Shown here: positions 1 through 64,000 of the stretch, piece after piece | How the letters are laid out: every line of letters begins with the position of its first letter | Position numbering within the stretch: position 1 is the first letter of the stretch | Origin: Flavivirga jejuensis | Lineage (GTDB): Bacteria > Bacteroidota > Bacteroidia > Flavobacteriales > Flavobacteriaceae | NCBI RefSeq assembly: GCF_030540765.1 | Contig: NZ_JAUOEL010000002.1 | Location: 1-64,000 of the forward strand | Length of the DNA: 64,000 nucleotides | Direction of reading: 5' to 3' | The notes under the pieces: model-generated | What the model was told of the DNA's origin: nothing | Database searches by the model: none | What the model saw: the letters and a program-made list of their open reading frames with translations, nothing else | Translations under genes and position numbers: made by a program

Positions 1-3000
1 AACTACTGGCATGTGATATTGAACACTGCCTTCTAACTGATCGATAAACCATAGGCGTTCCTGACTGAAGGACAAAGGTATTTTACCTGTTTTGGGCTCT
101 GATACAATCGCAGGTAATACATCCCCCTGGGACTGCGTTCCGATATGAAGCCCTAAAGAAGCAATGGTTGTATGATTAAAAATATCACGGATAGAAACCG
201 ATACTTCCAGCTTCTTTCGTATCATAGATACTAAACGTGTCGCTAATAAAGAATGCCCGCCTAAATCAAAAAAATTATCATAAACTCCTATCTTTTTCAA
301 GCCTAATAAAGCTTGCCAAATAACCGTGAGTTCCCTTTCTGTTTCATTGCGATATTCTACATACTCTGCTACTGATAACCCTGAATCGGTAGGATCTGGT
401 AATTCCTTTTTTGAGATCTTGCCATTTGAGGTTAAGGGCATTGATTCCAAATTAACCCATAATTGAGGAATCATGTACTCTGGTAAACGTTGTTTTAAAA
501 ACTCCTGGATCTTATGTTTATCAAAAGCTTTGCTACTTACTACATAGCCGATCAAACGATTCATTCCCTGATCATCTTCTCTAGACAATACACAACAACT
601 TTTTATACCTGCTAATTCGGATAAAACATTCTCTATCTCTCCTAATTCTATACGATACCCTCGTATTTTTACCTGATCATCCTTACGACCTAAAAACTCC
701 AAAGTGCCATCTGCTAACCAACGTGCCAAATCTCCGGTACGGTACATCCGATCTCCTGAAATAAAGGGATCCAATACAAATTTATCCGAGGTTAATTCTG
801 GATTGTTTACATAACCGCGTGCAACCGCCACACCAGAAAAACATAATTCTCCAACAACGCCTATAGGAACCAAAGCATCATTTCTATCTAAAATGGAAGC
901 TCTCACATTACCAATAGGTTTTCCTATACTTATTTTTTCAGAAGCTTTTAACTGCTGTGCTGTAACCCATATTGTCGCTTCTGTTGGCCCATATAAATTC
1001 CAAACCGTATCACTAACCGCTGTGAGTTTATTTTTCAAGTCTTCTTTTATCGCTTCTCCTCCACATAAAACGGTAACATTTTCATCATTATTCCAGTCAC
1101 TACTCATCAACATCTGCCAAGTAGAAGGAGTTGCTTGCATAAATTCAGGTCTATATTTTGTTATTGCTGCTTTCAGCTTATCTGCATCAAATGTCGACTC
1201 TTCATCTAATAAAATTGTTTTTGCTCCCTGAATAATAGGCGCAAATAATTCTAAATAAAAAATATCAAATGTATAGGTAGTTACTGACAGTAATGATTTT
1301 AATCCTCCCAAATGAAGTTTTTCAATCATAGCACATAAAAAATTAACGACACTTTTATGTTCAATCATAACACCTTTGGGTCTTCCTGTAGATCCTGAGG
1401 TATAAATAACATAGGCCAAATGATTGGCTGTTATTTTAACAGATGGTTTTTCTATCGCTTCTTTTGCTATAATACCCCAATCCTTATCCAATAAAATAAC
1501 ACGAACACTTTGTTTTTCAAAAAAACTTGTTGCTTCATTTTCTTTACTCAATACTAAAGAAATACTAGCATCTTCTAGAATATAAGAAACTCTATCCTTT
1601 GGATAATCGGGAGCAATCGGAACATAGGCCCTTCCCGATTTTAAGACCCCAAAAATCCCAATGATCATTTCTAATGATCTATTCATACAAATTCCAATTA
1701 ATTCTTCCTGCTTTACCTCATTTTTATTAAGATAGTTGGCTAATTGATTCGCTCGCCTATCTAATTCGCGATATGTAATAGTATCTTGTTCAAAAACTAC
1801 AGCAACTTTATTTGGAGTTTTTTGAGCTTGTTCTTCAAAAAGCTCAGCGAGCGTTTTATCTAAAGGGTATAACTTTTTTGTCGTATTAAATTCTTTTAAT
1901 AATCGTTCTTTTTCAGATGGTGCCAACATTGCTATCGTATCTATCGAACGATTCCGATCTTCAATAAAACCAATTATTAATGCCTTATAATGTTGTGCTA
2001 GTTGTTCTATAGTTTCTTCGCTAAACAATGCTGTTGCATAGGTGAAATTTAATCCAAGGCCAGTGGTCGTTTCCGTGATTGTTAATGTAAGATCAAATGA
2101 AGAAGTACTTGTTTCATAAGGATATGGACTCACATCGAGACCAGACAATGTTATTCCTTCATTATTTGTATCATCTTGTAAAGTAAACATAACCTGAAAC
2201 AGAGGTGTCATACTCATATCTCTAGTCACTATAATACGATCCACTACTTTTTCAAAAGGCGCTTGTTGATGATCATACGCCTCTAAAGTTGTTCTTTTCA
2301 CCTGTTGCAATACTTCTCTAAATGACATGTTATGATGTATATCACTTCTCAAAGCCAAGGTATTGGCAAAAAAACCAATTATTCCTTCAGACGCTAATTG
2401 TGTTCTATTCGCTATCGGAGTCCCTACACAAATATCATGTTGTCCACTATATCGATATAAAAGCACTTTGAATATAGACAACAACCCCATAAATATAGTT
2501 ACTCCTTCTTCTTTACAAATCTCTTTTAAATCCTTATTGGTTTTAACATCTAAAGAGATTGTTATATCCGCTCCATTTGTATTCTGAATTGACGGACGAA
2601 TATAATCAGTTGGTAAAACCAACGGAGGGACTTCTTTTAACTTATTCTCCCAATAAGAAAGCTCATTATCTAATATGTTTCCTTCTATATGCGTTCTTTG
2701 CCATATAGCATAATCCTTATATTGGATTGGTAAAGGAAGTAAGCTCGTTGTTCTATTTTCTTTTAAAGACGTATATAATTCTAGAAATTCTTTAATTAAA
2801 ATTCCATTAGACCATCCATCACTGGCAATATGATGAAATACTCCTATGAGTATATAATTATCATCTCCCAACTCATATAAACACACTCGAAACAAATAAT
2901 CAGTAGATAAGTCAAACGGTTTAGATACAACTTCTTTAAGTTTCTTTCCAATATCATCTATAGAAACATCTAAAATTTCATGTTCCATACGCCAATTTTT

Positions 3001-6000
3001 AGCAGAAATAATCTCTTGATATCCCACTCCTTCTTCAGATTTAATTACGGTTCGTAATGACTCATGTCTGGATATTATCTGATGTAATGATTGTGTTAAT
3101 TTATGGGTATCTAAATCTCCTGTAAGACGTAGTATCATAGGGATGTGATATGGGACGCTTCCTTCTAATTGATCTATAAACCATAAGCGCTCTTGACTAA
3201 AAGACAAGGGGATACGTGTTGTTATCTCTTGGGGAACTAGCGTTGGTAAGATCGTTCCCTTGTCTTGACCAAGCATATGTGTTTTTAAGCTCTCAATGGT
3301 TGGGTAAGTAAAGATATCTTTGATATCTAAAGCAATTTCCATTTTTTTGTGTATCACCGATACTAAACGAGTTGCTAATAAAGAATGCCCTCCTAGATCA
3401 AAGAAATTATCTTGTACTCCCACTTTATCAATGTTAAGTATCCCTTGCCAAATACCAACTAGTTCTTCTTCCATTTTATCTCGCGCTGCTACATAAACCG
3501 CAGTAGAAAGATCGGATAATTCGAAATCTGACAATGCCTTTCTATCTACCTTTCCATTACTTGTTAAAGGAATTTCATCAAGAACTACCCATAATTGAGG
3601 CACCATGTATTCGGGCAATTTCTTTTTTAGTGCTTCTTGCAGCTCCCGCTTATCAAGCTTTCCTTCTATCACTATATATCCTATTAATTGCTGGCTTCCT
3701 CCTGTATCTGTTCTTGCCAAAACACAGTTTCCTAGTATTTCTGATTGTTCGGATAATATCGTTTCTATCTCTCCTAACTCGATTCGATACCCTCTAATTT
3801 TCACCTGTTGATCAGACCTACCTATATATTCTATATTGCCATCGGCTAACCAACGGGCAACATCTCCCGTATCATACATGCGTCCAACTTCAACAAATGG
3901 GTTTTTAATGAATCGCTCTTTTGTCAGAAGTTCTTTATTGAGATACCCTCTGGCTACCTGAGCTCCTCCAATATAAAGATTTCCAGAAACTCCTATCGGT
4001 ACAATACGGTGTTTCTTATCTAAAATATACAGGCTTGTATTAGCTACTGGTTTACCTATCGGAATTTTAAATAACTGCTTATTTTTTGGTATTTGCCACG
4101 AAGTAACATCTATTGCTGCTTCTGTAGGGCCGTATAAATTATCTAAACGAACCTCAGGGAATTTTTCTCTGAATAAATTCACCTGATCCAAACGAAGCGC
4201 TTCCCCACTACATAAAACTGTTTTTAAAGATTCGCAATCTCCACGGCTTACCTCTAATAAAAAGATCCAAAGCATGGAAGGTACAAAATGAAGCGTCGTA
4301 ACTTTATAAGTATCTATCACCTCTTTTAAGTATCTAATATCTTTATGACCTTCGGGACGTAAAAATACCAGAGGCACTCCAGCTATCAAAGGCCAGAACA
4401 ATTCCCATACAGAAACATCAAAACAAAAAGTTGTTTTCTGTAATACCACATCTTTTCCTGCTTCTAACTGATAATGTTCCTGAGTCCATAAAAGACGATT
4501 TACAATCCCTCTATGCTCATTCATTACTCCTTTTGGTTTACCCGTACTTCCTGATGTATAAATTACATAGGCCAGATTATCAGGGCGAAGTATCACATGA
4601 TTAGCATCCTTTGGAAACTCACTAATTAGCAAAAAACCTGATATATTGATACAGCTAACACCTTCTTTTATTGACTGTAATACCTTTTCTGATCGATGGT
4701 CACATACAATCATTTTAGAAGCAGTATCGTCCAAAATATACCGTATCCGTTCTTCTGGATAATCTGGATCTATAGGTACATACGCGGCTCCAGATTTTAA
4801 AATGCCCAATATTCCAATCATCATGGACAATGAACGATCCAAACAAATTCCAATTAAAGACTCTGTTACAACTCCTTGTGCCATCAGGTAATGCGCTAAT
4901 TGATTAGAATGTTCATCTAATTCTTTATAGGTAAACTCCTCTTCTTCAAAAATTACAGCAACTGCATCTGGAGTTTGTGTCACTTGATTTTGAATTAAAT
5001 CTAACAAGGTTTTATCTTTTGGATAAGAAACTGAGGTTAAATTAAATTCTAGTAACCGTTCCTTCTCTTTTTGAGAAACAATATCAATATCTGCTATCTT
5101 ACTTTTTTCAGACAATTCCATGAATTGTTCCAGTACTGTTCTAAAATGTTCTTGAATCAACGAAACATCAGAAGAGGCTAATACCTGCTCATTATACGTG
5201 AATTTTATATCCAATACAGTTCCCAACCCTATAGTTAAGGTTAAAAGATAGCTTGTTTGCTCATTCGCTTCAACATACTTGTATTTTAATAATGTTTGCT
5301 CTTTCTTAAGTGCTTCTTTTACTGGGTAATTTTCGAATACAACAAGACTATCAAACAACGGACCTTTTAAACCACTTAAATGTTGAATCTTAGCAAGATT
5401 CGTATACTGGTGTTCTCTGGCTTCGGTATGTCCTAATTGCAGTTCTGACAGCCATTCTAAGATGAATTGTTCCTCTTCTATCGCGGTATGCAACGGCAGA
5501 GTATTGATATATAACCCTACTCGTTCTTCAGCTCTTTCTAATGTTTTAGGACGCCCCGAAACGGTCACTCCATATACTACATTTTTATTCCCCGTATAAT
5601 TAGCTAGTAATAATGCCCAAGCTCCTTGAACAACTGTATTTACTGTAATATGGTTCCGTCTAGCATAAGCTACCAATTGAGAAGTAAAAACTGAATCAAA
5701 AGACAAAAACTCATTCTTATAATCCTCTACAATCCTCAATTTTGAAGTTATTTTTTTTGAAAAAGGCATTAAAGAAGGAGCTGTTAATCCTTCCAAATAT
5801 GTTTTCCAAAAATGCTCTTCTTTTTCAACATTTTTACTTGCGATATATTTTACATAATCCTCATATGTATCGATTATTTTTTCAGGGGGAATTCCTCCTT
5901 TATAAAATACTTCATATGCCTGTAAAAACTCTCCTAAAACAATTGATAGTGACCACCCATCCATTAAAATATGATGATTTGTAAAAATCATTTTATATGA

Positions 6001-6594
6001 TGTATCTCCTGTTTTTATAAGTGTAATTCGCAATAGAGGAATTTCATCAAACGTAAAACCCGCTGCTCTATCAGACATCAAAAAAGAATTCAATTTCATA
6101 GTCCGTTCTGACGGAGGATCCTTACTGTAATCTAACTCTTTAAAAGGTAAAGCTACATCTTCATAAACTCGCTGTACAGGGATACTAAACTCTTTATGAA
6201 AAAATGCAGTTCTTAATATACTATGATTTTTAAAAACATACGCCCAGGAAGACTTCATAATCTGAACATCAACCCCGCTTATAAAATCGATCGCCAATTG
6301 TACTGTATAAGCATTAGAGTCTTTATCATAAAGCCCATGAAACAACATCCCTTCTTGAAGCGGACTTAATTTATACAATATATTAGATGACTTTTTAGCC
6401 CTCTTCTCATTTTGTAAAAAATCTACTAATTCCTCTTTATGTTTCCTTAAAAACCCTTTTATATCTTCTTTATCTTCTTTAAAATCATACGAATCACCTT
6501 CTGAACTATTTTTACTTTTTTTCAATATGAGTTCTCCTTCTTTTTCAATCAAAAAGAAATGCAAGCCTTTTAACTTCTCTATAAAACTTTCCAT
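1..6594 (-). CDS. Nonribosomal peptide synthetase, second subunit (3' part beyond window): docking-C-A(Ser)-PCP-C-A(Gly)-PCP-C...
   Basis: The frame is open from an ATG at 6594 to the window edge, about 2198 codons, and starts 12 nt after the stop of the upstream NRPS, so the two are cotranscribed. Residues 1-60 resemble a TubC-type N-terminal docking domain (start MESFIEKLKG, end EELVDFLQ). A condensation domain of DCL type (LSPLQEGMLFHGLY; HHILMDGWS) spans about 70-500, as expected after an upstream epimerase. The first A domain (about 520-1020) has specificity residues DVWHLSLIDK, the classical serine code. A PCP follows (LGGHSLLATR, Ser near 1068), then an LCL C domain (about 1120-1560, HHIASDGWS). 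The second A domain (about 1575-2065) gives DILQLGLIWK, the glycine code. Another PCP (Ser near 2113) and the start of a third C domain (SFSQERLWFIDQLEG) end at the window edge. Domain order is seen directly; substrates are inferred from Stachelhaus positions aligned by eye. The release domain is not in view. Confidence 0.95.
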   Translation of the reverse strand, partial: MESFIEKLKGLHFFLIEKEGELILKKSKNSSEGDSYDFKEDKEDIKGFLRKHKEELVDFLQNEKRAKKSSNILYKLSPLQEGMLFHGLYDKDSNAYTVQLAIDFISGVDVQIMKSSWAYVFKNHSILRTAFFHKEFSIPVQRVYEDVALPFKELDYSKDPPSERTMKLNSFLMSDRAAGFTFDEIPLLRITLIKTGDTSYKMIFTNHHILMDGWSLSIVLGEFLQAYEVFYKGGIPPEKIIDTYEDYVKYIASKNVEKEEHFWKTYLEGLTAPSLMPFSKKITSKLRIVEDYKNEFLSFDSVFTSQLVAYARRNHITVNTVVQGAWALLLANYTGNKNVVYGVTVSGRPKTLERAEERVGLYINTLPLHTAIEEEQFILEWLSELQLGHTEAREHQYTNLAKIQHLSGLKGPLFDSLVVFENYPVKEALKKEQTLLKYKYVEANEQTSYLLTLTIGLGTVLDIKFTYNEQVLASSDVSLIQEHFRTVLEQFMELSEKSKIADIDIVSQKEKERLLEFNLTSVSYPKDKTLLDLIQNQVTQTPDAVAVIFEEEEFTYKELDEHSNQLAHYLMAQGVVTESLIGICLDRSLSMMIGILGILKSGAAYVPIDPDYPEERIRYILDDTASKMIVCDHRSEKVLQSIKEGVSCINISGFLLISEFPKDANHVILRPDNLAYVIYTSGSTGKPKGVMNEHRGIVNRLLWTQEHYQLEAGKDVVLQKTTFCFDVSVWELFWPLIAGVPLVFLRPEGHKDIRYLKEVIDTYKVTTLHFVPSMLWIFLLEVSRGDCESLKTVLCSGEALRLDQVNLFREKFPEVRLDNLYGPTEAAIDVTSWQIPKNKQLFKIPIGKPVANTSLYILDKKHRIVPIGVSGNLYIGGAQVARGYLNKELLTKERFIKNPFVEVGRMYDTGDVARWLADGNIEYIGRSDQQVKIRGYRIELGEIETILSEQSEILGNCVLARTDTGGSQQLIGYIVIEGKLDKRELQEALKKKLPEYMVPQLWVVLDEIPLTSNGKVDRKALSDFELSDLSTAVYVAARDKMEEELVGIWQGILNIDKVGVQDNFFDLGGHSLLATRLVSVIHKKMEIALDIKDIFTYPTIESLKTHMLGQDKGTILPTLVPQEITTRIPLSFSQERLWFIDQLEGSVPYHIPMILRLTGDLDTHKLTQSLHQIISRHESLRTVIKSEEGVGYQEIISAKNWRMEHEILDVSIDDIGKKLKEVVSKPFDLSTDYLFRVCLYELGDDNYILIGVFHHIASDGWSNGILIKEFLELYTSLKENRTTSLLPLPIQYKDYAIWQRTHIEGNILDNELSYWENKLKEVPPLVLPTDYIRPSIQNTNGADITISLDVKTNKDLKEICKEEGVTIFMGLLSIFKVLLYRYSGQHDICVGTPIANRTQLASEGIIGFFANTLALRSDIHHNMSFREVLQQVKRTTLEAYDHQQAPFEKVVDRIIVTRDMSMTPLFQVMFTLQDDTNNEGITLSGLDVSPYPYETSTSSFDLTLTITETTTGLGLNFTYATALFSEETIEQLAQHYKALIIGFIEDRNRSIDTIAMLAPSEKERLLKEFNTTKKLYPLDKTLAELFEEQAQKTPNKVAVVFEQDTITYRELDRRANQLANYLNKNEVKQEELIGICMNRSLEMIIGIFGVLKSGRAYVPIAPDYPKDRVSYILEDASISLVLSKENEATSFFEKQSVRVILLDKDWGIIAKEAIEKPSVKITANHLAYVIYTSGSTGRPKGVMIEHKSVVNFLCAMIEKLHLGGLKSLLSVTTYTFDIFYLELFAPIIQGAKTILLDEESTFDADKLKAAITKYRPEFMQATPSTWQMLMSSDWNNDENVTVLCGGEAIKEDLKNKLTAVSDTVWNLYGPTEATIWVTAQQLKASEKISIGKPIGNVRASILDRNDALVPIGVVGELCFSGVAVARGYVNNPELTSDKFVLDPFISGDRMYRTGDLARWLADGTLEFLGRKDDQVKIRGYRIELGEIENVLSELAGIKSCCVLSREDDQGMNRLIGYVVSSKAFDKHKIQEFLKQRLPEYMIPQLWVNLESMPLTSNGKISKKELPDPTDSGLSVAEYVEYRNETERELTVIWQALLGLKKIGVYDNFFDLGGHSLLATRLVSMIRKKLEVSVSIRDIFNHTTIASLGLHIGTQSQGDVLPAIVSEPKTGKIPLSFSQERLWFIDQLEGSVQYHMPVV

Positions 6595-6606
6595 ATGAAT
6601 GCGCTA

Positions 6607-9600
6607 TTATATTTTAAAAATTTCTTCTGAATCTGAGGTGGTTTCTCCTTCAAAAAATGCATCTAATTCTGTTATCTCAATTTCCTTTTCCAATCCATAG
6701 TCAGAAGGAGTAAAATCTCTATTTTTTTGATTCTTACAGTGATTTATAATTGTCTTGATATTAGAGAGGTACTGATTTGCTAATTTTTTAATCGTTTCTG
6801 GTTTGTATTCTTTCTCGGAATAGCTCCATTCTAATTGCAATTGTCCTCCTGTAACAGAACTGTTAATTTCTAGTTTATTAGTAAAAGGAATGCTATCCCC
6901 TATTGGCGTTCCACAAGATTCTAGAGCAATATCAAACCAGCTTTCATTCGTTGTTAAATTGTCCAATTGTCCGAGATAATTGAACAATATATCCCATTGT
7001 ATTTTTGATATACGTTTCCGAACTTCTTCTGATGGATGTAGATTTAGCAACGCACCATACCCCAGTCCTTTATCAGGAATTTTACGTAATTGTTCTTTAA
7101 TTGATTTTATTAAATTCCCTAAAGCTCCTTTTGACTCATCAATAAGAGATACCGGATAAACATTTGTAAACCAACCAATTGTATTACTAACATCTACTTC
7201 ATCAGAAATATCTTCTCTTCCATGTCCTTCCAAACCAATCATCACTTTGTTTTTACCTGACCAACCATGTATTGTCATTACTAAGCAACTTATCAAGATG
7301 TCCTCGATTTCTGTTCCATAACTTTGGTGAATTTCTTTTAGTAAAGCCGTCGTATTCTCAGTATCCAATGTGTTTTTATAATTCGCTACATCATTTCGAT
7401 TAGAAACCTCTCCTTTTAGATCTGTTGGAATAGGCATGTAATCCATACTCATAGATGACCAATAAGACTGCTGCGCTAGCACTGAATTTTTATTTGTATA
7501 CGCTTTCAAAGCCTGTACCCATTCTCGATAAGAGCTCCCTTTCTTTCCTAAATCAACTTCTGTCTCTTGAGTCGTTTCAGTTTTTTTTAAAATACGTCCA
7601 AAATCATCCAATAAGATTCGCCATGAAACACCATCGATGATTAAATGGTTTGCCAAAAGAAATAGTCTATCATCATGTATATGACAAGGCGTTTTAATAA
7701 GAACTACAGTAAACAATTGTTCTTTATGAGATGATAACCGCTTCTGATAGTGCTCACAAATAACAGTAATTGATGTTTCACAAAATGCTTCTTCTGTTTC
7801 TACCACAGTATTCCAATCTACAACCTCAACGACACTTACTTTATCTCCATAAGTTTGAATCCATTGTGCTCCTTTCTGTTCATACATAAAACGTAAAGCA
7901 TCATGGTGAGTAGTCAATACCTCCAACGTTTTTCTCAATGATGCTTCATTAATATCCTTTGAGATGGCTAACAAAACAGCTTGATTAAAATGTGCTCCTT
8001 CCGAATAAATCTCATCAAAATACCATTGTTGTATAGGCAGCAAATCACTCTGACCTGTCAGAAATCCTTGTTCACCAATTATTTCTCCTATTCCTGAAGC
8101 GATATAACTTGTCAATCCAGAAATTGTCTGGTATTCGAAAAGATCCCTTGGCTGTATCGCATAGCCTATCCGGCTCATTCTACTTACCACTTGAATAGTA
8201 ATAATCGAATCTCCTCCTAATTCAAAGAAATTATCGTGAACTCCTATTTCCGATACTCCCAATAACTCCTGCCAAACAATAGCTATTTGTTTTTCTAATT
8301 CATTTCTGGGAGCTACATAAGATTCTTTAAGAGATAAAGACATATCCAAATCAGGAAGTGCTTTTTTATCAATTTTCCCATTAGAAGTTAATGGCATTAT
8401 TTCTAATGGCATCCATAAAACTGGAATCATATATTCTGGTAGGCTCAACTTTAGTTCCTGTTTGACAGCTTTCATATCAAACTCACCTTCAACAACTACA
8501 TAACCAACTAATTGTTTTGTTTCTTGAGCATCTTCCTTTACAATAACACAGCAACTCTCTATATCTGCAACTTTTAATAATGCTGTTTCAATCTCTCCTA
8601 ATTCAATACGATACCCTCTTATTTTTACCTGATCATCTGTTCTTCCAACAAATGCTATTCTACCATCTGGTAACCATCTTGCCAAATCTCCTGTTCGGTA
8701 CATTCGTTTTCCTGCAACAAATGGATTCGGAACAAATTTTTCTTTAGTTAATTCTTCTCTATTCAAGTAACCATTTGATAAACCAACTCCAGAAATACAT
8801 AATTCCCCTACTACTCCTCTAGGAACAAGTTGTTGTTGCTCATCAAGTATATAAATCTGTGTATTTGATACAGGACAACCAATATCTATAACTTCATTTT
8901 CCTGTACTTTTGATACAGATGCCCAAACAGTACATTCTGTAGGACCATATTCATTATACATGGCAACAGAACGATACAACTCATAATGTTTTTCTACAAC
9001 TTTTTTATTAAGTTTTTCTCCTCCTACAATGACTCCCCTAAGTTGAGTGTTATTTAATACCTCTTCATTTAATAAAAAGTTATAATAGGAGGAAACACAT
9101 AATAGTAAATCAACATTTTGCTGCAGTAATTTTTTCATTTGCGAAGCATCATGAATAGCTTCTTTTGAAGGTATTATAAGCCGTCCTCCTGTTAACAAGG
9201 TTCCAAAAATAACAGATACTGATGGGTCAAAAACAAATGAAGGAAGTAAAAGCATTCCTTCTACAGAACCATAATAAGCAATCTTTGAAAAGGCTAAGCC
9301 AGTCAAATTAGCATGTGTAACCATTACTCCTTTTGGATTTCCTGTAGACCCAGAGGTATAAATGATATACGCTAAATATTCTGGCGATAAAAATTGAGGA
9401 ATTCTATCTGAAGATTCTGCTTCAATTTTATTCCAGTCTGTATCCAACAATGTAAGTTCAATGGCTTTTTTATCTTTCCATAATTCTATATGGATCGCAC
9501 TAGAAATTACAAAACATATTTCTGCATCTTCTAGAATATAGGCGATTCTATCTTCTGGATAATCTGGATCTATAGGAACATAGGTTCCTTTAGCTTTTAG

Positions 9601-12600
9601 AATACCTAAGATTCCAACAATCATTTCCAGAGAACGCCCAATACAAATACCAACTAAGCTATTTTCTTTAACTCCTTGTTTTTGTAAGTATCTGGCCAAT
9701 TGATTGGTCTTTTTATCCAATTCTATATAGGTAAGCGCTGTATCTTGAAAAACTACTGCAATCGCATCGGGCGTATTTTCAACTTGTTTATAAAACAAAT
9801 CAAGGACAGTTGTTTGATGTGGATAATCCAGTTTTGTCTCATTAAATACAGTAAGTAACTGGTGTTTTTCTGAGGCCGTTATCATAGTAACATTTCCTAT
9901 ATACTCTTTTGTGTTTTCTATCAAATGGTATAGTAACATTTTATAATGCTCTGCCATCTGTCTAATTGTATCCTCTCTAAAAAGATCTGTACAATACGTC
10001 ATATTTAACAAAATGCCAGACTCATTTTCTATTGCCGCAAGTGTAATATCATATTTGGAATTATCTACTTCATATGGCATATTCGTTATTGTAAGCCCCT
10101 CTAAATTAATTGCTTCCTGAGGCGTATTTTGTAATACAAACATTACCTGAAACAAAGGACTCATACTTCGATCTCTCACCTCAACGACACTATCTACCAC
10201 CTTTTCAAAAGGAGCCTGTTGATGTTCATATGCTTCTAGTGTATTCTCTTTAACCTGTTGAAGAATATCACTAATACTCGGATTTCCTGATAGATCACTT
10301 CTCAATGCCAGAGTATTCACAAAAAACCCTATCAATGCTTCAGATTCTTCTCTGGTTCTGTTAGCGATTGGACTTCCAACACAAATATCCTTCTGCCCAC
10401 TATATTTATATAACAATATTTTAAAAGCTGCTAGTAGTAACATAAACAGCGTTACTTCTTCCTCTTTACATATTATATCTAAAGAGTTACTTAGTTCGGT
10501 ATCCAATGAAAAAGTAAAACTATTTCCCTTTGTACTTTGAATAGCAGGACGAGGAAAATCTAATGGTAATACCAGAGAAGACACACCTCTTAGTTTTTGG
10601 TTCCAATACGCTAATTGTTTTTCTAATACTGTGCCTTCTATATAATTTCGTTGCCATATAGCATAATCTGCATATTGGATTGATAAAGGAGTAAGAGGAT
10701 TTATTTTCCCATTTTTGTAGCCATCATACAATGTAATTAATTCTTTAATCAGAATACTATTGGACCATCCATCTGTTGCAATATGATGAAACGCTCCTGC
10801 CAGAATATATTCATTTTCATCAACTTCATATAAACGCATTCGAAGCATAAAATCCTGAGATAAATCAAAAGGTTTAGAAACAAACTCATGAATAAGCTGT
10901 TCTTGATTTTCTAATACAAGTGCTTCTACGGTATCTAAACTCCAGGTATCAGCTGCTCTAACCTCCTGATATCCTTTTCCATCTTCTGTTTTGATTACAG
11001 TACGTAATATTTCGTGTCGTTGTACAATTTCTTTCAATGCGTCTTCTAGAAATTGAATATCCAATACTCCTGTTAATTTTAGAACTACTGGCATATTATA
11101 ATCTAACGTTCCTTCTAACTGATCAATAAACCATAAGCGTTCCTGACTAAAAGATAGTGGCAATTGTCCTTCTCTTTGCTGTGGTACTATACGTGGAAAA
11201 TGCTCTTGTTTATTTTGTGTACTGATATAAAAACTCAATCTGGCTATCGTAGGATATGTAAAAATATCACGAATCGTTACTTCTTTGAGCATCTCTTTAC
11301 GAATTATAGAAACCATTCGAGTAGCTAACAAAGAATGACCTCCCAAATCAAAAAAGTCATCAATAACTCCTACTTTTTCTCTTTCAAGTAATTCCTGCCA
11401 GATCGCAACTAATTGCTCTTCTGTTTCATTTCTTGCTTCTGTATATAAACTAGTGATATCCTCATTATGATTAAAATCTGGAAGCGCTTTCTTATCTACC
11501 TTTCCATTACTTGTTATTGGCATTTCATCCAAAAAAACCCAAAACTGAGGAATCATATAGTCTGGTAATTTTGATGCTAACTGTTCTTTAATATCAAGTA
11601 CCTCAATCCCCCTAGTCGCTACCACATAACTTACTAAAAAAGAATTCCCTTTCTTATCTTTTTTAACAATAACACTACAGCTATCTATATAGGTTTCTGC
11701 TGCTATTACATGTGCTATCTCCCCTAATTCGATTCGATAACCACGTATTTTAACTTGATCATCTTTTCTACCTATAAATTCAATATTTCCATTAAATTGC
11801 ATTCTTACCAAATCTCCCGTACGATACATCCGCTCACCTTCTACAAAGGGGTTTTCTACAAATGCTTTTGCTGTTAGTTCTTCTTGGTTTAAATATCCTC
11901 TTGCCAAACCTTTTCCTGCAACACACAGTTCTCCTATTATTCCTTGAGGTTGTAATTCTAATTCATCTGATAATACATAAACTTTTGTATTATGTATAGG
12001 TCTCCCAATAGGAACATTCGTATCAATTTCTCCTTCAAAAATGGTAGCACATATACTCGTCTCGGTAGGTCCATAGGCATTGCAATAGATCCCGTATTTA
12101 GAAAATTCCTTTACCTTGGCTAAAGGAGCTTGTTCCCCAGCAGTAACTAAAGTTTTTATCCCTTTCAGGTCATCTATCGCTATTATTTCTAGAAATGCAG
12201 GAGGAATTGTTGCCCAAGAAATAGAGTGTTTCTTTATAAAATCAACAAAATAATCCTTGTCCGATTTATAGGCTTCTTCTATAATAACCAGTTTTGCGCC
12301 AGCTAATAATGACACAAATATTTCTGAGATGGAAGCATCAAAAGATTGGTTAGCAAATTGAAGACAGGCTTCTTTTTCTAAAATATGAAAAGCTGTAATC
12401 TGAGAAACTATGGTATTCACAATTCCCTCATGCTCAATCATCACCCCTTTTGGTTTCCCAGTAGATCCAGAAGTATAAATCACATAGGATAGCATATGTT
12501 TTTTTACTTCAATTTTTGGAATATTAGTATGTATATGATTCGAAATTTGATCATATTTCTTTAAAAACTCAGTATCGATAACAATACTACAATTACTATC

Positions 12601-15600
12601 TTTTTCTATATAGGCAATTCGTTCCTTTGGATATTCTGGGTCAATCGGAATATAAACAGCTCCTAGTTTTTGTATTGCCAAAAGAATTCCTATTAACCAA
12701 TTGCTACGTTCCAATTTTACACCAACAAAATCTTCTGTAGTTATCCCGTATTCGCTTACTAAATAGTTAGCAATTTTATTGGATATGTTATCGAGCTCAA
12801 AAAATGTCCATTCTTGCTCTCCAAAAACAACAGCTACTTCATTTGGAGTTTTAGTTAACTGTTTAGCAAATAATGAAACTAAGGTTTCCTGAGAAGATAC
12901 TGTTTGAATATTATTAGATGCTATGAGTAAGTCTTCTTCTTCTGTTTCAGACAGCATACTAGCATTTGCAATACCGACTTCTGGTCTTGCAATACACGCT
13001 GATACTAATTTCTTATAATGATTCGCTATCCTTTTAATAGTGCGTTCTGTAAACAAATCAGAGCAATATGTAATATCCAATACTATTCTGGATCCTTTCT
13101 CCTCTACGAGTAATGTTAAGTCATAATTAGAAGAATTAATCTCTACTTCGTCCTTATACACACTAACATCTTCTAATTGTATTTCTCCCATTTCAGGTGT
13201 ATTTTGTAAAACAAATAACACTTGAAATAAAGGACTCATGCTCATATCACGAGATTCAATCACACGATCCACTACCTTCTCAAAAGGTGCCAGTTGATAA
13301 TCATAGGCTTCTAGGGTCGTTGCCTTAACCTTTTCCAACAACATCCTAAACGAAGGGTTGCCTCTCAAATCGCTCCTTAATACCAAAGTATTTACAAAAA
13401 AACCAATGAGGTTTTCTGTTTCTTTCTGAGTTCTGTTTGCTATTGGAGTCCCTACACAAATATCTTCCTGACCACTATATCTATATAACAGCACTTTAAA
13501 AACACTTAATAACACCATAAAAAGAGTTACCCCTTCCTCTTTCGCAAAATCGTTTAATGCTGTTGATAACTCCTCATCTAATAAGAATGAAAAATTTGCA
13601 CCTTGTTTACTTTGTAATGAAGGGCGTAAATAATCAAAAGGTAGCATTAAAGGTATTATTCCTTGTAATTGATTTTGCCAATATTGTAGTTGTTGTTCTA
13701 ATACAATTCCATCTATATAGGTACGCTGCCATATCGCATAATCCGCATATTGAATTGGTAATGGTAGCAATACGATTTCTTGATTTCGTTTTAATGCCTT
13801 GTATATTGTTTTTAATTCATTAACCAAAATACTATTAGACCATCCATCACTAGCTATGTGATGAAGCACTCCCACCAACTCAAAAGATTCGGATTCCAAT
13901 TGGAATAAGCACATTCTTAACATATAATCATTAGACAGGTCAAAAGGAGTTGCTATAAATTCGCTAATCTGATTCTCTAATAACTCATGATCTTCTACAG
14001 TTACTTTTTTCAAACTCCAATTTTCCGTAGCGCGTACCACTTGATAGCCAATACCATCTTCTTCATTAATAACGGTACGTAGAATCTCATGCCTAGACAC
14101 TATCATCTTTAAAGCCCCCTCCAAAGCAACAATATCTAATGCCCCTTCCAGGTATAAGGATACTGGCATATGATAGTTTAAGCTGCCTTCTAATTGATCT
14201 ATAAACCATAAGCGTTCCTGGCTAAAAGATAACGGAAGTTTTTCGTTTGAGCTTCTTGATTTAATTACTGGCATTATGGATTTTGAAGCATTGATCAAAT
14301 ACTTTCCTAACTCTATAATTGTTGGTCTGGAAAAAATATCTCGAATCGCTAATTCGGTTTTCATTCTTTTTCGAATCAAAGAAACTAATCGTGTTGCCAA
14401 TAACGAATGCCCTCCCAACTCAAAAAAGTTATCATATATTCCTATTTTATCTACTTCTAAAATTTCTTCCCAAATTGCAACCAACTGTTTCTGAGTAGGA
14501 TTATCTGCCGCTACATATTCCTTGGAAGAACGTCTCGCATTATCTGGATTGGGTAACTTTTTCTTATTTATCTTACCATTACTAGTCAAAGGCATTTCAT
14601 CTAAGAAAACCCATAATTCAGGAATCATATATTCTGGTAATCTCTTTCTCAGATTCTCTTTGATTTCTTCTTTTTCAAAATCATTATTTACCACTACATA
14701 CCCAAGTAAAAAAGCAATTCCTTCGGAATCTGTTTTTGCTAAAACACAACAATTCCTAATTGCCTCCATCTCTGAAAGCACACTTTCTATCTCCCCTAAT
14801 TCTATTCGATATCCTCTAATTTTTACTTGATCATCCTTACGCCCTATATATTCTATTGTTCCATCAGCAAGCCATCTTCCAATATCACCAGAACGATACA
14901 ATCGTTCTCCAGGTTCAAATGGATTGGAAACAAACTTCTCATTGGTTAAAGTCTTTCTATTCAAATACCCTTTTGACAAACCTGCTCCTGAAACACAAAT
15001 TTCTCCTACTACGCCTATCGGAACTAATTGTAAAGCATCATCCAATATATAACAAGACAGCGTAGGGATAGCATTTCCTATAGTGCTCGTTGTTTTAAGA
15101 ACATCAGCTCCTGTGATCTCCTTATACGTTACATGTACGGTCGTTTCTGTTATTCCATACATATTAATCAACTTACAATTTGGAAGCTCCTTCTTCCACT
15201 GTTGTAACTTTAATGGATTTAAGGCTTCTCCTCCAAAAATAACATAACGCAATACAACATCAGACAACTCCTGTAATACTTCTTCCTGAAGGTTATAGAA
15301 TGATTTTGGTGTTTGGTTTAGTACAGTGACTTGTTCTTTTTTTAATAATTTACTATATGCAATAGTATCTTTAGTTATCATTTTAGGTACAATTACTAAA
15401 CGCCCACCAAATAATAATGCTCCAAAAATTTCCCAAACTGAAAAATCAAAACAAAAAGAGTGAAACAAAGTCCATACATCATTTTTATTAAAGTCAAATA
15501 ACGCTGCATCATTTTTAAATAATCGAACAACATTTTCATGCGATATCAAAACGCCTTTAGGGTTTCCTGTAGAACCTGAAGTATAAATAACATAAGCGGT

Positions 15601-18600
15601 ATCCGTTATCTTTATTTTTCTTTTTACTAAAGTCGATACTTCCTTTGCTATATGCTCCTTATCCTTATCAAGTAAAACTAGATCATGCTCTTTATTTTTA
15701 AGTTTACGACTTCCAAAAGTTGTGGTTACTATTAATTGTAAATCAGCATCTTCTATAATATAGGTTATCCGATCCTCTGGATATTCTGGGTCTATGGGAA
15801 CATAGGCACCTCCTGATTTTAATATCCCTAGTATTCCAATAATCATCTCCACCGAACGCTCTATACAAATACCAACCAAATCATTACTACTAACTCCTCT
15901 TTCTATGAGATAATGTGCTAATTGATTAGATCTATTATCTAATTCTCTATACGATACTTGCTCTTTGTCCAATGTAACCGCAATAGCATCTGGAGCTAGC
16001 ATAACCTGATAAGAAATTAAATCTAATAAGTTTTTATCTTTAGGGTAAGCAATAGAAACTTTATTAAATACATGTAATAACTGATGTTCTTCTGTTGGTG
16101 TTAATAGGGAAGTAACGGATACTTTTTGATCAATATTATCAACCATACAATGTAATAGTTCATTATAATGGAGTAACATTCCCCGTATGGTTTGTTCCTT
16201 AAATAAATCAACACAATACTCTACTCCTAAGAAGATTCCATCGGCTTCCTCCATAGCCATTAATGTGATATCAAACTTTGAAGTCGTACTATCATAATCG
16301 TATGAAGAGATCTCAAAATCATTGGTTTTTAATTCTTTCTGACCTGACATATTCTGTAATACAAACAGTACTTGAAATAAAGGTGTCATACTTGTATCTC
16401 GGTTGGTTGTCACATGTTCAACAACCTTTTCAAAAGGAAGTTGTTGATGATTATAAGCCACCAGCGTGGTTTCTTTTACTTGTTGTAAAACTTCTCTAAA
16501 AGTCAACTCCTTACTAAAGTCTGTTCTCAATGCCAAAGTATTAGCAAAAAAACCGATCAGATCCTCAGATTCTTTCTGAATTCTGTTCGCTATTGGCGTT
16601 CCCACACAAATATCATCCTGATGACTATAGCGATATAACAATATTTTAAATACAGAAAGTAACAACATAAATAGCGTTACGCCTTCTTCTTTACATATCT
16701 CTTTTAGATCTGTTGTTATTTTATTATCTAAAGAAAATCGCATACTTGCACCTTCGGTACTTTGTTCAGAAGGTCTTACATAATCGTACGGTAATGATAG
16801 TGGCGTAACTGAGTTCAATTGTTGTTCCCAATATGCAAGTTGTTTTTCTAATACCTCGCCCTGAATATAGTTGCGTTCCCATACTGCATAATCAGCATAC
16901 TGCAATGGCAGAGGCGCTAAGCCCCATGGTTTTCCTTTTGAATAATTTTCATAAATTGTAATAAACTCACGAATAAAAACAGTATTAGACCATCCGTCAC
17001 TGGCTATATGATGAAATACTCCTACTAAAACCCAAGAATCTACCCCTACTTCATACAGGCACATTCTAAGCATATAATCTTTTTGCAAATCAAAAGGACG
17101 GGCTGTAAATTCTGCCAGTTCCTTTTCTAGCTCATGTGTTTCCAAAACAAGGTGTTCCATCGACCATTCCCTTTCAGATATGACTTTTTGGTATCCAATT
17201 CCTTCTTCTGTTTCAATAACAGTTCTAAGAATCTCATGTCTGGAGACAATTTCTTTAAAACAGGCCTCTACTACTTGCTTATCAATAGCCCCTTCGAATC
17301 GAAAAACCAATGGCATATGATAAGCTGTACTCCCTTTCATCTGATCTAAGAACCACAATCTTTCCTGACTAAAAGATAAAGGAATATGCTCCTTATCTTT
17401 TATTGGTATTATAGGAGGCATCAATTCTTTTAAAGAATTAGCTGATATAAAAAGAGCCAATTCTGAAAGCACAGTATATGAAAAGACATCTCGAATGCTT
17501 ATCTCTACTTTTATTTCCTGTCTTATAATAGACACCAATCTGGTGGCCAATAATGAATGTCCACCTAAATCAAAAAAATCATCATGTATTCCTACTTTTT
17601 TAACGGTAAGTAACAGCTCCCATATCTGAACAAGCTGCTCTTCTATTTTATTACGAGGAGCTACATATTCCAAAAGGCTTCTTGTGATGTCTACTTCGTT
17701 CGGTAATTTTGTTTTATCAATTTTCCCATTACTGGTTATTGGCATAGTATTCAATACGCTCCATATACGAGGTACCATATAACCTGGTAATGTATTTTTT
17801 AATTCTTCCTGAATTTTTTTTCTATCGAATTTTCCTTCAATAACTAAATATCCAACAAGATATTTCGTTCCTTGTTCATCTGATTTTGCAATTACGCAAC
17901 AACTGTTCACCGTAGCCATTTTTGCTAATGCACATTCTATTTCTCCTAGTTCTATACGATGACCTCGAATTTTTACCTGATCATCTTTACGACCTACAAA
18001 CTCAATGTTACCATCTGGTAACCATCTTGCCAAGTCTCCTGTTCGATACATGGGCCATCCAGAAGAAAAAGGGTCTGTTACAAATTTTTCTTTTGTTAAG
18101 CTTTCTTTATTTAAATAACCTTTGGCGACTCCTATTCCTGCCACACATAATTCTCCTATGATTCCCTGTGGCTGCAGATGTAAATCTTCTGTAAGAATAT
18201 ATATTCTTGTATTAGCAATGGGTTTCCCTATAGAAATGTTATCGTGTATCTCTCCATTAAATACTGTAGCACATATACTTGTTTCTGTTGGACCATATGC
18301 ATTACTATAGTTTCCTACTTCTGCAAATTCCTTCGCCTTTAGTATTGGAGCCTCTTCTCCTGCAGTAATTAAAGTATCAATACCCTCTAGTTCTTCTATG
18401 TTTAATAATTTTAGATATGCGGGAGGCAATGTCGCCCATGTAATCCTATTCGCTTTTATAAATTCAACAAACAATCGAATATCTTTCTTTATAGATTCTC
18501 CTATAATGAAAAGACTGGATCCACTAAAAAGAGCAATGAGTATTTCCCAAATCGAGGCGTCAAAAGATTGATTAGCAAACTGTAAACAATGTATTGTAGT

Positions 18601-21600
18601 CTCTTGGTTAAACAGACGTACTTGAGACATGATCGTATTTACAATTCCTCTATGCGTTATCATCACCCCTTTTGGCTGTCCTGTTGACCCTGATGTATAA
18701 ATAATATAAGCCAGCATTTGAGGATAGATGCTTAGACTATCACAATTTTTGGAATATTCTTCTTTTTTATTTCTAAAATCTAAAAGTAACGTATCCTCTA
18801 TTGTAATTTTACATTGACTATCATTCTCGATATACTTGATTCGATCTTCTGGATAATTTGGGTCAATAGGAATATAGGTTCCTCCGCTCTTAAGTATCGC
18901 TAAAAAAGAAATGATCAACCATTCGGAACGCCCCAACATAACCCCAACAAAATTTTCCTCTTCAACACCACATTCAGTAATAAGATAGTTTGCCAATTGA
19001 TTAGACTGCTCATCCAATTCCTGATATGTCAAAACTTTTCCTTCGTGTACAATCGCTGTGGCATTTGGTTTTTTTTCTACTTGTTTTTTAAATAAGCTAA
19101 CTACATTTTCTTCCTCATCCTCCTTTATAATAGTATCATTATAATCCTCTAATAATATTCTCTTCTCTTTAGAAGTGACTATAGAGATGTCTCGAAAAGT
19201 AGTAGACACAGGTAATTGTACTAATTGCTTAAGTACTTCAATAAAATGTCCTTGAATTTGTTTTACTATTGATTCGTTTATTATAGACGTGTTATGAATA
19301 AATTTCATATTAAACATCTTTTTATCTAGAGTCACTGCAATAGCCAAAGGATAATTGGTCTGCTCTTTTACCTGTATCGTATCTATTTCTAATAAATCAT
19401 CAGCTTTTTTTAATGCTTCTGATATTGGATAATTTTCAAAAACAAAAACGGTATCAAACAAATCTCCTTTTATTTGGCTTAAACGTTGAATGGTTGCTAA
19501 GCTGGTATACTGATACTCTCTGCATGCGGTATGATTTAATTGTAACGCAATGAGCCATTCTAAAATCTCATCATCTGCATTCAAAGATGTACATAAAGGA
19601 ATTGTATTAATATATAGACCAACTCGTTGTTCTGAGTCTTCTAAATCTGTTGGTCTTCCTGATACTGTAACTCCATAAGCAACTTCTTTTTCAGATGTAT
19701 ATCTAGACAATAGCATGGCCCATACACCTTGAAAAATCGTATTTGCAGTTAAATGATTTGATTTTGCATAACTAAGAATCGCTTTAGTAAGTACTGTATC
19801 GATGGATAGTATTGATTCTTCATAATTTCCGTTCGATTTATTTCCAGATACTATGCCTTTAGTAAAAGGCAATACCGTTGGAGTGCTAAGTTCTTTAATA
19901 TACGTCTTCCAAAAAGCCTCTTCTTGACTCGTATTTTTATTCGTTATATATTGAATATAATCCTCATACAAATCCTCTTTTCTATCAGGTAATATTTCGC
20001 CCTTTAACAAGGAGGTATAGGCTTCTATAAATTCTTGTATTAAAACTGACATAGACCATCCATCAAGTAAGATGTGATGATTTGTAAAAATCATTCTTTG
20101 AGAAGTCGGTGCCGTTTTAATTAGAGTAATCCGTATCAAAGGGAAAGTATCAAATTCAAAACCTACTTCTCTATCTTCCTTTAAAAAAGAAGCTATCATT
20201 TTTTCCTGTTCTTCATCAGTATAAGAACTAACGTCTAATTCTGTAATAGGTATTTGGACTTCACTCTCCACCAATTGTACAGGAACACTCAGTTCTTTAT
20301 AAAAAAAGCCTGTTCTCAAAATACTGTGGTTCTTTATTAAATAATTCCAAGAAGACCGTACTATGTCTACCTTCACTTCTTTTTTAAAGTGCAATCCTAA
20401 TTGTACAATATACGAGCCTGCAATAGTATCATATAAGCCATGAAATAGCATCCCCTCCTGAAGTGGACTTAATTTATATATGGATTGTATCGCTATTTTT
20501 TTATTTTTTAGGATTGAAGTAAAAGCATCAAATTCGGTATAGGTCAGTTCTTTTTCTAATCCAAAATCTGAAGGAGTCATTTCCTTCTCTTTATCATCAC
20601 AACAATGTTCTATTAACATTTCTAAAGTCTGTTGATATGCTGCTGCTAATTCAACAATACTGCTTTGGTTAAATTCTAACCTTGAATACTCCCAGGAAAT
20701 AACTAAGGCGCCTGCTGTTATAGAACTATTAATAACCAAGCTATTATGAAATGGTGTATTTCTACCAACTTCTGCTTCTCCAATTCTATCTCCTGCCTGA
20801 CCAAACTTATTACTTGATTTAAAAATGGTATCTAATTGTCCTAAGTAATTAAACACAATATCCCAATGCTTACCTATAAGCTTTTCTCTTATTTGTTCTG
20901 AATGATTTAAATATCGCAATGCACCATATCCCATCCCTTTATCTGGAATATTACGCAATTGCTCTTTTACAGATTTTATCAAATTTCCTAAAGAAATTTC
21001 CTGGGGTACTGATAAAGAAACGGGATATAAACTAGTAAACCAACCTACCGTATTGGTCGTATCAATTGTTCTAGAAAGATTTTCTCTTCCATGTCCTTCT
21101 AAACCTATTATTACTGTATCTCTTTTTGTCCATTTACTAATAGTTAATCCTAAACAACTCAGCAATATATCCTCTATTTCTGTACCGTAACAGTTATGCA
21201 CCTCTTTTAATAAAGAAACTGTATGCTTAGTTCCTAAAACACTATGATATGTATCAACATCTTTTTGTTGAGATATTATTGAAGTACTGTCTGGATTTAG
21301 AGGTTTAAAATCAGAAATTACTTTTTGCCAATACGGTAATTGTGTTAAAAGCACATCACTATTAGCATACTGCTTCATCACTTCTACCCACTGACGAAAA
21401 GAGCTTCCTTTTACTCCCAAATCCATTTTTATCCCTTGATGCAAGGCATCTAATAACACACCCAGATCTTCCATCAAAATTCGCCATGAAACCCCATCCA
21501 CAACTAAATGGTGTGCTACCAACAGTACCCTGTTTTTTTCTTGAGTAATTGGTGTTTTTATCAAAATCACCTTAAAAACCCCATCTTCGGTATCAGATAA

Positions 21601-24600
21601 TTTCTTTTGACATCTGTCATAACAATCCGTTATCAATTCAGATAACTCCTCCTCCGAAACTGCAAATTGAAAATCATGCACAGTTATTTCTCCCTGTGAT
21701 GCTCTATATTCCTGTTTCCAATTATTTTTTTCTTTTTTATACTGAAACCTAAGTGCATCATGATATTGAATCAATGCTTGTACAGCAGCTAATAAATGAG
21801 AATCCTCAACAGACTTATCAATAGTTAGAAATAACGATTGATTAAAGTGTTCCTTAGCTACATAGATATCTTCAAAATACCATGTTTGAATCGGCAATAA
21901 ATCACATATACCTTCTAATACTCCTTGTTCCCCTTCTATTTGACCCTTTTCAAGAGTTACCACCTCAGACAATTCTTCTATCGTCTGATATTCAAACACA
22001 TCCTTTGGTTGTAGCAGATATCCTAAACGTTTCATTCTACTAACCACCTGAATCGTTATAATAGAGTCTCCCCCAAGTTCAAAGAAATTATCATGAATGC
22101 CAATTTGTATTACAGATAATAATTGTTTCCAAATTCCAACTAAATGTTTCTGTTTCTCATTCTTTGGAGAAACATATTCCTTTGTCGTTAATTGGGACAT
22201 CTCTGGGTCTGGAAGAGCATTTCTATCTGTTTTACCATTTTTTGTTAAAGGCATCTCATCTAATACAACCCATAATTTTGGAATCATATAATCTGCTAAT
22301 TCCAATGCTAATTGTTGTTGTATCTCCTCTTTTTCTAAAATAACATCTTCCTTAACAATATAACCAACTAGACGTTTATTGGTTGTTATATCTTGTTTTG
22401 CAAGAACACAGCAATTTATAATCCCTGTAACCGAAGAAAGCACATTCTCTATTTCCCCTAACTCGACTCTATACCCTCTTATCTTTACCTGGTCATCTTT
22501 TCGACCAACAAATTCTAAATTTCCATCTGGCAACCAACGAACAAGATCTCCTGTTCTATACATCTGGGCACCTTTTACAAAAGGATTAGGTATAAATTTT
22601 TCTCTCGTTAACGCCTCTTCATTCAAGTATCCTTTTGCCAAACCATCTCCCCCTACACATAATTCACCAATAATTCCAATAGGTTGCAAAGATGTTAAAG
22701 TCTCGTCAAATACATACGCTTGACTATTATTAATAGGCTTACCAATAGGCACATCCTTTTCTTCTATATCTGTAATCGTATATGTTGTAGAAAATGTCGT
22801 GTTTTCTGTAGGCCCGTATCCATTAATAATCACAATGTTTGGATATTCACGAAATATTTTATTTGTATACTTAAAAAGGACTTTGTCTCCTCCTACTAAA
22901 AGATTACTAATATTATCGAAAACAGTACCATCTTCTTCTGCTACCTGATGAAACCAAGAAGCCGTCATCCATAACGTATTTACGTTATTTTTTTGTATCG
23001 TTGACTTTAGATATGTTGTATTAAGTAGTTTGTATGTATCTGTTATAATAAGTTTTCCTCCGTTTAGTAAAGTTCCCCAAAACTCTATTGTTGTAGCATC
23101 AAAAGATATAGAACCTGTAGATAACCAAACTGTATCTGTATTTAAGGAAACATAATCGCATGATTTTGATAAGCGTACAATACTTTTATGTGTTATCATC
23201 ACACCTTTTGGATTTCCTGTCGATCCAGAAGTATACAACACATATGCTAAACTTTCTGAAGCATATATTGGTGCCGAAAAAATAGCACTACACGTCTCTT
23301 TTATCGTTTTAAAGTTTTCTATGATAGTTGTATTTATAGTAAGTTTACAGTTCGAATCTTTCGCTATGTAATGTTTTCTTGCTTCTGGATACTTCGGATC
23401 TATAGGGACGTATACTGCTCCTATTTTTAAAATAGCCAGCATAGAAACAATCAACCATTCTGTTCGATCAAGGGTAATTCCTATAAAATCCCCAGAAACA
23501 ACATCACAACTGTTTAATAGATAATTAGCCAATTGATTGGACACTTCATCTAACTTTTTATAGGATAAATTATATTGATCCCCAATAACAGCTATCGCAT
23601 TAGGAGTACTCATAGCTTGTTCTATGAACAAGCTTCCAACAGTCTTTTCTTTTGGATACGCTACGATTGTATTATTAAACTCGTGCAATACTTGTTGAGT
23701 TTCTGTTCCAGATAACATCGATAATGCAGTAATAAACTGATCCCTGTTTTCAATCACACTATGTAATAAATTCTCATAATGTAAAACCATTCGCTGCATC
23801 GTTTCCTCACGAAATCGATTCGTATCATACTCTAAGATCATCGATAATCCATCACCTTTCTCATCCACAATACAAGTAATATCATATTTACATGTTGCAT
23901 TCGCTATCTGGTAAGGAACACAATCTAACCCTCCCAAATTCATTTTTTTTAAGTCAAAAGACTCCTGCAATGCAAATATCACCTGATAAATAGGAGAAAT
24001 TCCTGTTTCCCTTCGAGGTGCAACTCGTTTTACAACTTCTTCAAAAGGAGCAGACTGATTTTTATAGGCGTCCAGACTAGTTTGTTTAATTTGATATAAT
24101 ACCTCCTTAAAAGTAGCCTTGCTATCCAATTCGTTTCTCATAGCAAGCATATTAACAAAATACCCTATTAGCTTTTCTAACTCATATTGATGCCTATTAG
24201 CTATTGGAGTACCTACGCAGATATCCGATTGTCCACAATACCTAAATAACAATACTTTAAACACTGATAATAGTGTCATAAAAAGAGTAACGCCTTCTTC
24301 TTTTGCTAGTTCTTTCAACGATGCTTTCAAAGTTTTATCCAGAGTAAAAACTAAGGTCTTTCCTTTTCTTTCAATAGGGTAAGGACTCGAAAAATCATAT
24401 GGTAAATTTAAGGGTAAAACTCCTCTTAATCTTTCTTCCCAGTAATCCAATATATTTGACAAAAACGTTCCTTTCAGATAGTTTTTTTGCCAAATAGCAT
24501 ATTCCGAATACTGAATCTGTAATGGGATAAGTTCAGGTTCATTACCTTTTGAATATGCATTATAAAGTCTAGTAAAATCATTTAATAAGATCGCTTCCGA

Positions 24601-27159
24601 AAATCCATCTGCCGCAATATGATGAATTACAAAAATAAGTATGCTCTCTTCTTTATTGATCTCAATAATGGCACATCTAAAACTAAAATCCTTAGAAAGA
24701 TTAAAAGGATTAAAAACAACTTCTTGTATCGTTTGATCAATACAAACAGGATCATGTTCGTTAAAACACCTTATTTTAAATAGTTTTTCATCTAATAATT
24801 TTTGAAACAAATTTCCATTTTCATCAGCAAACATTACTGTTTTAAACACTTCGTGTCTTGAAACCAATTGAGTCGCTACCTTTTCTAAAATATTTAGGTC
24901 TAATACTCCCGAAACTTTAATTGTCTTATAGACATGATATTCCTCACTTCCTCCTAGCTGATCAAGAAACCATAAACTTTTTTGTTGAAATGAAGCAGGA
25001 ATCTTATTCTTATATTGTTTTCTATTTATATGAGATAATGATAACTTTTCAACTTGGTTTCCTTCTTCCAATTCCAGTTCTTTCTCTACCGAGGAAATAC
25101 ACGCTCTTAATGTGGGAAACTCAAAAATAAGAGTAGGTGCAAAAGGACGATTTAAATATTCTGATAACATCCCTGATAACCTGACTCCAAATAAAGAATT
25201 AATCCCTAGTTCAGTAAATGATTTATCCAATGATACTTGATCTAAGGAAAGCTCTAATTGTTCGGCTATTATTTTTTTAAACCATTTTTCTACAGGTGTA
25301 TTGATTAATGAAACGGCTTTTTCTTCTGTAGCTTTATTACTTTTTTGAATCTTGTTGGCCTCATTACTATCCCACCGTTCCAATACTCCATCTACTGTAT
25401 TTTCTTTATAAAATGATGCCGTAGCAACACGCTGAATTTTACCACTTGATGTTTTTGGAATACGCCCTGGACTAACTAATACAATCCCGTAGACTAAAAG
25501 GTTATGTGTATAATAAACAGTATCACAGATATTTTTTACTATTATCGAAAAATCGTACTTTAGAATACTGGTTCGTTTAATTTCTTGTACGATCACCAAT
25601 TGTTGACTTCCCTTATGTGAGATACTCAAGGCTACTCCTGCATTATTTTGTAAATCCGAACTCGATTTTTGCACGGTTCTTTCTATATCCTGCGGAAAAT
25701 GATTCACTCCATTAATGATCATCATTTCTTTTAATCTTCCCGAAATATATAGATCATCATTATGTATAAATCCCATATCACCAGTACGTAAATACGGACC
25801 TTCTGTTTTTTTTCCTCCTTTAATATATGCTTGAAATACCTCTTTAGAAATAGCTTCCTTTTGCCAATAACCTTTTGCTACACTGGCGCCACTCACCCAA
25901 ACTTCTCCTATTTTATTTTCATCGCAACGTTTTTTGGTATCTGGATCAACAATTTTAACCGTTAACCCTTCTATTACAGGGCCATTGCCCATTATCCGAT
26001 GTACTTCATTAGTCTCAATAGATTTCTTAGCAATCTTAACCTCTTTATCGCTAAATGCTTTCTTGTCTAACCCTAGAATTACAGGAGCTGTATGAAACAA
26101 GCAACCACTTACTACTAAAGTAGCTTCAGCCAAACCGTACCCTGGAAATAGCGCTTCTTCCCTAAGTCCATAATCTCTATAACGTGCAATAAACTTTTCA
26201 AATGTTTCAGGACGAATCGGTTCTGATCCATTAATTGCTACTCTCCAGCTACTTAAATCTATTCCTTCTAGATCATCTTTTTGAATTTGATTTACACATA
26301 GATCATATGCAAAATTGGGTCCACAACTAATTGTTCCTTTATAATTAGAGAATGCTTGTAACCATCTGATTGGTTTTTGTACAAATGCGGTTGGAGGCAT
26401 CATAACAAGCTCAAAACCAACATAAAATGCTTGAATAATATTACCTATCAACCCCATATCATGATATATAGGCAACCATGATATCCCTACAGAATCAGGA
26501 GTGTTTTTAAAACACTTTTTAAATAATTCACTATTGTCAATCACATTCGCATGGTCTATAATAACTCCTTTAGGGTTTCCTGTTGACCCTGAAGTATATT
26601 GCAAAAAGGCAACAGTTTCTGGAATTATATCGGGGAAATCTTTTAGGATTTTCTGTTCTAACTTATCTGTCTCTAACCATTTTATTTCAGAAAAAACTTC
26701 TTTACTAGCCCATTTCTTATTCTTAATATAAACCACTTCCTCGGTCAAAACTAGCATGGCATTACAATCTTCCACTATTTTTTCAAGCCTGCCTATTCTC
26801 CGTTTTCCTTGTGGAGGAAATGCTGGTACAGCAATAACTCCCGCTAGTAAACATCCAAAAAATGCATCCATAAAATCTAAACCCGAAGGGTATAATAGTA
26901 AAACGCGATTTCCTGGCTTTACATATTCTAAAATATGAGAAGCAATAATGGTTGCTCTGTCATATAATTCTAAATAAGTACGGGAATCTGTTTCCTCTTC
27001 TCCATTTTCTAGAAATCTATAAAGGATTTTGTTTGGAGTATGTGTTACATGATGTTCTAATATCTTTACTAATGTTTTATCTTCAAATATCTCTTTTGAA
27101 ACAGATAGGTTTGTTCGTAACATATTGCGATTAGGTTGTTTTAGTTTCTTTAAAGTCAA
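6607..27159 (-). CDS. Lipopeptide NRPS, first subunit: FAAL-ACP and five modules with two epimerases (6850 aa)
   Basis: This giant synthetase starts an acylated peptide. Approximate residues: fatty acyl-AMP ligase 1-610 (YTSGSTGNPKG, WLPIYHDMGLIG); ACP 625-695 (ELGINSL); C1 715-1155 (HHIAADG); A1 1165-1645; PCP1 1655-1735 (GGDSI); E1 1750-2200 (HHLVVDGVSW); C2, DCL type, 2220-2670; A2 2690-3155; PCP2 3170-3240; C3 3255-3695; A3 3700-4205; PCP3 4220-4290; C4 4310-4745; A4 4755-5230; PCP4 5245-5320; C5 5330-5770; A5 5785-6275; PCP5 6290-6355 (GGDSI); E2 6370-6825. Specificity residues aligned to GrsA by eye are A1 DAIWLGGTFK (Val/Ile type), A2 DAWTIAAICK (Phe, identical to GrsA), A3 DFWNIGMVHK (Thr), A4 DASTVAAICK (aromatic, probably Tyr) and A5 DPSLIGEVWK (not recognised). 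Both epimerase modules carry the GGDS-type PCP usual for E partners. In E2 the first His of the HHxxxDG motif is Asn (NHLIIDGVSW); the second His remains, so it is probably active. The acidic C-terminal tail (TTSDSEEIFKI) could pair with the next subunit's docking domain. Confidence 0.97.
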   Translation of the reverse strand: MTLKKLKQPNRNMLRTNLSVSKEIFEDKTLVKILEHHVTHTPNKILYRFLENGEEETDSRTYLELYDRATIIASHILEYVKPGNRVLLLYPSGLDFMDAFFGCLLAGVIAVPAFPPQGKRRIGRLEKIVEDCNAMLVLTEEVVYIKNKKWASKEVFSEIKWLETDKLEQKILKDFPDIIPETVAFLQYTSGSTGNPKGVIIDHANVIDNSELFKKCFKNTPDSVGISWLPIYHDMGLIGNIIQAFYVGFELVMMPPTAFVQKPIRWLQAFSNYKGTISCGPNFAYDLCVNQIQKDDLEGIDLSSWRVAINGSEPIRPETFEKFIARYRDYGLREEALFPGYGLAEATLVVSGCLFHTAPVILGLDKKAFSDKEVKIAKKSIETNEVHRIMGNGPVIEGLTVKIVDPDTKKRCDENKIGEVWVSGASVAKGYWQKEAISKEVFQAYIKGGKKTEGPYLRTGDMGFIHNDDLYISGRLKEMMIINGVNHFPQDIERTVQKSSSDLQNNAGVALSISHKGSQQLVIVQEIKRTSILKYDFSIIVKNICDTVYYTHNLLVYGIVLVSPGRIPKTSSGKIQRVATASFYKENTVDGVLERWDSNEANKIQKSNKATEEKAVSLINTPVEKWFKKIIAEQLELSLDQVSLDKSFTELGINSLFGVRLSGMLSEYLNRPFAPTLIFEFPTLRACISSVEKELELEEGNQVEKLSLSHINRKQYKNKIPASFQQKSLWFLDQLGGSEEYHVYKTIKVSGVLDLNILEKVATQLVSRHEVFKTVMFADENGNLFQKLLDEKLFKIRCFNEHDPVCIDQTIQEVVFNPFNLSKDFSFRCAIIEINKEESILIFVIHHIAADGFSEAILLNDFTRLYNAYSKGNEPELIPLQIQYSEYAIWQKNYLKGTFLSNILDYWEERLRGVLPLNLPYDFSSPYPIERKGKTLVFTLDKTLKASLKELAKEEGVTLFMTLLSVFKVLLFRYCGQSDICVGTPIANRHQYELEKLIGYFVNMLAMRNELDSKATFKEVLYQIKQTSLDAYKNQSAPFEEVVKRVAPRRETGISPIYQVIFALQESFDLKKMNLGGLDCVPYQIANATCKYDITCIVDEKGDGLSMILEYDTNRFREETMQRMVLHYENLLHSVIENRDQFITALSMLSGTETQQVLHEFNNTIVAYPKEKTVGSLFIEQAMSTPNAIAVIGDQYNLSYKKLDEVSNQLANYLLNSCDVVSGDFIGITLDRTEWLIVSMLAILKIGAVYVPIDPKYPEARKHYIAKDSNCKLTINTTIIENFKTIKETCSAIFSAPIYASESLAYVLYTSGSTGNPKGVMITHKSIVRLSKSCDYVSLNTDTVWLSTGSISFDATTIEFWGTLLNGGKLIITDTYKLLNTTYLKSTIQKNNVNTLWMTASWFHQVAEEDGTVFDNISNLLVGGDKVLFKYTNKIFREYPNIVIINGYGPTENTTFSTTYTITDIEEKDVPIGKPINNSQAYVFDETLTSLQPIGIIGELCVGGDGLAKGYLNEEALTREKFIPNPFVKGAQMYRTGDLVRWLPDGNLEFVGRKDDQVKIRGYRVELGEIENVLSSVTGIINCCVLAKQDITTNKRLVGYIVKEDVILEKEEIQQQLALELADYMIPKLWVVLDEMPLTKNGKTDRNALPDPEMSQLTTKEYVSPKNEKQKHLVGIWKQLLSVIQIGIHDNFFELGGDSIITIQVVSRMKRLGYLLQPKDVFEYQTIEELSEVVTLEKGQIEGEQGVLEGICDLLPIQTWYFEDIYVAKEHFNQSLFLTIDKSVEDSHLLAAVQALIQYHDALRFQYKKEKNNWKQEYRASQGEITVHDFQFAVSEEELSELITDCYDRCQKKLSDTEDGVFKVILIKTPITQEKNRVLLVAHHLVVDGVSWRILMEDLGVLLDALHQGIKMDLGVKGSSFRQWVEVMKQYANSDVLLTQLPYWQKVISDFKPLNPDSTSIISQQKDVDTYHSVLGTKHTVSLLKEVHNCYGTEIEDILLSCLGLTISKWTKRDTVIIGLEGHGRENLSRTIDTTNTVGWFTSLYPVSLSVPQEISLGNLIKSVKEQLRNIPDKGMGYGALRYLNHSEQIREKLIGKHWDIVFNYLGQLDTIFKSSNKFGQAGDRIGEAEVGRNTPFHNSLVINSSITAGALVISWEYSRLEFNQSSIVELAAAYQQTLEMLIEHCCDDKEKEMTPSDFGLEKELTYTEFDAFTSILKNKKIAIQSIYKLSPLQEGMLFHGLYDTIAGSYIVQLGLHFKKEVKVDIVRSSWNYLIKNHSILRTGFFYKELSVPVQLVESEVQIPITELDVSSYTDEEQEKMIASFLKEDREVGFEFDTFPLIRITLIKTAPTSQRMIFTNHHILLDGWSMSVLIQEFIEAYTSLLKGEILPDRKEDLYEDYIQYITNKNTSQEEAFWKTYIKELSTPTVLPFTKGIVSGNKSNGNYEESILSIDTVLTKAILSYAKSNHLTANTIFQGVWAMLLSRYTSEKEVAYGVTVSGRPTDLEDSEQRVGLYINTIPLCTSLNADDEILEWLIALQLNHTACREYQYTSLATIQRLSQIKGDLFDTVFVFENYPISEALKKADDLLEIDTIQVKEQTNYPLAIAVTLDKKMFNMKFIHNTSIINESIVKQIQGHFIEVLKQLVQLPVSTTFRDISIVTSKEKRILLEDYNDTIIKEDEEENVVSLFKKQVEKKPNATAIVHEGKVLTYQELDEQSNQLANYLITECGVEEENFVGVMLGRSEWLIISFLAILKSGGTYIPIDPNYPEDRIKYIENDSQCKITIEDTLLLDFRNKKEEYSKNCDSLSIYPQMLAYIIYTSGSTGQPKGVMITHRGIVNTIMSQVRLFNQETTIHCLQFANQSFDASIWEILIALFSGSSLFIIGESIKKDIRLFVEFIKANRITWATLPPAYLKLLNIEELEGIDTLITAGEEAPILKAKEFAEVGNYSNAYGPTETSICATVFNGEIHDNISIGKPIANTRIYILTEDLHLQPQGIIGELCVAGIGVAKGYLNKESLTKEKFVTDPFSSGWPMYRTGDLARWLPDGNIEFVGRKDDQVKIRGHRIELGEIECALAKMATVNSCCVIAKSDEQGTKYLVGYLVIEGKFDRKKIQEELKNTLPGYMVPRIWSVLNTMPITSNGKIDKTKLPNEVDITRSLLEYVAPRNKIEEQLVQIWELLLTVKKVGIHDDFFDLGGHSLLATRLVSIIRQEIKVEISIRDVFSYTVLSELALFISANSLKELMPPIIPIKDKEHIPLSFSQERLWFLDQMKGSTAYHMPLVFRFEGAIDKQVVEACFKEIVSRHEILRTVIETEEGIGYQKVISEREWSMEHLVLETHELEKELAEFTARPFDLQKDYMLRMCLYEVGVDSWVLVGVFHHIASDGWSNTVFIREFITIYENYSKGKPWGLAPLPLQYADYAVWERNYIQGEVLEKQLAYWEQQLNSVTPLSLPYDYVRPSEQSTEGASMRFSLDNKITTDLKEICKEEGVTLFMLLLSVFKILLYRYSHQDDICVGTPIANRIQKESEDLIGFFANTLALRTDFSKELTFREVLQQVKETTLVAYNHQQLPFEKVVEHVTTNRDTSMTPLFQVLFVLQNMSGQKELKTNDFEISSYDYDSTTSKFDITLMAMEEADGIFLGVEYCVDLFKEQTIRGMLLHYNELLHCMVDNIDQKVSVTSLLTPTEEHQLLHVFNKVSIAYPKDKNLLDLISYQVMLAPDAIAVTLDKEQVSYRELDNRSNQLAHYLIERGVSSNDLVGICIERSVEMIIGILGILKSGGAYVPIDPEYPEDRITYIIEDADLQLIVTTTFGSRKLKNKEHDLVLLDKDKEHIAKEVSTLVKRKIKITDTAYVIYTSGSTGNPKGVLISHENVVRLFKNDAALFDFNKNDVWTLFHSFCFDFSVWEIFGALLFGGRLVIVPKMITKDTIAYSKLLKKEQVTVLNQTPKSFYNLQEEVLQELSDVVLRYVIFGGEALNPLKLQQWKKELPNCKLINMYGITETTVHVTYKEITGADVLKTTSTIGNAIPTLSCYILDDALQLVPIGVVGEICVSGAGLSKGYLNRKTLTNEKFVSNPFEPGERLYRSGDIGRWLADGTIEYIGRKDDQVKIRGYRIELGEIESVLSEMEAIRNCCVLAKTDSEGIAFLLGYVVVNNDFEKEEIKENLRKRLPEYMIPELWVFLDEMPLTSNGKINKKKLPNPDNARRSSKEYVAADNPTQKQLVAIWEEILEVDKIGIYDNFFELGGHSLLATRLVSLIRKRMKTELAIRDIFSRPTIIELGKYLINASKSIMPVIKSRSSNEKLPLSFSQERLWFIDQLEGSLNYHMPVSLYLEGALDIVALEGALKMIVSRHEILRTVINEEDGIGYQVVRATENWSLKKVTVEDHELLENQISEFIATPFDLSNDYMLRMCLFQLESESFELVGVLHHIASDGWSNSILVNELKTIYKALKRNQEIVLLPLPIQYADYAIWQRTYIDGIVLEQQLQYWQNQLQGIIPLMLPFDYLRPSLQSKQGANFSFLLDEELSTALNDFAKEEGVTLFMVLLSVFKVLLYRYSGQEDICVGTPIANRTQKETENLIGFFVNTLVLRSDLRGNPSFRMLLEKVKATTLEAYDYQLAPFEKVVDRVIESRDMSMSPLFQVLFVLQNTPEMGEIQLEDVSVYKDEVEINSSNYDLTLLVEEKGSRIVLDITYCSDLFTERTIKRIANHYKKLVSACIARPEVGIANASMLSETEEEDLLIASNNIQTVSSQETLVSLFAKQLTKTPNEVAVVFGEQEWTFFELDNISNKIANYLVSEYGITTEDFVGVKLERSNWLIGILLAIQKLGAVYIPIDPEYPKERIAYIEKDSNCSIVIDTEFLKKYDQISNHIHTNIPKIEVKKHMLSYVIYTSGSTGKPKGVMIEHEGIVNTIVSQITAFHILEKEACLQFANQSFDASISEIFVSLLAGAKLVIIEEAYKSDKDYFVDFIKKHSISWATIPPAFLEIIAIDDLKGIKTLVTAGEQAPLAKVKEFSKYGIYCNAYGPTETSICATIFEGEIDTNVPIGRPIHNTKVYVLSDELELQPQGIIGELCVAGKGLARGYLNQEELTAKAFVENPFVEGERMYRTGDLVRMQFNGNIEFIGRKDDQVKIRGYRIELGEIAHVIAAETYIDSCSVIVKKDKKGNSFLVSYVVATRGIEVLDIKEQLASKLPDYMIPQFWVFLDEMPITSNGKVDKKALPDFNHNEDITSLYTEARNETEEQLVAIWQELLEREKVGVIDDFFDLGGHSLLATRMVSIIRKEMLKEVTIRDIFTYPTIARLSFYISTQNKQEHFPRIVPQQREGQLPLSFSQERLWFIDQLEGTLDYNMPVVLKLTGVLDIQFLEDALKEIVQRHEILRTVIKTEDGKGYQEVRAADTWSLDTVEALVLENQEQLIHEFVSKPFDLSQDFMLRMRLYEVDENEYILAGAFHHIATDGWSNSILIKELITLYDGYKNGKINPLTPLSIQYADYAIWQRNYIEGTVLEKQLAYWNQKLRGVSSLVLPLDFPRPAIQSTKGNSFTFSLDTELSNSLDIICKEEEVTLFMLLLAAFKILLYKYSGQKDICVGSPIANRTREESEALIGFFVNTLALRSDLSGNPSISDILQQVKENTLEAYEHQQAPFEKVVDSVVEVRDRSMSPLFQVMFVLQNTPQEAINLEGLTITNMPYEVDNSKYDITLAAIENESGILLNMTYCTDLFREDTIRQMAEHYKMLLYHLIENTKEYIGNVTMITASEKHQLLTVFNETKLDYPHQTTVLDLFYKQVENTPDAIAVVFQDTALTYIELDKKTNQLARYLQKQGVKENSLVGICIGRSLEMIVGILGILKAKGTYVPIDPDYPEDRIAYILEDAEICFVISSAIHIELWKDKKAIELTLLDTDWNKIEAESSDRIPQFLSPEYLAYIIYTSGSTGNPKGVMVTHANLTGLAFSKIAYYGSVEGMLLLPSFVFDPSVSVIFGTLLTGGRLIIPSKEAIHDASQMKKLLQQNVDLLLCVSSYYNFLLNEEVLNNTQLRGVIVGGEKLNKKVVEKHYELYRSVAMYNEYGPTECTVWASVSKVQENEVIDIGCPVSNTQIYILDEQQQLVPRGVVGELCISGVGLSNGYLNREELTKEKFVPNPFVAGKRMYRTGDLARWLPDGRIAFVGRTDDQVKIRGYRIELGEIETALLKVADIESCCVIVKEDAQETKQLVGYVVVEGEFDMKAVKQELKLSLPEYMIPVLWMPLEIMPLTSNGKIDKKALPDLDMSLSLKESYVAPRNELEKQIAIVWQELLGVSEIGVHDNFFELGGDSIITIQVVSRMSRIGYAIQPRDLFEYQTISGLTSYIASGIGEIIGEQGFLTGQSDLLPIQQWYFDEIYSEGAHFNQAVLLAISKDINEASLRKTLEVLTTHHDALRFMYEQKGAQWIQTYGDKVSVVEVVDWNTVVETEEAFCETSITVICEHYQKRLSSHKEQLFTVVLIKTPCHIHDDRLFLLANHLIIDGVSWRILLDDFGRILKKTETTQETEVDLGKKGSSYREWVQALKAYTNKNSVLAQQSYWSSMSMDYMPIPTDLKGEVSNRNDVANYKNTLDTENTTALLKEIHQSYGTEIEDILISCLVMTIHGWSGKNKVMIGLEGHGREDISDEVDVSNTIGWFTNVYPVSLIDESKGALGNLIKSIKEQLRKIPDKGLGYGALLNLHPSEEVRKRISKIQWDILFNYLGQLDNLTTNESWFDIALESCGTPIGDSIPFTNKLEINSSVTGGQLQLEWSYSEKEYKPETIKKLANQYLSNIKTIINHCKNQKNRDFTPSDYGLEKEIEITELDAFFEGETTSDSEEIFKI

Positions 27160-27364
27160 AAAAAAATCATAAAGACCAGAAATGATCTTTATATACTGTA
27201 TTACTAGTAATTATTGTAGAAATTTAGTTATCAAATAATTGGTCACCCACATGCATCAAAAAGAGAATATCCTTATTAAAAGACTCCTCTTTTAATTTCT
27301 AATACATTCTATTCGAAGAATTATTTGACTATTCTGTAAGTATATATTTTTCAATTAAATAAGT

Positions 27365-27673
27365 CTAATTTAACTTATGTACTTTTATATAAATTATAAG
27401 CTTTAATAAATGCATGCTCCAAGACCTCCAGTTATAACTATAACTAGGTTTATCTCTTTTGATTTGGGCGTCTTTTTTAATATTGTTACTTCTAAACTTA
27501 ATCTTTGCACCATAAGTGTCTTTCCATACGTCGGGAACAGTAAAATATCCCCTTTCTATCTTCCCATTATTTGGGTAAAAAGATGTTACTTTTTCAAACT
27601 GTAAATTAGGTTGTTGAGCAAAAGAGCAAATACTAAATACGGTTAAAAATAGAAATGTAAATTTATTCATCAT
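27365..27673 (-). pseudogene. Remnant of a secreted alpha/beta hydrolase (N-terminal fragment, frameshifted)
   Basis: The open frame codes for 102 residues, with a clear signal peptide (MMNKFTFLFLTVFSICSFAQ) followed by ERGYFTVPDVW. That stretch resembles the N-terminal part of secreted tripeptidyl/prolyl aminopeptidase-like alpha/beta hydrolases, where a GxxxVPxxW segment precedes the oxyanion-hole motif. After residue ~75 the reading frame becomes unlike a protein. The next frame over the same bases (about 27405-27450) reads LVIVITGGLGA, resembling the hydrolase GGxG oxyanion motif, and then stops. I infer a full hydrolase broken by a frameshift and a 3' deletion. It lies between the NRPS and the PPTase, so it may once have been a tailoring or release enzyme of the cluster. 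The alternative is a genuine short secreted protein. Confidence 0.45.
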
Positions 27674-27690
27674 TATTCTTATAAATAGTG

Positions 27691-28332
27691 TTAAAAATCG
27701 AGTTTATTTATTTTTATTTCAATGGTATCTATCTTTCTATTTAAAGCGACGTGACAACTATAATCATCCTTTATTGTTATTTCTTTTAAAAAGAAATTTT
27801 CAAAACCTACTGTTGTTTTTTTATTTCGAATTTCAAAAGATTTTAAGGGAATTGTAAATCCTTTTCCGTTAGTTTTAATAACTGCTTCTTTCTGCGACCA
27901 ATGGTAAAAAAATGAACGTATTTTATCTTTTGAATTGTTAACTGATTCCCATTCATTCTTGGTCATTTGAGATTTAAAACCTGTAATCTTAATAGGCTTA
28001 ATTTTTTCAATATCAATACCTATACTCCCTAAACGGGTTAAAGCACAAATAACTATTTTTCCTGAATGTGAAATATTAAAACTCATATCAATACTATCAA
28101 AATATGGTTTATTATAGAAGGTATATTTTAAATCGAAATCGTCAAAATTATAATTCATTTGTTCCATACCTTTAACCAGTAAAACTCTTCCTAATAAAGA
28201 TAATTGAGCATCTTGCCATCGTCTATATCTTAGTACTTTTTTTTGAAATTCAGTAGAGAACTTTGGTAAATATTTGTTGATTAAATCTTTATGATTATCC
28301 TCATTTATTAGCGTGTAAAAAATATAAATCAA
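27691..28332 (-). CDS. Sfp-type 4'-phosphopantetheinyl transferase
   Basis: The 213-residue protein has the three Sfp-family core motifs in order. FNISHSG is the substrate/CoA-binding motif near residue 85. GIDIE follows near 104, with the Mg2+-binding Asp and Glu. FYHWSQKEAVIKTNGKG is near 142, corresponding to the usual WxxKEAxxKxxGxG. Length is typical of Sfp/AcpT-like enzymes. The family transfers phosphopantetheine from CoA to the conserved Ser of carrier domains, so this protein is expected to activate the ACP and PCP domains of the adjacent synthetases. It lies in the same direction as the NRPS genes, between the type II thioesterase and the hydrolase remnant, with gaps of about 195 and 18 bp. 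No gene symbol is assigned because several Sfp-like paralogues are usual. Confidence 0.93.
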   Translation of the reverse strand: MIYIFYTLINEDNHKDLINKYLPKFSTEFQKKVLRYRRWQDAQLSLLGRVLLVKGMEQMNYNFDDFDLKYTFYNKPYFDSIDMSFNISHSGKIVICALTRLGSIGIDIEKIKPIKITGFKSQMTKNEWESVNNSKDKIRSFFYHWSQKEAVIKTNGKGFTIPLKSFEIRNKKTTVGFENFFLKEITIKDDYSCHVALNRKIDTIEIKINKLDF

Positions 28333-28527
28333 TTAAAAAGCATTAAAAGTTAAAATTAATTTCTATTATTTTTTGATTTTTAAAATCCAACGCTTTGTAT
28401 GTATTCCTTTTGATTTTACATTTAGAATTATAAATAGCGTAAGGTTATGTGAGAAACTATTTTTTAATGTAAAATTCTTATCCTATATTTTACTAAAGAT
28501 TAGTAGATCCCAAATTACATACTTGAT

Positions 28528-29238
28528 TTATATTAAGCTTTTATTTTCATGATAGCTTGTTCGGAATATCTCAACTAATTCCTTAACGTTATTGTATATA
28601 AAGAAATGATTTCCTTTTAACACGTAAGACTTAAAATTGGACTTCGTATGTTTTTTCCAATTATTTATCTTATTTATTTCTTTTTCCTCATCTCCCATTA
28701 TAGCTATTATAGGTGATTCTATAATAATATCATTAATAAGAAAATCTCCTTCTAATATCTTAAAATCTGCACGTAGAATAGGTAATACAAAATCTAATAG
28801 CTCTTCGCTTTCTAATAATTCTTTAGGAAGTCCTCCTAATTCTTTAAGCATGGTTATAAAATCATTTCTATTCAAAGATGAGCGATTTTTTTCTCTTTTT
28901 ATACCTGGCCCAGCATTACCACTTACAATCACACATTGTGAAAATTTATTATCCTTTTCCAGCATGTCTTCAATTCCTAATGCTAAAGCAGCTCCTAAAC
29001 TGTGTCCATAGATTATAAAATCTTCTCCGTTTAGTCGGTTGGAGATTTGTTTGTACATATCCTGTATTGCATCTACATAGGAAGTTATTAATTTTTCTTT
29101 AATTCTTTTACCTCTGCCTGGAAGTTCTATAGAAATCATTTCAAAATCAACAGGAAAAGGTTCTAAAAAATCGAAAGAATATATACTACCTCCTGCAAAA
29201 TGTAATAAAAATAGTTGCTTTTTCTTCATAAAAATCAT
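28528..29238 (-). CDS. Type II thioesterase (NRPS proofreading hydrolase)
   Basis: This 236-residue alpha/beta hydrolase matches the GrsT/SrfD type II thioesterase family. The N-terminal segment is LLHFAGGSIYSF (usual LFCFPYAGGS). ELPGRGKR follows, then the nucleophile elbow GHSLGAALA (Ser near residue 94), a lid segment with LGGLPKELLES, and a C-terminal GNHFF that carries the likely catalytic His. The family removes wrongly primed or stalled acyl groups from carrier domains; it is a stand-alone protein, not the release domain. It is the first biosynthetic gene after the antiterminator and runs in the same direction as the NRPS genes. An in-frame ATG at 29229 (MKKKQLF) is an equally plausible start. 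Confidence 0.92.
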   Translation of the reverse strand: MIFMKKKQLFLLHFAGGSIYSFDFLEPFPVDFEMISIELPGRGKRIKEKLITSYVDAIQDMYKQISNRLNGEDFIIYGHSLGAALALGIEDMLEKDNKFSQCVIVSGNAGPGIKREKNRSSLNRNDFITMLKELGGLPKELLESEELLDFVLPILRADFKILEGDFLINDIIIESPIIAIMGDEEKEINKINNWKKHTKSNFKSYVLKGNHFFIYNNVKELVEIFRTSYHENKSLI

Positions 29239-29482
29239 TAATTAGTTAATAAAGAATTTCTTGAAATTAACTATCCCTGTCTTTGCTGGCAGGCTGGATC
29301 GAAGCAAAGTCATAATCGTATTTCGCTAGTTTTATACCCAATCAAGTTGCTCCACAGGTTTTGACCTAAAAAAGTCAAAAACCAAAATGCTGTATTTAGT
29401 TTCCCATTTTTACTGAAACAAGTTCAGCACAAACACGGAGTGATAATTTCAACGAAAACCCTGTCTTTGCAAGCAGACTAGG

Positions 29483-29711
29483 GGCCAATGTCATTAAGTT
29501 AAGACTAAAATGTCAGTCTGAGCGCAGTCGAAGACCTTATAAACCTTAGTTTTTAAAAGCATTTCGACTGCACTACCAATGACGTAATCTTCATTTAATT
29601 GATTTTGAATTAATTACAAATAAACATCATCTACCATACTTTGTAATTTTTTTCCAAGGGCTCAATGTGAAAAAACAGAACAAATCCCCCTTAACTTAAT
29701 GACATTGAGCC
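29483..29711. repeat. MITE/REP-like element with ~21-bp terminal inverted repeats
   Basis: The arms GGCCAATGTCATTAAGTTAAG (29483-29503) and its near reverse complement (29690-29711, ending TGACATTGAGCC) enclose about 229 bp without a gene. A second imperfect palindrome lies inside: GCAGTCGAAGAC near 29523-29535 against GCATTTCGACTGC near 29568-29581. Similar interspersed repeats are common between flavobacterial genes. A further direct repeat, CCCTGTCTTTGC, occurs at 29275 and 29459. The region 29239-29741 otherwise holds no gene. Because it lies between the antiterminator and the thioesterase, the paired arms would also be present in the operon RNA. Confidence 0.6.
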
Positions 29712-29741
29712 AGAGGTAGCACCTAAGGAAATTCTTTTCGA

Positions 29742-30305
29742 TTAAAATATTTGACTATAACTTTCAATGTTAGAGCTATTGATGTCAACAAACACTATTT
29801 GATTAATCTCTTTTAATAGGATACCAAATCTAGTTTTGGTATTCCGTTTTGCAAGTATTCCTTCATATCCCGCTAATGGGCCGCTTATAATACGAACATT
29901 CTCACCTTCTTTAAAATTTGGTTCAACTGATATATTTCTATTTAAATTCAGCATTTTTTTAATCCCTTTTATGTTTTCAAAATCAACTTTTGAAGGCTTC
30001 CCTCCACAATGTAAAAAAGTCACAACCTTAGGTATTTGACAAATTTTACTTAAATAACGTTCTTCGGTATTCACAAAAATATAACTCGGAAAAAGCACCT
30101 CCTCAATCATTTTTTTTTGGCGATTCTTCCAGGTTTTTAAACTTTTCTTCACAGGAAGAAAAACTTCATAGTCTTGAAAAGACAACTCTTGTTTAACAAT
30201 TTTTTCTGCACGTGGTGCTGTATAAAATACATACCAATTCTTATTCGGTTTTAATTCTAATACAGTCTCCCCTTTTTTACAATAACTATCAATATTATCG
30301 CACAT
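29742..30305 (-). CDS. NusG-paralogue antiterminator (UpxY/RfaH/LoaP type) heading the NRPS operon
   Basis: The 187-residue protein has an N-terminal NGN domain (about residues 20-115: WYVFYTAPRAEKIVKQEL, then VLFPSYIFV) and a C-terminal KOW domain (about 130-180: FKEGENVRIISGPLAGYEGIL). This is the layout of NusG, but it stands next to a secondary-metabolite cluster, not rpl/secE genes. Specialised paralogues such as UpxY (Bacteroides capsules), RfaH, TaA (myxovirescin) and LoaP (Bacillus polyketides) let RNA polymerase read through long operons. The gene runs in the same direction as, and directly before, the thioesterase, PPTase and giant NRPS genes. It is therefore the likely operon-specific elongation factor. 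The first eight residues (MCDNIDSY) recur as decayed copies upstream. A family-level call is secure; the target is inferred from position. Confidence 0.9.
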   Translation of the reverse strand: MCDNIDSYCKKGETVLELKPNKNWYVFYTAPRAEKIVKQELSFQDYEVFLPVKKSLKTWKNRQKKMIEEVLFPSYIFVNTEERYLSKICQIPKVVTFLHCGGKPSKVDFENIKGIKKMLNLNRNISVEPNFKEGENVRIISGPLAGYEGILAKRNTKTRFGILLKEINQIVFVDINSSNIESYSQIF

Positions 30306-30331
30306 ATCAATATAATGTTTAAGATTTGGAA

Positions 30332-30381
30332 ATTAAATAAAGCTACGCTTGGTCAATTAGCAACTTTGCATTTGACTAAAA
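30332..30381 (-). promoter_or_regulatory. Leader element copy 1 (directly upstream of the antiterminator gene)
   Basis: The 50-bp core ends 27 nt before the antiterminator ATG. On the plus strand it contains AGCTACGCTTGGTCAATTAG and then CAACTTTGCATTTGAC. On the coding strand it contains an imperfect dyad (GTCAA...TTGAC enclosing GCA...TGC) and then TAGCTTTA, one base off the Bacteroidota -7 box TAnnTTTG. The only upstream TTG is about 15 nt away, shorter than usual. Promoter, operator and RNA-element readings all remain possible. Confidence 0.6.
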
Positions 30382-30561
30382 TTTTAAAATTCTATAAGTG
30401 ATGAATATCTTAGAGAATGATTAAAAAAGGATTTAATTAAACTCTATATTTAAAAAGACATACTAATTCTTACACTTTTATAAACGCAGAAAAATGATTT
30501 AATATAAAAGGTCACATTAACTAATTGAATACTCATAATAATATAGTTTTTAAGATTGAAA

Positions 30562-30611
30562 ATTAAATAAAGCTACGCTTGGTCAATTAGCAACTTTGTA
30601 TTTGACTAAAA
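30562..30611 (-). repeat. Leader element copy 2
   Basis: This copy matches copy 1 except for one C-to-T change in the CAACTTTGC segment. It lies 230 bp upstream of copy 1. Its downstream flank (minus direction) lacks the antiterminator-start fragment seen after copies 3 and 4. Confidence 0.85.
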
Positions 30612-30783
30612 TTTTAGAAGTAATGAGTGTCTTTGAGAATGCTTTTTATGAGGTTTTTATTAAAAAATAATCATGTACGAATATCAAACATTATTTCATA
30701 TAAAGAAAGACAATTCCTGTTAATTAACATAAAGTTCACATTGATTAATTGAATGCCATAATATCTTATAATAATAAAAGAAA

Positions 30784-30870
30784 AAGTTAAAAAATATTCT
30801 TGCTCGTATTCGAATTTAATTATAATAGAATCCCACTCATTTTTTAATAATTATCAAAATTATAGCACAT
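30784..30870 (-). pseudogene. Decayed 5' fragment of the antiterminator gene (behind leader copy 3)
   Basis: Read on the minus strand from an ATG at 30870, about 85 nt align with the start of the antiterminator gene. The peptide is MCYNFDNY followed by a stop, against MCDNIDSYCKK in the gene. The similarity continues past the stop through stretches matching the ETVLELKPNKNWYVF codons. Several substitutions and small indels make it non-coding beyond eight residues. It could still be translated as a tiny leader peptide. Confidence 0.6.
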
Positions 30871-30895
30871 AAATATATGATGTTTAAGATTGAAA

Positions 30896-30945
30896 ATTAA
30901 ATAAAGCTACGCTTGGTCAATTAGCAACTTTGCATTTGACTAAAA
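30896..30945 (-). repeat. Leader element copy 3
   Basis: The core is identical to copy 4 over 50 bp. Downstream (minus direction) it leads into a decayed copy of the antiterminator start, just as copy 1 leads into the real gene. Confidence 0.85.
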
Positions 30946-31123
30946 CTTTAAAATTCTAGTAGTAATGAGTGTCTTTTGAGAATGCTTTTTTATGAGTTTT
31001 TTTGTTAAAAAACCATATACAAATATCAAACATTATTTTTCATAAAGAAAGATAATTCTTATTAATTAACATAAAGTTCACATTCATTAATTGAATGTCA
31101 CAATACCTTATAATAAAAAAAGA

Positions 31124-31210
31124 AAAATTAAAAATATTCCTACTCGTATTCGAATTTAACTATAATAGAATCCTACTAATTTTTTAATAATTATCAAAAT
31201 TATTGCACAT
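31124..31210 (-). pseudogene. Decayed 5' fragment of the antiterminator gene (behind leader copy 4)
   Basis: The ATG at 31210 opens MCNNFDNY and a stop. The next ~60 nt resemble both the copy-3 fragment and the real gene start. The eight-codon frame is kept in both fragments. That may mean selection for a leader peptide, or simply recent duplication of one decayed unit. Confidence 0.55.
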
Positions 31211-31235
31211 ATATATATGATGTTTAAGATTGAAA

Positions 31236-31285
31236 ATTAAATAAAGCTACGCTTGGTCAATTAGCAACTTTGCATTTGACTAAAA
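31236..31285 (-). repeat. Leader element copy 4
   Basis: The core is identical to copy 3, and the flanks match copy 3 closely over more than 300 bp. It too is followed by a decayed antiterminator start. Confidence 0.85.
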
Positions 31286-31445
31286 CTTTAAAATTTTAGT
31301 AGTAATGAGTGTCTTATAAAGGTTTTATTAAACCTTCCATTTAAAATATATACAAATATCAAATATTATTTTTATAAAGAAAAATAATTCTTATTAATTA
31401 ACGTAAAATTTATATAGACTAATTAAACGCTATAATATCTTGAAG

Positions 31446-31495
31446 ATTAAATAAAGCTACGCTTGGTCAATTAGCAACTTTGCGTTTGACTAAAA
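31446..31495 (-). repeat. Leader element copy 5 (outermost)
   Basis: The core differs from copy 3 by one base in the CATTTGAC segment (CGTTTGAC). Its flanks are the most diverged, and the antiterminator-start segment is missing, so it is probably the oldest or a deleted unit. Confidence 0.8.
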
Positions 31496-31695
31496 TTTCA
31501 AAAATTCTATAAGCTATGTGTATCTTAAAGAATGCTTTTATGGGAGTTTTTTAATCCTCTATTTAAAATATGTACGAATATTATCATTTTTAATCAAAAA
31601 AAGAAGACAATTCTTATAAAAAAATCATAAAATTAACATTATATAATTTATCGTCCATAATATTTTATAATTCATAAAATAAAAGGCTAAATAAT

Positions 31696-31854
31696 ATGAA
31701 TTTATTACCTGAAGTTCCGAAGGATTTAGAGAAAGACTATACAGAGTAAATTGGAGATAATCCCAAAGCCAGCTCTGCTCATAGCAGACACTATTTAGAA
31801 ACATATCTTCATAGGGCATATTCTATTGTAGGAAGAACAAATATCATCTGTTAA
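31696..31854 (+). pseudogene. Small unidentified ORF broken by an in-frame stop
   Basis: An ATG at 31696 gives MNLLPEVPKDLEKDYTE and then TAA. The same frame continues without further stops for 34 codons (IGDNPKASSAHSRHYLETYL... ending TNIIC) to a stop at 31852. The second half is protein-like, with balanced composition and an amphipathic HYLETYLHRAY stretch. I do not recognise the family. It may be the remnant of a short gene or the start of one lost by deletion. An antisense frame over the same bases looks spurious. Confidence 0.3.
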
Positions 31855-32007
31855 TAAATCTCCCAAAATTCTCTTAAAACCTGTCTTGTTCTGAAATATG
31901 TATACACAAAGCCAATAGGTTGATTTTAAGTTTGTAAAATAATTTTAAAAGATATCCAACTAAAAACAACACGAGTAAATATCTTAATGTCAGATAATTA
32001 AAAAACA

Positions 32008-32027
32008 GGTACGTAATTCGGTGCGTA
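32008..32027. repeat. 20-bp dyad, copy 1 (left flank of the urea-island block)
   Basis: The sequence GGTACGTAATTCGGTGCGTA matches 46277-46296 at 18 of 20 positions. The two differences are reciprocal (TACGTA-ATTCGG-TGCGTA here, TGCGTA-ATTCGG-TACGTA there). Each copy is a dyad of 6-bp arms around ATTCGG, as for a recombinase or repressor site. Confidence 0.6.
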
Positions 32028-32143
32028 TACCAATAACCAAACAGAATAACACATTGATTATAAGTATTTTATTAGATATCAGATAGTCCCCCTTTCTCCA
32101 CTGAAAAAATTGTAATTAGACACTTTAAAAGTCAAAACCCTTT

Positions 32144-32172
32144 AAACACTACGTTTAGAGTTTTTTTGTTTT
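32144..32172. terminator. Terminator-like hairpin
   Basis: AAACCCTTTAAAC is followed by a short loop, GTTTAGAGTTT and a T-rich tail. It resembles the stronger terminator at 34456-34496, and the surrounding bases are similar too (TAGTyCCyCTTTCTCC upstream of both). Confidence 0.4.
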
Positions 32173-32286
32173 TGGTATATGTTCAAAATACACATTATAT
32201 AGATCAAATATAATTTTAGGGGGCAAGTCATAATTACGCATAAATTTTGATGAGTCTATATAGGAAAAAAGAAATATCTCTGACTC

Positions 32287-32323
32287 CCCTAAACTGGGAT
32301 CAATCCCAAAAGTTGTGTTTAGG
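32287..32323. other. Nested hairpin, possibly a structured RNA or protein site
   Basis: The outer arms CCTAAAC (32288-32294) and GTTTAGG (32317-32323) enclose an inner GGGATCAATCCC stem-loop (32296-32307). No T-run follows, so a terminator is unlikely. Function is unknown. Confidence 0.35.
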
Positions 32324-32540
32324 CAAAAATGTTCTACTCTTTAGCTTCTTGAAATCAGATTCTCTTTTAAAAATACAGCCTTTTTATTTAATTAAGACAT
32401 AACAACCTATAAGTATTTACAACATTTCAATAATCTTTAGTCCCTTTTTTTACATTTTAGTGTAAAATGACCTGTTTGTGACATAGATTGACCAATTTAT
32501 ATCTATTAAATATACTTAATTTACATCTTAAAATTTTTAT

Positions 32541-32585
32541 TATGGGAGTATTTAATTCCTTGTTTAAGAAAAAAAATTATGAATA
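32541..32585 (+). pseudogene. Truncated start of a TPR-gene paralogue (MGVFNSLF...)
   Basis: An ATG at 32541 codes for MGVFNSLFKKKNYE, then a stop that overlaps the lipoprotein ATG. The intact TPR gene 620 bp downstream begins MGLFNSLFGKKK, with a similar AT-rich sequence before its ATG. I infer that a second copy of that gene start was joined to the lipoprotein gene by deletion or recombination. It may now act as a translated upstream ORF that couples to the lipoprotein start. Confidence 0.5.
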
Positions 32586-33067
32586 AATTTAAGATCCTTG
32601 CCTTTACCTTGTTGGTAATCCTTTCTTGTAAAAGTGTCAAATTAAAAAAAAGTTTCCATAACAATTCTGGAAACTATGTATCTGAACATTATCAAAATCG
32701 CGAATCGGGATATGATTGGGTGTCGGTTAATGTTAGCCAGAATACCCCAGAAAACATGAAAATTTCTATTCGATCAAGAGCTGATAAAAAAAGACCTACT
32801 TGTACTTTTGATGCAATTGCTGAAAGAATAAACGATTCAACTTTTCAAACCATTGTAAAACAAAAAACCATTCTTTTTAAATTTAAAGAAAACAATATTT
32901 CAATTTCTACAAAAGAATTTGATAATAGATTTCTATTAATGTATTTCTGTAGTGGTGGTGCTAGTTTAATGGGAGATTATAAAAAAATATCTAGTGAATT
33001 AGACACTACACAAATTGACAAAAAACCTTTTTCTAACATGATAAAAGACGGAAAAATTAACCGATAA
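32579..33067 (+). CDS. Small hypothetical lipoprotein
   Basis: The 162-residue protein has a lipoprotein signal peptide with lipobox LVILSC (Cys17), so it is probably anchored in the cell envelope. The mature part is polar and beta-rich, with alternating hydrophobic residues such as SVNVSQNTPENMKISIRS, and near residue 127 a short FCSGGAS motif. No family is recognised. The start ATG overlaps the stop of a 14-residue upstream ORF. It shares a strand and a loose cluster with the TPR gene and the secreted-protein gene downstream. Confidence 0.75.
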   Translation: MNKFKILAFTLLVILSCKSVKLKKSFHNNSGNYVSEHYQNRESGYDWVSVNVSQNTPENMKISIRSRADKKRPTCTFDAIAERINDSTFQTIVKQKTILFKFKENNISISTKEFDNRFLLMYFCSGGASLMGDYKKISSELDTTQIDKKPFSNMIKDGKINR

Positions 33068-33163
33068 CAACCTTTTAAAAATTCGGATCTATGTTTATCC
33101 GAAAAGTTAGCGTCTTTTTACACGCTACGTTTCACACACAAACCATTAACAAAAATAAAAATT

Positions 33164-33616
33164 ATGGGACTATTTAATTCTCTATTTGGAAAAAAGAAAA
33201 TGACTTTAGATGAAGCTAATGCAAAAAATCAAGATTTTATTACTAAAAATCCTGAACCGAAAGATGATGAAAACTCACTTATGAGACAAGCATCAAATAT
33301 GCTAACTAACAGGAAGTTTGATGAATCTATTGAGTTTTATAAAAGACTTGCTGAGAATTACCCTGAAAATAAGGGGCTATATCTAAGTCAGGTTGGAGTG
33401 GGGTTTTACTTCCTAAATGACTTTGACAAAGCTATTGAATACTATTTAAAGGCAAAAAATGAAGGTGCAGATTCGAATATGATGGACGACAATATTTGGG
33501 AGGCTTGTGAGGCTATTTATAACAAAAATAATGATAAAAAAGCGATTGAAAGATATCTTGAATATTACCATAATGGTAATTATGCTAAAAAAGCAAAAAA
33601 AATACTATCTAAATAA
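33164..33616 (+). CDS. Small TPR protein
   Basis: This 150-residue cytoplasmic protein carries at least two tetratricopeptide repeats. One is near residues 50-83 (NRKFDESIEFYKRLAENYPENKGLYL) and the next near 84-117 (VGFYFLNDFDKAIEYYLKAKNEG). A degenerate third ends in KAIERYLEYYHNGNYAKKAKKIL. The TPR fold mediates protein contacts; no partner can be named from the sequence. The basic start MGLFNSLFGKKK is repeated in the truncated ORF at 32541, which points to a local duplication. Confidence 0.8.
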   Translation: MGLFNSLFGKKKMTLDEANAKNQDFITKNPEPKDDENSLMRQASNMLTNRKFDESIEFYKRLAENYPENKGLYLSQVGVGFYFLNDFDKAIEYYLKAKNEGADSNMMDDNIWEACEAIYNKNNDKKAIERYLEYYHNGNYAKKAKKILSK

Positions 33617-33707
33617 CTTTTGCTAACACAAAAATAAAAAGCATTAAAACGACTTTTTACATTCGACGTTAATAATCATTAAGGACGCAAATTTTGATAA
33701 ATAAAAA

Positions 33708-34238
33708 ATGAAAAAAAATTTAATAATATTATTGTTTATGTTCCCAATATTTTCATGGGCTGATCATTGGGACAATTTAACACTTCAGCAAGCCAATCAA
33801 GTTCAGGATCTTCTTAATTCAAATCCATATATTTTAGATTATTGTGATTGTTGTAGTTATGAAGGAGTATACGCAACGAAAATTTACTTAATGAAGGTAA
33901 AATCAACTGATATTGTAATTTGTGATTGGAATTCAGAATACTTTAACGTTAGAGCGCAAGTTGAGATTTTGGCTGAAATACCGTATAACCAAAATGGTCC
34001 TGACATAGCATCTCCCCGTTTAAACAAATCAGAAAGTGATCTAATAATTACTATGAATTACACCTGGGCCTATAATGAACTGGAAGGAAAAGCAGCTCCC
34101 ATATATACTATTATACCTTATGATACTTACGGAAAAATAAAACTAGATTCAGGTTCTTGTAGGGAATTCACAACTTTTCCAAAACCAAAATATATTAAAG
34201 AGAGAGCATATAAAAGATGGTACAGAAATAAGTTTTGA
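33708..34238 (+). CDS. Secreted hypothetical protein with a CDCC motif
   Basis: The 176-residue protein has a signal peptide (MKKNLIILLFMFPIFSWA), so it is periplasmic or secreted. The mature protein starts with a helix (LTLQQANQVQDLLNSNPYI) followed by YCDCCSYEG, a Cys-rich stretch suited to metal binding or a disulfide. The rest alternates in beta-strand pattern and ends in a basic tail (RAYKRWYRNKF). The family is not recognised. The terminator at 34456 ends this plus-strand block and faces the urea transporter operon. Confidence 0.75.
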   Translation: MKKNLIILLFMFPIFSWADHWDNLTLQQANQVQDLLNSNPYILDYCDCCSYEGVYATKIYLMKVKSTDIVICDWNSEYFNVRAQVEILAEIPYNQNGPDIASPRLNKSESDLIITMNYTWAYNELEGKAAPIYTIIPYDTYGKIKLDSGSCREFTTFPKPKYIKERAYKRWYRNKF

Positions 34239-34455
34239 CCGCAAAAATACGATTTTAACAATTTGTATATTATATAATCCCTTCTGTTCGTTAAAGGACA
34301 TAGTTTACAAAGTTAAAGAATTATTAAAAAGGGCTAATTAGAAGTTACTAAATTTTAAAACCTCTGAAACCACCTTAAAAAACTGATAAACTTGGAATTC
34401 TGGATAGTTCCTCTTTCTCCGTTGAAACGATGTTTCAAAAGAAACATAGAATTTA

Positions 34456-34496
34456 AAACCTCTTTAAAACTTAGTGTTTAAAGGGGTTTCTTTTTT
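34456..34496. terminator. Bidirectional Rho-independent terminator between convergent genes
   Basis: A 13-bp stem (AAACCTCTTTAAA at 34456-34468 with TTTAAAGGGGTTT at 34477-34489, one G-T pair) closes an 8-nt loop and runs into CTTTTTT on the plus strand. A-rich bases precede it, so it can act for both the plus-strand gene ending at 34238 and urtE ending at 34529. The rest of 34239-34528 holds no gene. Confidence 0.8.
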
Positions 34497-34528
34497 AGTT
34501 ATTTTCAAAAAACACTTGCCCCCCTGTT

Positions 34529-35227
34529 TTATAGTTTAATACTTTTAACAATAGAATGTACATTATCTTTTGTAACTCTACTTTCTTTTGTTATCTCTCC
34601 ACCTTGAAGGAAATAATAAGACTGCGAAAGATTAATTGCAAAACTCACAAACTGTTCTACTAAGAGTACCGTAACATTAAGATCTAACGCTATTTTTTGT
34701 AAAATCCTTCCAATTTCTTGAACTACATTAGGCTGAATACCTTCAGCTGGTTCGTCAAGCAAAATCATTTTTGGATCTATAACCAACATTCTTGCTATAG
34801 CTAATTGCTGTTGCTGACCACCACTTAACATGCCTCCCTTTCTTTTTCGGATTTCTTTTAAATCTGGAAAATAGTCATAACCTATTTCTAGGGCTTTTTT
34901 CAAATTCATCTTTCTTACTTCACAGCCTAACAACAGGTTTTCCTCTACAGATAAATATGGAAAAATCATTCTTCCCTGCGGCACATATGCCACTCCTAAT
35001 TGTGAAATGGCTTCAGAATCTAATTTAGAAATATCTTGACCATCAAAAATAATTTCTCCACTTTTTGAAGGCATTAATCCCATAATTGATTTTAATAACG
35101 TGGTTTTCCCTGCTCCATTACTACCAACGATAGAGCAAATTTCGTTTTTAGGTATGCTAATATTTATATTATGAATTGCTGAGGATTCATTCGAATATCC
35201 AGCAGTTAAATTTTTTATTTCAAACAT
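34529..35227 (-). CDS. urtE: Urea ABC transporter, ATP-binding subunit UrtE
   Basis: The 232-residue ABC ATPase has Walker A GSNGAGKTT (near residue 34), signature LSGGQQQQLAIARML, Walker B MILLDEP and an H-loop region at the C terminus (LVEQF in this family in place of a typical H-loop). It resembles LivF-like ATPases of branched-chain amino acid/urea transporters. Being last in the urtA-porin-urtB-urtC-urtD-urtE order, next to urease, makes UrtE the natural assignment. The pair UrtD/UrtE drives urea import through UrtB/UrtC. A 64-bp gap separates it from urtD. Confidence 0.93.
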   Translation of the reverse strand: MFEIKNLTAGYSNESSAIHNINISIPKNEICSIVGSNGAGKTTLLKSIMGLMPSKSGEIIFDGQDISKLDSEAISQLGVAYVPQGRMIFPYLSVEENLLLGCEVRKMNLKKALEIGYDYFPDLKEIRKRKGGMLSGGQQQQLAIARMLVIDPKMILLDEPAEGIQPNVVQEIGRILQKIALDLNVTVLLVEQFVSFAINLSQSYYFLQGGEITKESRVTKDNVHSIVKSIKL

Positions 35228-35291
35228 GTTTTGCGTTTAATCTTGTTATGGTTGCATTATTTTGTCAAACTGCATTACTAAAAATTCACGT

Positions 35292-36083
35292 TTAGTTTTG
35301 ACGACCCAAATAAATTTCAATCACCTGTTCGTTATTTACAATTTTATCAAAAGCTCCTCTATCAATAATACGTCCTTCATGCATAACCGTAACAGATGTT
35401 GAAAAATTACTAACAAATTTCATGTCGTGCTCTACCACTAAAACGGTGTGATCTTTTCCTATCTCTTTTAATAACTCACCCGTTCTATCACGCTCACTCG
35501 GAGACATTCCAGCAATGGGCTCGTCTACCAATAATAATTCTGGTTCGTTAATTATAGACATTGCTATTTCTAACCACTGTTTTTGCCCGTGAGACATAGA
35601 CCCGCTAATTACATTTTTGTACTCTAAAAGATTTAGCTTTAGCAGCGTTTGGTCTATAGTATCTTCTTCCTCCTTGGTAATCTTGTGATTAAATAGATAC
35701 CAAACATTGCGTTTTCCTGTTAACAACGAAAGCTTCATGTTTTCAAAAACCGTCTGCGTATTAAATATAGTCGGGTTTTGAAACTTTCTGCTTATCCCCA
35801 AGTGTACAATACTTTCTGGTTTTTTATTTTGAACTTCGTGAGTTTCCTTGTAAATAATTTTACCTTTTGATGTTTTTACACGTCCACAAATAGCATCTAA
35901 AATAGTCGTTTTTCCTGCTCCGTTTGGACCAATTATAAACTGAACACCTTTAAATGAAAAATCTATATTAATAGTATTCAAAGCTTTGTAGCCATCAAAA
36001 TCTACTTCAACATCTCTTAGACTTATGATAGGATTTACAACTCTGGCAATACGTTTTAAGTGTAATTCTAAATCTTTATTCAT
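35292..36083 (-). CDS. urtD: Urea ABC transporter, ATP-binding subunit UrtD
   Basis: The 263-residue LivG-like ATPase has Walker A GPNGAGKTT, signature MSHGQKQWLEIAMS (the variant SHGQ typical of UrtD), Walker B LLLVDEP and the switch His in VLVVEHD. An N-terminal stretch of about 20 residues precedes the ATPase core. Its start overlaps the end of urtC by 8 nt, indicating translational coupling. With UrtE it forms the ATPase pair of the urea importer. Confidence 0.95.
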   Translation of the reverse strand: MNKDLELHLKRIARVVNPIISLRDVEVDFDGYKALNTINIDFSFKGVQFIIGPNGAGKTTILDAICGRVKTSKGKIIYKETHEVQNKKPESIVHLGISRKFQNPTIFNTQTVFENMKLSLLTGKRNVWYLFNHKITKEEEDTIDQTLLKLNLLEYKNVISGSMSHGQKQWLEIAMSIINEPELLLVDEPIAGMSPSERDRTGELLKEIGKDHTVLVVEHDMKFVSNFSTSVTVMHEGRIIDRGAFDKIVNNEQVIEIYLGRQN

Positions 36084-37137
36084 GCTCTGTCTTCAATTTA
36101 TTAAATCTATTTTGAAACCATTCTTTCTCTTTTAATGTTCCTACAATTCCTTTTGGTACAATTAAAGTTGCTGCAATAAATAAGAATCCGTAGAAATACC
36201 ACCAGTATTCTGGTAACGATTCTGAGAAACTTGTTTTAGCATAATTTATAACCAAAGCGCCAATTATTGGACCAAGTAAAGTACCGCGGCCACCAATAGC
36301 TACCCAAATAACAAACTCGGTAGACATAAGTATACTCATAAGAGAGGGCGATATAATACCTACTATAGGCACAAATAAAGCGCCTGCAACACCACACATA
36401 GCGGCAGAGGTTGCTAAAGTTAAAATTTTAAAAGAATCTGTTCTGTAACCTAAAAAGCGCAACCTTGTTTCTCTATCCCTTATGGCTTGAATTATTACGC
36501 CTCCATGGGTTCTTAACATAAACTTGCTAACAAAATAAATAGCTATAACAACAGCTACTGCAAGACCATATAATATTTTTATTAGAGTTGGGTCGCCTAT
36601 GGGGTAACCAAACACACCTTTAAACCCTGTTATACCATTAGACCCACCAGTAAACCCTTGTTGTCCAACAAATAAAATAGAGACAATTAAGGTAATAGCT
36701 TGACTAATTATTGTAAAATAAACACCTTTAGTCCCCGATTTAAAAAGAGGAACACCTACCAATAAAGCTAATGTTACTGGTAAAATAACGGTCATTGCCA
36801 AAGCAAAGGGTAGCGATTGAAACGGTTTCCAGAACCATGGTAAGGTTTCTATTCCAGACCATTCCATAAAATCTGGTAAAGGTTGGGCTTGTAATTTCAT
36901 ATACATCGCCATCGCATAACCACCTAGCGCAAAGTAAACACCATGCCCTAAACTTAAAACGCCCGTATACCCCCATAATAAATTAACCGAAATGGCTACA
37001 ATGGCAAATACTACAAACTTACTTAAAATTGAAAGTCTGAAATCTGAAAGTAAAAAAACTGGTAATATTATAATTACAGCTAGTACTAATATGCAAATTA
37101 TTTTTTGCTTCATTTTTTTAATTGAAAAATTAATCAA
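36076..37137 (-). CDS. urtC: Urea ABC transporter permease UrtC
   Basis: This 353-residue inner-membrane permease belongs to the LivM/BPD_transp_2 family. About ten hydrophobic segments are visible, with the motif GYTGVLSLGHGVYFALGGYAM near residue 58 and AIRDRETRLRFLGYRTDSFK in the cytoplasmic coupling region near 218. Length is usual for UrtC, which is longer than UrtB through extra N-terminal segments. It overlaps urtB by 8 nt and urtD by 8 nt. UrtB and UrtC form the urea channel of the importer. Confidence 0.95.
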   Translation of the reverse strand: MINFSIKKMKQKIICILVLAVIIILPVFLLSDFRLSILSKFVVFAIVAISVNLLWGYTGVLSLGHGVYFALGGYAMAMYMKLQAQPLPDFMEWSGIETLPWFWKPFQSLPFALAMTVILPVTLALLVGVPLFKSGTKGVYFTIISQAITLIVSILFVGQQGFTGGSNGITGFKGVFGYPIGDPTLIKILYGLAVAVVIAIYFVSKFMLRTHGGVIIQAIRDRETRLRFLGYRTDSFKILTLATSAAMCGVAGALFVPIVGIISPSLMSILMSTEFVIWVAIGGRGTLLGPIIGALVINYAKTSFSESLPEYWWYFYGFLFIAATLIVPKGIVGTLKEKEWFQNRFNKLKTEHE

Positions 37138-38023
37138 TAGTTCTGTCTTTCATTGGCGATAATCCTTGTGGCTTATAATGCAGAACAATTAAAACCAAAC
37201 TAAGAATAATCACTTTAGCCATACTTGAGGTTGTGAAGTTTTCTATAAACGGACTACTTATTCCAATTAGTAAAGCGCCTAATATAGTACCTCTTAAACC
37301 TCCAATACCGCCAAGAATAACAACTAGAAATGTATCAATAATATAATTTTGACCTGTTGAAGGCCCTACCGAACCGAGCATTGAAATACAGATACCTGCT
37401 ATACCCGCCAAACCACAACCAAATGAAAACGTAAACGCATCTGCCTTTTTAGTATTGATACCAATACATGAGGCCATAGAGCGATTTTGCATAACTGCTT
37501 GAAGGATTCTGCCTTTAGGTGTTTTGTAGATAAAATAATACACAAACAAGCAAACCAACACAGCAAAAAGGATAATAAAAATTCTATTAAAAGGCAATGT
37601 GATATCTTCTGTAACTTCCCAGCCTTTGCTTAAAATTTTTGGCATGGGAGCATCTACATTATTAGAACCAAAAATATTCCTAGCCAATTGCTGTAAAATC
37701 AAACTAATACCCCATGTAGCCAATATACTATCCAGAGGCCGAGCATACAATTTTCGTATTACTAGCCGCTCTATTAAATAGCCTATTCCAAAAGATAGAA
37801 TAAATGATAGAATAAATGCCAACAAAAGGGTAAGCCACGATCCTTCACTTCCAAGCACCAAACTAACAATATAACTGCTGTAGCACCCAATCATAATAAA
37901 CTCGCCGTGCGCAAAATTAATGACCCCCATCATTCCAAAAACGATACTCAAACCAATAGCTGTAAGCAATAAAATAGAACTAATACTTAATCCGTTGAAT
38001 AAGAATGGTATAAAGTCTCCCAT
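37130..38023 (-). CDS. urtB: Urea ABC transporter permease UrtB
   Basis: The LivH-like permease has about 298 residues from the chosen ATG at 38023 (MGDFIPFLFNGLSISSILLL). An upstream in-frame ATG at 38062 would add 13 charged residues that are unlike the family. It has the motif GVINFAHGEFIMIGCYSSYI and the coupling segment AVMQNRSMASCIGINTKKAD. It pairs with UrtC in the membrane. It follows the outer-membrane barrel gene by about 67 bp, an unusual neighbour inside a urt operon. Confidence 0.93.
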   Translation of the reverse strand: MGDFIPFLFNGLSISSILLLTAIGLSIVFGMMGVINFAHGEFIMIGCYSSYIVSLVLGSEGSWLTLLLAFILSFILSFGIGYLIERLVIRKLYARPLDSILATWGISLILQQLARNIFGSNNVDAPMPKILSKGWEVTEDITLPFNRIFIILFAVLVCLFVYYFIYKTPKGRILQAVMQNRSMASCIGINTKKADAFTFSFGCGLAGIAGICISMLGSVGPSTGQNYIIDTFLVVILGGIGGLRGTILGALLIGISSPFIENFTTSSMAKVIILSLVLIVLHYKPQGLSPMKDRTID

Positions 38024-38090
38024 AATTTTATTATATTTTGATTTGTTACAGAAGATATCCAAATACCTAACTGCTTTTAAAAATTTCTAT

Positions 38091-38882
38091 TTAGAAGAAT
38101 GTTACTCCAAATAAACCAGTTATAGTATGGTTAATCGGACTAGCAACAACTCCTGCATTTGCTTTAACACTATAGGTTTCTGATATTTTTACAGGCTTAC
38201 TAATATTTATTCCTATTTCGTTAATACCAGCATCATTTGCATCAGCTACAGCTCTATTTGTCCATTGCCAGAATGTACCGCCATCATCACTATTAAAAGC
38301 AAAACCAAAAGAAACATACGGAGACACAGAAATATTATTTCCTGCATCAAAACCATAAGATGCTTTAAAATAAGATGAATATCTATTTGATTGATCTGGA
38401 TTTCTATCTCTACCTTCAATAATAGTAGCGAAGAAAAGGTTCAAATTGGTTTTAGGAAGCGTATAGTTCACAGACAAATCAAAGAAATGTCGTGTTTGAT
38501 CTCCAGTAAAATTGAAATAATTAGCTTGAGAATGATTTCCATATCCTGCGAAACCATTGGAAGCAGTATAGTCACTATAGTTAAAAACATCCCAAAGCGC
38601 TATAGAAAAACCAGATTTGGTAGTGTACGATATATATAAATCGGTATCTTTCCACATACCTGATAATCCATAACCATTCCAAGTTCCAATTTCAAAACCA
38701 CCATACTTAAAACTTGCTTGAGCAGCAACTATAGGATCTGGCCCTACAGCATAACCACGCCAGTACCATTGGTTGTGCATTGAAGCTGTAATATCGAATT
38801 TACCTTTTTTTGTAGTTTCTTCTTGCGCAAACATAAGAGCTGAAAACAACCCTACTAATGTGAATAGTAATACTTTTTTCAT
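38091..38882 (-). CDS. Putative outer-membrane barrel (TorF/Gcw_chp-like) inside the urt operon
   Basis: The 263-residue protein has a signal peptide (MKKVLLFTLVGLFSALMFAQ) and a long run of alternating amphipathic strands. It ends in a hydrophobic/aromatic terminus (TGLFGVTFF) typical of outer-membrane beta-barrels. Segments such as NQWYWRGYAVGPDPIVAAQASFKYG and FEIGTWNGYG resemble the TorF/Gcw_chp putative porin group. It sits between urtA and urtB on the same strand. I infer a channel that lets urea cross the outer membrane, but this is position-based; it could also be a general porin. Confidence 0.75.
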   Translation of the reverse strand: MKKVLLFTLVGLFSALMFAQEETTKKGKFDITASMHNQWYWRGYAVGPDPIVAAQASFKYGGFEIGTWNGYGLSGMWKDTDLYISYTTKSGFSIALWDVFNYSDYTASNGFAGYGNHSQANYFNFTGDQTRHFFDLSVNYTLPKTNLNLFFATIIEGRDRNPDQSNRYSSYFKASYGFDAGNNISVSPYVSFGFAFNSDDGGTFWQWTNRAVADANDAGINEIGINISKPVKISETYSVKANAGVVASPINHTITGLFGVTFF

Positions 38883-38962
38883 AATAATAAATGTTAAATT
38901 TAGGCTGTAAAAAGGCGATTTAATTGCTTAAACCATAATGTAAATCGCCTATTTATTTGTTT

Positions 38963-40177
38963 TTATTGGATGTTACCTGGAGCGATAACTTTTTTATCTG
39001 TAGCTATACTTGGGAATGGATCTGGTGCAATCATTTCTGGTGATTGATAAAGAATATCAAACTGCCCTTCAGCATTTGCTCTACCAATCATGAAATTTTT
39101 GATGGTGTGATTGGTAACTGGATCTATAGATACAACACCTTCAGGAGCATTATAACTCACTTTGCTAATAGCTTGTTGTACAGCATCTGGCTCAAAAGAA
39201 TTTGCCTTTTTAACAGCCTCTGCCCATAAGTACACACCAAAGTAAGCCGCTTCTATAGGATCATCAGTAACTTTATCTGCACCGTATTTAGTTTGATATG
39301 CTTTTATAAATTTATCGTTAGCCTCACTTTTAAAAGTCATAAAATAGTTCCATGCCGTTAATTGACCTTCCATAATATCAACACCAATACCTTTTAATTC
39401 TACTTCAGCAATAGAGAAAGACATACAAGTTACTTCTGGGGCACTTAACCCAAGAGATTTCATTTGTTTAAAGAAACCAATATTACTATCACCGTTAACG
39501 GTGTTTAAAACAGCATCAGCACCCGAACTTTTAATTTTTTGGGCAATCGATGTGAAGTCTGTATGACCAAGTGGCGCATATTCTTCGCCTACTATTTCGA
39601 TACCTTCAGATTTTAATTTTGCCTTAATAATTTTATTAGCTGTTCTTGGGAAAACGTAATCCGATCCTACTAAAAAGAATTTCTTTTTACCTTCCTTAAT
39701 CATATAATCTACCGCGGGAAGAATTTGTTGATTAGGAGCTGCTCCAGTATATATTACATTTTTAGAAGCTTCCATACCTTCATATTGCACAGGATAAAAT
39801 AATAAACTGTTTTTAGACTCAAACACTGGTAATACCGCTTTTCTGCTAGAAGATGTCCAGCATCCAAAAACAGATTTCACACCATCTTGTCCTATTAATT
39901 TTGTAGCCTTTTCTGTAAAAGTTGGCCAATCTGAGGCGCCATCCTCAATTATTGGTTCTATTTGCTTACCTAAAACACCACCTGCAGCATTAATTTCTTC
40001 AATAGCTAACATCGTAGCATTTTTGCAATCTGTTTCAGAAATTGCCATGGTTCCCGTTAAAGAATGTAAAACGCCAACTTTTACTGTGCTAACTTCTTCA
40101 GCAGAAGCTTTACCTTCTTTTTGTTTACAGGAAAAAACCAGAGCTAAACTGGCAATAAATAATACTAATTTTCTCAT
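38963..40177 (-). CDS. urtA: Urea ABC transporter substrate-binding lipoprotein UrtA
   Basis: The 404-residue protein has a lipoprotein signal with lipobox LVFSC (Cys17). It is therefore anchored to a membrane facing the periplasm. The mature part is a type I periplasmic-binding fold of the Leu/Ile/Val-binding (Peripla_BP_5) class, starting VKVGVLHSLTGTMAISET. It has the UrtA-type segments GGVLGKQIEPIIEDGASDWPTF, SSSRKAVLPVFE and NTVNGDSNIGFFK. It is the first gene of the urea importer operon, transcribed divergently from urease with a 258-bp shared upstream region. Confidence 0.95.
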   Translation of the reverse strand: MRKLVLFIASLALVFSCKQKEGKASAEEVSTVKVGVLHSLTGTMAISETDCKNATMLAIEEINAAGGVLGKQIEPIIEDGASDWPTFTEKATKLIGQDGVKSVFGCWTSSSRKAVLPVFESKNSLLFYPVQYEGMEASKNVIYTGAAPNQQILPAVDYMIKEGKKKFFLVGSDYVFPRTANKIIKAKLKSEGIEIVGEEYAPLGHTDFTSIAQKIKSSGADAVLNTVNGDSNIGFFKQMKSLGLSAPEVTCMSFSIAEVELKGIGVDIMEGQLTAWNYFMTFKSEANDKFIKAYQTKYGADKVTDDPIEAAYFGVYLWAEAVKKANSFEPDAVQQAISKVSYNAPEGVVSIDPVTNHTIKNFMIGRANAEGQFDILYQSPEMIAPDPFPSIATDKKVIAPGNIQ

Positions 40178-40236
40178 AATTCATGTAGTTATTTAAATGT
40201 TAATTATAACACAAATCTATAATATATTTCATTACA

Positions 40237-40308
40237 CCCCATAAAATTGATAGTATACATTTATTTTTTACGAATTATAGTACATTTACCCCTCATTTTT
40301 TATGGGTA
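40237..40308. promoter_or_regulatory. Inverted repeat in the divergent urtA-ureA promoter region
   Basis: The arms ACCCCATAAAA (40237-40247) and TTTTATGGGT (40299-40308) are near-perfect reverse complements about 50 bp apart, between the diverging urt and ure operons. One arm lies near each promoter, as for an operator shared by both. A nickel- or nitrogen-responsive regulator would fit the gene content, but no regulator gene is in view. Confidence 0.4.
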
Positions 40309-40435
40309 TAATAATTTTACTATTATTTCTTTAAAAAAAAGACAAAACCTTTTTATTCTATTCTATTTTATAAATTAAAGCCACATAATGGCTAAATTAT
40401 TCTTTAAGTTTGTATACCAAATATTACATTTACAA

Positions 40436-40738
40436 ATGCACTTAACACCTAAAGAAATAGAAAAACTACTCTTATATACAGCAGGAGAAGTTGCACAAAA
40501 AAGAAAGAATAGAGGATTAAAACTGAATTACCCAGAAGCCATTGCATTAATAAGTGCCGACCTTTTAGAAGCTGTACGCGATGGTAAAACAGTAGCCGAA
40601 TTGATGCAATACGGAACCACAATACTGTCTAAAGAAGATGTTATGGAAGGCGTTGCAGAAATGATACATGATATACAAATTGAAGCAACATTTCCTGATG
40701 GCACAAAATTAGTAACTGTTCATGCCCCTATAAAATGA
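40436..40738 (+). CDS. ureA: Urease gamma subunit UreA
   Basis: The ~100-residue protein starts [23 protein letters not shown], matching the near-invariant start of urease gamma subunits. This is why the ATG at 40436 is preferred over one at 40388 that would add 16 residues. It also has [27 protein letters not shown] and [25 protein letters not shown], the family hallmarks. It is part of the (UreABC)3 enzyme that hydrolyses urea to ammonia and carbamate. Its stop overlaps the ureB start by 4 nt. Confidence 0.97.
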
Positions 40739-41094
40739 TACCAGGCGAATACATTTTAAAACAAGAAAATATTCAAGCTAACACCAACAAAAAGACTGTT
40801 ACACTTGAAGTCACTAATAAAGGAGATAGACCCATTCAAATAGGTTCTCATTTTCATTTTTTTGAAGTTAATAAGGAAATGGATTTTGACAGACCTAAAA
40901 CACTAGGTATGCGATTAAATATTCCCTCTGGAACTGCTGTTCGATTTGAACCTGGAGAAGAAAAGGAAGTTGAATTAGTCGAAATCGGCGGGAACAAAAT
41001 CATTTATGGCTTTAATAATTTAGTAGATGGCAAAATTGGTTCTGAAGTATCTGAAAATATTCTTATCAATTTAAACAAATTTCTCAAATCTTAA
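40735..41094 (+). CDS. ureB: Urease beta subunit UreB
   Basis: The 119-residue protein matches urease beta. It starts MIPGEYIL and carries [21 protein letters not shown], then [31 protein letters not shown], the conserved core of the family. It has no catalytic residues but packs against UreA and UreC. The ATGA overlap with ureA and the 12-bp gap to ureC show one transcript. Confidence 0.97.
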
Positions 41095-41106
41095 TTATAA
41101 CATGGT

Positions 41107-42828
41107 ATGAGCATAGAAATAAACAGAATAAAATATGCCAACATGTTTGGACCTACTGTTGGCGACAAAATAAGATTGGCAGATACTGAATTATTTATAG
41201 AAATTGAAAAAGATTTTGCTATTTACGGCGAAGAAGCCAAATTTGGAGGAGGCAAAACCATTAGAGATGGCATGGCGCAATCTGCAAGAGCAACACGAAA
41301 CGAAGGCGTTCTGGATTTTGTTATAACAAGTGCTATTATTATTGACCATTGGGGCATTGTAAAAGGAGACATTGGTATTAAAGACGGTAGAATTGTAGCT
41401 GTTGGCAAAGCTGGAAATCCAGACACCATGGATGGTATTAGTGAAAACATGATTATTGGCGCATCTACCGAAGTACATTCTGGCGCAGGCTTAATAGCTA
41501 CCGCTGGTGGTATTGACGCCCACATACATTTTATCTGTCCGCAACAAATAGATCACGCTTTATATAGTGGCATCACCACAATGATAGGTGGCGGAACTGG
41601 ACCTGCAGATGGTACAAACGCTACCACAGTAACACCAGGTGCTTGGAATATTCAAAAAATGCTTGAAAGTGCAGAAGCGTTCCCAATGAATTTAGGTTTT
41701 TTTGGAAAAGGAAACTGTTCCTCCTTAGCACCTTTAGAAGAACAGGTAGAAGCAGGTGTGCTAGGATTAAAAATACATGAAGACTGGGGTGCTACCCCCG
41801 CAACAATTGATGCATCATTAAAAATAGCAGACAAATTTGATATTCAAGTAGCAATTCATACTGATACACTAAACGAAAGTGGTTTTTTAGAAGATACCGT
41901 AAATGCTATTGATGGTAGAGTAATTCACACTTTCCACACAGAAGGTGCAGGTGGTGGACATGCTCCAGATATTATCAAAGCAGCCATGTATACGAATGTA
42001 CTTCCTTCTAGCACCAATCCTACTCGACCATTCACCGTTAACACAATTGACGAACATTTAGACATGCTAATGGTATGTCATCATTTAGACAAGTCTGTTC
42101 CAGAAGATGTTTCTTTTGCAGACTCAAGAATTCGACCAGAAACTATTGCTGCCGAAGATATTTTACACGACATGGGCATTTTTAGCATGATGAGCAGCGA
42201 CTCCCAAGCCATGGGTCGGGTGAGTGAAGTTATTACCAGAACTTGGCAAACAGCCCATAAAATGAAAGTACAACGAGGCTTTTTACCCGAAGACAAAGCA
42301 AATAAAAATGACAACTTTAGAGCTAAACGTTACGTTGCTAAATACACGATTAATCCAGCAATCTCTCATGGAATTTCAAAACATGTAGGATCATTAGAAC
42401 CTGGAAAATTGGCCGATTTAGTACTTTGGAAACCAGCTATGTTTGGCGTTAAACCAGAATTAATAATTAAAGGCGGTATGATTATCGCTGGACGTATGGG
42501 AGACCCGAATGCATCCATACCAACACCACAGCCAGTAATTTACAGACCTATGTTTGGTGCTTATGGTAAAGCGCTTCAGAAAACCTGTGCTACGTTTGTT
42601 TCTAAAATTTCAATTGAAAACAAAACCATTGAAAAATACGGGTTAAAAAAAATGATTTTTCCAGTTGAAAATTGCCGATCAATCAGTAAAAAAGACCTAA
42701 TTCATAACGACAAAACACCCAATATTGAAGTTAACCCAGAAAATTATCAAGTAAAAGTAGATGGCAAACATATTACTTGCGAACCTTTGAAAGAATTACC
42801 AATGGCTCAGAGATATTTTTTATTTTAA
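41107..42828 (+). CDS. ureC: Urease alpha (catalytic) subunit UreC
   Basis: The 573-residue amidohydrolase keeps every dinickel-site residue, all at +5 relative to Klebsiella numbering. These are His139 and His141 (DAHIHF), the carbamylated Lys222 (GLKIHEDWG), His251 (HTDTLNESG), His277 ([12 protein letters not shown]) and Asp365 (SSDSQAMGR). The flap Cys324 and catalytic His325 (MVCHHLDKS) are also present. The C terminus PMAQRYFLF is typical. It should be fully active once loaded with nickel by the UreDEFG proteins encoded downstream. Ammonia released can serve as nitrogen source or to raise pH. Confidence 0.98.
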
Positions 42829-42833
42829 AAATT

Positions 42834-43325
42834 ATGATTATTTCAGAAAAACCTAAGCAAATTAACCCTCAGTATAGTAGAAAAACTATTATACAGATTG
42901 ATTTTGATTGGTTTGAAACAAATAAACGCATCCAGCACAAAACTGCTAAAGACGGACAAACGTTTCGTTTAAAATTCTTAAAAGAAAACCCGAATTTAAA
43001 AGAAGGTGAATTGTTATACGAAAACGAAGACAAAGTTTATTGTATTCATATTCTACCATGCGATTGCTTGGTGATTAACCCAAAATCTAATTTTGAAACC
43101 GCTTCCATATGTTACGAAATTGGCAACAAACACCTTCCTTTATTTTATGAAGACGATACTTTACTTGTTCCTTTTGAAAAACCACTTTTCAATCAACTAA
43201 AAGCCATGGGTTTTGATGTTTTTAAAGCTAAAAAAAGCTTATTAACACCTTTAAAAACGACGGTAACTCCACATGGAGAAAGTAAAAGTTTATTTTCTAA
43301 AATAATGGATTTAACAGAAAGATAA
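42834..43325 (+). CDS. ureE: Urease accessory protein UreE (nickel chaperone)
   Basis: The ~163-residue protein from the ATG at 42834, 5 nt after the ureC stop, is placed between ureC and ureF as in most ure operons. An upstream ATG at 42777 lies inside ureC and is rejected. The sequence has the UreE-like N-terminal domain (KRIQHKTAKDGQTFRLKF) and the metal-binding domain segment YEIGNKHLPLFYEDDTLLVPFEKPLFNQLKAMGF, with the conserved GNxH motif. The C terminus lacks the His-rich tail found in Klebsiella UreE, so nickel storage capacity is low. It hands nickel to UreG. Confidence 0.92.
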   Translation: MIISEKPKQINPQYSRKTIIQIDFDWFETNKRIQHKTAKDGQTFRLKFLKENPNLKEGELLYENEDKVYCIHILPCDCLVINPKSNFETASICYEIGNKHLPLFYEDDTLLVPFEKPLFNQLKAMGFDVFKAKKSLLTPLKTTVTPHGESKSLFSKIMDLTER

Positions 43326-44011
43326 TGACACAGGCATTACTACACTTGTTGCATATTTGCGATCCGATGTTGCCCATTGGTGGTTTTTCCCATTCTTATG
43401 GATTGGAAACCTACACGCAACAAGAAATCATAAAATCGCCAGAACAAGTTCTAAACTTCTTAAGAGACATGCTAACTCATACTGTTTTACCCAACGACGC
43501 CTCTTTTATAAGTCTTACATACGATGCCTGCGAAACCAATAATTGGTCGGAGATTATAGCCTTAGATGCGCTTTGCCATGCTTCAAAATTACCTATGGAA
43601 ATTAGAAAAGCAAGTCAGAAATTAGGGATCCGTCTAACAAAAATTTTCGCGCCATTAATCTCATCAGAATTAACAAACAAAACCCAGGCAGCAATAAAGA
43701 GTAAAGAATTATTTGGACACTATTCCATTTTATACGGTGTTTTTGCTCATCAATTAAACATAAAAAAAGAAGATGCTATTCAAGGATATTTTTATAATAC
43801 CGCTATTGGTTTTATTACCAATGCCGTAAAATTAATTCCCTTAAGCCAAGATACTGGGCAACAATTAATATATAAACTTTTACCGTTAATAGCAGAATTA
43901 TCAAAAAAAGCATTACATCCAGATTTAGACAAATTAGGTATTAGCTCTGTAGGATTAGACATTCGATCTATGGAACATGAAAAGCTTTATTCAAGATTAT
44001 ACATGTCTTAA
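43325..44011 (+). CDS. ureF: Urease accessory protein UreF
   Basis: This 228-residue all-helical protein has the family start LLHICDPMLPIGGFSHSYGLETY and the conserved segment YNTAIGFITNAVKLIPLSQ. The C terminus contains GLDIRSMEHEKLYSRLYMS, resembling the region that gates UreG GTP hydrolysis. It starts one base into the ureE stop (TAATG). UreF acts with UreD and UreG in the complex that inserts nickel into apo-urease. Confidence 0.95.
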   Translation: MTQALLHLLHICDPMLPIGGFSHSYGLETYTQQEIIKSPEQVLNFLRDMLTHTVLPNDASFISLTYDACETNNWSEIIALDALCHASKLPMEIRKASQKLGIRLTKIFAPLISSELTNKTQAAIKSKELFGHYSILYGVFAHQLNIKKEDAIQGYFYNTAIGFITNAVKLIPLSQDTGQQLIYKLLPLIAELSKKALHPDLDKLGISSVGLDIRSMEHEKLYSRLYMS

Positions 44012-44020
44012 AAAATAAAA

Positions 44021-44656
44021 ATGACAAGAAATTATATTAAAATAGGAATTGCAGGTCCCGTCGGTTCAGGGAAAACAGCATTAATCGAGCGTTTAACAAG
44101 TAAACTATCATCAAAATACTCTTTAGCCGTTATTACAAACGATATATATACTCAAGAAGACGCCGAATTTTTAACCAAAAATAGTTTGTTACCCAAAGAA
44201 CGTATTATTGGCGTAGAAACTGGTGGTTGCCCACATACTGCTATTCGAGAAGATGCTAGCATGAATTTAGAAGCTGTTGAAGAATTGGCTGAGCGATTTC
44301 CAGAAGTTGAAATCATCTTTATAGAAAGTGGTGGAGACAACCTTTCGGCAACCTTTAGTCCAGATTTAGCCGATGTTACTATGTTTGTTATTGATGTTGC
44401 CGAAGGCGATAAAATCCCAAGAAAAGGCGGTCCAGGTATTACGCGTAGCGACTTATTGGTGATTAACAAAATTGACCTTGCTCCATATGTGAATGCCAAC
44501 CTTGACGTTATGGAACGTGATTCGAAAAAAATGAGACAAGGAAAACCTTTTATTTTTACCAATTTAATGAAAGACGAAGGTTTGCACAGCATTATTGGTT
44601 GGATAAAAAAATATGCCTTAATGGAAGATAAAGATGAACCTAATTTAATTAGATGA
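44021..44656 (+). CDS. ureG: Urease accessory GTPase UreG
   Basis: The 211-residue SIMIBI-class GTPase has P-loop GPVGSGKT (residues 12-19), the nickel-binding motif [31 protein letters not shown] and the guanine-specificity motif NKIDLAPYV. Length and motifs are those of UreG, which dimerises on nickel and GTP and powers nickel delivery to urease. Its end overlaps the next gene by 4 nt. Confidence 0.97.
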
Positions 44657-45432
44657 TATCAAAAGTTCATATTGAAACTCATGAAAAAAATGGTGTAACC
44701 AAATTAAAATCAGCATTTTTTACAACGCCTTTTAAAGTAGTCGATATTAGAGAGGATAAAAAAAACACGCTTTTAGAGCTAATATTAATGAGCGCTTCTC
44801 CAGGGATTTTAGACGAGGATGAGCTTTATTTTGATTATCTACTCCATAAAAACAGCAAGTTAGAATTGACTTCGCAATCATTTCAGCGCTTATTTACCAT
44901 GAAAAAAAGAGCCATACAAACTACCAACGTTACGCTTAAAGAGAATGCATCGCTCTTTTATTTGCCACAACCTTGTGTACCTCATAAAGCCTCTAATTTT
45001 AAAAGCACAAACCATATTTATTTAGAAAAAAACACCACACTAATTTGGGGTGAGATTTTAACCTGTGGTAGAAAAATTAAAAATGAAATCTTCGAGTTTA
45101 CTAACTACCAAAATATTACTAAAGTTTACAAAGAGAACAAATTAATATTGTTTGAAAATTTATATTTAAACCCTACGGAATCTAACCCGATGCACCTTGG
45201 TCAATTCGAAGGCTACACACATCAATTAAGTTTAATATTTTTAAACGATTCGTCTAATATTGATACACTTAAAACAAAAATTTATAATTATTTAGAAACC
45301 AAAGATTGCTTGTTTGGTGCTTCTGAAACACCCACAAATGGAATTATAGTGAAAATTCTTCATTTTAAAGCCGAAAAACTAATGCAGTGGATGAAGGCTT
45401 TAACAAACATAATTAAGGATGACAGATTTTAA
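44653..45432 (+). CDS. ureD: Urease accessory protein UreD (UreH)
   Basis: The 259-residue protein has the UreD family pattern. Segments include [39 protein letters not shown] and then [39 protein letters not shown], corresponding to the conserved P-x-P-x-x-PF-x(2)A and GE-x(3)GR motifs. UreD is the scaffold on apo-urease to which UreF and UreG bind. Its position after ureG differs from enterobacterial operons, where it comes first, but is common in other phyla. It overlaps the downstream permease gene by 14 nt. Confidence 0.93.
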
Positions 45433-46117
45433 TTTAATTTGCCTTACTATTGTTTCTATAAGCGCCATGCACACCTTTAGCGGCCCCGACCACTACTTAC
45501 CTTTTATTGTTTTATCCCGTTCTAAAAAATGGCGTTTATCAAAAACCATATTCTGGACTTGCTTATGTGGTTTTGCCCATGTATTAAGTTCTGTAGTTTT
45601 AGGCATTTTAGGCATTTTTCTTGGTGTAACTGTTTCTAAAATATTTCATATTGAAACTATAAGAGGTGGATTTGCCGCATGGTTACTATTAATTTTTGGG
45701 GTGGTGTATATTTTTTATGCCTTTTATAAATTAAGAAAAAACAAAATTCATAAACATTTTAATGTTTCGGAAGAAGGTGATATTTATGTTTTTGAACACC
45801 AACACGGACAAAGTGTTTTACCTAAAAAAAACTATAAAGTAACGCCTTGGGTTATGTTTTTTATTTTTGCACTGGGTCCAAGCGAACCCTTAATTCCTTT
45901 AATTATTTACCCATACATTAATTATTCTTTTATTGAAATTGGCATCTTAATTACGCTGTATACATTTACAACTGTTTTTATGATGTTGTCTTTAGTTTTA
46001 TTGGGTTTTTACGGATCAAAACTTATTAATTACCAGGGTTTTGAAAAGCATATTGACCTAATAAGTGGCTTAGCTATTACTATTTGTGGTATTGGCATGG
46101 TTTTTTTAGAATGGTAA
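45419..46117 (+). CDS. UreH-like nickel permease of the urease cluster
   Basis: This 232-residue inner-membrane protein has about six hydrophobic segments. Near the start MHTFSGPDHYLPF is a His/Asp signature similar to the H-x4-DH motif of nickel/cobalt permeases and Bacillus-type UreH. A His-rich loop (residues ~108-145: HKHFNVSEEGD, then FEHQHGQS) separates two membrane blocks, and FALGPSEPLIPL recurs as a second family motif. It is the last gene of the ure operon and overlaps ureD, which supports nickel uptake for urease. The permease role is inferred from motif and position. Confidence 0.85.
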   Translation: MTDFNLICLTIVSISAMHTFSGPDHYLPFIVLSRSKKWRLSKTIFWTCLCGFAHVLSSVVLGILGIFLGVTVSKIFHIETIRGGFAAWLLLIFGVVYIFYAFYKLRKNKIHKHFNVSEEGDIYVFEHQHGQSVLPKKNYKVTPWVMFFIFALGPSEPLIPLIIYPYINYSFIEIGILITLYTFTTVFMMLSLVLLGFYGSKLINYQGFEKHIDLISGLAITICGIGMVFLEW

Positions 46118-46215
46118 TTACTTTCTTTAAATTATAAAGCTGAGTTCCTTTTATACTTAACTATAAATACAGGGAATTTAGAATACTTCACCTTAAAAGT
46201 TAGAAGAATGAAATC

Positions 46216-46248
46216 ACCTTTATTAAATATTTTAAGGTTATTTTTTTA
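46216..46248 (+). terminator. Probable terminator of the urease operon
   Basis: A short stem (ACCTT at 46216-46220 with AAGGT at 46234-46238) is followed by TATTTTTTTATT. The stem is weak, but its place about 100 bp after the last ure gene fits. Confidence 0.4.
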
Positions 46249-46276
46249 TTCTATGTAATTGAACTCTCTTTAAAAA

Positions 46277-46296
46277 GGTGCGTAATTCGGTACGTA
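46277..46296. repeat. 20-bp dyad, copy 2 (right flank of the urea-island block)
   Basis: GGTGCGTAATTCGGTACGTA matches 32008-32027 at 18 of 20 positions, in the same orientation. The two copies bracket a 14.3-kb block holding the three small genes, urt and ure. Confidence 0.6.
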
Positions 46297-46315
46297 AAAA
46301 ACATTACTCGGTCGA

Positions 46316-46331
46316 GGCTCGAGAGTGAGCC
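46316..46331 (-). terminator. Hairpin downstream of glutaminase, possible operon terminator
   Basis: GGCTC (46316-46320) and GAGCC (46327-46331) form a GC-rich stem with a 6-nt loop, about 25 nt after the glutaminase stop. A T-run on the minus strand follows only 15 nt later, so termination here is tentative. Confidence 0.35.
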
Positions 46332-46355
46332 TAGAATTTAGTATGAATGGAGCTA

Positions 46356-47270
46356 CTAAAATATCGTATCCTGCGTTTCTGAGGTAAATAACTCTAAAAA
46401 CTTCATTCCTCTATAAGAATTTCCTTTTTCGTTGAGTTTTGGGCTCCAAATGGCAACACTGTAGTTTTCTGGTAAAATGGCAGCTATTCCACCACCTACA
46501 CCACTTTTTCCAGGCAAACCTACTTTATATGCAAACTCACCTGCCTCGTCATAAAAACCACAAAGGTTCATAATGGCATTTATACGCTTTGTTCCCGATT
46601 CTGGTAAGATTCTTTTATCAGTTGTAGCTTGGATTCCTTTATTTGACAGATAACCAAAGGCTATTGAAAGTTCAACACAATTCATCTTTATAGAACATAA
46701 ATGAAAATAAAGCTCAATGACAGTATCCACGTCATTTTCTATATTACCAAAGGACTTTAAATAGTTAATTAGAGCATAATTTCTGAAACCTGTTTCCTTT
46801 TCTGATGTAGCAATTTTTGGACAATACGCGATCGTTTTGCTGTTGGCAATACTTCTTATAAACTCTAGTAATTCTCTTTTTGGATTTTTAAGAGCACTAC
46901 ATAGAATATCGCATATCACTATTGCGCCAGAATTTATTAATGGATTTCGTGGAATACCATTTTCGGTTTCTAATTGAGACAAAGAATTAAAAGCAGCACC
47001 AGAAGGCTCTACTCCTACACGTCTAAAAATTTGTTCCCCAAGAATACTATAAGCAAGACTCAAGGATAGTACTTTAGCTATACTTTGTATCGAAAAAGAC
47101 GTTTTAAAGTCTCCATAAGCAAATTGTTTGCCTTCAGTTGTTCTTAAGCAAACACCAAACTTATTGACATCTATTGTAGAAAGTTCGGGAATATACGAGG
47201 CTACATCCCCTTTATTATCTCCCTTAACAACATTGTAGATTTCTTCTATAATACTTTGACAATCTTCCAT
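46356..47270 (-). CDS. glsA: Glutaminase (serine-dependent beta-lactamase fold)
   Basis: The 304-residue cytoplasmic enzyme hydrolyses glutamine to glutamate and ammonia. It has the SxxK catalytic pair Ser63/Lys66 (SIQSIAKVLSL). Family motifs GAAFNS (here SGAAFNSLSQLE), NPLINSGAIVICDIL and LPGKSGVGGGIAAILP are all present. Length is normal for bacterial glutaminase A. It is the last gene of the long minus-strand run, 6 bp after the preceding gene. In Escherichia coli and Bacteroides, glutaminase supplies ammonia for acid resistance, which matches neighbours such as the K+ channel and the antiporter. Confidence 0.95.
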   Translation of the reverse strand: MEDCQSIIEEIYNVVKGDNKGDVASYIPELSTIDVNKFGVCLRTTEGKQFAYGDFKTSFSIQSIAKVLSLSLAYSILGEQIFRRVGVEPSGAAFNSLSQLETENGIPRNPLINSGAIVICDILCSALKNPKRELLEFIRSIANSKTIAYCPKIATSEKETGFRNYALINYLKSFGNIENDVDTVIELYFHLCSIKMNCVELSIAFGYLSNKGIQATTDKRILPESGTKRINAIMNLCGFYDEAGEFAYKVGLPGKSGVGGGIAAILPENYSVAIWSPKLNEKGNSYRGMKFLELFTSETQDTIF

Positions 47271-47276
47271 GTAAAA

Positions 47277-47903
47277 TTATATAAGTCCTCCAAACAAAGT
47301 ATGACAACCAATAAATGCGATCACCGATAAAACAATGCCGATTAAAAAAACATTAAACGATTTACGAAGTAATTTAAACTTGCGGTTAATAGTTTTTCCT
47401 AAATGATATGTGTCTTTAGCTATGGTTCTATATAACTCATCACCTTCATTCATTAAGCTTGTAATATTACTAACGTATTCACTTTCTTCCATATCTTGAA
47501 AATTGCCATAAAACATTAAATTTTTAGCCTCACTTTTTCCATGAACGAGTTCTGGACGTGTGGCGAAAATAGCAAAAGTAATAGACGCTAAATTGGTAAG
47601 CAACATCATTACAACGGGATAAATAAGGTGTGGATCTGAGCTTAATTGACTCATTACAGTTCCCAGTATTAATGATAAAATTAAGGCATTAATAGAAATT
47701 AGAATATTAGACTTTGTGTCTATCATTGTATTTAGAGTATACTGATTTTTGGATAGTAATCTAAATAGCGTTTCTACGCCACGTTCAGACCTTGGAGCTA
47801 CTTTAAGTAATTTCTTTTTTAATTTTTTAAGTGCTTCTTTATCAATATTCAACTCCTCCATTAAATATTTGTCTTCTGCTTTTTCTTTTAATTTATTACT
47901 CAT
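47277..47903 (-). CDS. Pycsar-effector-like membrane protein (DUF5706-type), no cyclase nearby
   Basis: The 208-residue protein has a charged N-terminal helix, then DTKSNILISINALILSLILGTVM (first membrane segment near residue 70), a second membrane segment (VVMMLLTNLASITFAIFATRP), a soluble loop with NLMFYGNFQDM and YRTIAKDTYHLGKTI, and a C-terminal membrane segment. This resembles the transmembrane domain of Pycsar effectors, which depolarise the membrane when bound to cyclic UMP/CMP. No pyrimidine cyclase is present in the window. The gene overlaps polyphosphate kinase by 4 nt. A membrane stress role tied to polyphosphate is therefore as likely as phage defence. Confidence 0.7.
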   Translation of the reverse strand: MSNKLKEKAEDKYLMEELNIDKEALKKLKKKLLKVAPRSERGVETLFRLLSKNQYTLNTMIDTKSNILISINALILSLILGTVMSQLSSDPHLIYPVVMMLLTNLASITFAIFATRPELVHGKSEAKNLMFYGNFQDMEESEYVSNITSLMNEGDELYRTIAKDTYHLGKTINRKFKLLRKSFNVFLIGIVLSVIAFIGCHTLFGGLI

Positions 47904-49894
47904 AATAATGTCTTATATATTATATGCTGTGAAGATTCTTCTAATGAACCATTTACAACATAATTGTTTTTTTGGTTAAAATCTATAACCCTAGACTTTA
48001 CATGATCTTTTAATTGCAAGTCTAATAGTTCTTTCAGTTTTAGATGAATTTCTTGATCTAAAACTGGTGTTATAACTTCTATTCTATGATCTAAATTACG
48101 AGTCATCCAATCTGCTGAACCAAGATACATTTTTTCTTTTCCATTATTTCCAAAAATATAGACTCTTCCGTGTTCTAAAAACCTATCTACTATACTAGTT
48201 ACATATATGTTCTCACTTTGACCTTCAATTCCAGGAACCAAACAACAAATACCACGTATAAGCAATCTAATTTTCACGCCTGCATTACTTGCTTTGTAAA
48301 GTAAATTTATCATTTTAATATCTTGAAGGCTATTTAATTTTAAAATGATATAAGCTTCCTTCCCTGCTACCGCATTTTCAATTTCCAACTCTATTAATTC
48401 TGTAAATTTACTTCGCGTTGTAAATGGGGATACTAAAAGTTTTTTAGATTTTGGAATTATAATGTGTCGTTCTAATACTTGAAATACTTGAGAGAGTTCA
48501 TCAGTAATTTTAGACTGTGCCGTCATCAATCCAAAATCTGTATAAATTCTTGCCGTTTTTTCATTAAAATTCCCCGTACTTATATAAGCATAAGCTCTTG
48601 TATGTTTTTTTTCAATGCGCTCTATATATAAAATTTTAGAATGTACTTTTATTCCAGGATAACTATAAGCCACATTGGCGCCATTTTCTTCTAAAACTTT
48701 GCCCCATTTTATATTGTTTTCTTCATCAAAACGTGCTTTAGTTTCAATAAACACAAATACGTCCTTTCCGTTTTTAACAGCATTTAAAAGTGCGTTTGCA
48801 ACTAGTGAATCTTTCGAAATCCTATATAATGTTATTTTTATTTTAGTAACATTACTATCGTTCGACGCTTCTTCTAACAATTGTATTACAGGACGGTAGG
48901 ATTGATAAGGAAAATAGAGCAACCTGTCTTTATCTTTAATAGCTTTAAATATATTTGGATAGCCAGTAAATTCTTTATCTGGTATTGGAGATAAATTTGA
49001 AAAAGATAAATTTTTAGAAGTTGGGTTTGGGAAACCAAATAAATCTTTAAAGTTATGGTAAGCACCACCATTCATAACATCTGTTTCATTAATATCCAAA
49101 ACTTGGTTTAATTTTAATTGCAGTTTATTTGGTATTAACTCATCAATTAAAGCTCTTGTAACCTGACCACTAATTCTATTAGGTAAGGCCTTTTTAATTT
49201 TGTCTAATAAATTACCAGAATATTCATTATCTATATATAATTCTGCATCTCTTGAGATTTTTATACTATAAAAATCAAGTTTATAAAACGTTTTTAGGTT
49301 GTGTTTTAAAATATCGTCAACAAATGTGATATAGTGTTTACCATCTAAAGAAGGAAATGCTACAAATCGCGGTGTATCTTCATTAATTTTCACCCAAATA
49401 AGTGAATCGTCTTTCATTTGAGTAACTAGATACAATGCTTCATTTTCTATAAAAGGCATATTTTTACTAATGCCCAAATGTTGCAATGGTTCAAGTTCTT
49501 TTTTATAATATTTTTCACTAAAATCCTGTTGCTCTTCATTAAACTCTTTATAGGATAACAGATTAATACCTTCATGTTGCAATGCTGGAATAATTTCGGT
49601 AAAAAAGATGCGTCCAAACTCTTTTTGCTGTAAATCAACTTGTTTCTTAATTTCTCGTAATAATTTATTTGGCTTTGTTATTAATCGCTTCCGAAGTGGT
49701 TTATCTAACTGTTTTATTTTTCTAATGTCCGAAACACGAACTTTAAAAAATTCATCTAAATTAGAAGAAAAAATGGCTAAAAATTTAATGCGTTCATATA
49801 ACGGGTTTCTTTCATCTGTAGCTTCTTGAAGTACACGATGATTAAATCTTAACCATGATAAATCTCTATTATAATATTCCTTTGTGTTTAACAT
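47900..49894 (-). CDS. ppk1: Polyphosphate kinase PPK1
   Basis: The 664-residue enzyme polymerises the gamma phosphate of ATP into polyphosphate. It begins with the family N-terminal YYNRDLSWLRFNHRVLQEA. The active-site region holds KITLYRISKDS, GIKVHSKILYIER (the autophosphorylated His, in VHSK) and YISTGNFNEKTARIYTDFGLMTA. The C-terminal domain has YLGSADWMTRNLDHRIEVITPV with the second conserved His. Length is typical of PPK1. It overlaps the Pycsar-like gene by 4 nt and follows the outer-membrane protein gene by 5 bp. Confidence 0.96.
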   Translation of the reverse strand: MLNTKEYYNRDLSWLRFNHRVLQEATDERNPLYERIKFLAIFSSNLDEFFKVRVSDIRKIKQLDKPLRKRLITKPNKLLREIKKQVDLQQKEFGRIFFTEIIPALQHEGINLLSYKEFNEEQQDFSEKYYKKELEPLQHLGISKNMPFIENEALYLVTQMKDDSLIWVKINEDTPRFVAFPSLDGKHYITFVDDILKHNLKTFYKLDFYSIKISRDAELYIDNEYSGNLLDKIKKALPNRISGQVTRALIDELIPNKLQLKLNQVLDINETDVMNGGAYHNFKDLFGFPNPTSKNLSFSNLSPIPDKEFTGYPNIFKAIKDKDRLLYFPYQSYRPVIQLLEEASNDSNVTKIKITLYRISKDSLVANALLNAVKNGKDVFVFIETKARFDEENNIKWGKVLEENGANVAYSYPGIKVHSKILYIERIEKKHTRAYAYISTGNFNEKTARIYTDFGLMTAQSKITDELSQVFQVLERHIIIPKSKKLLVSPFTTRSKFTELIELEIENAVAGKEAYIILKLNSLQDIKMINLLYKASNAGVKIRLLIRGICCLVPGIEGQSENIYVTSIVDRFLEHGRVYIFGNNGKEKMYLGSADWMTRNLDHRIEVITPVLDQEIHLKLKELLDLQLKDHVKSRVIDFNQKNNYVVNGSLEESSQHIIYKTLL

Positions 49895-49899
49895 TCTTC

Positions 49900-50790
49900 T
49901 TAAATCTTAAATCGAATTCCTGTTCTTAAATACAGTGAATTTGCGTTATCTAGTTCTACTATATTATCCTTATTTTTATTTCTTAAATTGACTGAATTAC
50001 TCAAAATATATGAAGTCCTCGCATAAAATTGAATGTTTTTAGTGATATGAAATTCATACTGTAATCCGCTTAATATTAAAGACATATTAATGCTTTCTGC
50101 TAGCATGGAATTATCTACAAAAACGCCACGTTGTAGGTTCGCAGTAAAACCATCAAGCTCTGCATATAATTTAAACCTATGTAAGCTAGAAGCGTGATAC
50201 TGCAAATTCATTTTTGGAATTCCAACATTATAAGACCATTTGGGGTGAAACTTTCTATAATAACTAATAAAAGGCAATGGGAAAGGAAACCCACGATTTC
50301 CAGAGTAAGAAGCGCCTATAATAAGTCGCCATGGTTTTTTAACATCTGGACGCTTTTTTTTATCTTTTATAAATACGACGACTCCAGACAGTATCATGTC
50401 TTCAAAGGACAGGTTATTTGCTTTTAAATTGGTGCTAAATCCAGGTGTTAACCGCATTCCTAAGCGCCAATTATTTTTTAATGATTTCGTATAACCTATA
50501 TTAAAATCGAGTGATTGAAAATCGCTAAGTGCTTCTTTGTTAAAAGGAAGATCATTACGATCCATTCTTAAATGAAAATTACTATAATCTAACCCTAAAA
50601 ATAAAAACTCTTTTTCTTTTTTTAGTTTAATAGGAAAGTTAAATAAAGCGCGGTTTCTGGTATATTCTATATCAGACCCATTTTCTGGAATTATTGTAAA
50701 ATCCACTTTAGCCAAATCATCCAACTGTGCAAAACTGGAGTTTGCAATACATACTGCAATTATAAAGTATAGATCCTTTAAGTTCTTCAT
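49900..50790 (-). CDS. Outer-membrane protein of unknown function (DUF6268-like)
   Basis: From the ATG at 50790 the protein has about 296 residues, with a signal peptide (MKNLKDLYFIIAVCIANSSFA). A longer frame begins at a TTG at 50808 and would spoil the signal. The mature part is a run of amphipathic strands (SLDFNIGYTKSLKNNWRLGMRLTPG, KLYAELDGFTANLQRGV) and ends in LYLRTGIRFKI, as in beta-barrel proteins. Function is unknown; it lies between the antiporter and ppk1. Confidence 0.75.
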   Translation of the reverse strand: MKNLKDLYFIIAVCIANSSFAQLDDLAKVDFTIIPENGSDIEYTRNRALFNFPIKLKKEKEFLFLGLDYSNFHLRMDRNDLPFNKEALSDFQSLDFNIGYTKSLKNNWRLGMRLTPGFSTNLKANNLSFEDMILSGVVVFIKDKKKRPDVKKPWRLIIGASYSGNRGFPFPLPFISYYRKFHPKWSYNVGIPKMNLQYHASSLHRFKLYAELDGFTANLQRGVFVDNSMLAESINMSLILSGLQYEFHITKNIQFYARTSYILSNSVNLRNKNKDNIVELDNANSLYLRTGIRFKI

Positions 50791-50811
50791 TTTTCTTCTT
50801 GTATCCAATGC

Positions 50812-52053
50812 TTATTTATATAATTTTTTCACAACTTTACCTATACTTAAACCTTGTACAATAATCGAAAACAGGACAACAGGATATGTTATATGAAGGA
50901 TTAATTCTCCAGAAAGCACTTTGTTCAAGCTTAAGGCTAATGCAATGGAAATACCACCACGTAAGCCGCCCCAAGTTAAAATAGCAATGGTTTTAATTGG
51001 TTTACTTTCTTCGTGTTTTAATAATGAATATGGTAAAAACACAGAAATAAATCGTGCTAGTAGCACAATTAAAATGGCAAGAACACCTAACAAAATATAA
51101 CTTGAATTAAAATTTAATAAGTGAATGGCAAGTCCTATAAGGACAAATAAAATGCCATTAAAAACATCATCTAAAATTTCCCAAAAAGAATTGATGGCTT
51201 TTTGTACAGGGTTTTCATCTTTATTAATGTGTACTTTATTTCCAATTAATAAGCCTGCAACAACCATCGCTAATGGTGCCGATATATGTAACATAAATGC
51301 GCCTGCTGTTCCACCCATAACTACAGCAAGGCTTATCATTACTGCTAATTGTGGGTTCTCTTTTAATGACTGAATACATTTTAATCCTAGAAATCCAATG
51401 GCTAACCCATAGAGTAATCCGCCTATAGCTTCTTCTAAAAATAACATGCCTATTTCTGCTCCAATCTCTGCGGTACTATGTTCTCCTGTTGCAGTTGCAA
51501 TTAATAAAACTCCTGAAAAAACAACAACTCCTATCCCATCGTTAAATAAGGATTCTCCTTCTATTTTAATACCTAAGCTTTCAGCAATATTTGCTTCTTT
51601 TAAAATGGCCATCACAGCAATTGGATCTGTTGGTGATATTAAAGCACCAAATAAAAGCGCATGTAGAAAGGGTAATTCTAAATCAATCAATTGTGCTGCA
51701 AAAAAGACTAAGCCACCAACCAAAAATGTAGATATAAGAACACCTAAGGTCGCAAATAATAGAATTGACTTCTTCTCTTTTGCTAGTGCTGCCAGATTAA
51801 CGTGCAATGCACCTGCAAAAAGTAGAAAACTTAAAATACCATCTAGTAATAGTGTTTTAAAATCGGCGTTAATTATAATATTACAAAAGAAGGTGTAAAA
51901 CTCTGGGAATACTGTCTTACTTAGTGTAATAGGAATAATCAAGATTAAACTTAAAATCATTAAACCAATGGTGGTTGGTAATTTTAACCACTTATAATTG
52001 ACATAATTAAAAAGAGCCGCAATGGTAAATATAATACTGAAAGATTCGAACAT
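50812..52053 (-). CDS. CPA1-family Na+(K+)/H+ antiporter
   Basis: The 413-residue protein has about twelve membrane segments. The core motif [22 protein letters not shown] and the ion-binding [15 protein letters not shown] (Asn-Asp pair near residue 170) are those of NhaP/CPA1 antiporters. [17 protein letters not shown] near residue 360 is the second conserved site. There is no large cytoplasmic regulatory tail. It starts on the base after the K+ channel stop, so the two are tightly coupled. Its expected role is pH and cation homeostasis. Confidence 0.93.
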
Positions 52054-52719
52054 TTATTTAGATTTTACGTTAATATACTTGCCTACAAATACACCAATAA
52101 CAATGGCTAGATAAAATTGACCTATAATATTCATAACAAGTGTTAATGATTGTGCTGAAGCAGTTATTGGAGTAATATCTCCATAACCAACAGTAGTAAT
52201 ACTTATAAAACTGAAATAATAGAAACTATAGCCAGAAAAACCATCGATGAGTTGAAAAGAATTTGAATCGAAGTAATGAATAGCTTCAAAAAGAATGCCT
52301 CCAATAATCCCTAAATAAAGGAATCCCAATAAAGGGCCTAAAATAAACTGGAGGTTAACTTTTTTTATTTTTAATAACTGTCTAATAAGAATGATACAAA
52401 AACAAGCAAATAGTAAAAAAGAAAGCAGTAATCTGCAAATTAAGATTGATTTAGAGTCGTTGTTAGAATATTCTAACCAAATAGCCAATAACGTTAAAAC
52501 TCCTATAATATATGTAATAAGTTTTGCTCTTTTTCTCGAAGCAATTATTGCACTACTTAAAATAACTAAGGTATAATTTATAACTATAATATAAGCAGGA
52601 TTAGAACTACTTAGGGCTATATGAATTGGAGTCAATAAAAAATTAAAAGTAGCTACAAGCGCTATCAAATACTTGTATTTAGTAACTTTTTTCCAATGAT
52701 TTATTGATTTTAAGTCCAT
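52054..52719 (-). CDS. Potassium channel (six-helix, TVGYGD filter)
   Basis: The 221-residue membrane protein has four N-terminal hydrophobic segments, then a fifth (GPLLGFLYLGIIGGILFEAIHYF). The selectivity filter ISITTVGYGDITPIT near residue 175 is followed by a final helix (LVMNIIGQFYLAIVIGVFVGKYI). No RCK/TrkA nucleotide-binding domain is attached, and the S4-like segment carries few positive charges. It is therefore a simple Kch-type channel. In Bacteroides acid-resistance operons, K+ channels accompany glutaminase and glutamate decarboxylase; here the channel shares an operon with glutaminase. Confidence 0.92.
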   Translation of the reverse strand: MDLKSINHWKKVTKYKYLIALVATFNFLLTPIHIALSSSNPAYIIVINYTLVILSSAIIASRKRAKLITYIIGVLTLLAIWLEYSNNDSKSILICRLLLSFLLFACFCIILIRQLLKIKKVNLQFILGPLLGFLYLGIIGGILFEAIHYFDSNSFQLIDGFSGYSFYYFSFISITTVGYGDITPITASAQSLTLVMNIIGQFYLAIVIGVFVGKYINVKSK

Positions 52720-53739
52720 CTATTTTGAAAAATTGGCTTCAAGAGTTAGTACTTTTCCTTTTCTCAAAACGTCAATAAGTACCTGGTCACCAACTTTGAG
52801 ACCTTCAATCTGTTTTTTAATAGTACCCAAATCATGAGGCGCATTACAGCTTGATCCTTGAATGCTTAATATAATGTCGCCTCCTAACCATAATTTTTGA
52901 CCCAATATTTCTGCTTGAATAACACCAGGCTTTATACCTATTTTATCGGCAAATGAATTGGGAGTTACACGCTGTATTAAAACTCCAGATTTTTGGGGTG
53001 TATTAAAAACCCCTGCTAATCCTTCACTTAAAAAAACACCGTCAAACCCTGTCCAAAAACTGTTTACATCAAACAAAACTTTTTTTGTGGTATCTATATC
53101 TACTGCAAACCCTAAACCTTCAAATCCACCACTATTCGATAAAATAAAACTCACGATACCAATAAGTTCTCCATGCATATTAAACATGGGGCCTCCAGAA
53201 TTCCCTTGGTTTATAGAAGCATCTGTTTGTAAAAAACCTGCCATTTCACCATTAGAAATAACATTTTTTTTCATCTTACGACTTATATATCCCACAGACA
53301 ATGAGTGTTCAAGTCCCAGGGGTGCGCCAATAATAAGTATCTGCTCCCCAATTTTTGAATTACTGGAACTTCCCATTTTTGCAGGTTTTAAACTTATTGG
53401 TACTGTCCTTAATTTAAGAAGTGCTACGTCTGCAACCGTAGAACTTGATAATACATCTGCTGTGAATGTTGCTCCACTTTGGAGTTTTACTGAAACTTCA
53501 TTTGCAGATTCGACAACGTGAGCTGCTGTAAGAATAAATCCTTCTTTATTAATGATAACACCAGATCCTAAACCGCCAGAAGTTGTTAATTTTTGGTTTT
53601 TCACCTTATATTCTATAACCTCTATGGTTACAACTGATGGATCAAGTTGTTTAAATAAAGTCGACATGTCTTGTGCATTAAGAACTGTAGTAACACACAA
53701 CAACAATAAATATCCTATATTTTTAATTTTATTTATCAT
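52720..53739 (-). CDS. Secreted trypsin-like serine protease with PDZ domain (HtrA/DegP-like)
   Basis: The 339-residue protein has a signal peptide (cleavage near residue 22, VLNAQ). The catalytic triad is His74 (LTAAHVV), Asp104 (VADVALLKL) and Ser181 (QGNSGGPMF), as in S1C proteases. A single C-terminal PDZ-like region follows (about 240-335: GVLIQRVTPNSFADKIGIKPG, GGDIILSIQG). It would act in the periplasm on misfolded proteins. It overlaps the malic enzyme gene upstream by 11 nt and abuts the K+ channel gene. Confidence 0.93.
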   Translation of the reverse strand: MINKIKNIGYLLLLCVTTVLNAQDMSTLFKQLDPSVVTIEVIEYKVKNQKLTTSGGLGSGVIINKEGFILTAAHVVESANEVSVKLQSGATFTADVLSSSTVADVALLKLRTVPISLKPAKMGSSSNSKIGEQILIIGAPLGLEHSLSVGYISRKMKKNVISNGEMAGFLQTDASINQGNSGGPMFNMHGELIGIVSFILSNSGGFEGLGFAVDIDTTKKVLFDVNSFWTGFDGVFLSEGLAGVFNTPQKSGVLIQRVTPNSFADKIGIKPGVIQAEILGQKLWLGGDIILSIQGSSCNAPHDLGTIKKQIEGLKVGDQVLIDVLRKGKVLTLEANFSK

Positions 53740-54916
53740 AATTCTTATATGCTTGCTTTACAGCATCGGCAACCTTTGAAGCAATTTCTTTGTTTAAACT
53801 TTTTGGTATAATATGTTCTCTGTCTGGCTGCATCACACAATCTGCAATAGCATAAGCCGCCGCAATTTTCATTTTAGGTGTTATACGTTTTGCCCTGCAA
53901 TCTAGTGCGCCTCTAAAAATACCAGGAAAAGCTAATACATTGTTTACTTGATTAGGGTAATCGCTACGTCCAGTTGCAATAATTGCGGCACCTCCTTTTA
54001 AGGCTTCTTCCGGCATTATTTCAGGATTAGGGTTTGCTAATGCAAAAATAACGGGGTTTTCAGCCATCGTTTCAATATCTTCTGCCGTTAAAACATTAGC
54101 AACACTTACACCAATAAAGACATCTGCGCCTTTAATAGCATCCTTAAGAGTTCCTTCAACATTTTCTGGATTCGAATAGTTAAGTAATTCAATTTTAACA
54201 GGGTTTAAATTAGTTCTGTTTTTATGAATAATACCCTTACTATCGCATACTAATACTTGCTTTACAGGAATACAAACATTAGGGTCTATACTTATACAAC
54301 GCAATAAACGCGATATCGCGATTCCCGCTGCACCAGCACCATTAATAATTATTTTTAAATCTGAAAGATCTTTACCTAATACTTTACAACTATTCAAAAT
54401 TCCAGCTAGAGCAACAATTGCAGTTCCGTGTTGGTCGTCATGAAATACAGGAATTCCAATATCTTGTAAAGCTGTTTCAACTTCAAAACTACGAGGCGCC
54501 GAAATATCTTCTAAATTTATACCTCCAAATACTGGTGCAATCATCTTTACCGTTTCAATAATTTCTGAAGCAACGGTCGTATTTAAACAAATAGGAAATG
54601 CATTAACATTTGCAAATTTCTTAAATAGCATGGCTTTTCCCTCCATAACAGGAATAGCCGCCTCTGGACCAATATTTCCCAGACCTAACACTGCTGTTCC
54701 ATCTGAAACCACAGCGATTGTATTACCTTTTATAGTAAGGTCGTGGGCTAGAGTAACGTCGTCGGCAATTGCCAAACAAGGTGCGGCAACTCCCGGCGAA
54801 TATACCCGAGAAAGGTCGTCTGTAGTATGTACCTCTATCTTAGATACTACTTCAATTTTTCCCTTATGTTTTTTATGAAGTTCTAGGGATTCTTTATTAA
54901 AATCGTGCTTAGCCAT
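53729..54916 (-). CDS. NAD(P)-dependent malic enzyme (short form)
   Basis: The 395-residue enzyme decarboxylates malate to pyruvate. Motifs are VYSPGVAAPCLAI, the malic signature LGLGNIGPEAAIPVMEGKAMLFKKF, the dinucleotide fold IIINGAGAAGIAISRLL and FALANPNPEIMPEEAL. It lacks the C-terminal phosphotransacetylase-like half found in MaeB, so it is the ~400-residue form. The start overlaps the YHS gene stop by one base. Pyruvate from this reaction could feed the ThDP enzyme encoded two genes upstream. Confidence 0.95.
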   Translation of the reverse strand: MAKHDFNKESLELHKKHKGKIEVVSKIEVHTTDDLSRVYSPGVAAPCLAIADDVTLAHDLTIKGNTIAVVSDGTAVLGLGNIGPEAAIPVMEGKAMLFKKFANVNAFPICLNTTVASEIIETVKMIAPVFGGINLEDISAPRSFEVETALQDIGIPVFHDDQHGTAIVALAGILNSCKVLGKDLSDLKIIINGAGAAGIAISRLLRCISIDPNVCIPVKQVLVCDSKGIIHKNRTNLNPVKIELLNYSNPENVEGTLKDAIKGADVFIGVSVANVLTAEDIETMAENPVIFALANPNPEIMPEEALKGGAAIIATGRSDYPNQVNNVLAFPGIFRGALDCRAKRITPKMKIAAAYAIADCVMQPDREHIIPKSLNKEIASKVADAVKQAYKNYDK

Positions 54917-55299
54917 TATGCATTCATTTTAGCCCAAGCTGTATCTGCTAAAGCTCTTAATTCTTCTGGTTTTTTAACCCATTGCCTTTTAGCATCAATG
55001 ATTCCGAAAAGCATTCTAGTGAAAAAGTATAATTTCCCATCACGAACTTCCCAACTTTTAGGATTTGGATTAACTTCTTTGTCTTCAGACATCGCTATGG
55101 CGCAAAAGCCACCATATTCTGGTGCATAATCTTCAGGAGATTTTTCAAACTCTTCTTTGTCTTCTAGTGAAGCAAAAAGATACTTTGCATCATTGTAAGT
55201 TGAAGCATACACTTCGTTTCCTTTTTTAGGACTTCCGTTGAAAAAGGATACGACATCATATCCTTGTGCCGCTATTCCGTTTTTTAAATTTTGTTTCAT
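54916..55299 (-). CDS. YHS-domain protein
   Basis: The 127-residue protein begins NGIAAQGYDVVSFFNGSPKKGNEVYASTYNDAKYLFASLEDKEEFEKSPEDYAPEYGGFCA, the pattern of the small YHS/copper-binding-like family often annotated YHS domain-containing. GFCAIAMSEDKEVNPNPKSW and YFFTRMLFGIIDA complete it. No signal peptide is present. A metal or heme-related role is assumed for the family but not proven. It sits between the Rieske-ThDP enzyme and malic enzyme. Confidence 0.85.
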   Translation of the reverse strand: MKQNLKNGIAAQGYDVVSFFNGSPKKGNEVYASTYNDAKYLFASLEDKEEFEKSPEDYAPEYGGFCAIAMSEDKEVNPNPKSWEVRDGKLYFFTRMLFGIIDAKRQWVKKPEELRALADTAWAKMNA

Positions 55300-55317
55300 C
55301 AGGTTTTATTTTTAGTG

Positions 55318-57267
55318 TTATATTAAATTCACATCTGTAATGACCTCTAAAAGCGCAGGACCATTATGTTCATTAAGTTTTTTCATAGCTGGAATTAAGT
55401 CTTCTAACTTTTCTACACGAATGCCTAGTGCACCACAGTTTTCTGCATATTTTGCAAAGTTTGGATTGCTTAATGACGTTTGCCAAACATCCACTTCTGC
55501 TGCACGTTGTTCTTTTGATATTTTTCCTAATTCCGAATTATTCAAGACAATATGTTTAATATTCATATTGTATTTTACCAGGGTATTTATTTCTGCTAAG
55601 TATTGCCCTAAACCTCCGTCTCCAGAAACCGACCATATGGGTCTTTTATGACCTTCTGCTGCCCAGGCTCCCATGGCTGCTGGCAGTGCAAAACCAATGG
55701 ATCCTAAATACCCAGACATTAATACAGCCTGATTTTTTGGCTCAAAATACCTTCCAAAAGAATAGGTATTGTTTCCTACATCTACAGCAATTACTGCATT
55801 TTCTGGTGTTACTTTATTCATGGCATCAAAAACAGCAATTGAACTCAATGCATTTCCACAATCTTTAAGACGGCTTTCTTTTTCTTCTTTCCAGAGTTGC
55901 CATCTGGCTTCGATTTCATTTCGCTGGTTTACCGTATTTGTGTTTCCTTGCGTTTGTTCTGTTAATAGCATCAAGGTTTCTGATATTTCTCCCCAAAGAG
56001 CCACATCAACTTTATGATGTTTACTCAATGCCATGGGGTCAAAATCAACTTGAATAATAGGTTTCTTTGGTGTTATACCAGTATGGTTAGAAAAAGAAGC
56101 TCCAAATACTAGCAATAAATCACATTCATTCATAAACCAAGAGGCGATAGGTGTACCACTTCTTCCGAGTACGCCACAACCTAAAGGATGCTCATCTGCT
56201 ATTAATCCTTTTCCTTTAAATGTTGTAATGACTGGGCAATCTAAAGTTTCCGCGTAAGCGATAATCGTATCCATTTGAAAACGCGCACCGTGACCTACAA
56301 TAATAACAGGTCTTTTTGCAGCTTTAAGCAAATCAACTGCTTTTTGTGTCATCTCTTTTGGTGGCGTAATATTGAAAGGAGTAATTCTGTTCTCTGGTGT
56401 TTGAGGTTTAGAATTTTCAGGCTTTTTAGTGAAAGCAACTTCGTCTGGAAATGTTAGATGAACAACATCTCTTTTTATCAAAGCTGTTTTTATTGCAAGC
56501 GACATGAGCTCACTATGACTAGAATTTAAATGCACTGCATGATTGAATTCTGATACGCTATCAAAAGCCTTTACCAAATCTACCTCTTGAAAAGCCCCAG
56601 TACCAACAACTTGCGTGTTTACTTGTCCTGAAAGGGCCAACAAAGGTGCTCTATCTACTTTAGCATCCCACATACCAGTAAACATATTTGTTGCGCCTGG
56701 ACCAGCAATACCAAAACAGGCTGCAGGCTTTCCTGTTAATTTCGCATAGCCTGATGCTGCAAAAGCTGCGGCTCCTTCATGGCGAATACCAAAATACTTC
56801 AGGTGTCCTTTTTTCTCTTGTCGCATCATAGCATCGGCAACGGCAAGATTACTATGACCTACCATTCCGAAAACGGTATTTACACCCCAGTTTACCATCG
56901 TTTCAATCATCACATCTGAAACCGTATCCTCATGAGGTGCTTCTTCAGGAATCGCAACATATATCGCTTCGCCGTCTTCTTTTACTTCAAATGTTTTGAT
57001 ACTATCATCGTGGCCTCCTGGTGATTGTCCATTACATGGGTCAAAATCCCAACCGTGCCATGGGCAACGCAGCATGCCATTTTCAATAGATCCTTCTCCT
57101 AAAGGTCCTCCTTGATGTGGACACGCATTATCTAATGCCGAGAATTTCCCTTTGTAATGTGTTAAACAAATACCTTGATGACCAGCAGTTAGTGTTTGTA
57201 CGCGACCTTCTGGAAGCGTTTTTCTATGATCTAAAACTTTATACCACTTTTTATTTTCTGAGCTCAT
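55318..57267 (-). CDS. Rieske-ThDP enzyme fusion (pyruvate oxidase/acetolactate synthase-like)
   Basis: The 649-residue protein is a fusion. Residues 1-110 form a Rieske [2Fe-2S] domain with Cys49-x-His51 and Cys68-x2-His71. Residues ~115-649 are a thiamine-diphosphate enzyme of the acetolactate synthase/pyruvate oxidase fold. They contain catalytic Glu164 (GIRHEGAAAFAASGYA), a middle domain with VIIVGHGARF and the ThDP motif GDGGLGQYLAEIN ending in NN. The substrate is unknown; pyruvate is likely from fold and the linked malic enzyme, while sulfoacetaldehyde or other 2-oxo acids remain possible. The Rieske domain could pass electrons from the reaction to a partner. Gaps to neighbours are 7 and 18 bp. 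Confidence 0.9.
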   Translation of the reverse strand: MSSENKKWYKVLDHRKTLPEGRVQTLTAGHQGICLTHYKGKFSALDNACPHQGGPLGEGSIENGMLRCPWHGWDFDPCNGQSPGGHDDSIKTFEVKEDGEAIYVAIPEEAPHEDTVSDVMIETMVNWGVNTVFGMVGHSNLAVADAMMRQEKKGHLKYFGIRHEGAAAFAASGYAKLTGKPAACFGIAGPGATNMFTGMWDAKVDRAPLLALSGQVNTQVVGTGAFQEVDLVKAFDSVSEFNHAVHLNSSHSELMSLAIKTALIKRDVVHLTFPDEVAFTKKPENSKPQTPENRITPFNITPPKEMTQKAVDLLKAAKRPVIIVGHGARFQMDTIIAYAETLDCPVITTFKGKGLIADEHPLGCGVLGRSGTPIASWFMNECDLLLVFGASFSNHTGITPKKPIIQVDFDPMALSKHHKVDVALWGEISETLMLLTEQTQGNTNTVNQRNEIEARWQLWKEEKESRLKDCGNALSSIAVFDAMNKVTPENAVIAVDVGNNTYSFGRYFEPKNQAVLMSGYLGSIGFALPAAMGAWAAEGHKRPIWSVSGDGGLGQYLAEINTLVKYNMNIKHIVLNNSELGKISKEQRAAEVDVWQTSLSNPNFAKYAENCGALGIRVEKLEDLIPAMKKLNEHNGPALLEVITDVNLI

Positions 57268-57274
57268 AATCTTT

Positions 57275-58132
57275 TTAAATTAATGTGTATAACATAAAAG
57301 CACCAACTACTATAAATAGGATAGAAATACCGACTTTCATCTTATCTGCTGGTATCACTTTTTGCAACTTAGGGCCTATTTGACCACCTATAATAACTCC
57401 TGGAATTGTAAATATGATTAAATTAAGAACTTGATTCATGACTTCGCTACCTTCTTGTGCAAACTCATAAAAATGACCTACAGAAGCGACTAAAACTGTA
57501 ATAACTACCACAAAAATGGATGTTGCTACTGCTACTCGTGTAGGTACTTTGCATTTTGCTACTAAATGATATTCTTGTAATTCTGCAAGTCCAACGGAAA
57601 TCATTCCTAAAAAAGCACCACCAATGGCTGCAAACATTCTCCCCATATTTTTATTACATACGGTGTAGTTATATACATTACCATCCGAGTCTGTTAAAGT
57701 GCTTTCATAGGTAGTTTCAAATTCTTTCTTATGCGCTGCTTCTAATTTTTCTTTTTCTTCTTCGCGCCAAGACACATAGAGTTGGTAGCCTATAAATATA
57801 ATTCCAATACCAAATATGGCTTTGAGTATTAAAGGCGGCACCAGATCTCCATATACAGTTCCTAAAATGGCGAAGGGAACGGAAATGAGTAACAAGTTTA
57901 ACCCCAATTTAAAGTCAATTAATTTGGCTTTCCAATACGCCATTAAACCAGAGCTAAAGCCAAATAACTCGGTAGCTAATGCTGTACCTATCGCAATTTT
58001 AGGGTCAAGTCCTAAGCCTATCATAAACAAAGGTGAAAAAAATACGGCACCACCTATTCCAGATGACATGGCTATTGTCGCAATTGCTATTGATATTGGT
58101 AATAAGTACCAAAACTCCATTGTTAATTCCAT
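57275..58132 (-). CDS. TSUP-family permease (TauE/SafE)
   Basis: The 285-residue membrane protein has about eight hydrophobic segments. TauE/SafE features are the repeats SSGIGGAVFFSPLFMIGLGLDPKIAIGTALATELFGFSSG near the start and GGAFLGMISVGLAELQEYHLVAKCKVPTRVAVATSIFVV in the second half. An insert of charged residues (about 125-170) lies in the middle loop. The family exports or imports small sulfur or organic anions; the substrate here is unknown. It lies 7 bp upstream of the Rieske-ThDP gene. Confidence 0.9.
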   Translation of the reverse strand: MELTMEFWYLLPISIAIATIAMSSGIGGAVFFSPLFMIGLGLDPKIAIGTALATELFGFSSGLMAYWKAKLIDFKLGLNLLLISVPFAILGTVYGDLVPPLILKAIFGIGIIFIGYQLYVSWREEEKEKLEAAHKKEFETTYESTLTDSDGNVYNYTVCNKNMGRMFAAIGGAFLGMISVGLAELQEYHLVAKCKVPTRVAVATSIFVVVITVLVASVGHFYEFAQEGSEVMNQVLNLIIFTIPGVIIGGQIGPKLQKVIPADKMKVGISILFIVVGAFMLYTLI

Positions 58133-58147
58133 AATATTTATGTTTAA

Positions 58148-59554
58148 TTATTTAAAAAACTGACGTACGCCGTAGCTTGCTAATACTCCTTCTCCTGTTG
58201 CTGCTGCTACTTGTGCTATGGCTCCTTCTCTACAATCTCCTGCTGCGAAAACACCTTTTATATTCGTTTCTCCTAAACCTGTTGTCGTTATAAAACCTCG
58301 TTCGTTTAGGTCTATTAAGTCTTTTACGTTGTCTGTATTTGGGATAAGACCTATAAAAATGAATGACCCATCGGCATATAGTTCTGTTTCTTCATTTGTA
58401 ATATTGTCTTTTACTTGTAAGCCTTTAAAATTATCGTTCTCATCTTTTATAAAGGCTACAGACTCTTTATTCATATGTACTTCAATATTTTTAATTGAAG
58501 GCAGTTTTTCTATATAAGTTTCTGAAGCACTAAAGGCATCTCCACGGTTTACTATGATTACTTTTTTACAAAAAGAAGCCAGAAAAATACCTTCTTCTAA
58601 GGCACTATTTCCTCCACCAACAACAATAACTTCTCTGTCTCTATAAAATGCACCATCACAGGTGGCGCAAAAATGAATTCCTGCACCTATCAACGCTTCT
58701 TCGTTAGGGATTCCTAATTTTCTGTAGGTAGAACCTAAAGCTAAAACCACCGTTTTACTTTGATATGCTCCCATATTTGTATCTACAGAAAAAATACCAC
58801 CTTCTTTTTTAAGTGATTTTACACTAACCCCTGTTTCTATTTTTGCTCCATAGGTTTTTGCTTGTTCTGCCATTCTTTGGGTAAGCTCTGGACCGGATAT
58901 GGTTGTAAAACCAGGGTAATTTTCTATCTTTTCTGTTAAGAATGCGTTGCCACCGATATTCTTTTTTTCGAGAATAAGGGAGTTAAAACGATCCCGTTGA
59001 ATATAAATTGATGCTGTTAATCCAGCTGCACCAGCACCTACTACTATGGAGTCGTAAACTGTTTTTTCAGATTCTTGACCTATGTTTAAAACAGTTTTTA
59101 AAATGGCATTATCTGGATTTGTATAACTTTTATCACCAATAAAAATAGTCGGAATAATACGTTTTCCATTATTAATTTCTTCTACTTTTTGGGCAGCCCA
59201 AGAGTATTTGTCAACTTCTATATATTGAAAGTTAATATGATTATCTTGTAGATAGCTTTTTGCACGCTGACAATCTGGACACCAATCTGCGCCATATAAA
59301 ATGACTCTTCCTTGAGCATTAATCCCTAATATGTTTGCTAATTCATTATTATCTGGATTGGTTAATGGTTTTTCACCAATAATAATGGTTGGTATGATAC
59401 GCTTACCATTATTGATGCTTTCTACACGGGCTGTTGCATCTTTATCTAAATCGACATCAATAAAATTGAAATCAATGCCATTCTCTTTTAAATATGCTTT
59501 AGCTCTTTGGCAATCTGGACACCAATCTGCACCATATAAGTCTATTGTATTCAT
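58148..59554 (-). CDS. Glutaredoxin-glutaredoxin-thioredoxin reductase fusion
   Basis: The 468-residue flavoprotein carries two N-terminal glutaredoxin-like domains, residues 1-80 and 82-160. Each has the redox pair CPDC (Cys12/Cys15 and Cys92/Cys95) in GADWCPDCQRAK and the same KRIIPTI segment, so they arose by tandem duplication. Residues ~165-468 are thioredoxin reductase with FAD motif GAGAAG (173-178), redox pair CATCDG (Cys296/Cys299), NADPH motif GGGNSALEEG and C-terminal GDCREGAIAQVAAATGEG. The chain should move electrons from NADPH through FAD to either glutaredoxin domain internally. Its target is unknown. Confidence 0.94.
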   Translation of the reverse strand: MNTIDLYGADWCPDCQRAKAYLKENGIDFNFIDVDLDKDATARVESINNGKRIIPTIIIGEKPLTNPDNNELANILGINAQGRVILYGADWCPDCQRAKSYLQDNHINFQYIEVDKYSWAAQKVEEINNGKRIIPTIFIGDKSYTNPDNAILKTVLNIGQESEKTVYDSIVVGAGAAGLTASIYIQRDRFNSLILEKKNIGGNAFLTEKIENYPGFTTISGPELTQRMAEQAKTYGAKIETGVSVKSLKKEGGIFSVDTNMGAYQSKTVVLALGSTYRKLGIPNEEALIGAGIHFCATCDGAFYRDREVIVVGGGNSALEEGIFLASFCKKVIIVNRGDAFSASETYIEKLPSIKNIEVHMNKESVAFIKDENDNFKGLQVKDNITNEETELYADGSFIFIGLIPNTDNVKDLIDLNERGFITTTGLGETNIKGVFAAGDCREGAIAQVAAATGEGVLASYGVRQFFK

Positions 59555-59647
59555 AATTGTTTTATTATTAGTTCGTAAAAAAACACTGTTATATTCTATA
59601 ATTCTATTTTAAGAATGGTTCCAGTAAATCCTTCAGAATATTATTAT

Positions 59648-61255
59648 TTATATACCTGCATAATTAATACCTGTTAGGTAATGCATATCTCTGTTGTATG
59701 TTGAAAGATCGTCTTGATTAAATTTCGTTACATCATCATAACCACAAGAACGCGCTACAACTCGTATTAAATCGTTTGTGGCTTCAAAGTAATTTTGTAA
59801 TTGTTTTGCTGAAGCATCTATAATTATTCGACTACGTAAAGATTCCTTTTGCGTTGCAATACCTACTGGGCAGTTGTTGGTTCCACAAGCACGCATACCT
59901 AAACAACCAATAGCTTGTAATGCTGAATTAGAAACTGCAATGGCATCTGCGCCAAGCATCATGGCTTTTGCAAAATCTTCGGCTACACGTAAACCTCCTG
60001 TGATTATTAAGGTTACATGAGTCGCCCCTACTTTATCCATATAAGCTCTTGCTCTAGCTAATGCAGGAATTGTTGGCACATTAATATGGTCTCTTAAAAT
60101 GGTAGGCGCAGAACCTGTTCCACCACCACGACCATCTAGAATGATATAATCTACACCTACATCTAATGCAAATTGAATATCTTTTTCAATATGACTAGCT
60201 GCTATCTTAAATCCTATTGGAATTCCCCCTGTACGGTCTCTTACTCTATCTGCAAAAAATTTAAAGTCTTCAACAGTATGAAAATTAGGGTTTGCTGCTG
60301 GCGAAATAGCTGTTTCTCCTTCTTTTAACCCTCTTACTTCTGCTATTTCTTTACTTACTTTATTTCCTGGCAAATGACCTCCTGTCCCTGTTTTTGCGCC
60401 TTGACCTCCTTTAAAATGAAAGGCTTGTACGTTATCTAATTTATCCCAAGAGAAACCAAATTGCGCCGAAGCTAACTCATAAAAATATTTTGAATTATTA
60501 GCTTGTTCTTCTGGTAGCATCCCCCCTTCGCCAGAACAAATTCCTGTGCCTGCTAATTGTGCGCCTTTTGATAAAGCTATTTTTGCTTCACGCGATAATG
60601 CACCAAAACTCATATCACTTACAAACAAAGGCATATCTAATTCTAATGGCTTTTTTGCATTTGGCCCAATAACAACTTTAGTAGCCACTTCTTCGTGATC
60701 TAATAAAGGTCTTGAGGCTAATTGCGCTGGTAAAAATTGAATATCATTCCATTTTGGAAGTGTATTTCTATCGACTCCCATTGATGCTGAAAACCCATGG
60801 TGTCCTATGTTTTTCAGTCCGTTTTGTGCTAACTCTTTTATATAACCAGTATACGGTTCTGTCTCTTCTGGATGTGTATCTGCATAGGCTCCTAAATACA
60901 CATCGCGATTAAATGGTTGCGGACTATTGACTAAATATGCGTCTATTTCAAAAGCATCAACCATTAAATTATCGCCTTCTATCTTGGTAGAAAATTTATG
61001 TAAAACCTCTTTATTGTTGTATTCTGAAACTCCTGAATCTACTCTATAATCCCATCCATGTACGCCACAAATAAGGTTGTGTCCATCTACATGTCCATCA
61101 GACATTAATGCCCCTCTGTGAAGGCATCTTCCGTACAGCACAGAAATAGCATCATCAAACTTTACAATAACTAAATCTAAACCGTTTACCAGTGCGTGTT
61201 CTGGTTGTTTGTTTTTTAATGTACTTACTTGAGCAATTACTGTTGGTTTTTTCAT
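59648..61255 (-). CDS. Rieske-glutamate-synthase-like FMN protein
   Basis: The 535-residue protein joins an N-terminal Rieske domain (Cys44-x-His46, Cys63-x2-His66) to the FMN-binding domain of glutamate synthase (about 140-535). Typical segments are FHFKGGQGAKTGTGGHLPGNKV, AISPAANPNFHTVEDF, DGRGGGTGSAPTI and the cysteine-rich CLGMRACGTNNCPVGIATQ for an iron-sulfur cluster. The glutaminase domain of GltB is missing, so it probably uses ammonia or another donor; it is not a complete GOGAT. It is the second Rieske fusion in this run. Confidence 0.9.
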   Translation of the reverse strand: MKKPTVIAQVSTLKNKQPEHALVNGLDLVIVKFDDAISVLYGRCLHRGALMSDGHVDGHNLICGVHGWDYRVDSGVSEYNNKEVLHKFSTKIEGDNLMVDAFEIDAYLVNSPQPFNRDVYLGAYADTHPEETEPYTGYIKELAQNGLKNIGHHGFSASMGVDRNTLPKWNDIQFLPAQLASRPLLDHEEVATKVVIGPNAKKPLELDMPLFVSDMSFGALSREAKIALSKGAQLAGTGICSGEGGMLPEEQANNSKYFYELASAQFGFSWDKLDNVQAFHFKGGQGAKTGTGGHLPGNKVSKEIAEVRGLKEGETAISPAANPNFHTVEDFKFFADRVRDRTGGIPIGFKIAASHIEKDIQFALDVGVDYIILDGRGGGTGSAPTILRDHINVPTIPALARARAYMDKVGATHVTLIITGGLRVAEDFAKAMMLGADAIAVSNSALQAIGCLGMRACGTNNCPVGIATQKESLRSRIIIDASAKQLQNYFEATNDLIRVVARSCGYDDVTKFNQDDLSTYNRDMHYLTGINYAGI

Positions 61256-61282
61256 AATTTATTTCAATTTCTTGTTTTATAT

Positions 61283-64000
61283 TTAAAAGGAGAAACCAAG
61301 TACAAAAGAGATTAGTCCTCCTTCAACACTTGAATAATATCCTGCATTTAGAGTGAATGTTTCCAAACCACTAACCCAAAAGGAGCCTCCTATACTATTA
61401 TGCCACTTATCTGATGTATCGTTTTCTAACCATACCCTTCCATAATCAAAACCTCCAGTTATACCATATTTCATTGGAATAATACCACTACTTAAATTGC
61501 CAATTTTACATCTTATGTCTGTACTCTGGAATATTGAATATTTACCAATAAATCGTTCTTTTCTATAGCCTCGAAGGTTTTTACCTCCTCCTAATTGTGC
61601 AGCGTGATACAGTTCAAAATCGTCTCCAAGAATAGCTTCTCCACCTATTTTTGTAGCGAACACAAGACTAGCGTTTTTATTTAATTTGTGGTTTATAGCT
61701 AGATGTGGTTTTATATAACCAAAGGTATTGTCTTCATTACCCCCATCTATAGCTGCTTTATATCCAATGGTAACGCCAACATCTAAGCCCATTGTAGGAT
61801 AGGCAATATCATTTTTATTTTTAAAAGTGTAATTTATTTCACTACCTAAATACGTTTGTTTTTCGAAAAGAGTAGCGTTTGCAGGTAACGTATTAATGAA
61901 CCTATCTGATGCGTTTTCGACTTCAAAAGATTCTATTAAAGGCTTAAAATAAAAAGAACCGCCATGTCTTCCTTTCCATATTAATGAAATGGCAGCACTC
62001 AATTCTTTTATACTTATTCTATTAAAATCAAGGTCTACATCGTCTTTATCATAGGTGGTTTCATTACCAAAGCCAAAGAAGTTTTGTGCAAAATTTGGAC
62101 TGGTATATTTAGCTTCTACTCCAAAATTCCAATGATGAAAAATATTCGAAAATTCTCCTTTGTAAGACAAGTCATAACCAGAATTACCTGTATAATATGC
62201 CGCACTAATGCTATGTTTATATGTAAATTTATTTCGTTGAAGTCCGAAGAATGAAAAATTATTTAGGACTCCAATTTTCACACCATCGTCGGGGTTTAAT
62301 CCCAATAAAGGTAATATTTGACTAAAACTATGTTTTACTTTTTTATGATCGTAATTGTTGATACTATAATCATCCACCAGCCACTTTTTGGATTTTTTAT
62401 TTACGATTGTATTTTCTTTACTCTTATAATCATAGAGTTTTACTTTTTTAGTGTTTTTAAAATCGTACGTATCGTTTTTCTTTCCACCAACTATTCTAAT
62501 TTTAATAAGATCATTTCCTTCGCCATCTACAACAAAAGTATCTTTACCATCCAAACCATAAATCCATATTTCTTTGGTAATATCATGAGAAAATGTTCTA
62601 TTTAAAAGGCCAATATCTTTGCGGTCTATTTTTATAGAAGTCTCTCCATTGGGAAGACGTGTTATAGTGAATTTATCAGATTTCTGAGTCCCAACAACCA
62701 CTTCGAATTTATTTAAATACTCATAATAATCTCTTGTTATTTTCATCAAATTAGCGCGTCTTCCTTTCAATTTTTCTTTTATATCGGAAATCACTTCGCC
62801 TCTTATTTCTGGAGGAAACGCTTCAAAAGCTTTTTCAATATCAGAATCTTTCAAGTTCTCCTGAATGTATTGTGCTTGTTTTTTCCATTCATCCCAACCA
62901 GAAGCATTAACCAATATTAAATCTAAATGATAAGGAGAGGAAGCCAACCATTTTACACTCCTTATTTCATCATCATAGGATTGCATTTTACGTAGAGTTG
63001 GTACGGCACGCGTTAAAAAAGAAATTAATGATCCATCATATTTTGAAAACGCCTGATCTCTATCTCTGGGAATAGGCTCACAATGTGATGTTCCGTTTTC
63101 ATCCTCAAAAAATGCCCAACGCCATTGATCTTCATGTCTGTCCCAATCTCCTATAAGCATATCAAAAAGCCTGGCTTTGATATATGAAGGTTCATCAACT
63201 ACAGATTTTCCTGTTTTATGTATTTCCTGTAGCACATCTGCAGTACTTAGTATTTTTTTGGGTTTCCCAAAACTATGTAATCCTACTTGCGTACTTCCTA
63301 CGTGTTCTTCTATCATATATAACTCATCTCCAAAATCTTCATTAAAAACGCCAAGTGTTTTTTGTTTAGGAATGTAATATAATATGGGATTCGTGTGATT
63401 AACTCCAATGGATTCTGAGAGGGCTCCAATTGCAAATGGACCATAAGGGTTTGATGTGGTATAAAAATCTGATAAAAACTTATCAATAGCCGTATCATCA
63501 AGTGTGTTACTTATATAAGTATTTGGAAAGAGATTTATTTGAAGAAATTTAGTGGTGCTTTTTTTTATTGCACGCATCACAAATTGTTTCCCTTCCTTAT
63601 CTTCTAAACGCAATGATTTAGATTGATGACCACCACCTCTTTTTATGGGTGTAAGTCCCCCCATTAATGTGTCTAATAATACGACTGGCACTGTTACATC
63701 GGTTCCATAAAACGGTCTGTAATGTTCTCCCCAAAGTGTTTTGTATAAACTACTTTTATCTATTTCTTCTTTTGTATAGATTGAAGCGGATTCTGTTTCT
63801 GGAAAATGATCTTTAAAGGTATATTTTTCGTCTTTATTTTCATTTCCTTTTAGAATAGTAGATTTAAAAATTTCATTAGAAGCCTCATTTTTTACAGTAT
63901 AATATTTTACTTCTACTTTACCATTATTATCAATTTCTAACTTAGCATAACCATTTTCGGCTATTCCAAAATCTACTTCACTAACGTTAGTAACATTTCT
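61283..64000 (-). CDS. Metallophosphoesterase/BamA-type outer-membrane protein (5' end beyond window)
   Basis: The frame is open without a stop from 64000 down to the stop at 61283, 906 codons including the stop. A GTG at 63691 is inside the gene. Conserved middle parts are YRPFYGTDVTVPVVLLDTLMGGLTPIKRGGG and DRDQAFSKYDG; DMLIGDWDRHEDQWRW marks a kinase-like or phosphatase-linked domain. The C-terminal ~300 residues are beta strands of an Omp85-like surface-antigen barrel (LGGGKNLRGYRKERFIG, final SFVLGFSF). Flavobacterial homologues usually begin with a metallophosphoesterase, and the short segment before YTFKDHF fits its end. That domain would lie outside the window. The first gene of the run, or close to it. 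Confidence 0.85.
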   Translation of the reverse strand, partial: RNVTNVSEVDFGIAENGYAKLEIDNNGKVEVKYYTVKNEASNEIFKSTILKGNENKDEKYTFKDHFPETESASIYTKEEIDKSSLYKTLWGEHYRPFYGTDVTVPVVLLDTLMGGLTPIKRGGGHQSKSLRLEDKEGKQFVMRAIKKSTTKFLQINLFPNTYISNTLDDTAIDKFLSDFYTTSNPYGPFAIGALSESIGVNHTNPILYYIPKQKTLGVFNEDFGDELYMIEEHVGSTQVGLHSFGKPKKILSTADVLQEIHKTGKSVVDEPSYIKARLFDMLIGDWDRHEDQWRWAFFEDENGTSHCEPIPRDRDQAFSKYDGSLISFLTRAVPTLRKMQSYDDEIRSVKWLASSPYHLDLILVNASGWDEWKKQAQYIQENLKDSDIEKAFEAFPPEIRGEVISDIKEKLKGRRANLMKITRDYYEYLNKFEVVVGTQKSDKFTITRLPNGETSIKIDRKDIGLLNRTFSHDITKEIWIYGLDGKDTFVVDGEGNDLIKIRIVGGKKNDTYDFKNTKKVKLYDYKSKENTIVNKKSKKWLVDDYSINNYDHKKVKHSFSQILPLLGLNPDDGVKIGVLNNFSFFGLQRNKFTYKHSISAAYYTGNSGYDLSYKGEFSNIFHHWNFGVEAKYTSPNFAQNFFGFGNETTYDKDDVDLDFNRISIKELSAAISLIWKGRHGGSFYFKPLIESFEVENASDRFINTLPANATLFEKQTYLGSEINYTFKNKNDIAYPTMGLDVGVTIGYKAAIDGGNEDNTFGYIKPHLAINHKLNKNASLVFATKIGGEAILGDDFELYHAAQLGGGKNLRGYRKERFIGKYSIFQSTDIRCKIGNLSSGIIPMKYGITGGFDYGRVWLENDTSDKWHNSIGGSFWVSGLETFTLNAGYYSSVEGGLISFVLGFSF

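Follow-up and report, generated by a model that had tools for sequence, protein, structure and literature searches.

The window, which is the whole 64,000-nucleotide stretch of Flavivirga jejuensis DNA analysed here, begins at a contig end, and the NRPS operon is therefore cut. A long run of genes, with ORFs on the minus strand from position 30305 to 1, starts with a NusG paralogue (NusG^SP) and continues with a thioesterase, a phosphopantetheinyl transferase, an ORF of 102 aa that matches no Pfam family and, finally, the NRPS genes (Table 1). Condensation, AMP-binding and PP-binding domains were present in the two NRPS pieces scanned (2-3000 and 22000-27159), and the entire run is presumed to form an operon. 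The 187-aa product of the first gene passes the NCBIfam model NF033644 (antiterm_UpxY) with 126.3 bits against a cutoff of 100, and stays under the cutoffs for both RfaH (TIGR01955; 96.1 vs 144.5) and LoaP (NF033641; 76 vs 125). Other NusG proteins within the genus are 29-31% identical to it, no close orthologue was found in the family and phylum samples (best identity ≤39%), and a search of viral contigs returned no relatives.

Table 1. Genes, putative loading sites and gene-start remnants at the locus (window coordinates)
Feature	Coordinates	Strand	Basis
NRPS genes: one ORF of 6850 aa, plus another truncated at the contig end	1..27159	-	ORFs and domains
4'-phosphopantetheinyl transferase	27691..28332	-	Pfam ACPS, 55.3 bits
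Second gene of the run: thioesterase, assigned to type II from its position	28528..29238	-	Pfam Thioesterase, 87.6 bits
UpxY-family NusG paralogue (NusG^SP), 187 aa	29742..30305	-	Pfam NusG, 62.1 bits; NCBIfam NF033644 antiterm_UpxY, 126.3 bits
Putative loading-site copy 1	30332..30381	-	Core match and 50-bp block
Putative loading-site copy 2	30562..30611	-	Core match and 50-bp block
Decayed gene-start copy behind copy 3 (MCYNFDNY-stop)	30786..30870	-	Local alignment
Putative loading-site copy 3	30896..30945	-	Core match and 50-bp block
Decayed gene-start copy behind copy 4 (MCNNFDNY-stop)	31126..31210	-	Local alignment
Putative loading-site copy 4	31236..31285	-	Core match and 50-bp block
Putative loading-site copy 5, farthest upstream	31446..31495	-	Core match and 50-bp block

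A conserved five-copy array upstream of the NusG paralogue

The first-pass annotation had described a 50-bp element present five times on one strand ahead of the NusG-like gene, at intervals of 210-340 bp, and this arrangement was recovered: all five copies lie on the minus strand, with start-to-start intervals of 230, 334, 340 and 210. The 39-bp core was matched five times at 0-1 mismatch and not once in 100 shuffles. With the five copies in ungapped register, 48 of the 50 columns of the block (offsets -13..+36) are invariant, and the ten pairs of copies show between 0 and 2 differences over the 50 positions. Alignment of the units also bore out the proposal of a near-invariant core between diverged flanks—in ungapped 10-base steps, identity averages 1.00 within the core and drops to 0.33-0.55 at greater distance, the outer values being depressed by indels. 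The cores span 30332-31495, within the 30306-31500 given in the first-pass annotation, and weaker similarity extends to about 31562. Every copy carries the heptamer GCGNAGC on the sense strand, the nearest being the GCGTAGC of copy 1 at 30342-30348 (-), 43 nt ahead of the ATG of the NusG paralogue.

The 94% identity of units 3 and 4 across 200 nt marks part of the duplication as recent. Copies 1 and 3 agree at 50/50 positions and their adjoining 105 nt are 73% identical, which argues for selection; by our own arithmetic, with sites treated as independent, a run of 50 matches at the 73% rate has a chance near 1.5e-7. The constancy of the core had been attributed to either selection or gene conversion, and selection is the better reading, with conversion a possible one. 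Gene-start remnants proposed behind copies 3 and 4 are well supported, as local alignment with the first 90 nt of the gene scored 74 (copy 3) and 72 (copy 4) against shuffle maxima of 48 and 45 (500 shuffles each). Behind copy 2 the signal is marginal (score 34, reached by 8/500 shuffles), and behind copy 5 no gene-start signal was detected (score 25, reached by 261/500). Repeated duplication of leader and gene start, as originally suggested, hence applies to units 1, 3 and 4, is marginal for copy 2 and leaves no gene-start trace at copy 5. We read the array as the product of such duplication, with the copies kept by selection.

In this genome and the relatives searched, the core was found only in this array. 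A 27-mer from it, allowing ≤3 mismatches, occurs in the 6.0 Mb genome only at the five array places, 98 relatives searched with a 71-nt query yielded nothing at E≤0.001, and plasmids were likewise without a match. Together, these searches lend no support to a dispersed repeat. The exact core 19-mer was found in two records of genome_contigs, a Bacilli MAG and a Streptococcus, which we take as chance matches. In addition, Rfam gave no match up to E 1 on 27000-33000, and no intrinsic terminator was found.

Several other sequences in this genome deserve mention. A second NusG paralogue (L170, contig C33, 1536-11985) lies near opposite-strand PKS genes, with a related loading-site-like sequence, TGTAACAGAGGATAGTGAAGCTATAC, 39 nt before its ATG. 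A 21-nt sequence like TTATGGGAGT.TTTTAAT.CCT occurs at 31538-31558, upstream of the array, and at 32540-32560, before a plus-strand gene at 32579; the two are 86% alike and may reflect chance in AT-rich DNA. The spacer upstream of the array also contains a short plus-strand frame at 31698-31860 (MNLLPEVPKDLEKDYTE-stop, by eye), perhaps a gene remnant.

A strand-specific element at other NusG-paralogue loci

As no relative shares the window core, the leaders of other Bacteroidota NusG paralogues were examined. Besides the window, 122 loci were collected, of which 6 were not recovered by tblastn and 116 were counted (L036, L037, L047, L048 and L052-L169 less six); since close relatives are among them, the loci do not count as fully independent observations. 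The genus search contributed 4 paralogues, with 12 rows at about 1e-8 omitted as core-NusG-like, and every row of the family search was used. From the phylum search we used 29 loci; of 68 rows without a locus, 25 were fetched and 43 omitted (25 of them from one genus, g305). A script took the first ATG in each open frame as the start codon.

Comparing word counts between the sense and antisense strands of 62 leaders brought out TGGCGAAGCC-like words, whose contexts share one element: TGTGAYTGA, 3-6 nt, GCGNAGC and YATG. Complete GNA hairpins with a 4-bp stem occurred in just 4/62 leaders on the sense strand and in none on the antisense strand—too few for counting—and the shorter GCGNAGC was used instead. 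Within 500 nt upstream of the gene, GCGNAGC was present in 28/116 other leaders in sense and 2/116 in antisense orientation, compared with 4 sense and 10 antisense occurrences in a far control region (of 106) and a mean of 5.1 (maximum 12) in 300 runs of an order-1 simulation. The loop types were likewise skewed, with GAA at 20 v 1 and GGA at 6 v 0 (sense v antisense).

A two-block matrix trained on upstream sites only was then informative for the untrained downstream region, where it detected sites at 27/116 loci in sense and 1 in antisense orientation (threshold 14). Upstream, 29/116 loci carried matrix sites (28/116 v 0/116 at threshold 14 when each locus was left out in turn), rarely together with a downstream one. 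Counting either side of the gene, 55/116 loci had the element in sense and 2 in antisense orientation (threshold 14; training sites included), leaving 61/116 without it at this threshold. The upstream sites lie between -282 and -8 relative to the ATG.

Moreover, the pattern TGTGACTN{5,8}GCGNAGC occurred at 41 places in 299 family genomes, against 7 for the backwards control (counted from the table). For sixteen of these places, a listed NusG^SP gene lies ≤420 nt away, in every case on the strand of the pattern. A profile search of the 30 loci fetched for pattern places found a NusG-paralogue gene in 16, always on the motif strand and largely at the same loci, and paralogues below the search threshold were found near two further places (L189 and L197). 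The remaining 25 places, e.g., L179, L181 and L183, lie near no listed NusG^SP gene; possible explanations include trans targets of UpxY-like factors, sub-threshold paralogues and chance. In the phylum sample, the pattern was found in 141/390 genomes vs about 67 with the backwards control (counted from the table), and is less specific there than in the family; among the matches listed, all four bases occur at the N of GCGNAGC. An element of this kind associates strand-specifically with UpxY-family genes across the phylum. The first-pass annotation had asked whether the core itself lies upstream of other NusG paralogues: it does not at any locus examined, and a related element is found at the 55/116 loci above.

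At part of these 55 loci, TGTGAYT doubles as the 3' arm of an RNA hairpin whose 5' arm differs between loci, an arrangement compatible with a hairpin-stabilised pause. For RNA folds that end in this block, the mean z was -0.56, with 16 below -1 and 4 above 1 (of 55).

The window core, read as TG(C)TAATTGA, CCAA, GCGTAGC and TTTA, is likely a diverged version of the TGTGAYTGA-N3-6-GCGNAGC-YATG element. Its second half, AGCGTAGCTTTA, fits the element (cf. AGCGAAGCTTTA in L169 and AGCGAAGCTTTG in L119), and the chance of encountering GCGNAGC in 50 nt at this composition is 0.0011. Without an indel, the core scores 9.21 with the matrix, a value reached by 1/116 antisense leaders and 3/300 simulations. 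With one insertion allowed, the score rises to 17.43, which 0/116 antisense leaders and 0/300 simulations reach; this one-base insertion in the first half was assumed post hoc, and the TGTGAYTGA block fits only thus. At the RNA level, copy 1 alone has GUCAA/UUGAC as its minimum-energy fold; copies 2-5 favour other folds, and the z-scores of the five copies range from -1.59 to +1.08. As the core is invariant, it offers no covariation for an RNA hairpin.

Leaders with several sites are rare among the 116 other loci. There is one clear two-site case (L075), and two more pairs pass the matrix threshold, each with one doubtful member (L088 and L126); related loci generally have one element or none. 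When the 1500 nt preceding each of the 116 genes were scanned for repeats, an approach also sensitive to a private, diverged array, spaced 13-mers with at least 3 copies were found in 3/116 leaders (L058, L067 and L105; those of L058 about 630-1490 nt from the gene), besides short-period tandem repeats. In none of the three is the element the repeated unit, and none resembles the five-fold array. By eye, no two pattern places are <2 kb apart among the 41 family places and the phylum places in the matches listed. The literature we covered on UpxY together with RNA, pausing, hairpins, non-template DNA or NRPS, with the main Bacteroides papers falling outside this coverage, does not describe the element. 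The sole relevant paper found on tandem or multiple ops concerns a laboratory template carrying ops then the his pause (PMC2871177). The single unit would belong to the already known loading sites of NusG paralogues (ops/JUMPstart, Bacteroides UpxY sites), so the initial statement that no counterpart had been described is too broad for it; for the five-fold array, which is the striking feature here, we found none in the loci and literature searched.

The repeat scan yielded two side observations. Dispersed-looking repeats adjoin the NusG-paralogue genes of L055 and L067 (GTCATTGCGAGGAAACATTTGAC; CGACAAGCTCAGGAACCGG), and short-period tandem repeats of about 7, 8 or 15 nt lie within roughly 300 nt upstream of the start in L057, L095, L126, L136 and L163, reminiscent of slippage-prone phase-variation tracts.

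Five proposed tandem loading sites and alternative readings

On this basis, it is probable that each 50-bp core acts as a pause-and-loading site used by the NusG paralogue whose gene follows immediately downstream, with five such sites in tandem. From the sequence, we infer the following course of events. RNA polymerase transcribing the leader would be held at a consensus-type pause near AGCGTAGCTTT^A, perhaps aided by the RNA hairpin GUCAA...UUGAC, and the non-template strand exposed at the pause would fold into a GC-GTA-GC mini-hairpin. The UpxY-like protein could read this mini-hairpin and, once on the polymerase, keep it transcribing across the long NRPS operon. Five tandem sites would provide several loading chances before a very long operon, and the array would tie the operon to its own antiterminator, placing expression of the regulator under the same control. 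With no promoter established and no terminator found, this reading presumes transcription across the array. Among the roles listed in the first-pass annotation, an RNA leader signal loaded by the antiterminator comes closest to this reading, with the amendment that the predicted signal is a pause site with a DNA mini-hairpin, joined at some loci by an RNA hairpin, rather than RNA alone.

It is unlikely that the gene-proximal copy alone is functional, with the remaining four being leftovers of tandem duplication whose likeness core-core recombination maintains. Identical 50-bp tandem stretches could recombine, and the 94% identity of units 3 and 4 over 200 nt makes part of the duplication recent, but the 50/50 identity of copies 1 and 3 beside 73% flanks (chance near 1.5e-7) speaks against this account, as does the improbability of conversion tracts sharing their edges in all five copies. 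It is even less credible that the core serves as an operator, recognised in duplex form by a cluster regulator instead of being a transcribed signal; we regard this as very improbable. Short conserved sites repeated upstream of a gene are typical of operators, yet all five copies share a single orientation and the core resembles the strand-specific elements at other NusG^SP loci.

Multiple promoters, another of the roles originally proposed, also appear improbable. In that case, the regulator gene would be served by several promoters in a row, each provided by a core or by the sequence just behind it. Several features point this way: in units 1-4 an ATG lies 23-24 nt behind the 39-mer core, a sigma-70 scan across 29700-32700 returned 30 sites vs 21.6 (sd 4.1) in shuffles, and three minus-strand sigma-70 sites with TG before the second hexamer begin just behind cores 1, 3 and 4 (30321, 30886 and 31226). 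The Bacteroidota promoter consensus is TTG-N17-21-TANNTTTG, and the core holds TAGCTTTA, one base off this -7 box, with a TTG upstream; the TTG, however, is only 15 nt from the TAGCTTTA box. The invariant part of the element is the GNA hairpin rather than a promoter box, and core-like elements occur downstream of the NusG gene about as often as upstream (27 vs 29 of 116). None of the 10 consensus matches in the window is intergenic, so that this test of a promoter has little power, as have the consensus scans of this DNA in general.

Beyond the locus itself, we tentatively entertain a broader model, which we hold to be possible though short of an even chance. UpxY-class proteins across the phylum would be recruited by an RNA pause hairpin together with a GNA-loop DNA mini-hairpin of variable central base (A, G, T or C), and the window genome would have amplified a private version into a five-step array, leaving its NRPS operon heavily reliant on the operon's own antiterminator. 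If the loading-site interpretation is right, it would provide a sequence-level handle on UpxY-family loading outside Bacteroides, and the element, itself open to direct testing, may point to the target operons of each paralogue. The array would further represent a natural test of whether multiple loading sites raise antitermination, and a possible handle to switch on the NRPS operon.

Comparison with known systems

The proposed system shares its protein family (NF033644) with the Bacteroides UpxY leader sites, which likewise lie in a leader upstream of the regulator's own gene. UpxY of Bacteroides reportedly acts on a paused polymerase, read via non-template and upstream duplex DNA, with nascent-RNA hairpins helping. 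The window differs in its presumed target, an NRPS operon and not a capsule operon, in its five sites, and in the absence of any UpxZ match among the 8 window ORFs scanned with Pfam; a search of genomes for UpxZ (PF06603) was uninformative, with 0/395 genomes but also 0/14 controls. In the leaders that precede upxY, UpxY keeps transcription from terminating (PMC7819879). LoaP, acting at the dfn and mln leader hairpins of Bacillus velezensis, offers a different parallel: a NusG paralogue, giant antibiotic megasynthase operons and a leader-borne recruitment signal. LoaP binds a UNCG-type RNA hairpin (PMC12691694), unlike the constant part of the window element, which is a GNA-loop sequence presumably read as DNA; furthermore, the window protein falls under the LoaP cutoff, as noted above.

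The ops element of RfaH is GGCGGTAGCGTG. Aligned by eye, this sequence and GGCGAAGCCATG are both 12-mers that start with GG, end with TG and contain a GC-loop-GC hairpin; the GCGGTAGC of ops belongs to the GNNA class of loops and GCGNAGC to the GNA class. The window departs from ops in its three-base loop and in a 12-mer that ends in A, as well as in its five copies, its regulator encoded within the presumed target operon and its binding, which is predicted only. The likeness to the ops/JUMPstart system of Gammaproteobacteria nevertheless extends to a 12-mer with a GC-loop-GC mini-hairpin, the non-template strand, a NusG paralogue and long operons. RfaH reads a non-template-strand hairpin at ops (PMC5995543), and DNA mini-hairpins with GNA or GNNA loops are extraordinarily stable when at least two G-C pairs close the loop (PMC4686876). 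The proposed reading of the array would thereby link the ops of RfaH to these exceptionally stable GNA/GNNA DNA mini-hairpins.
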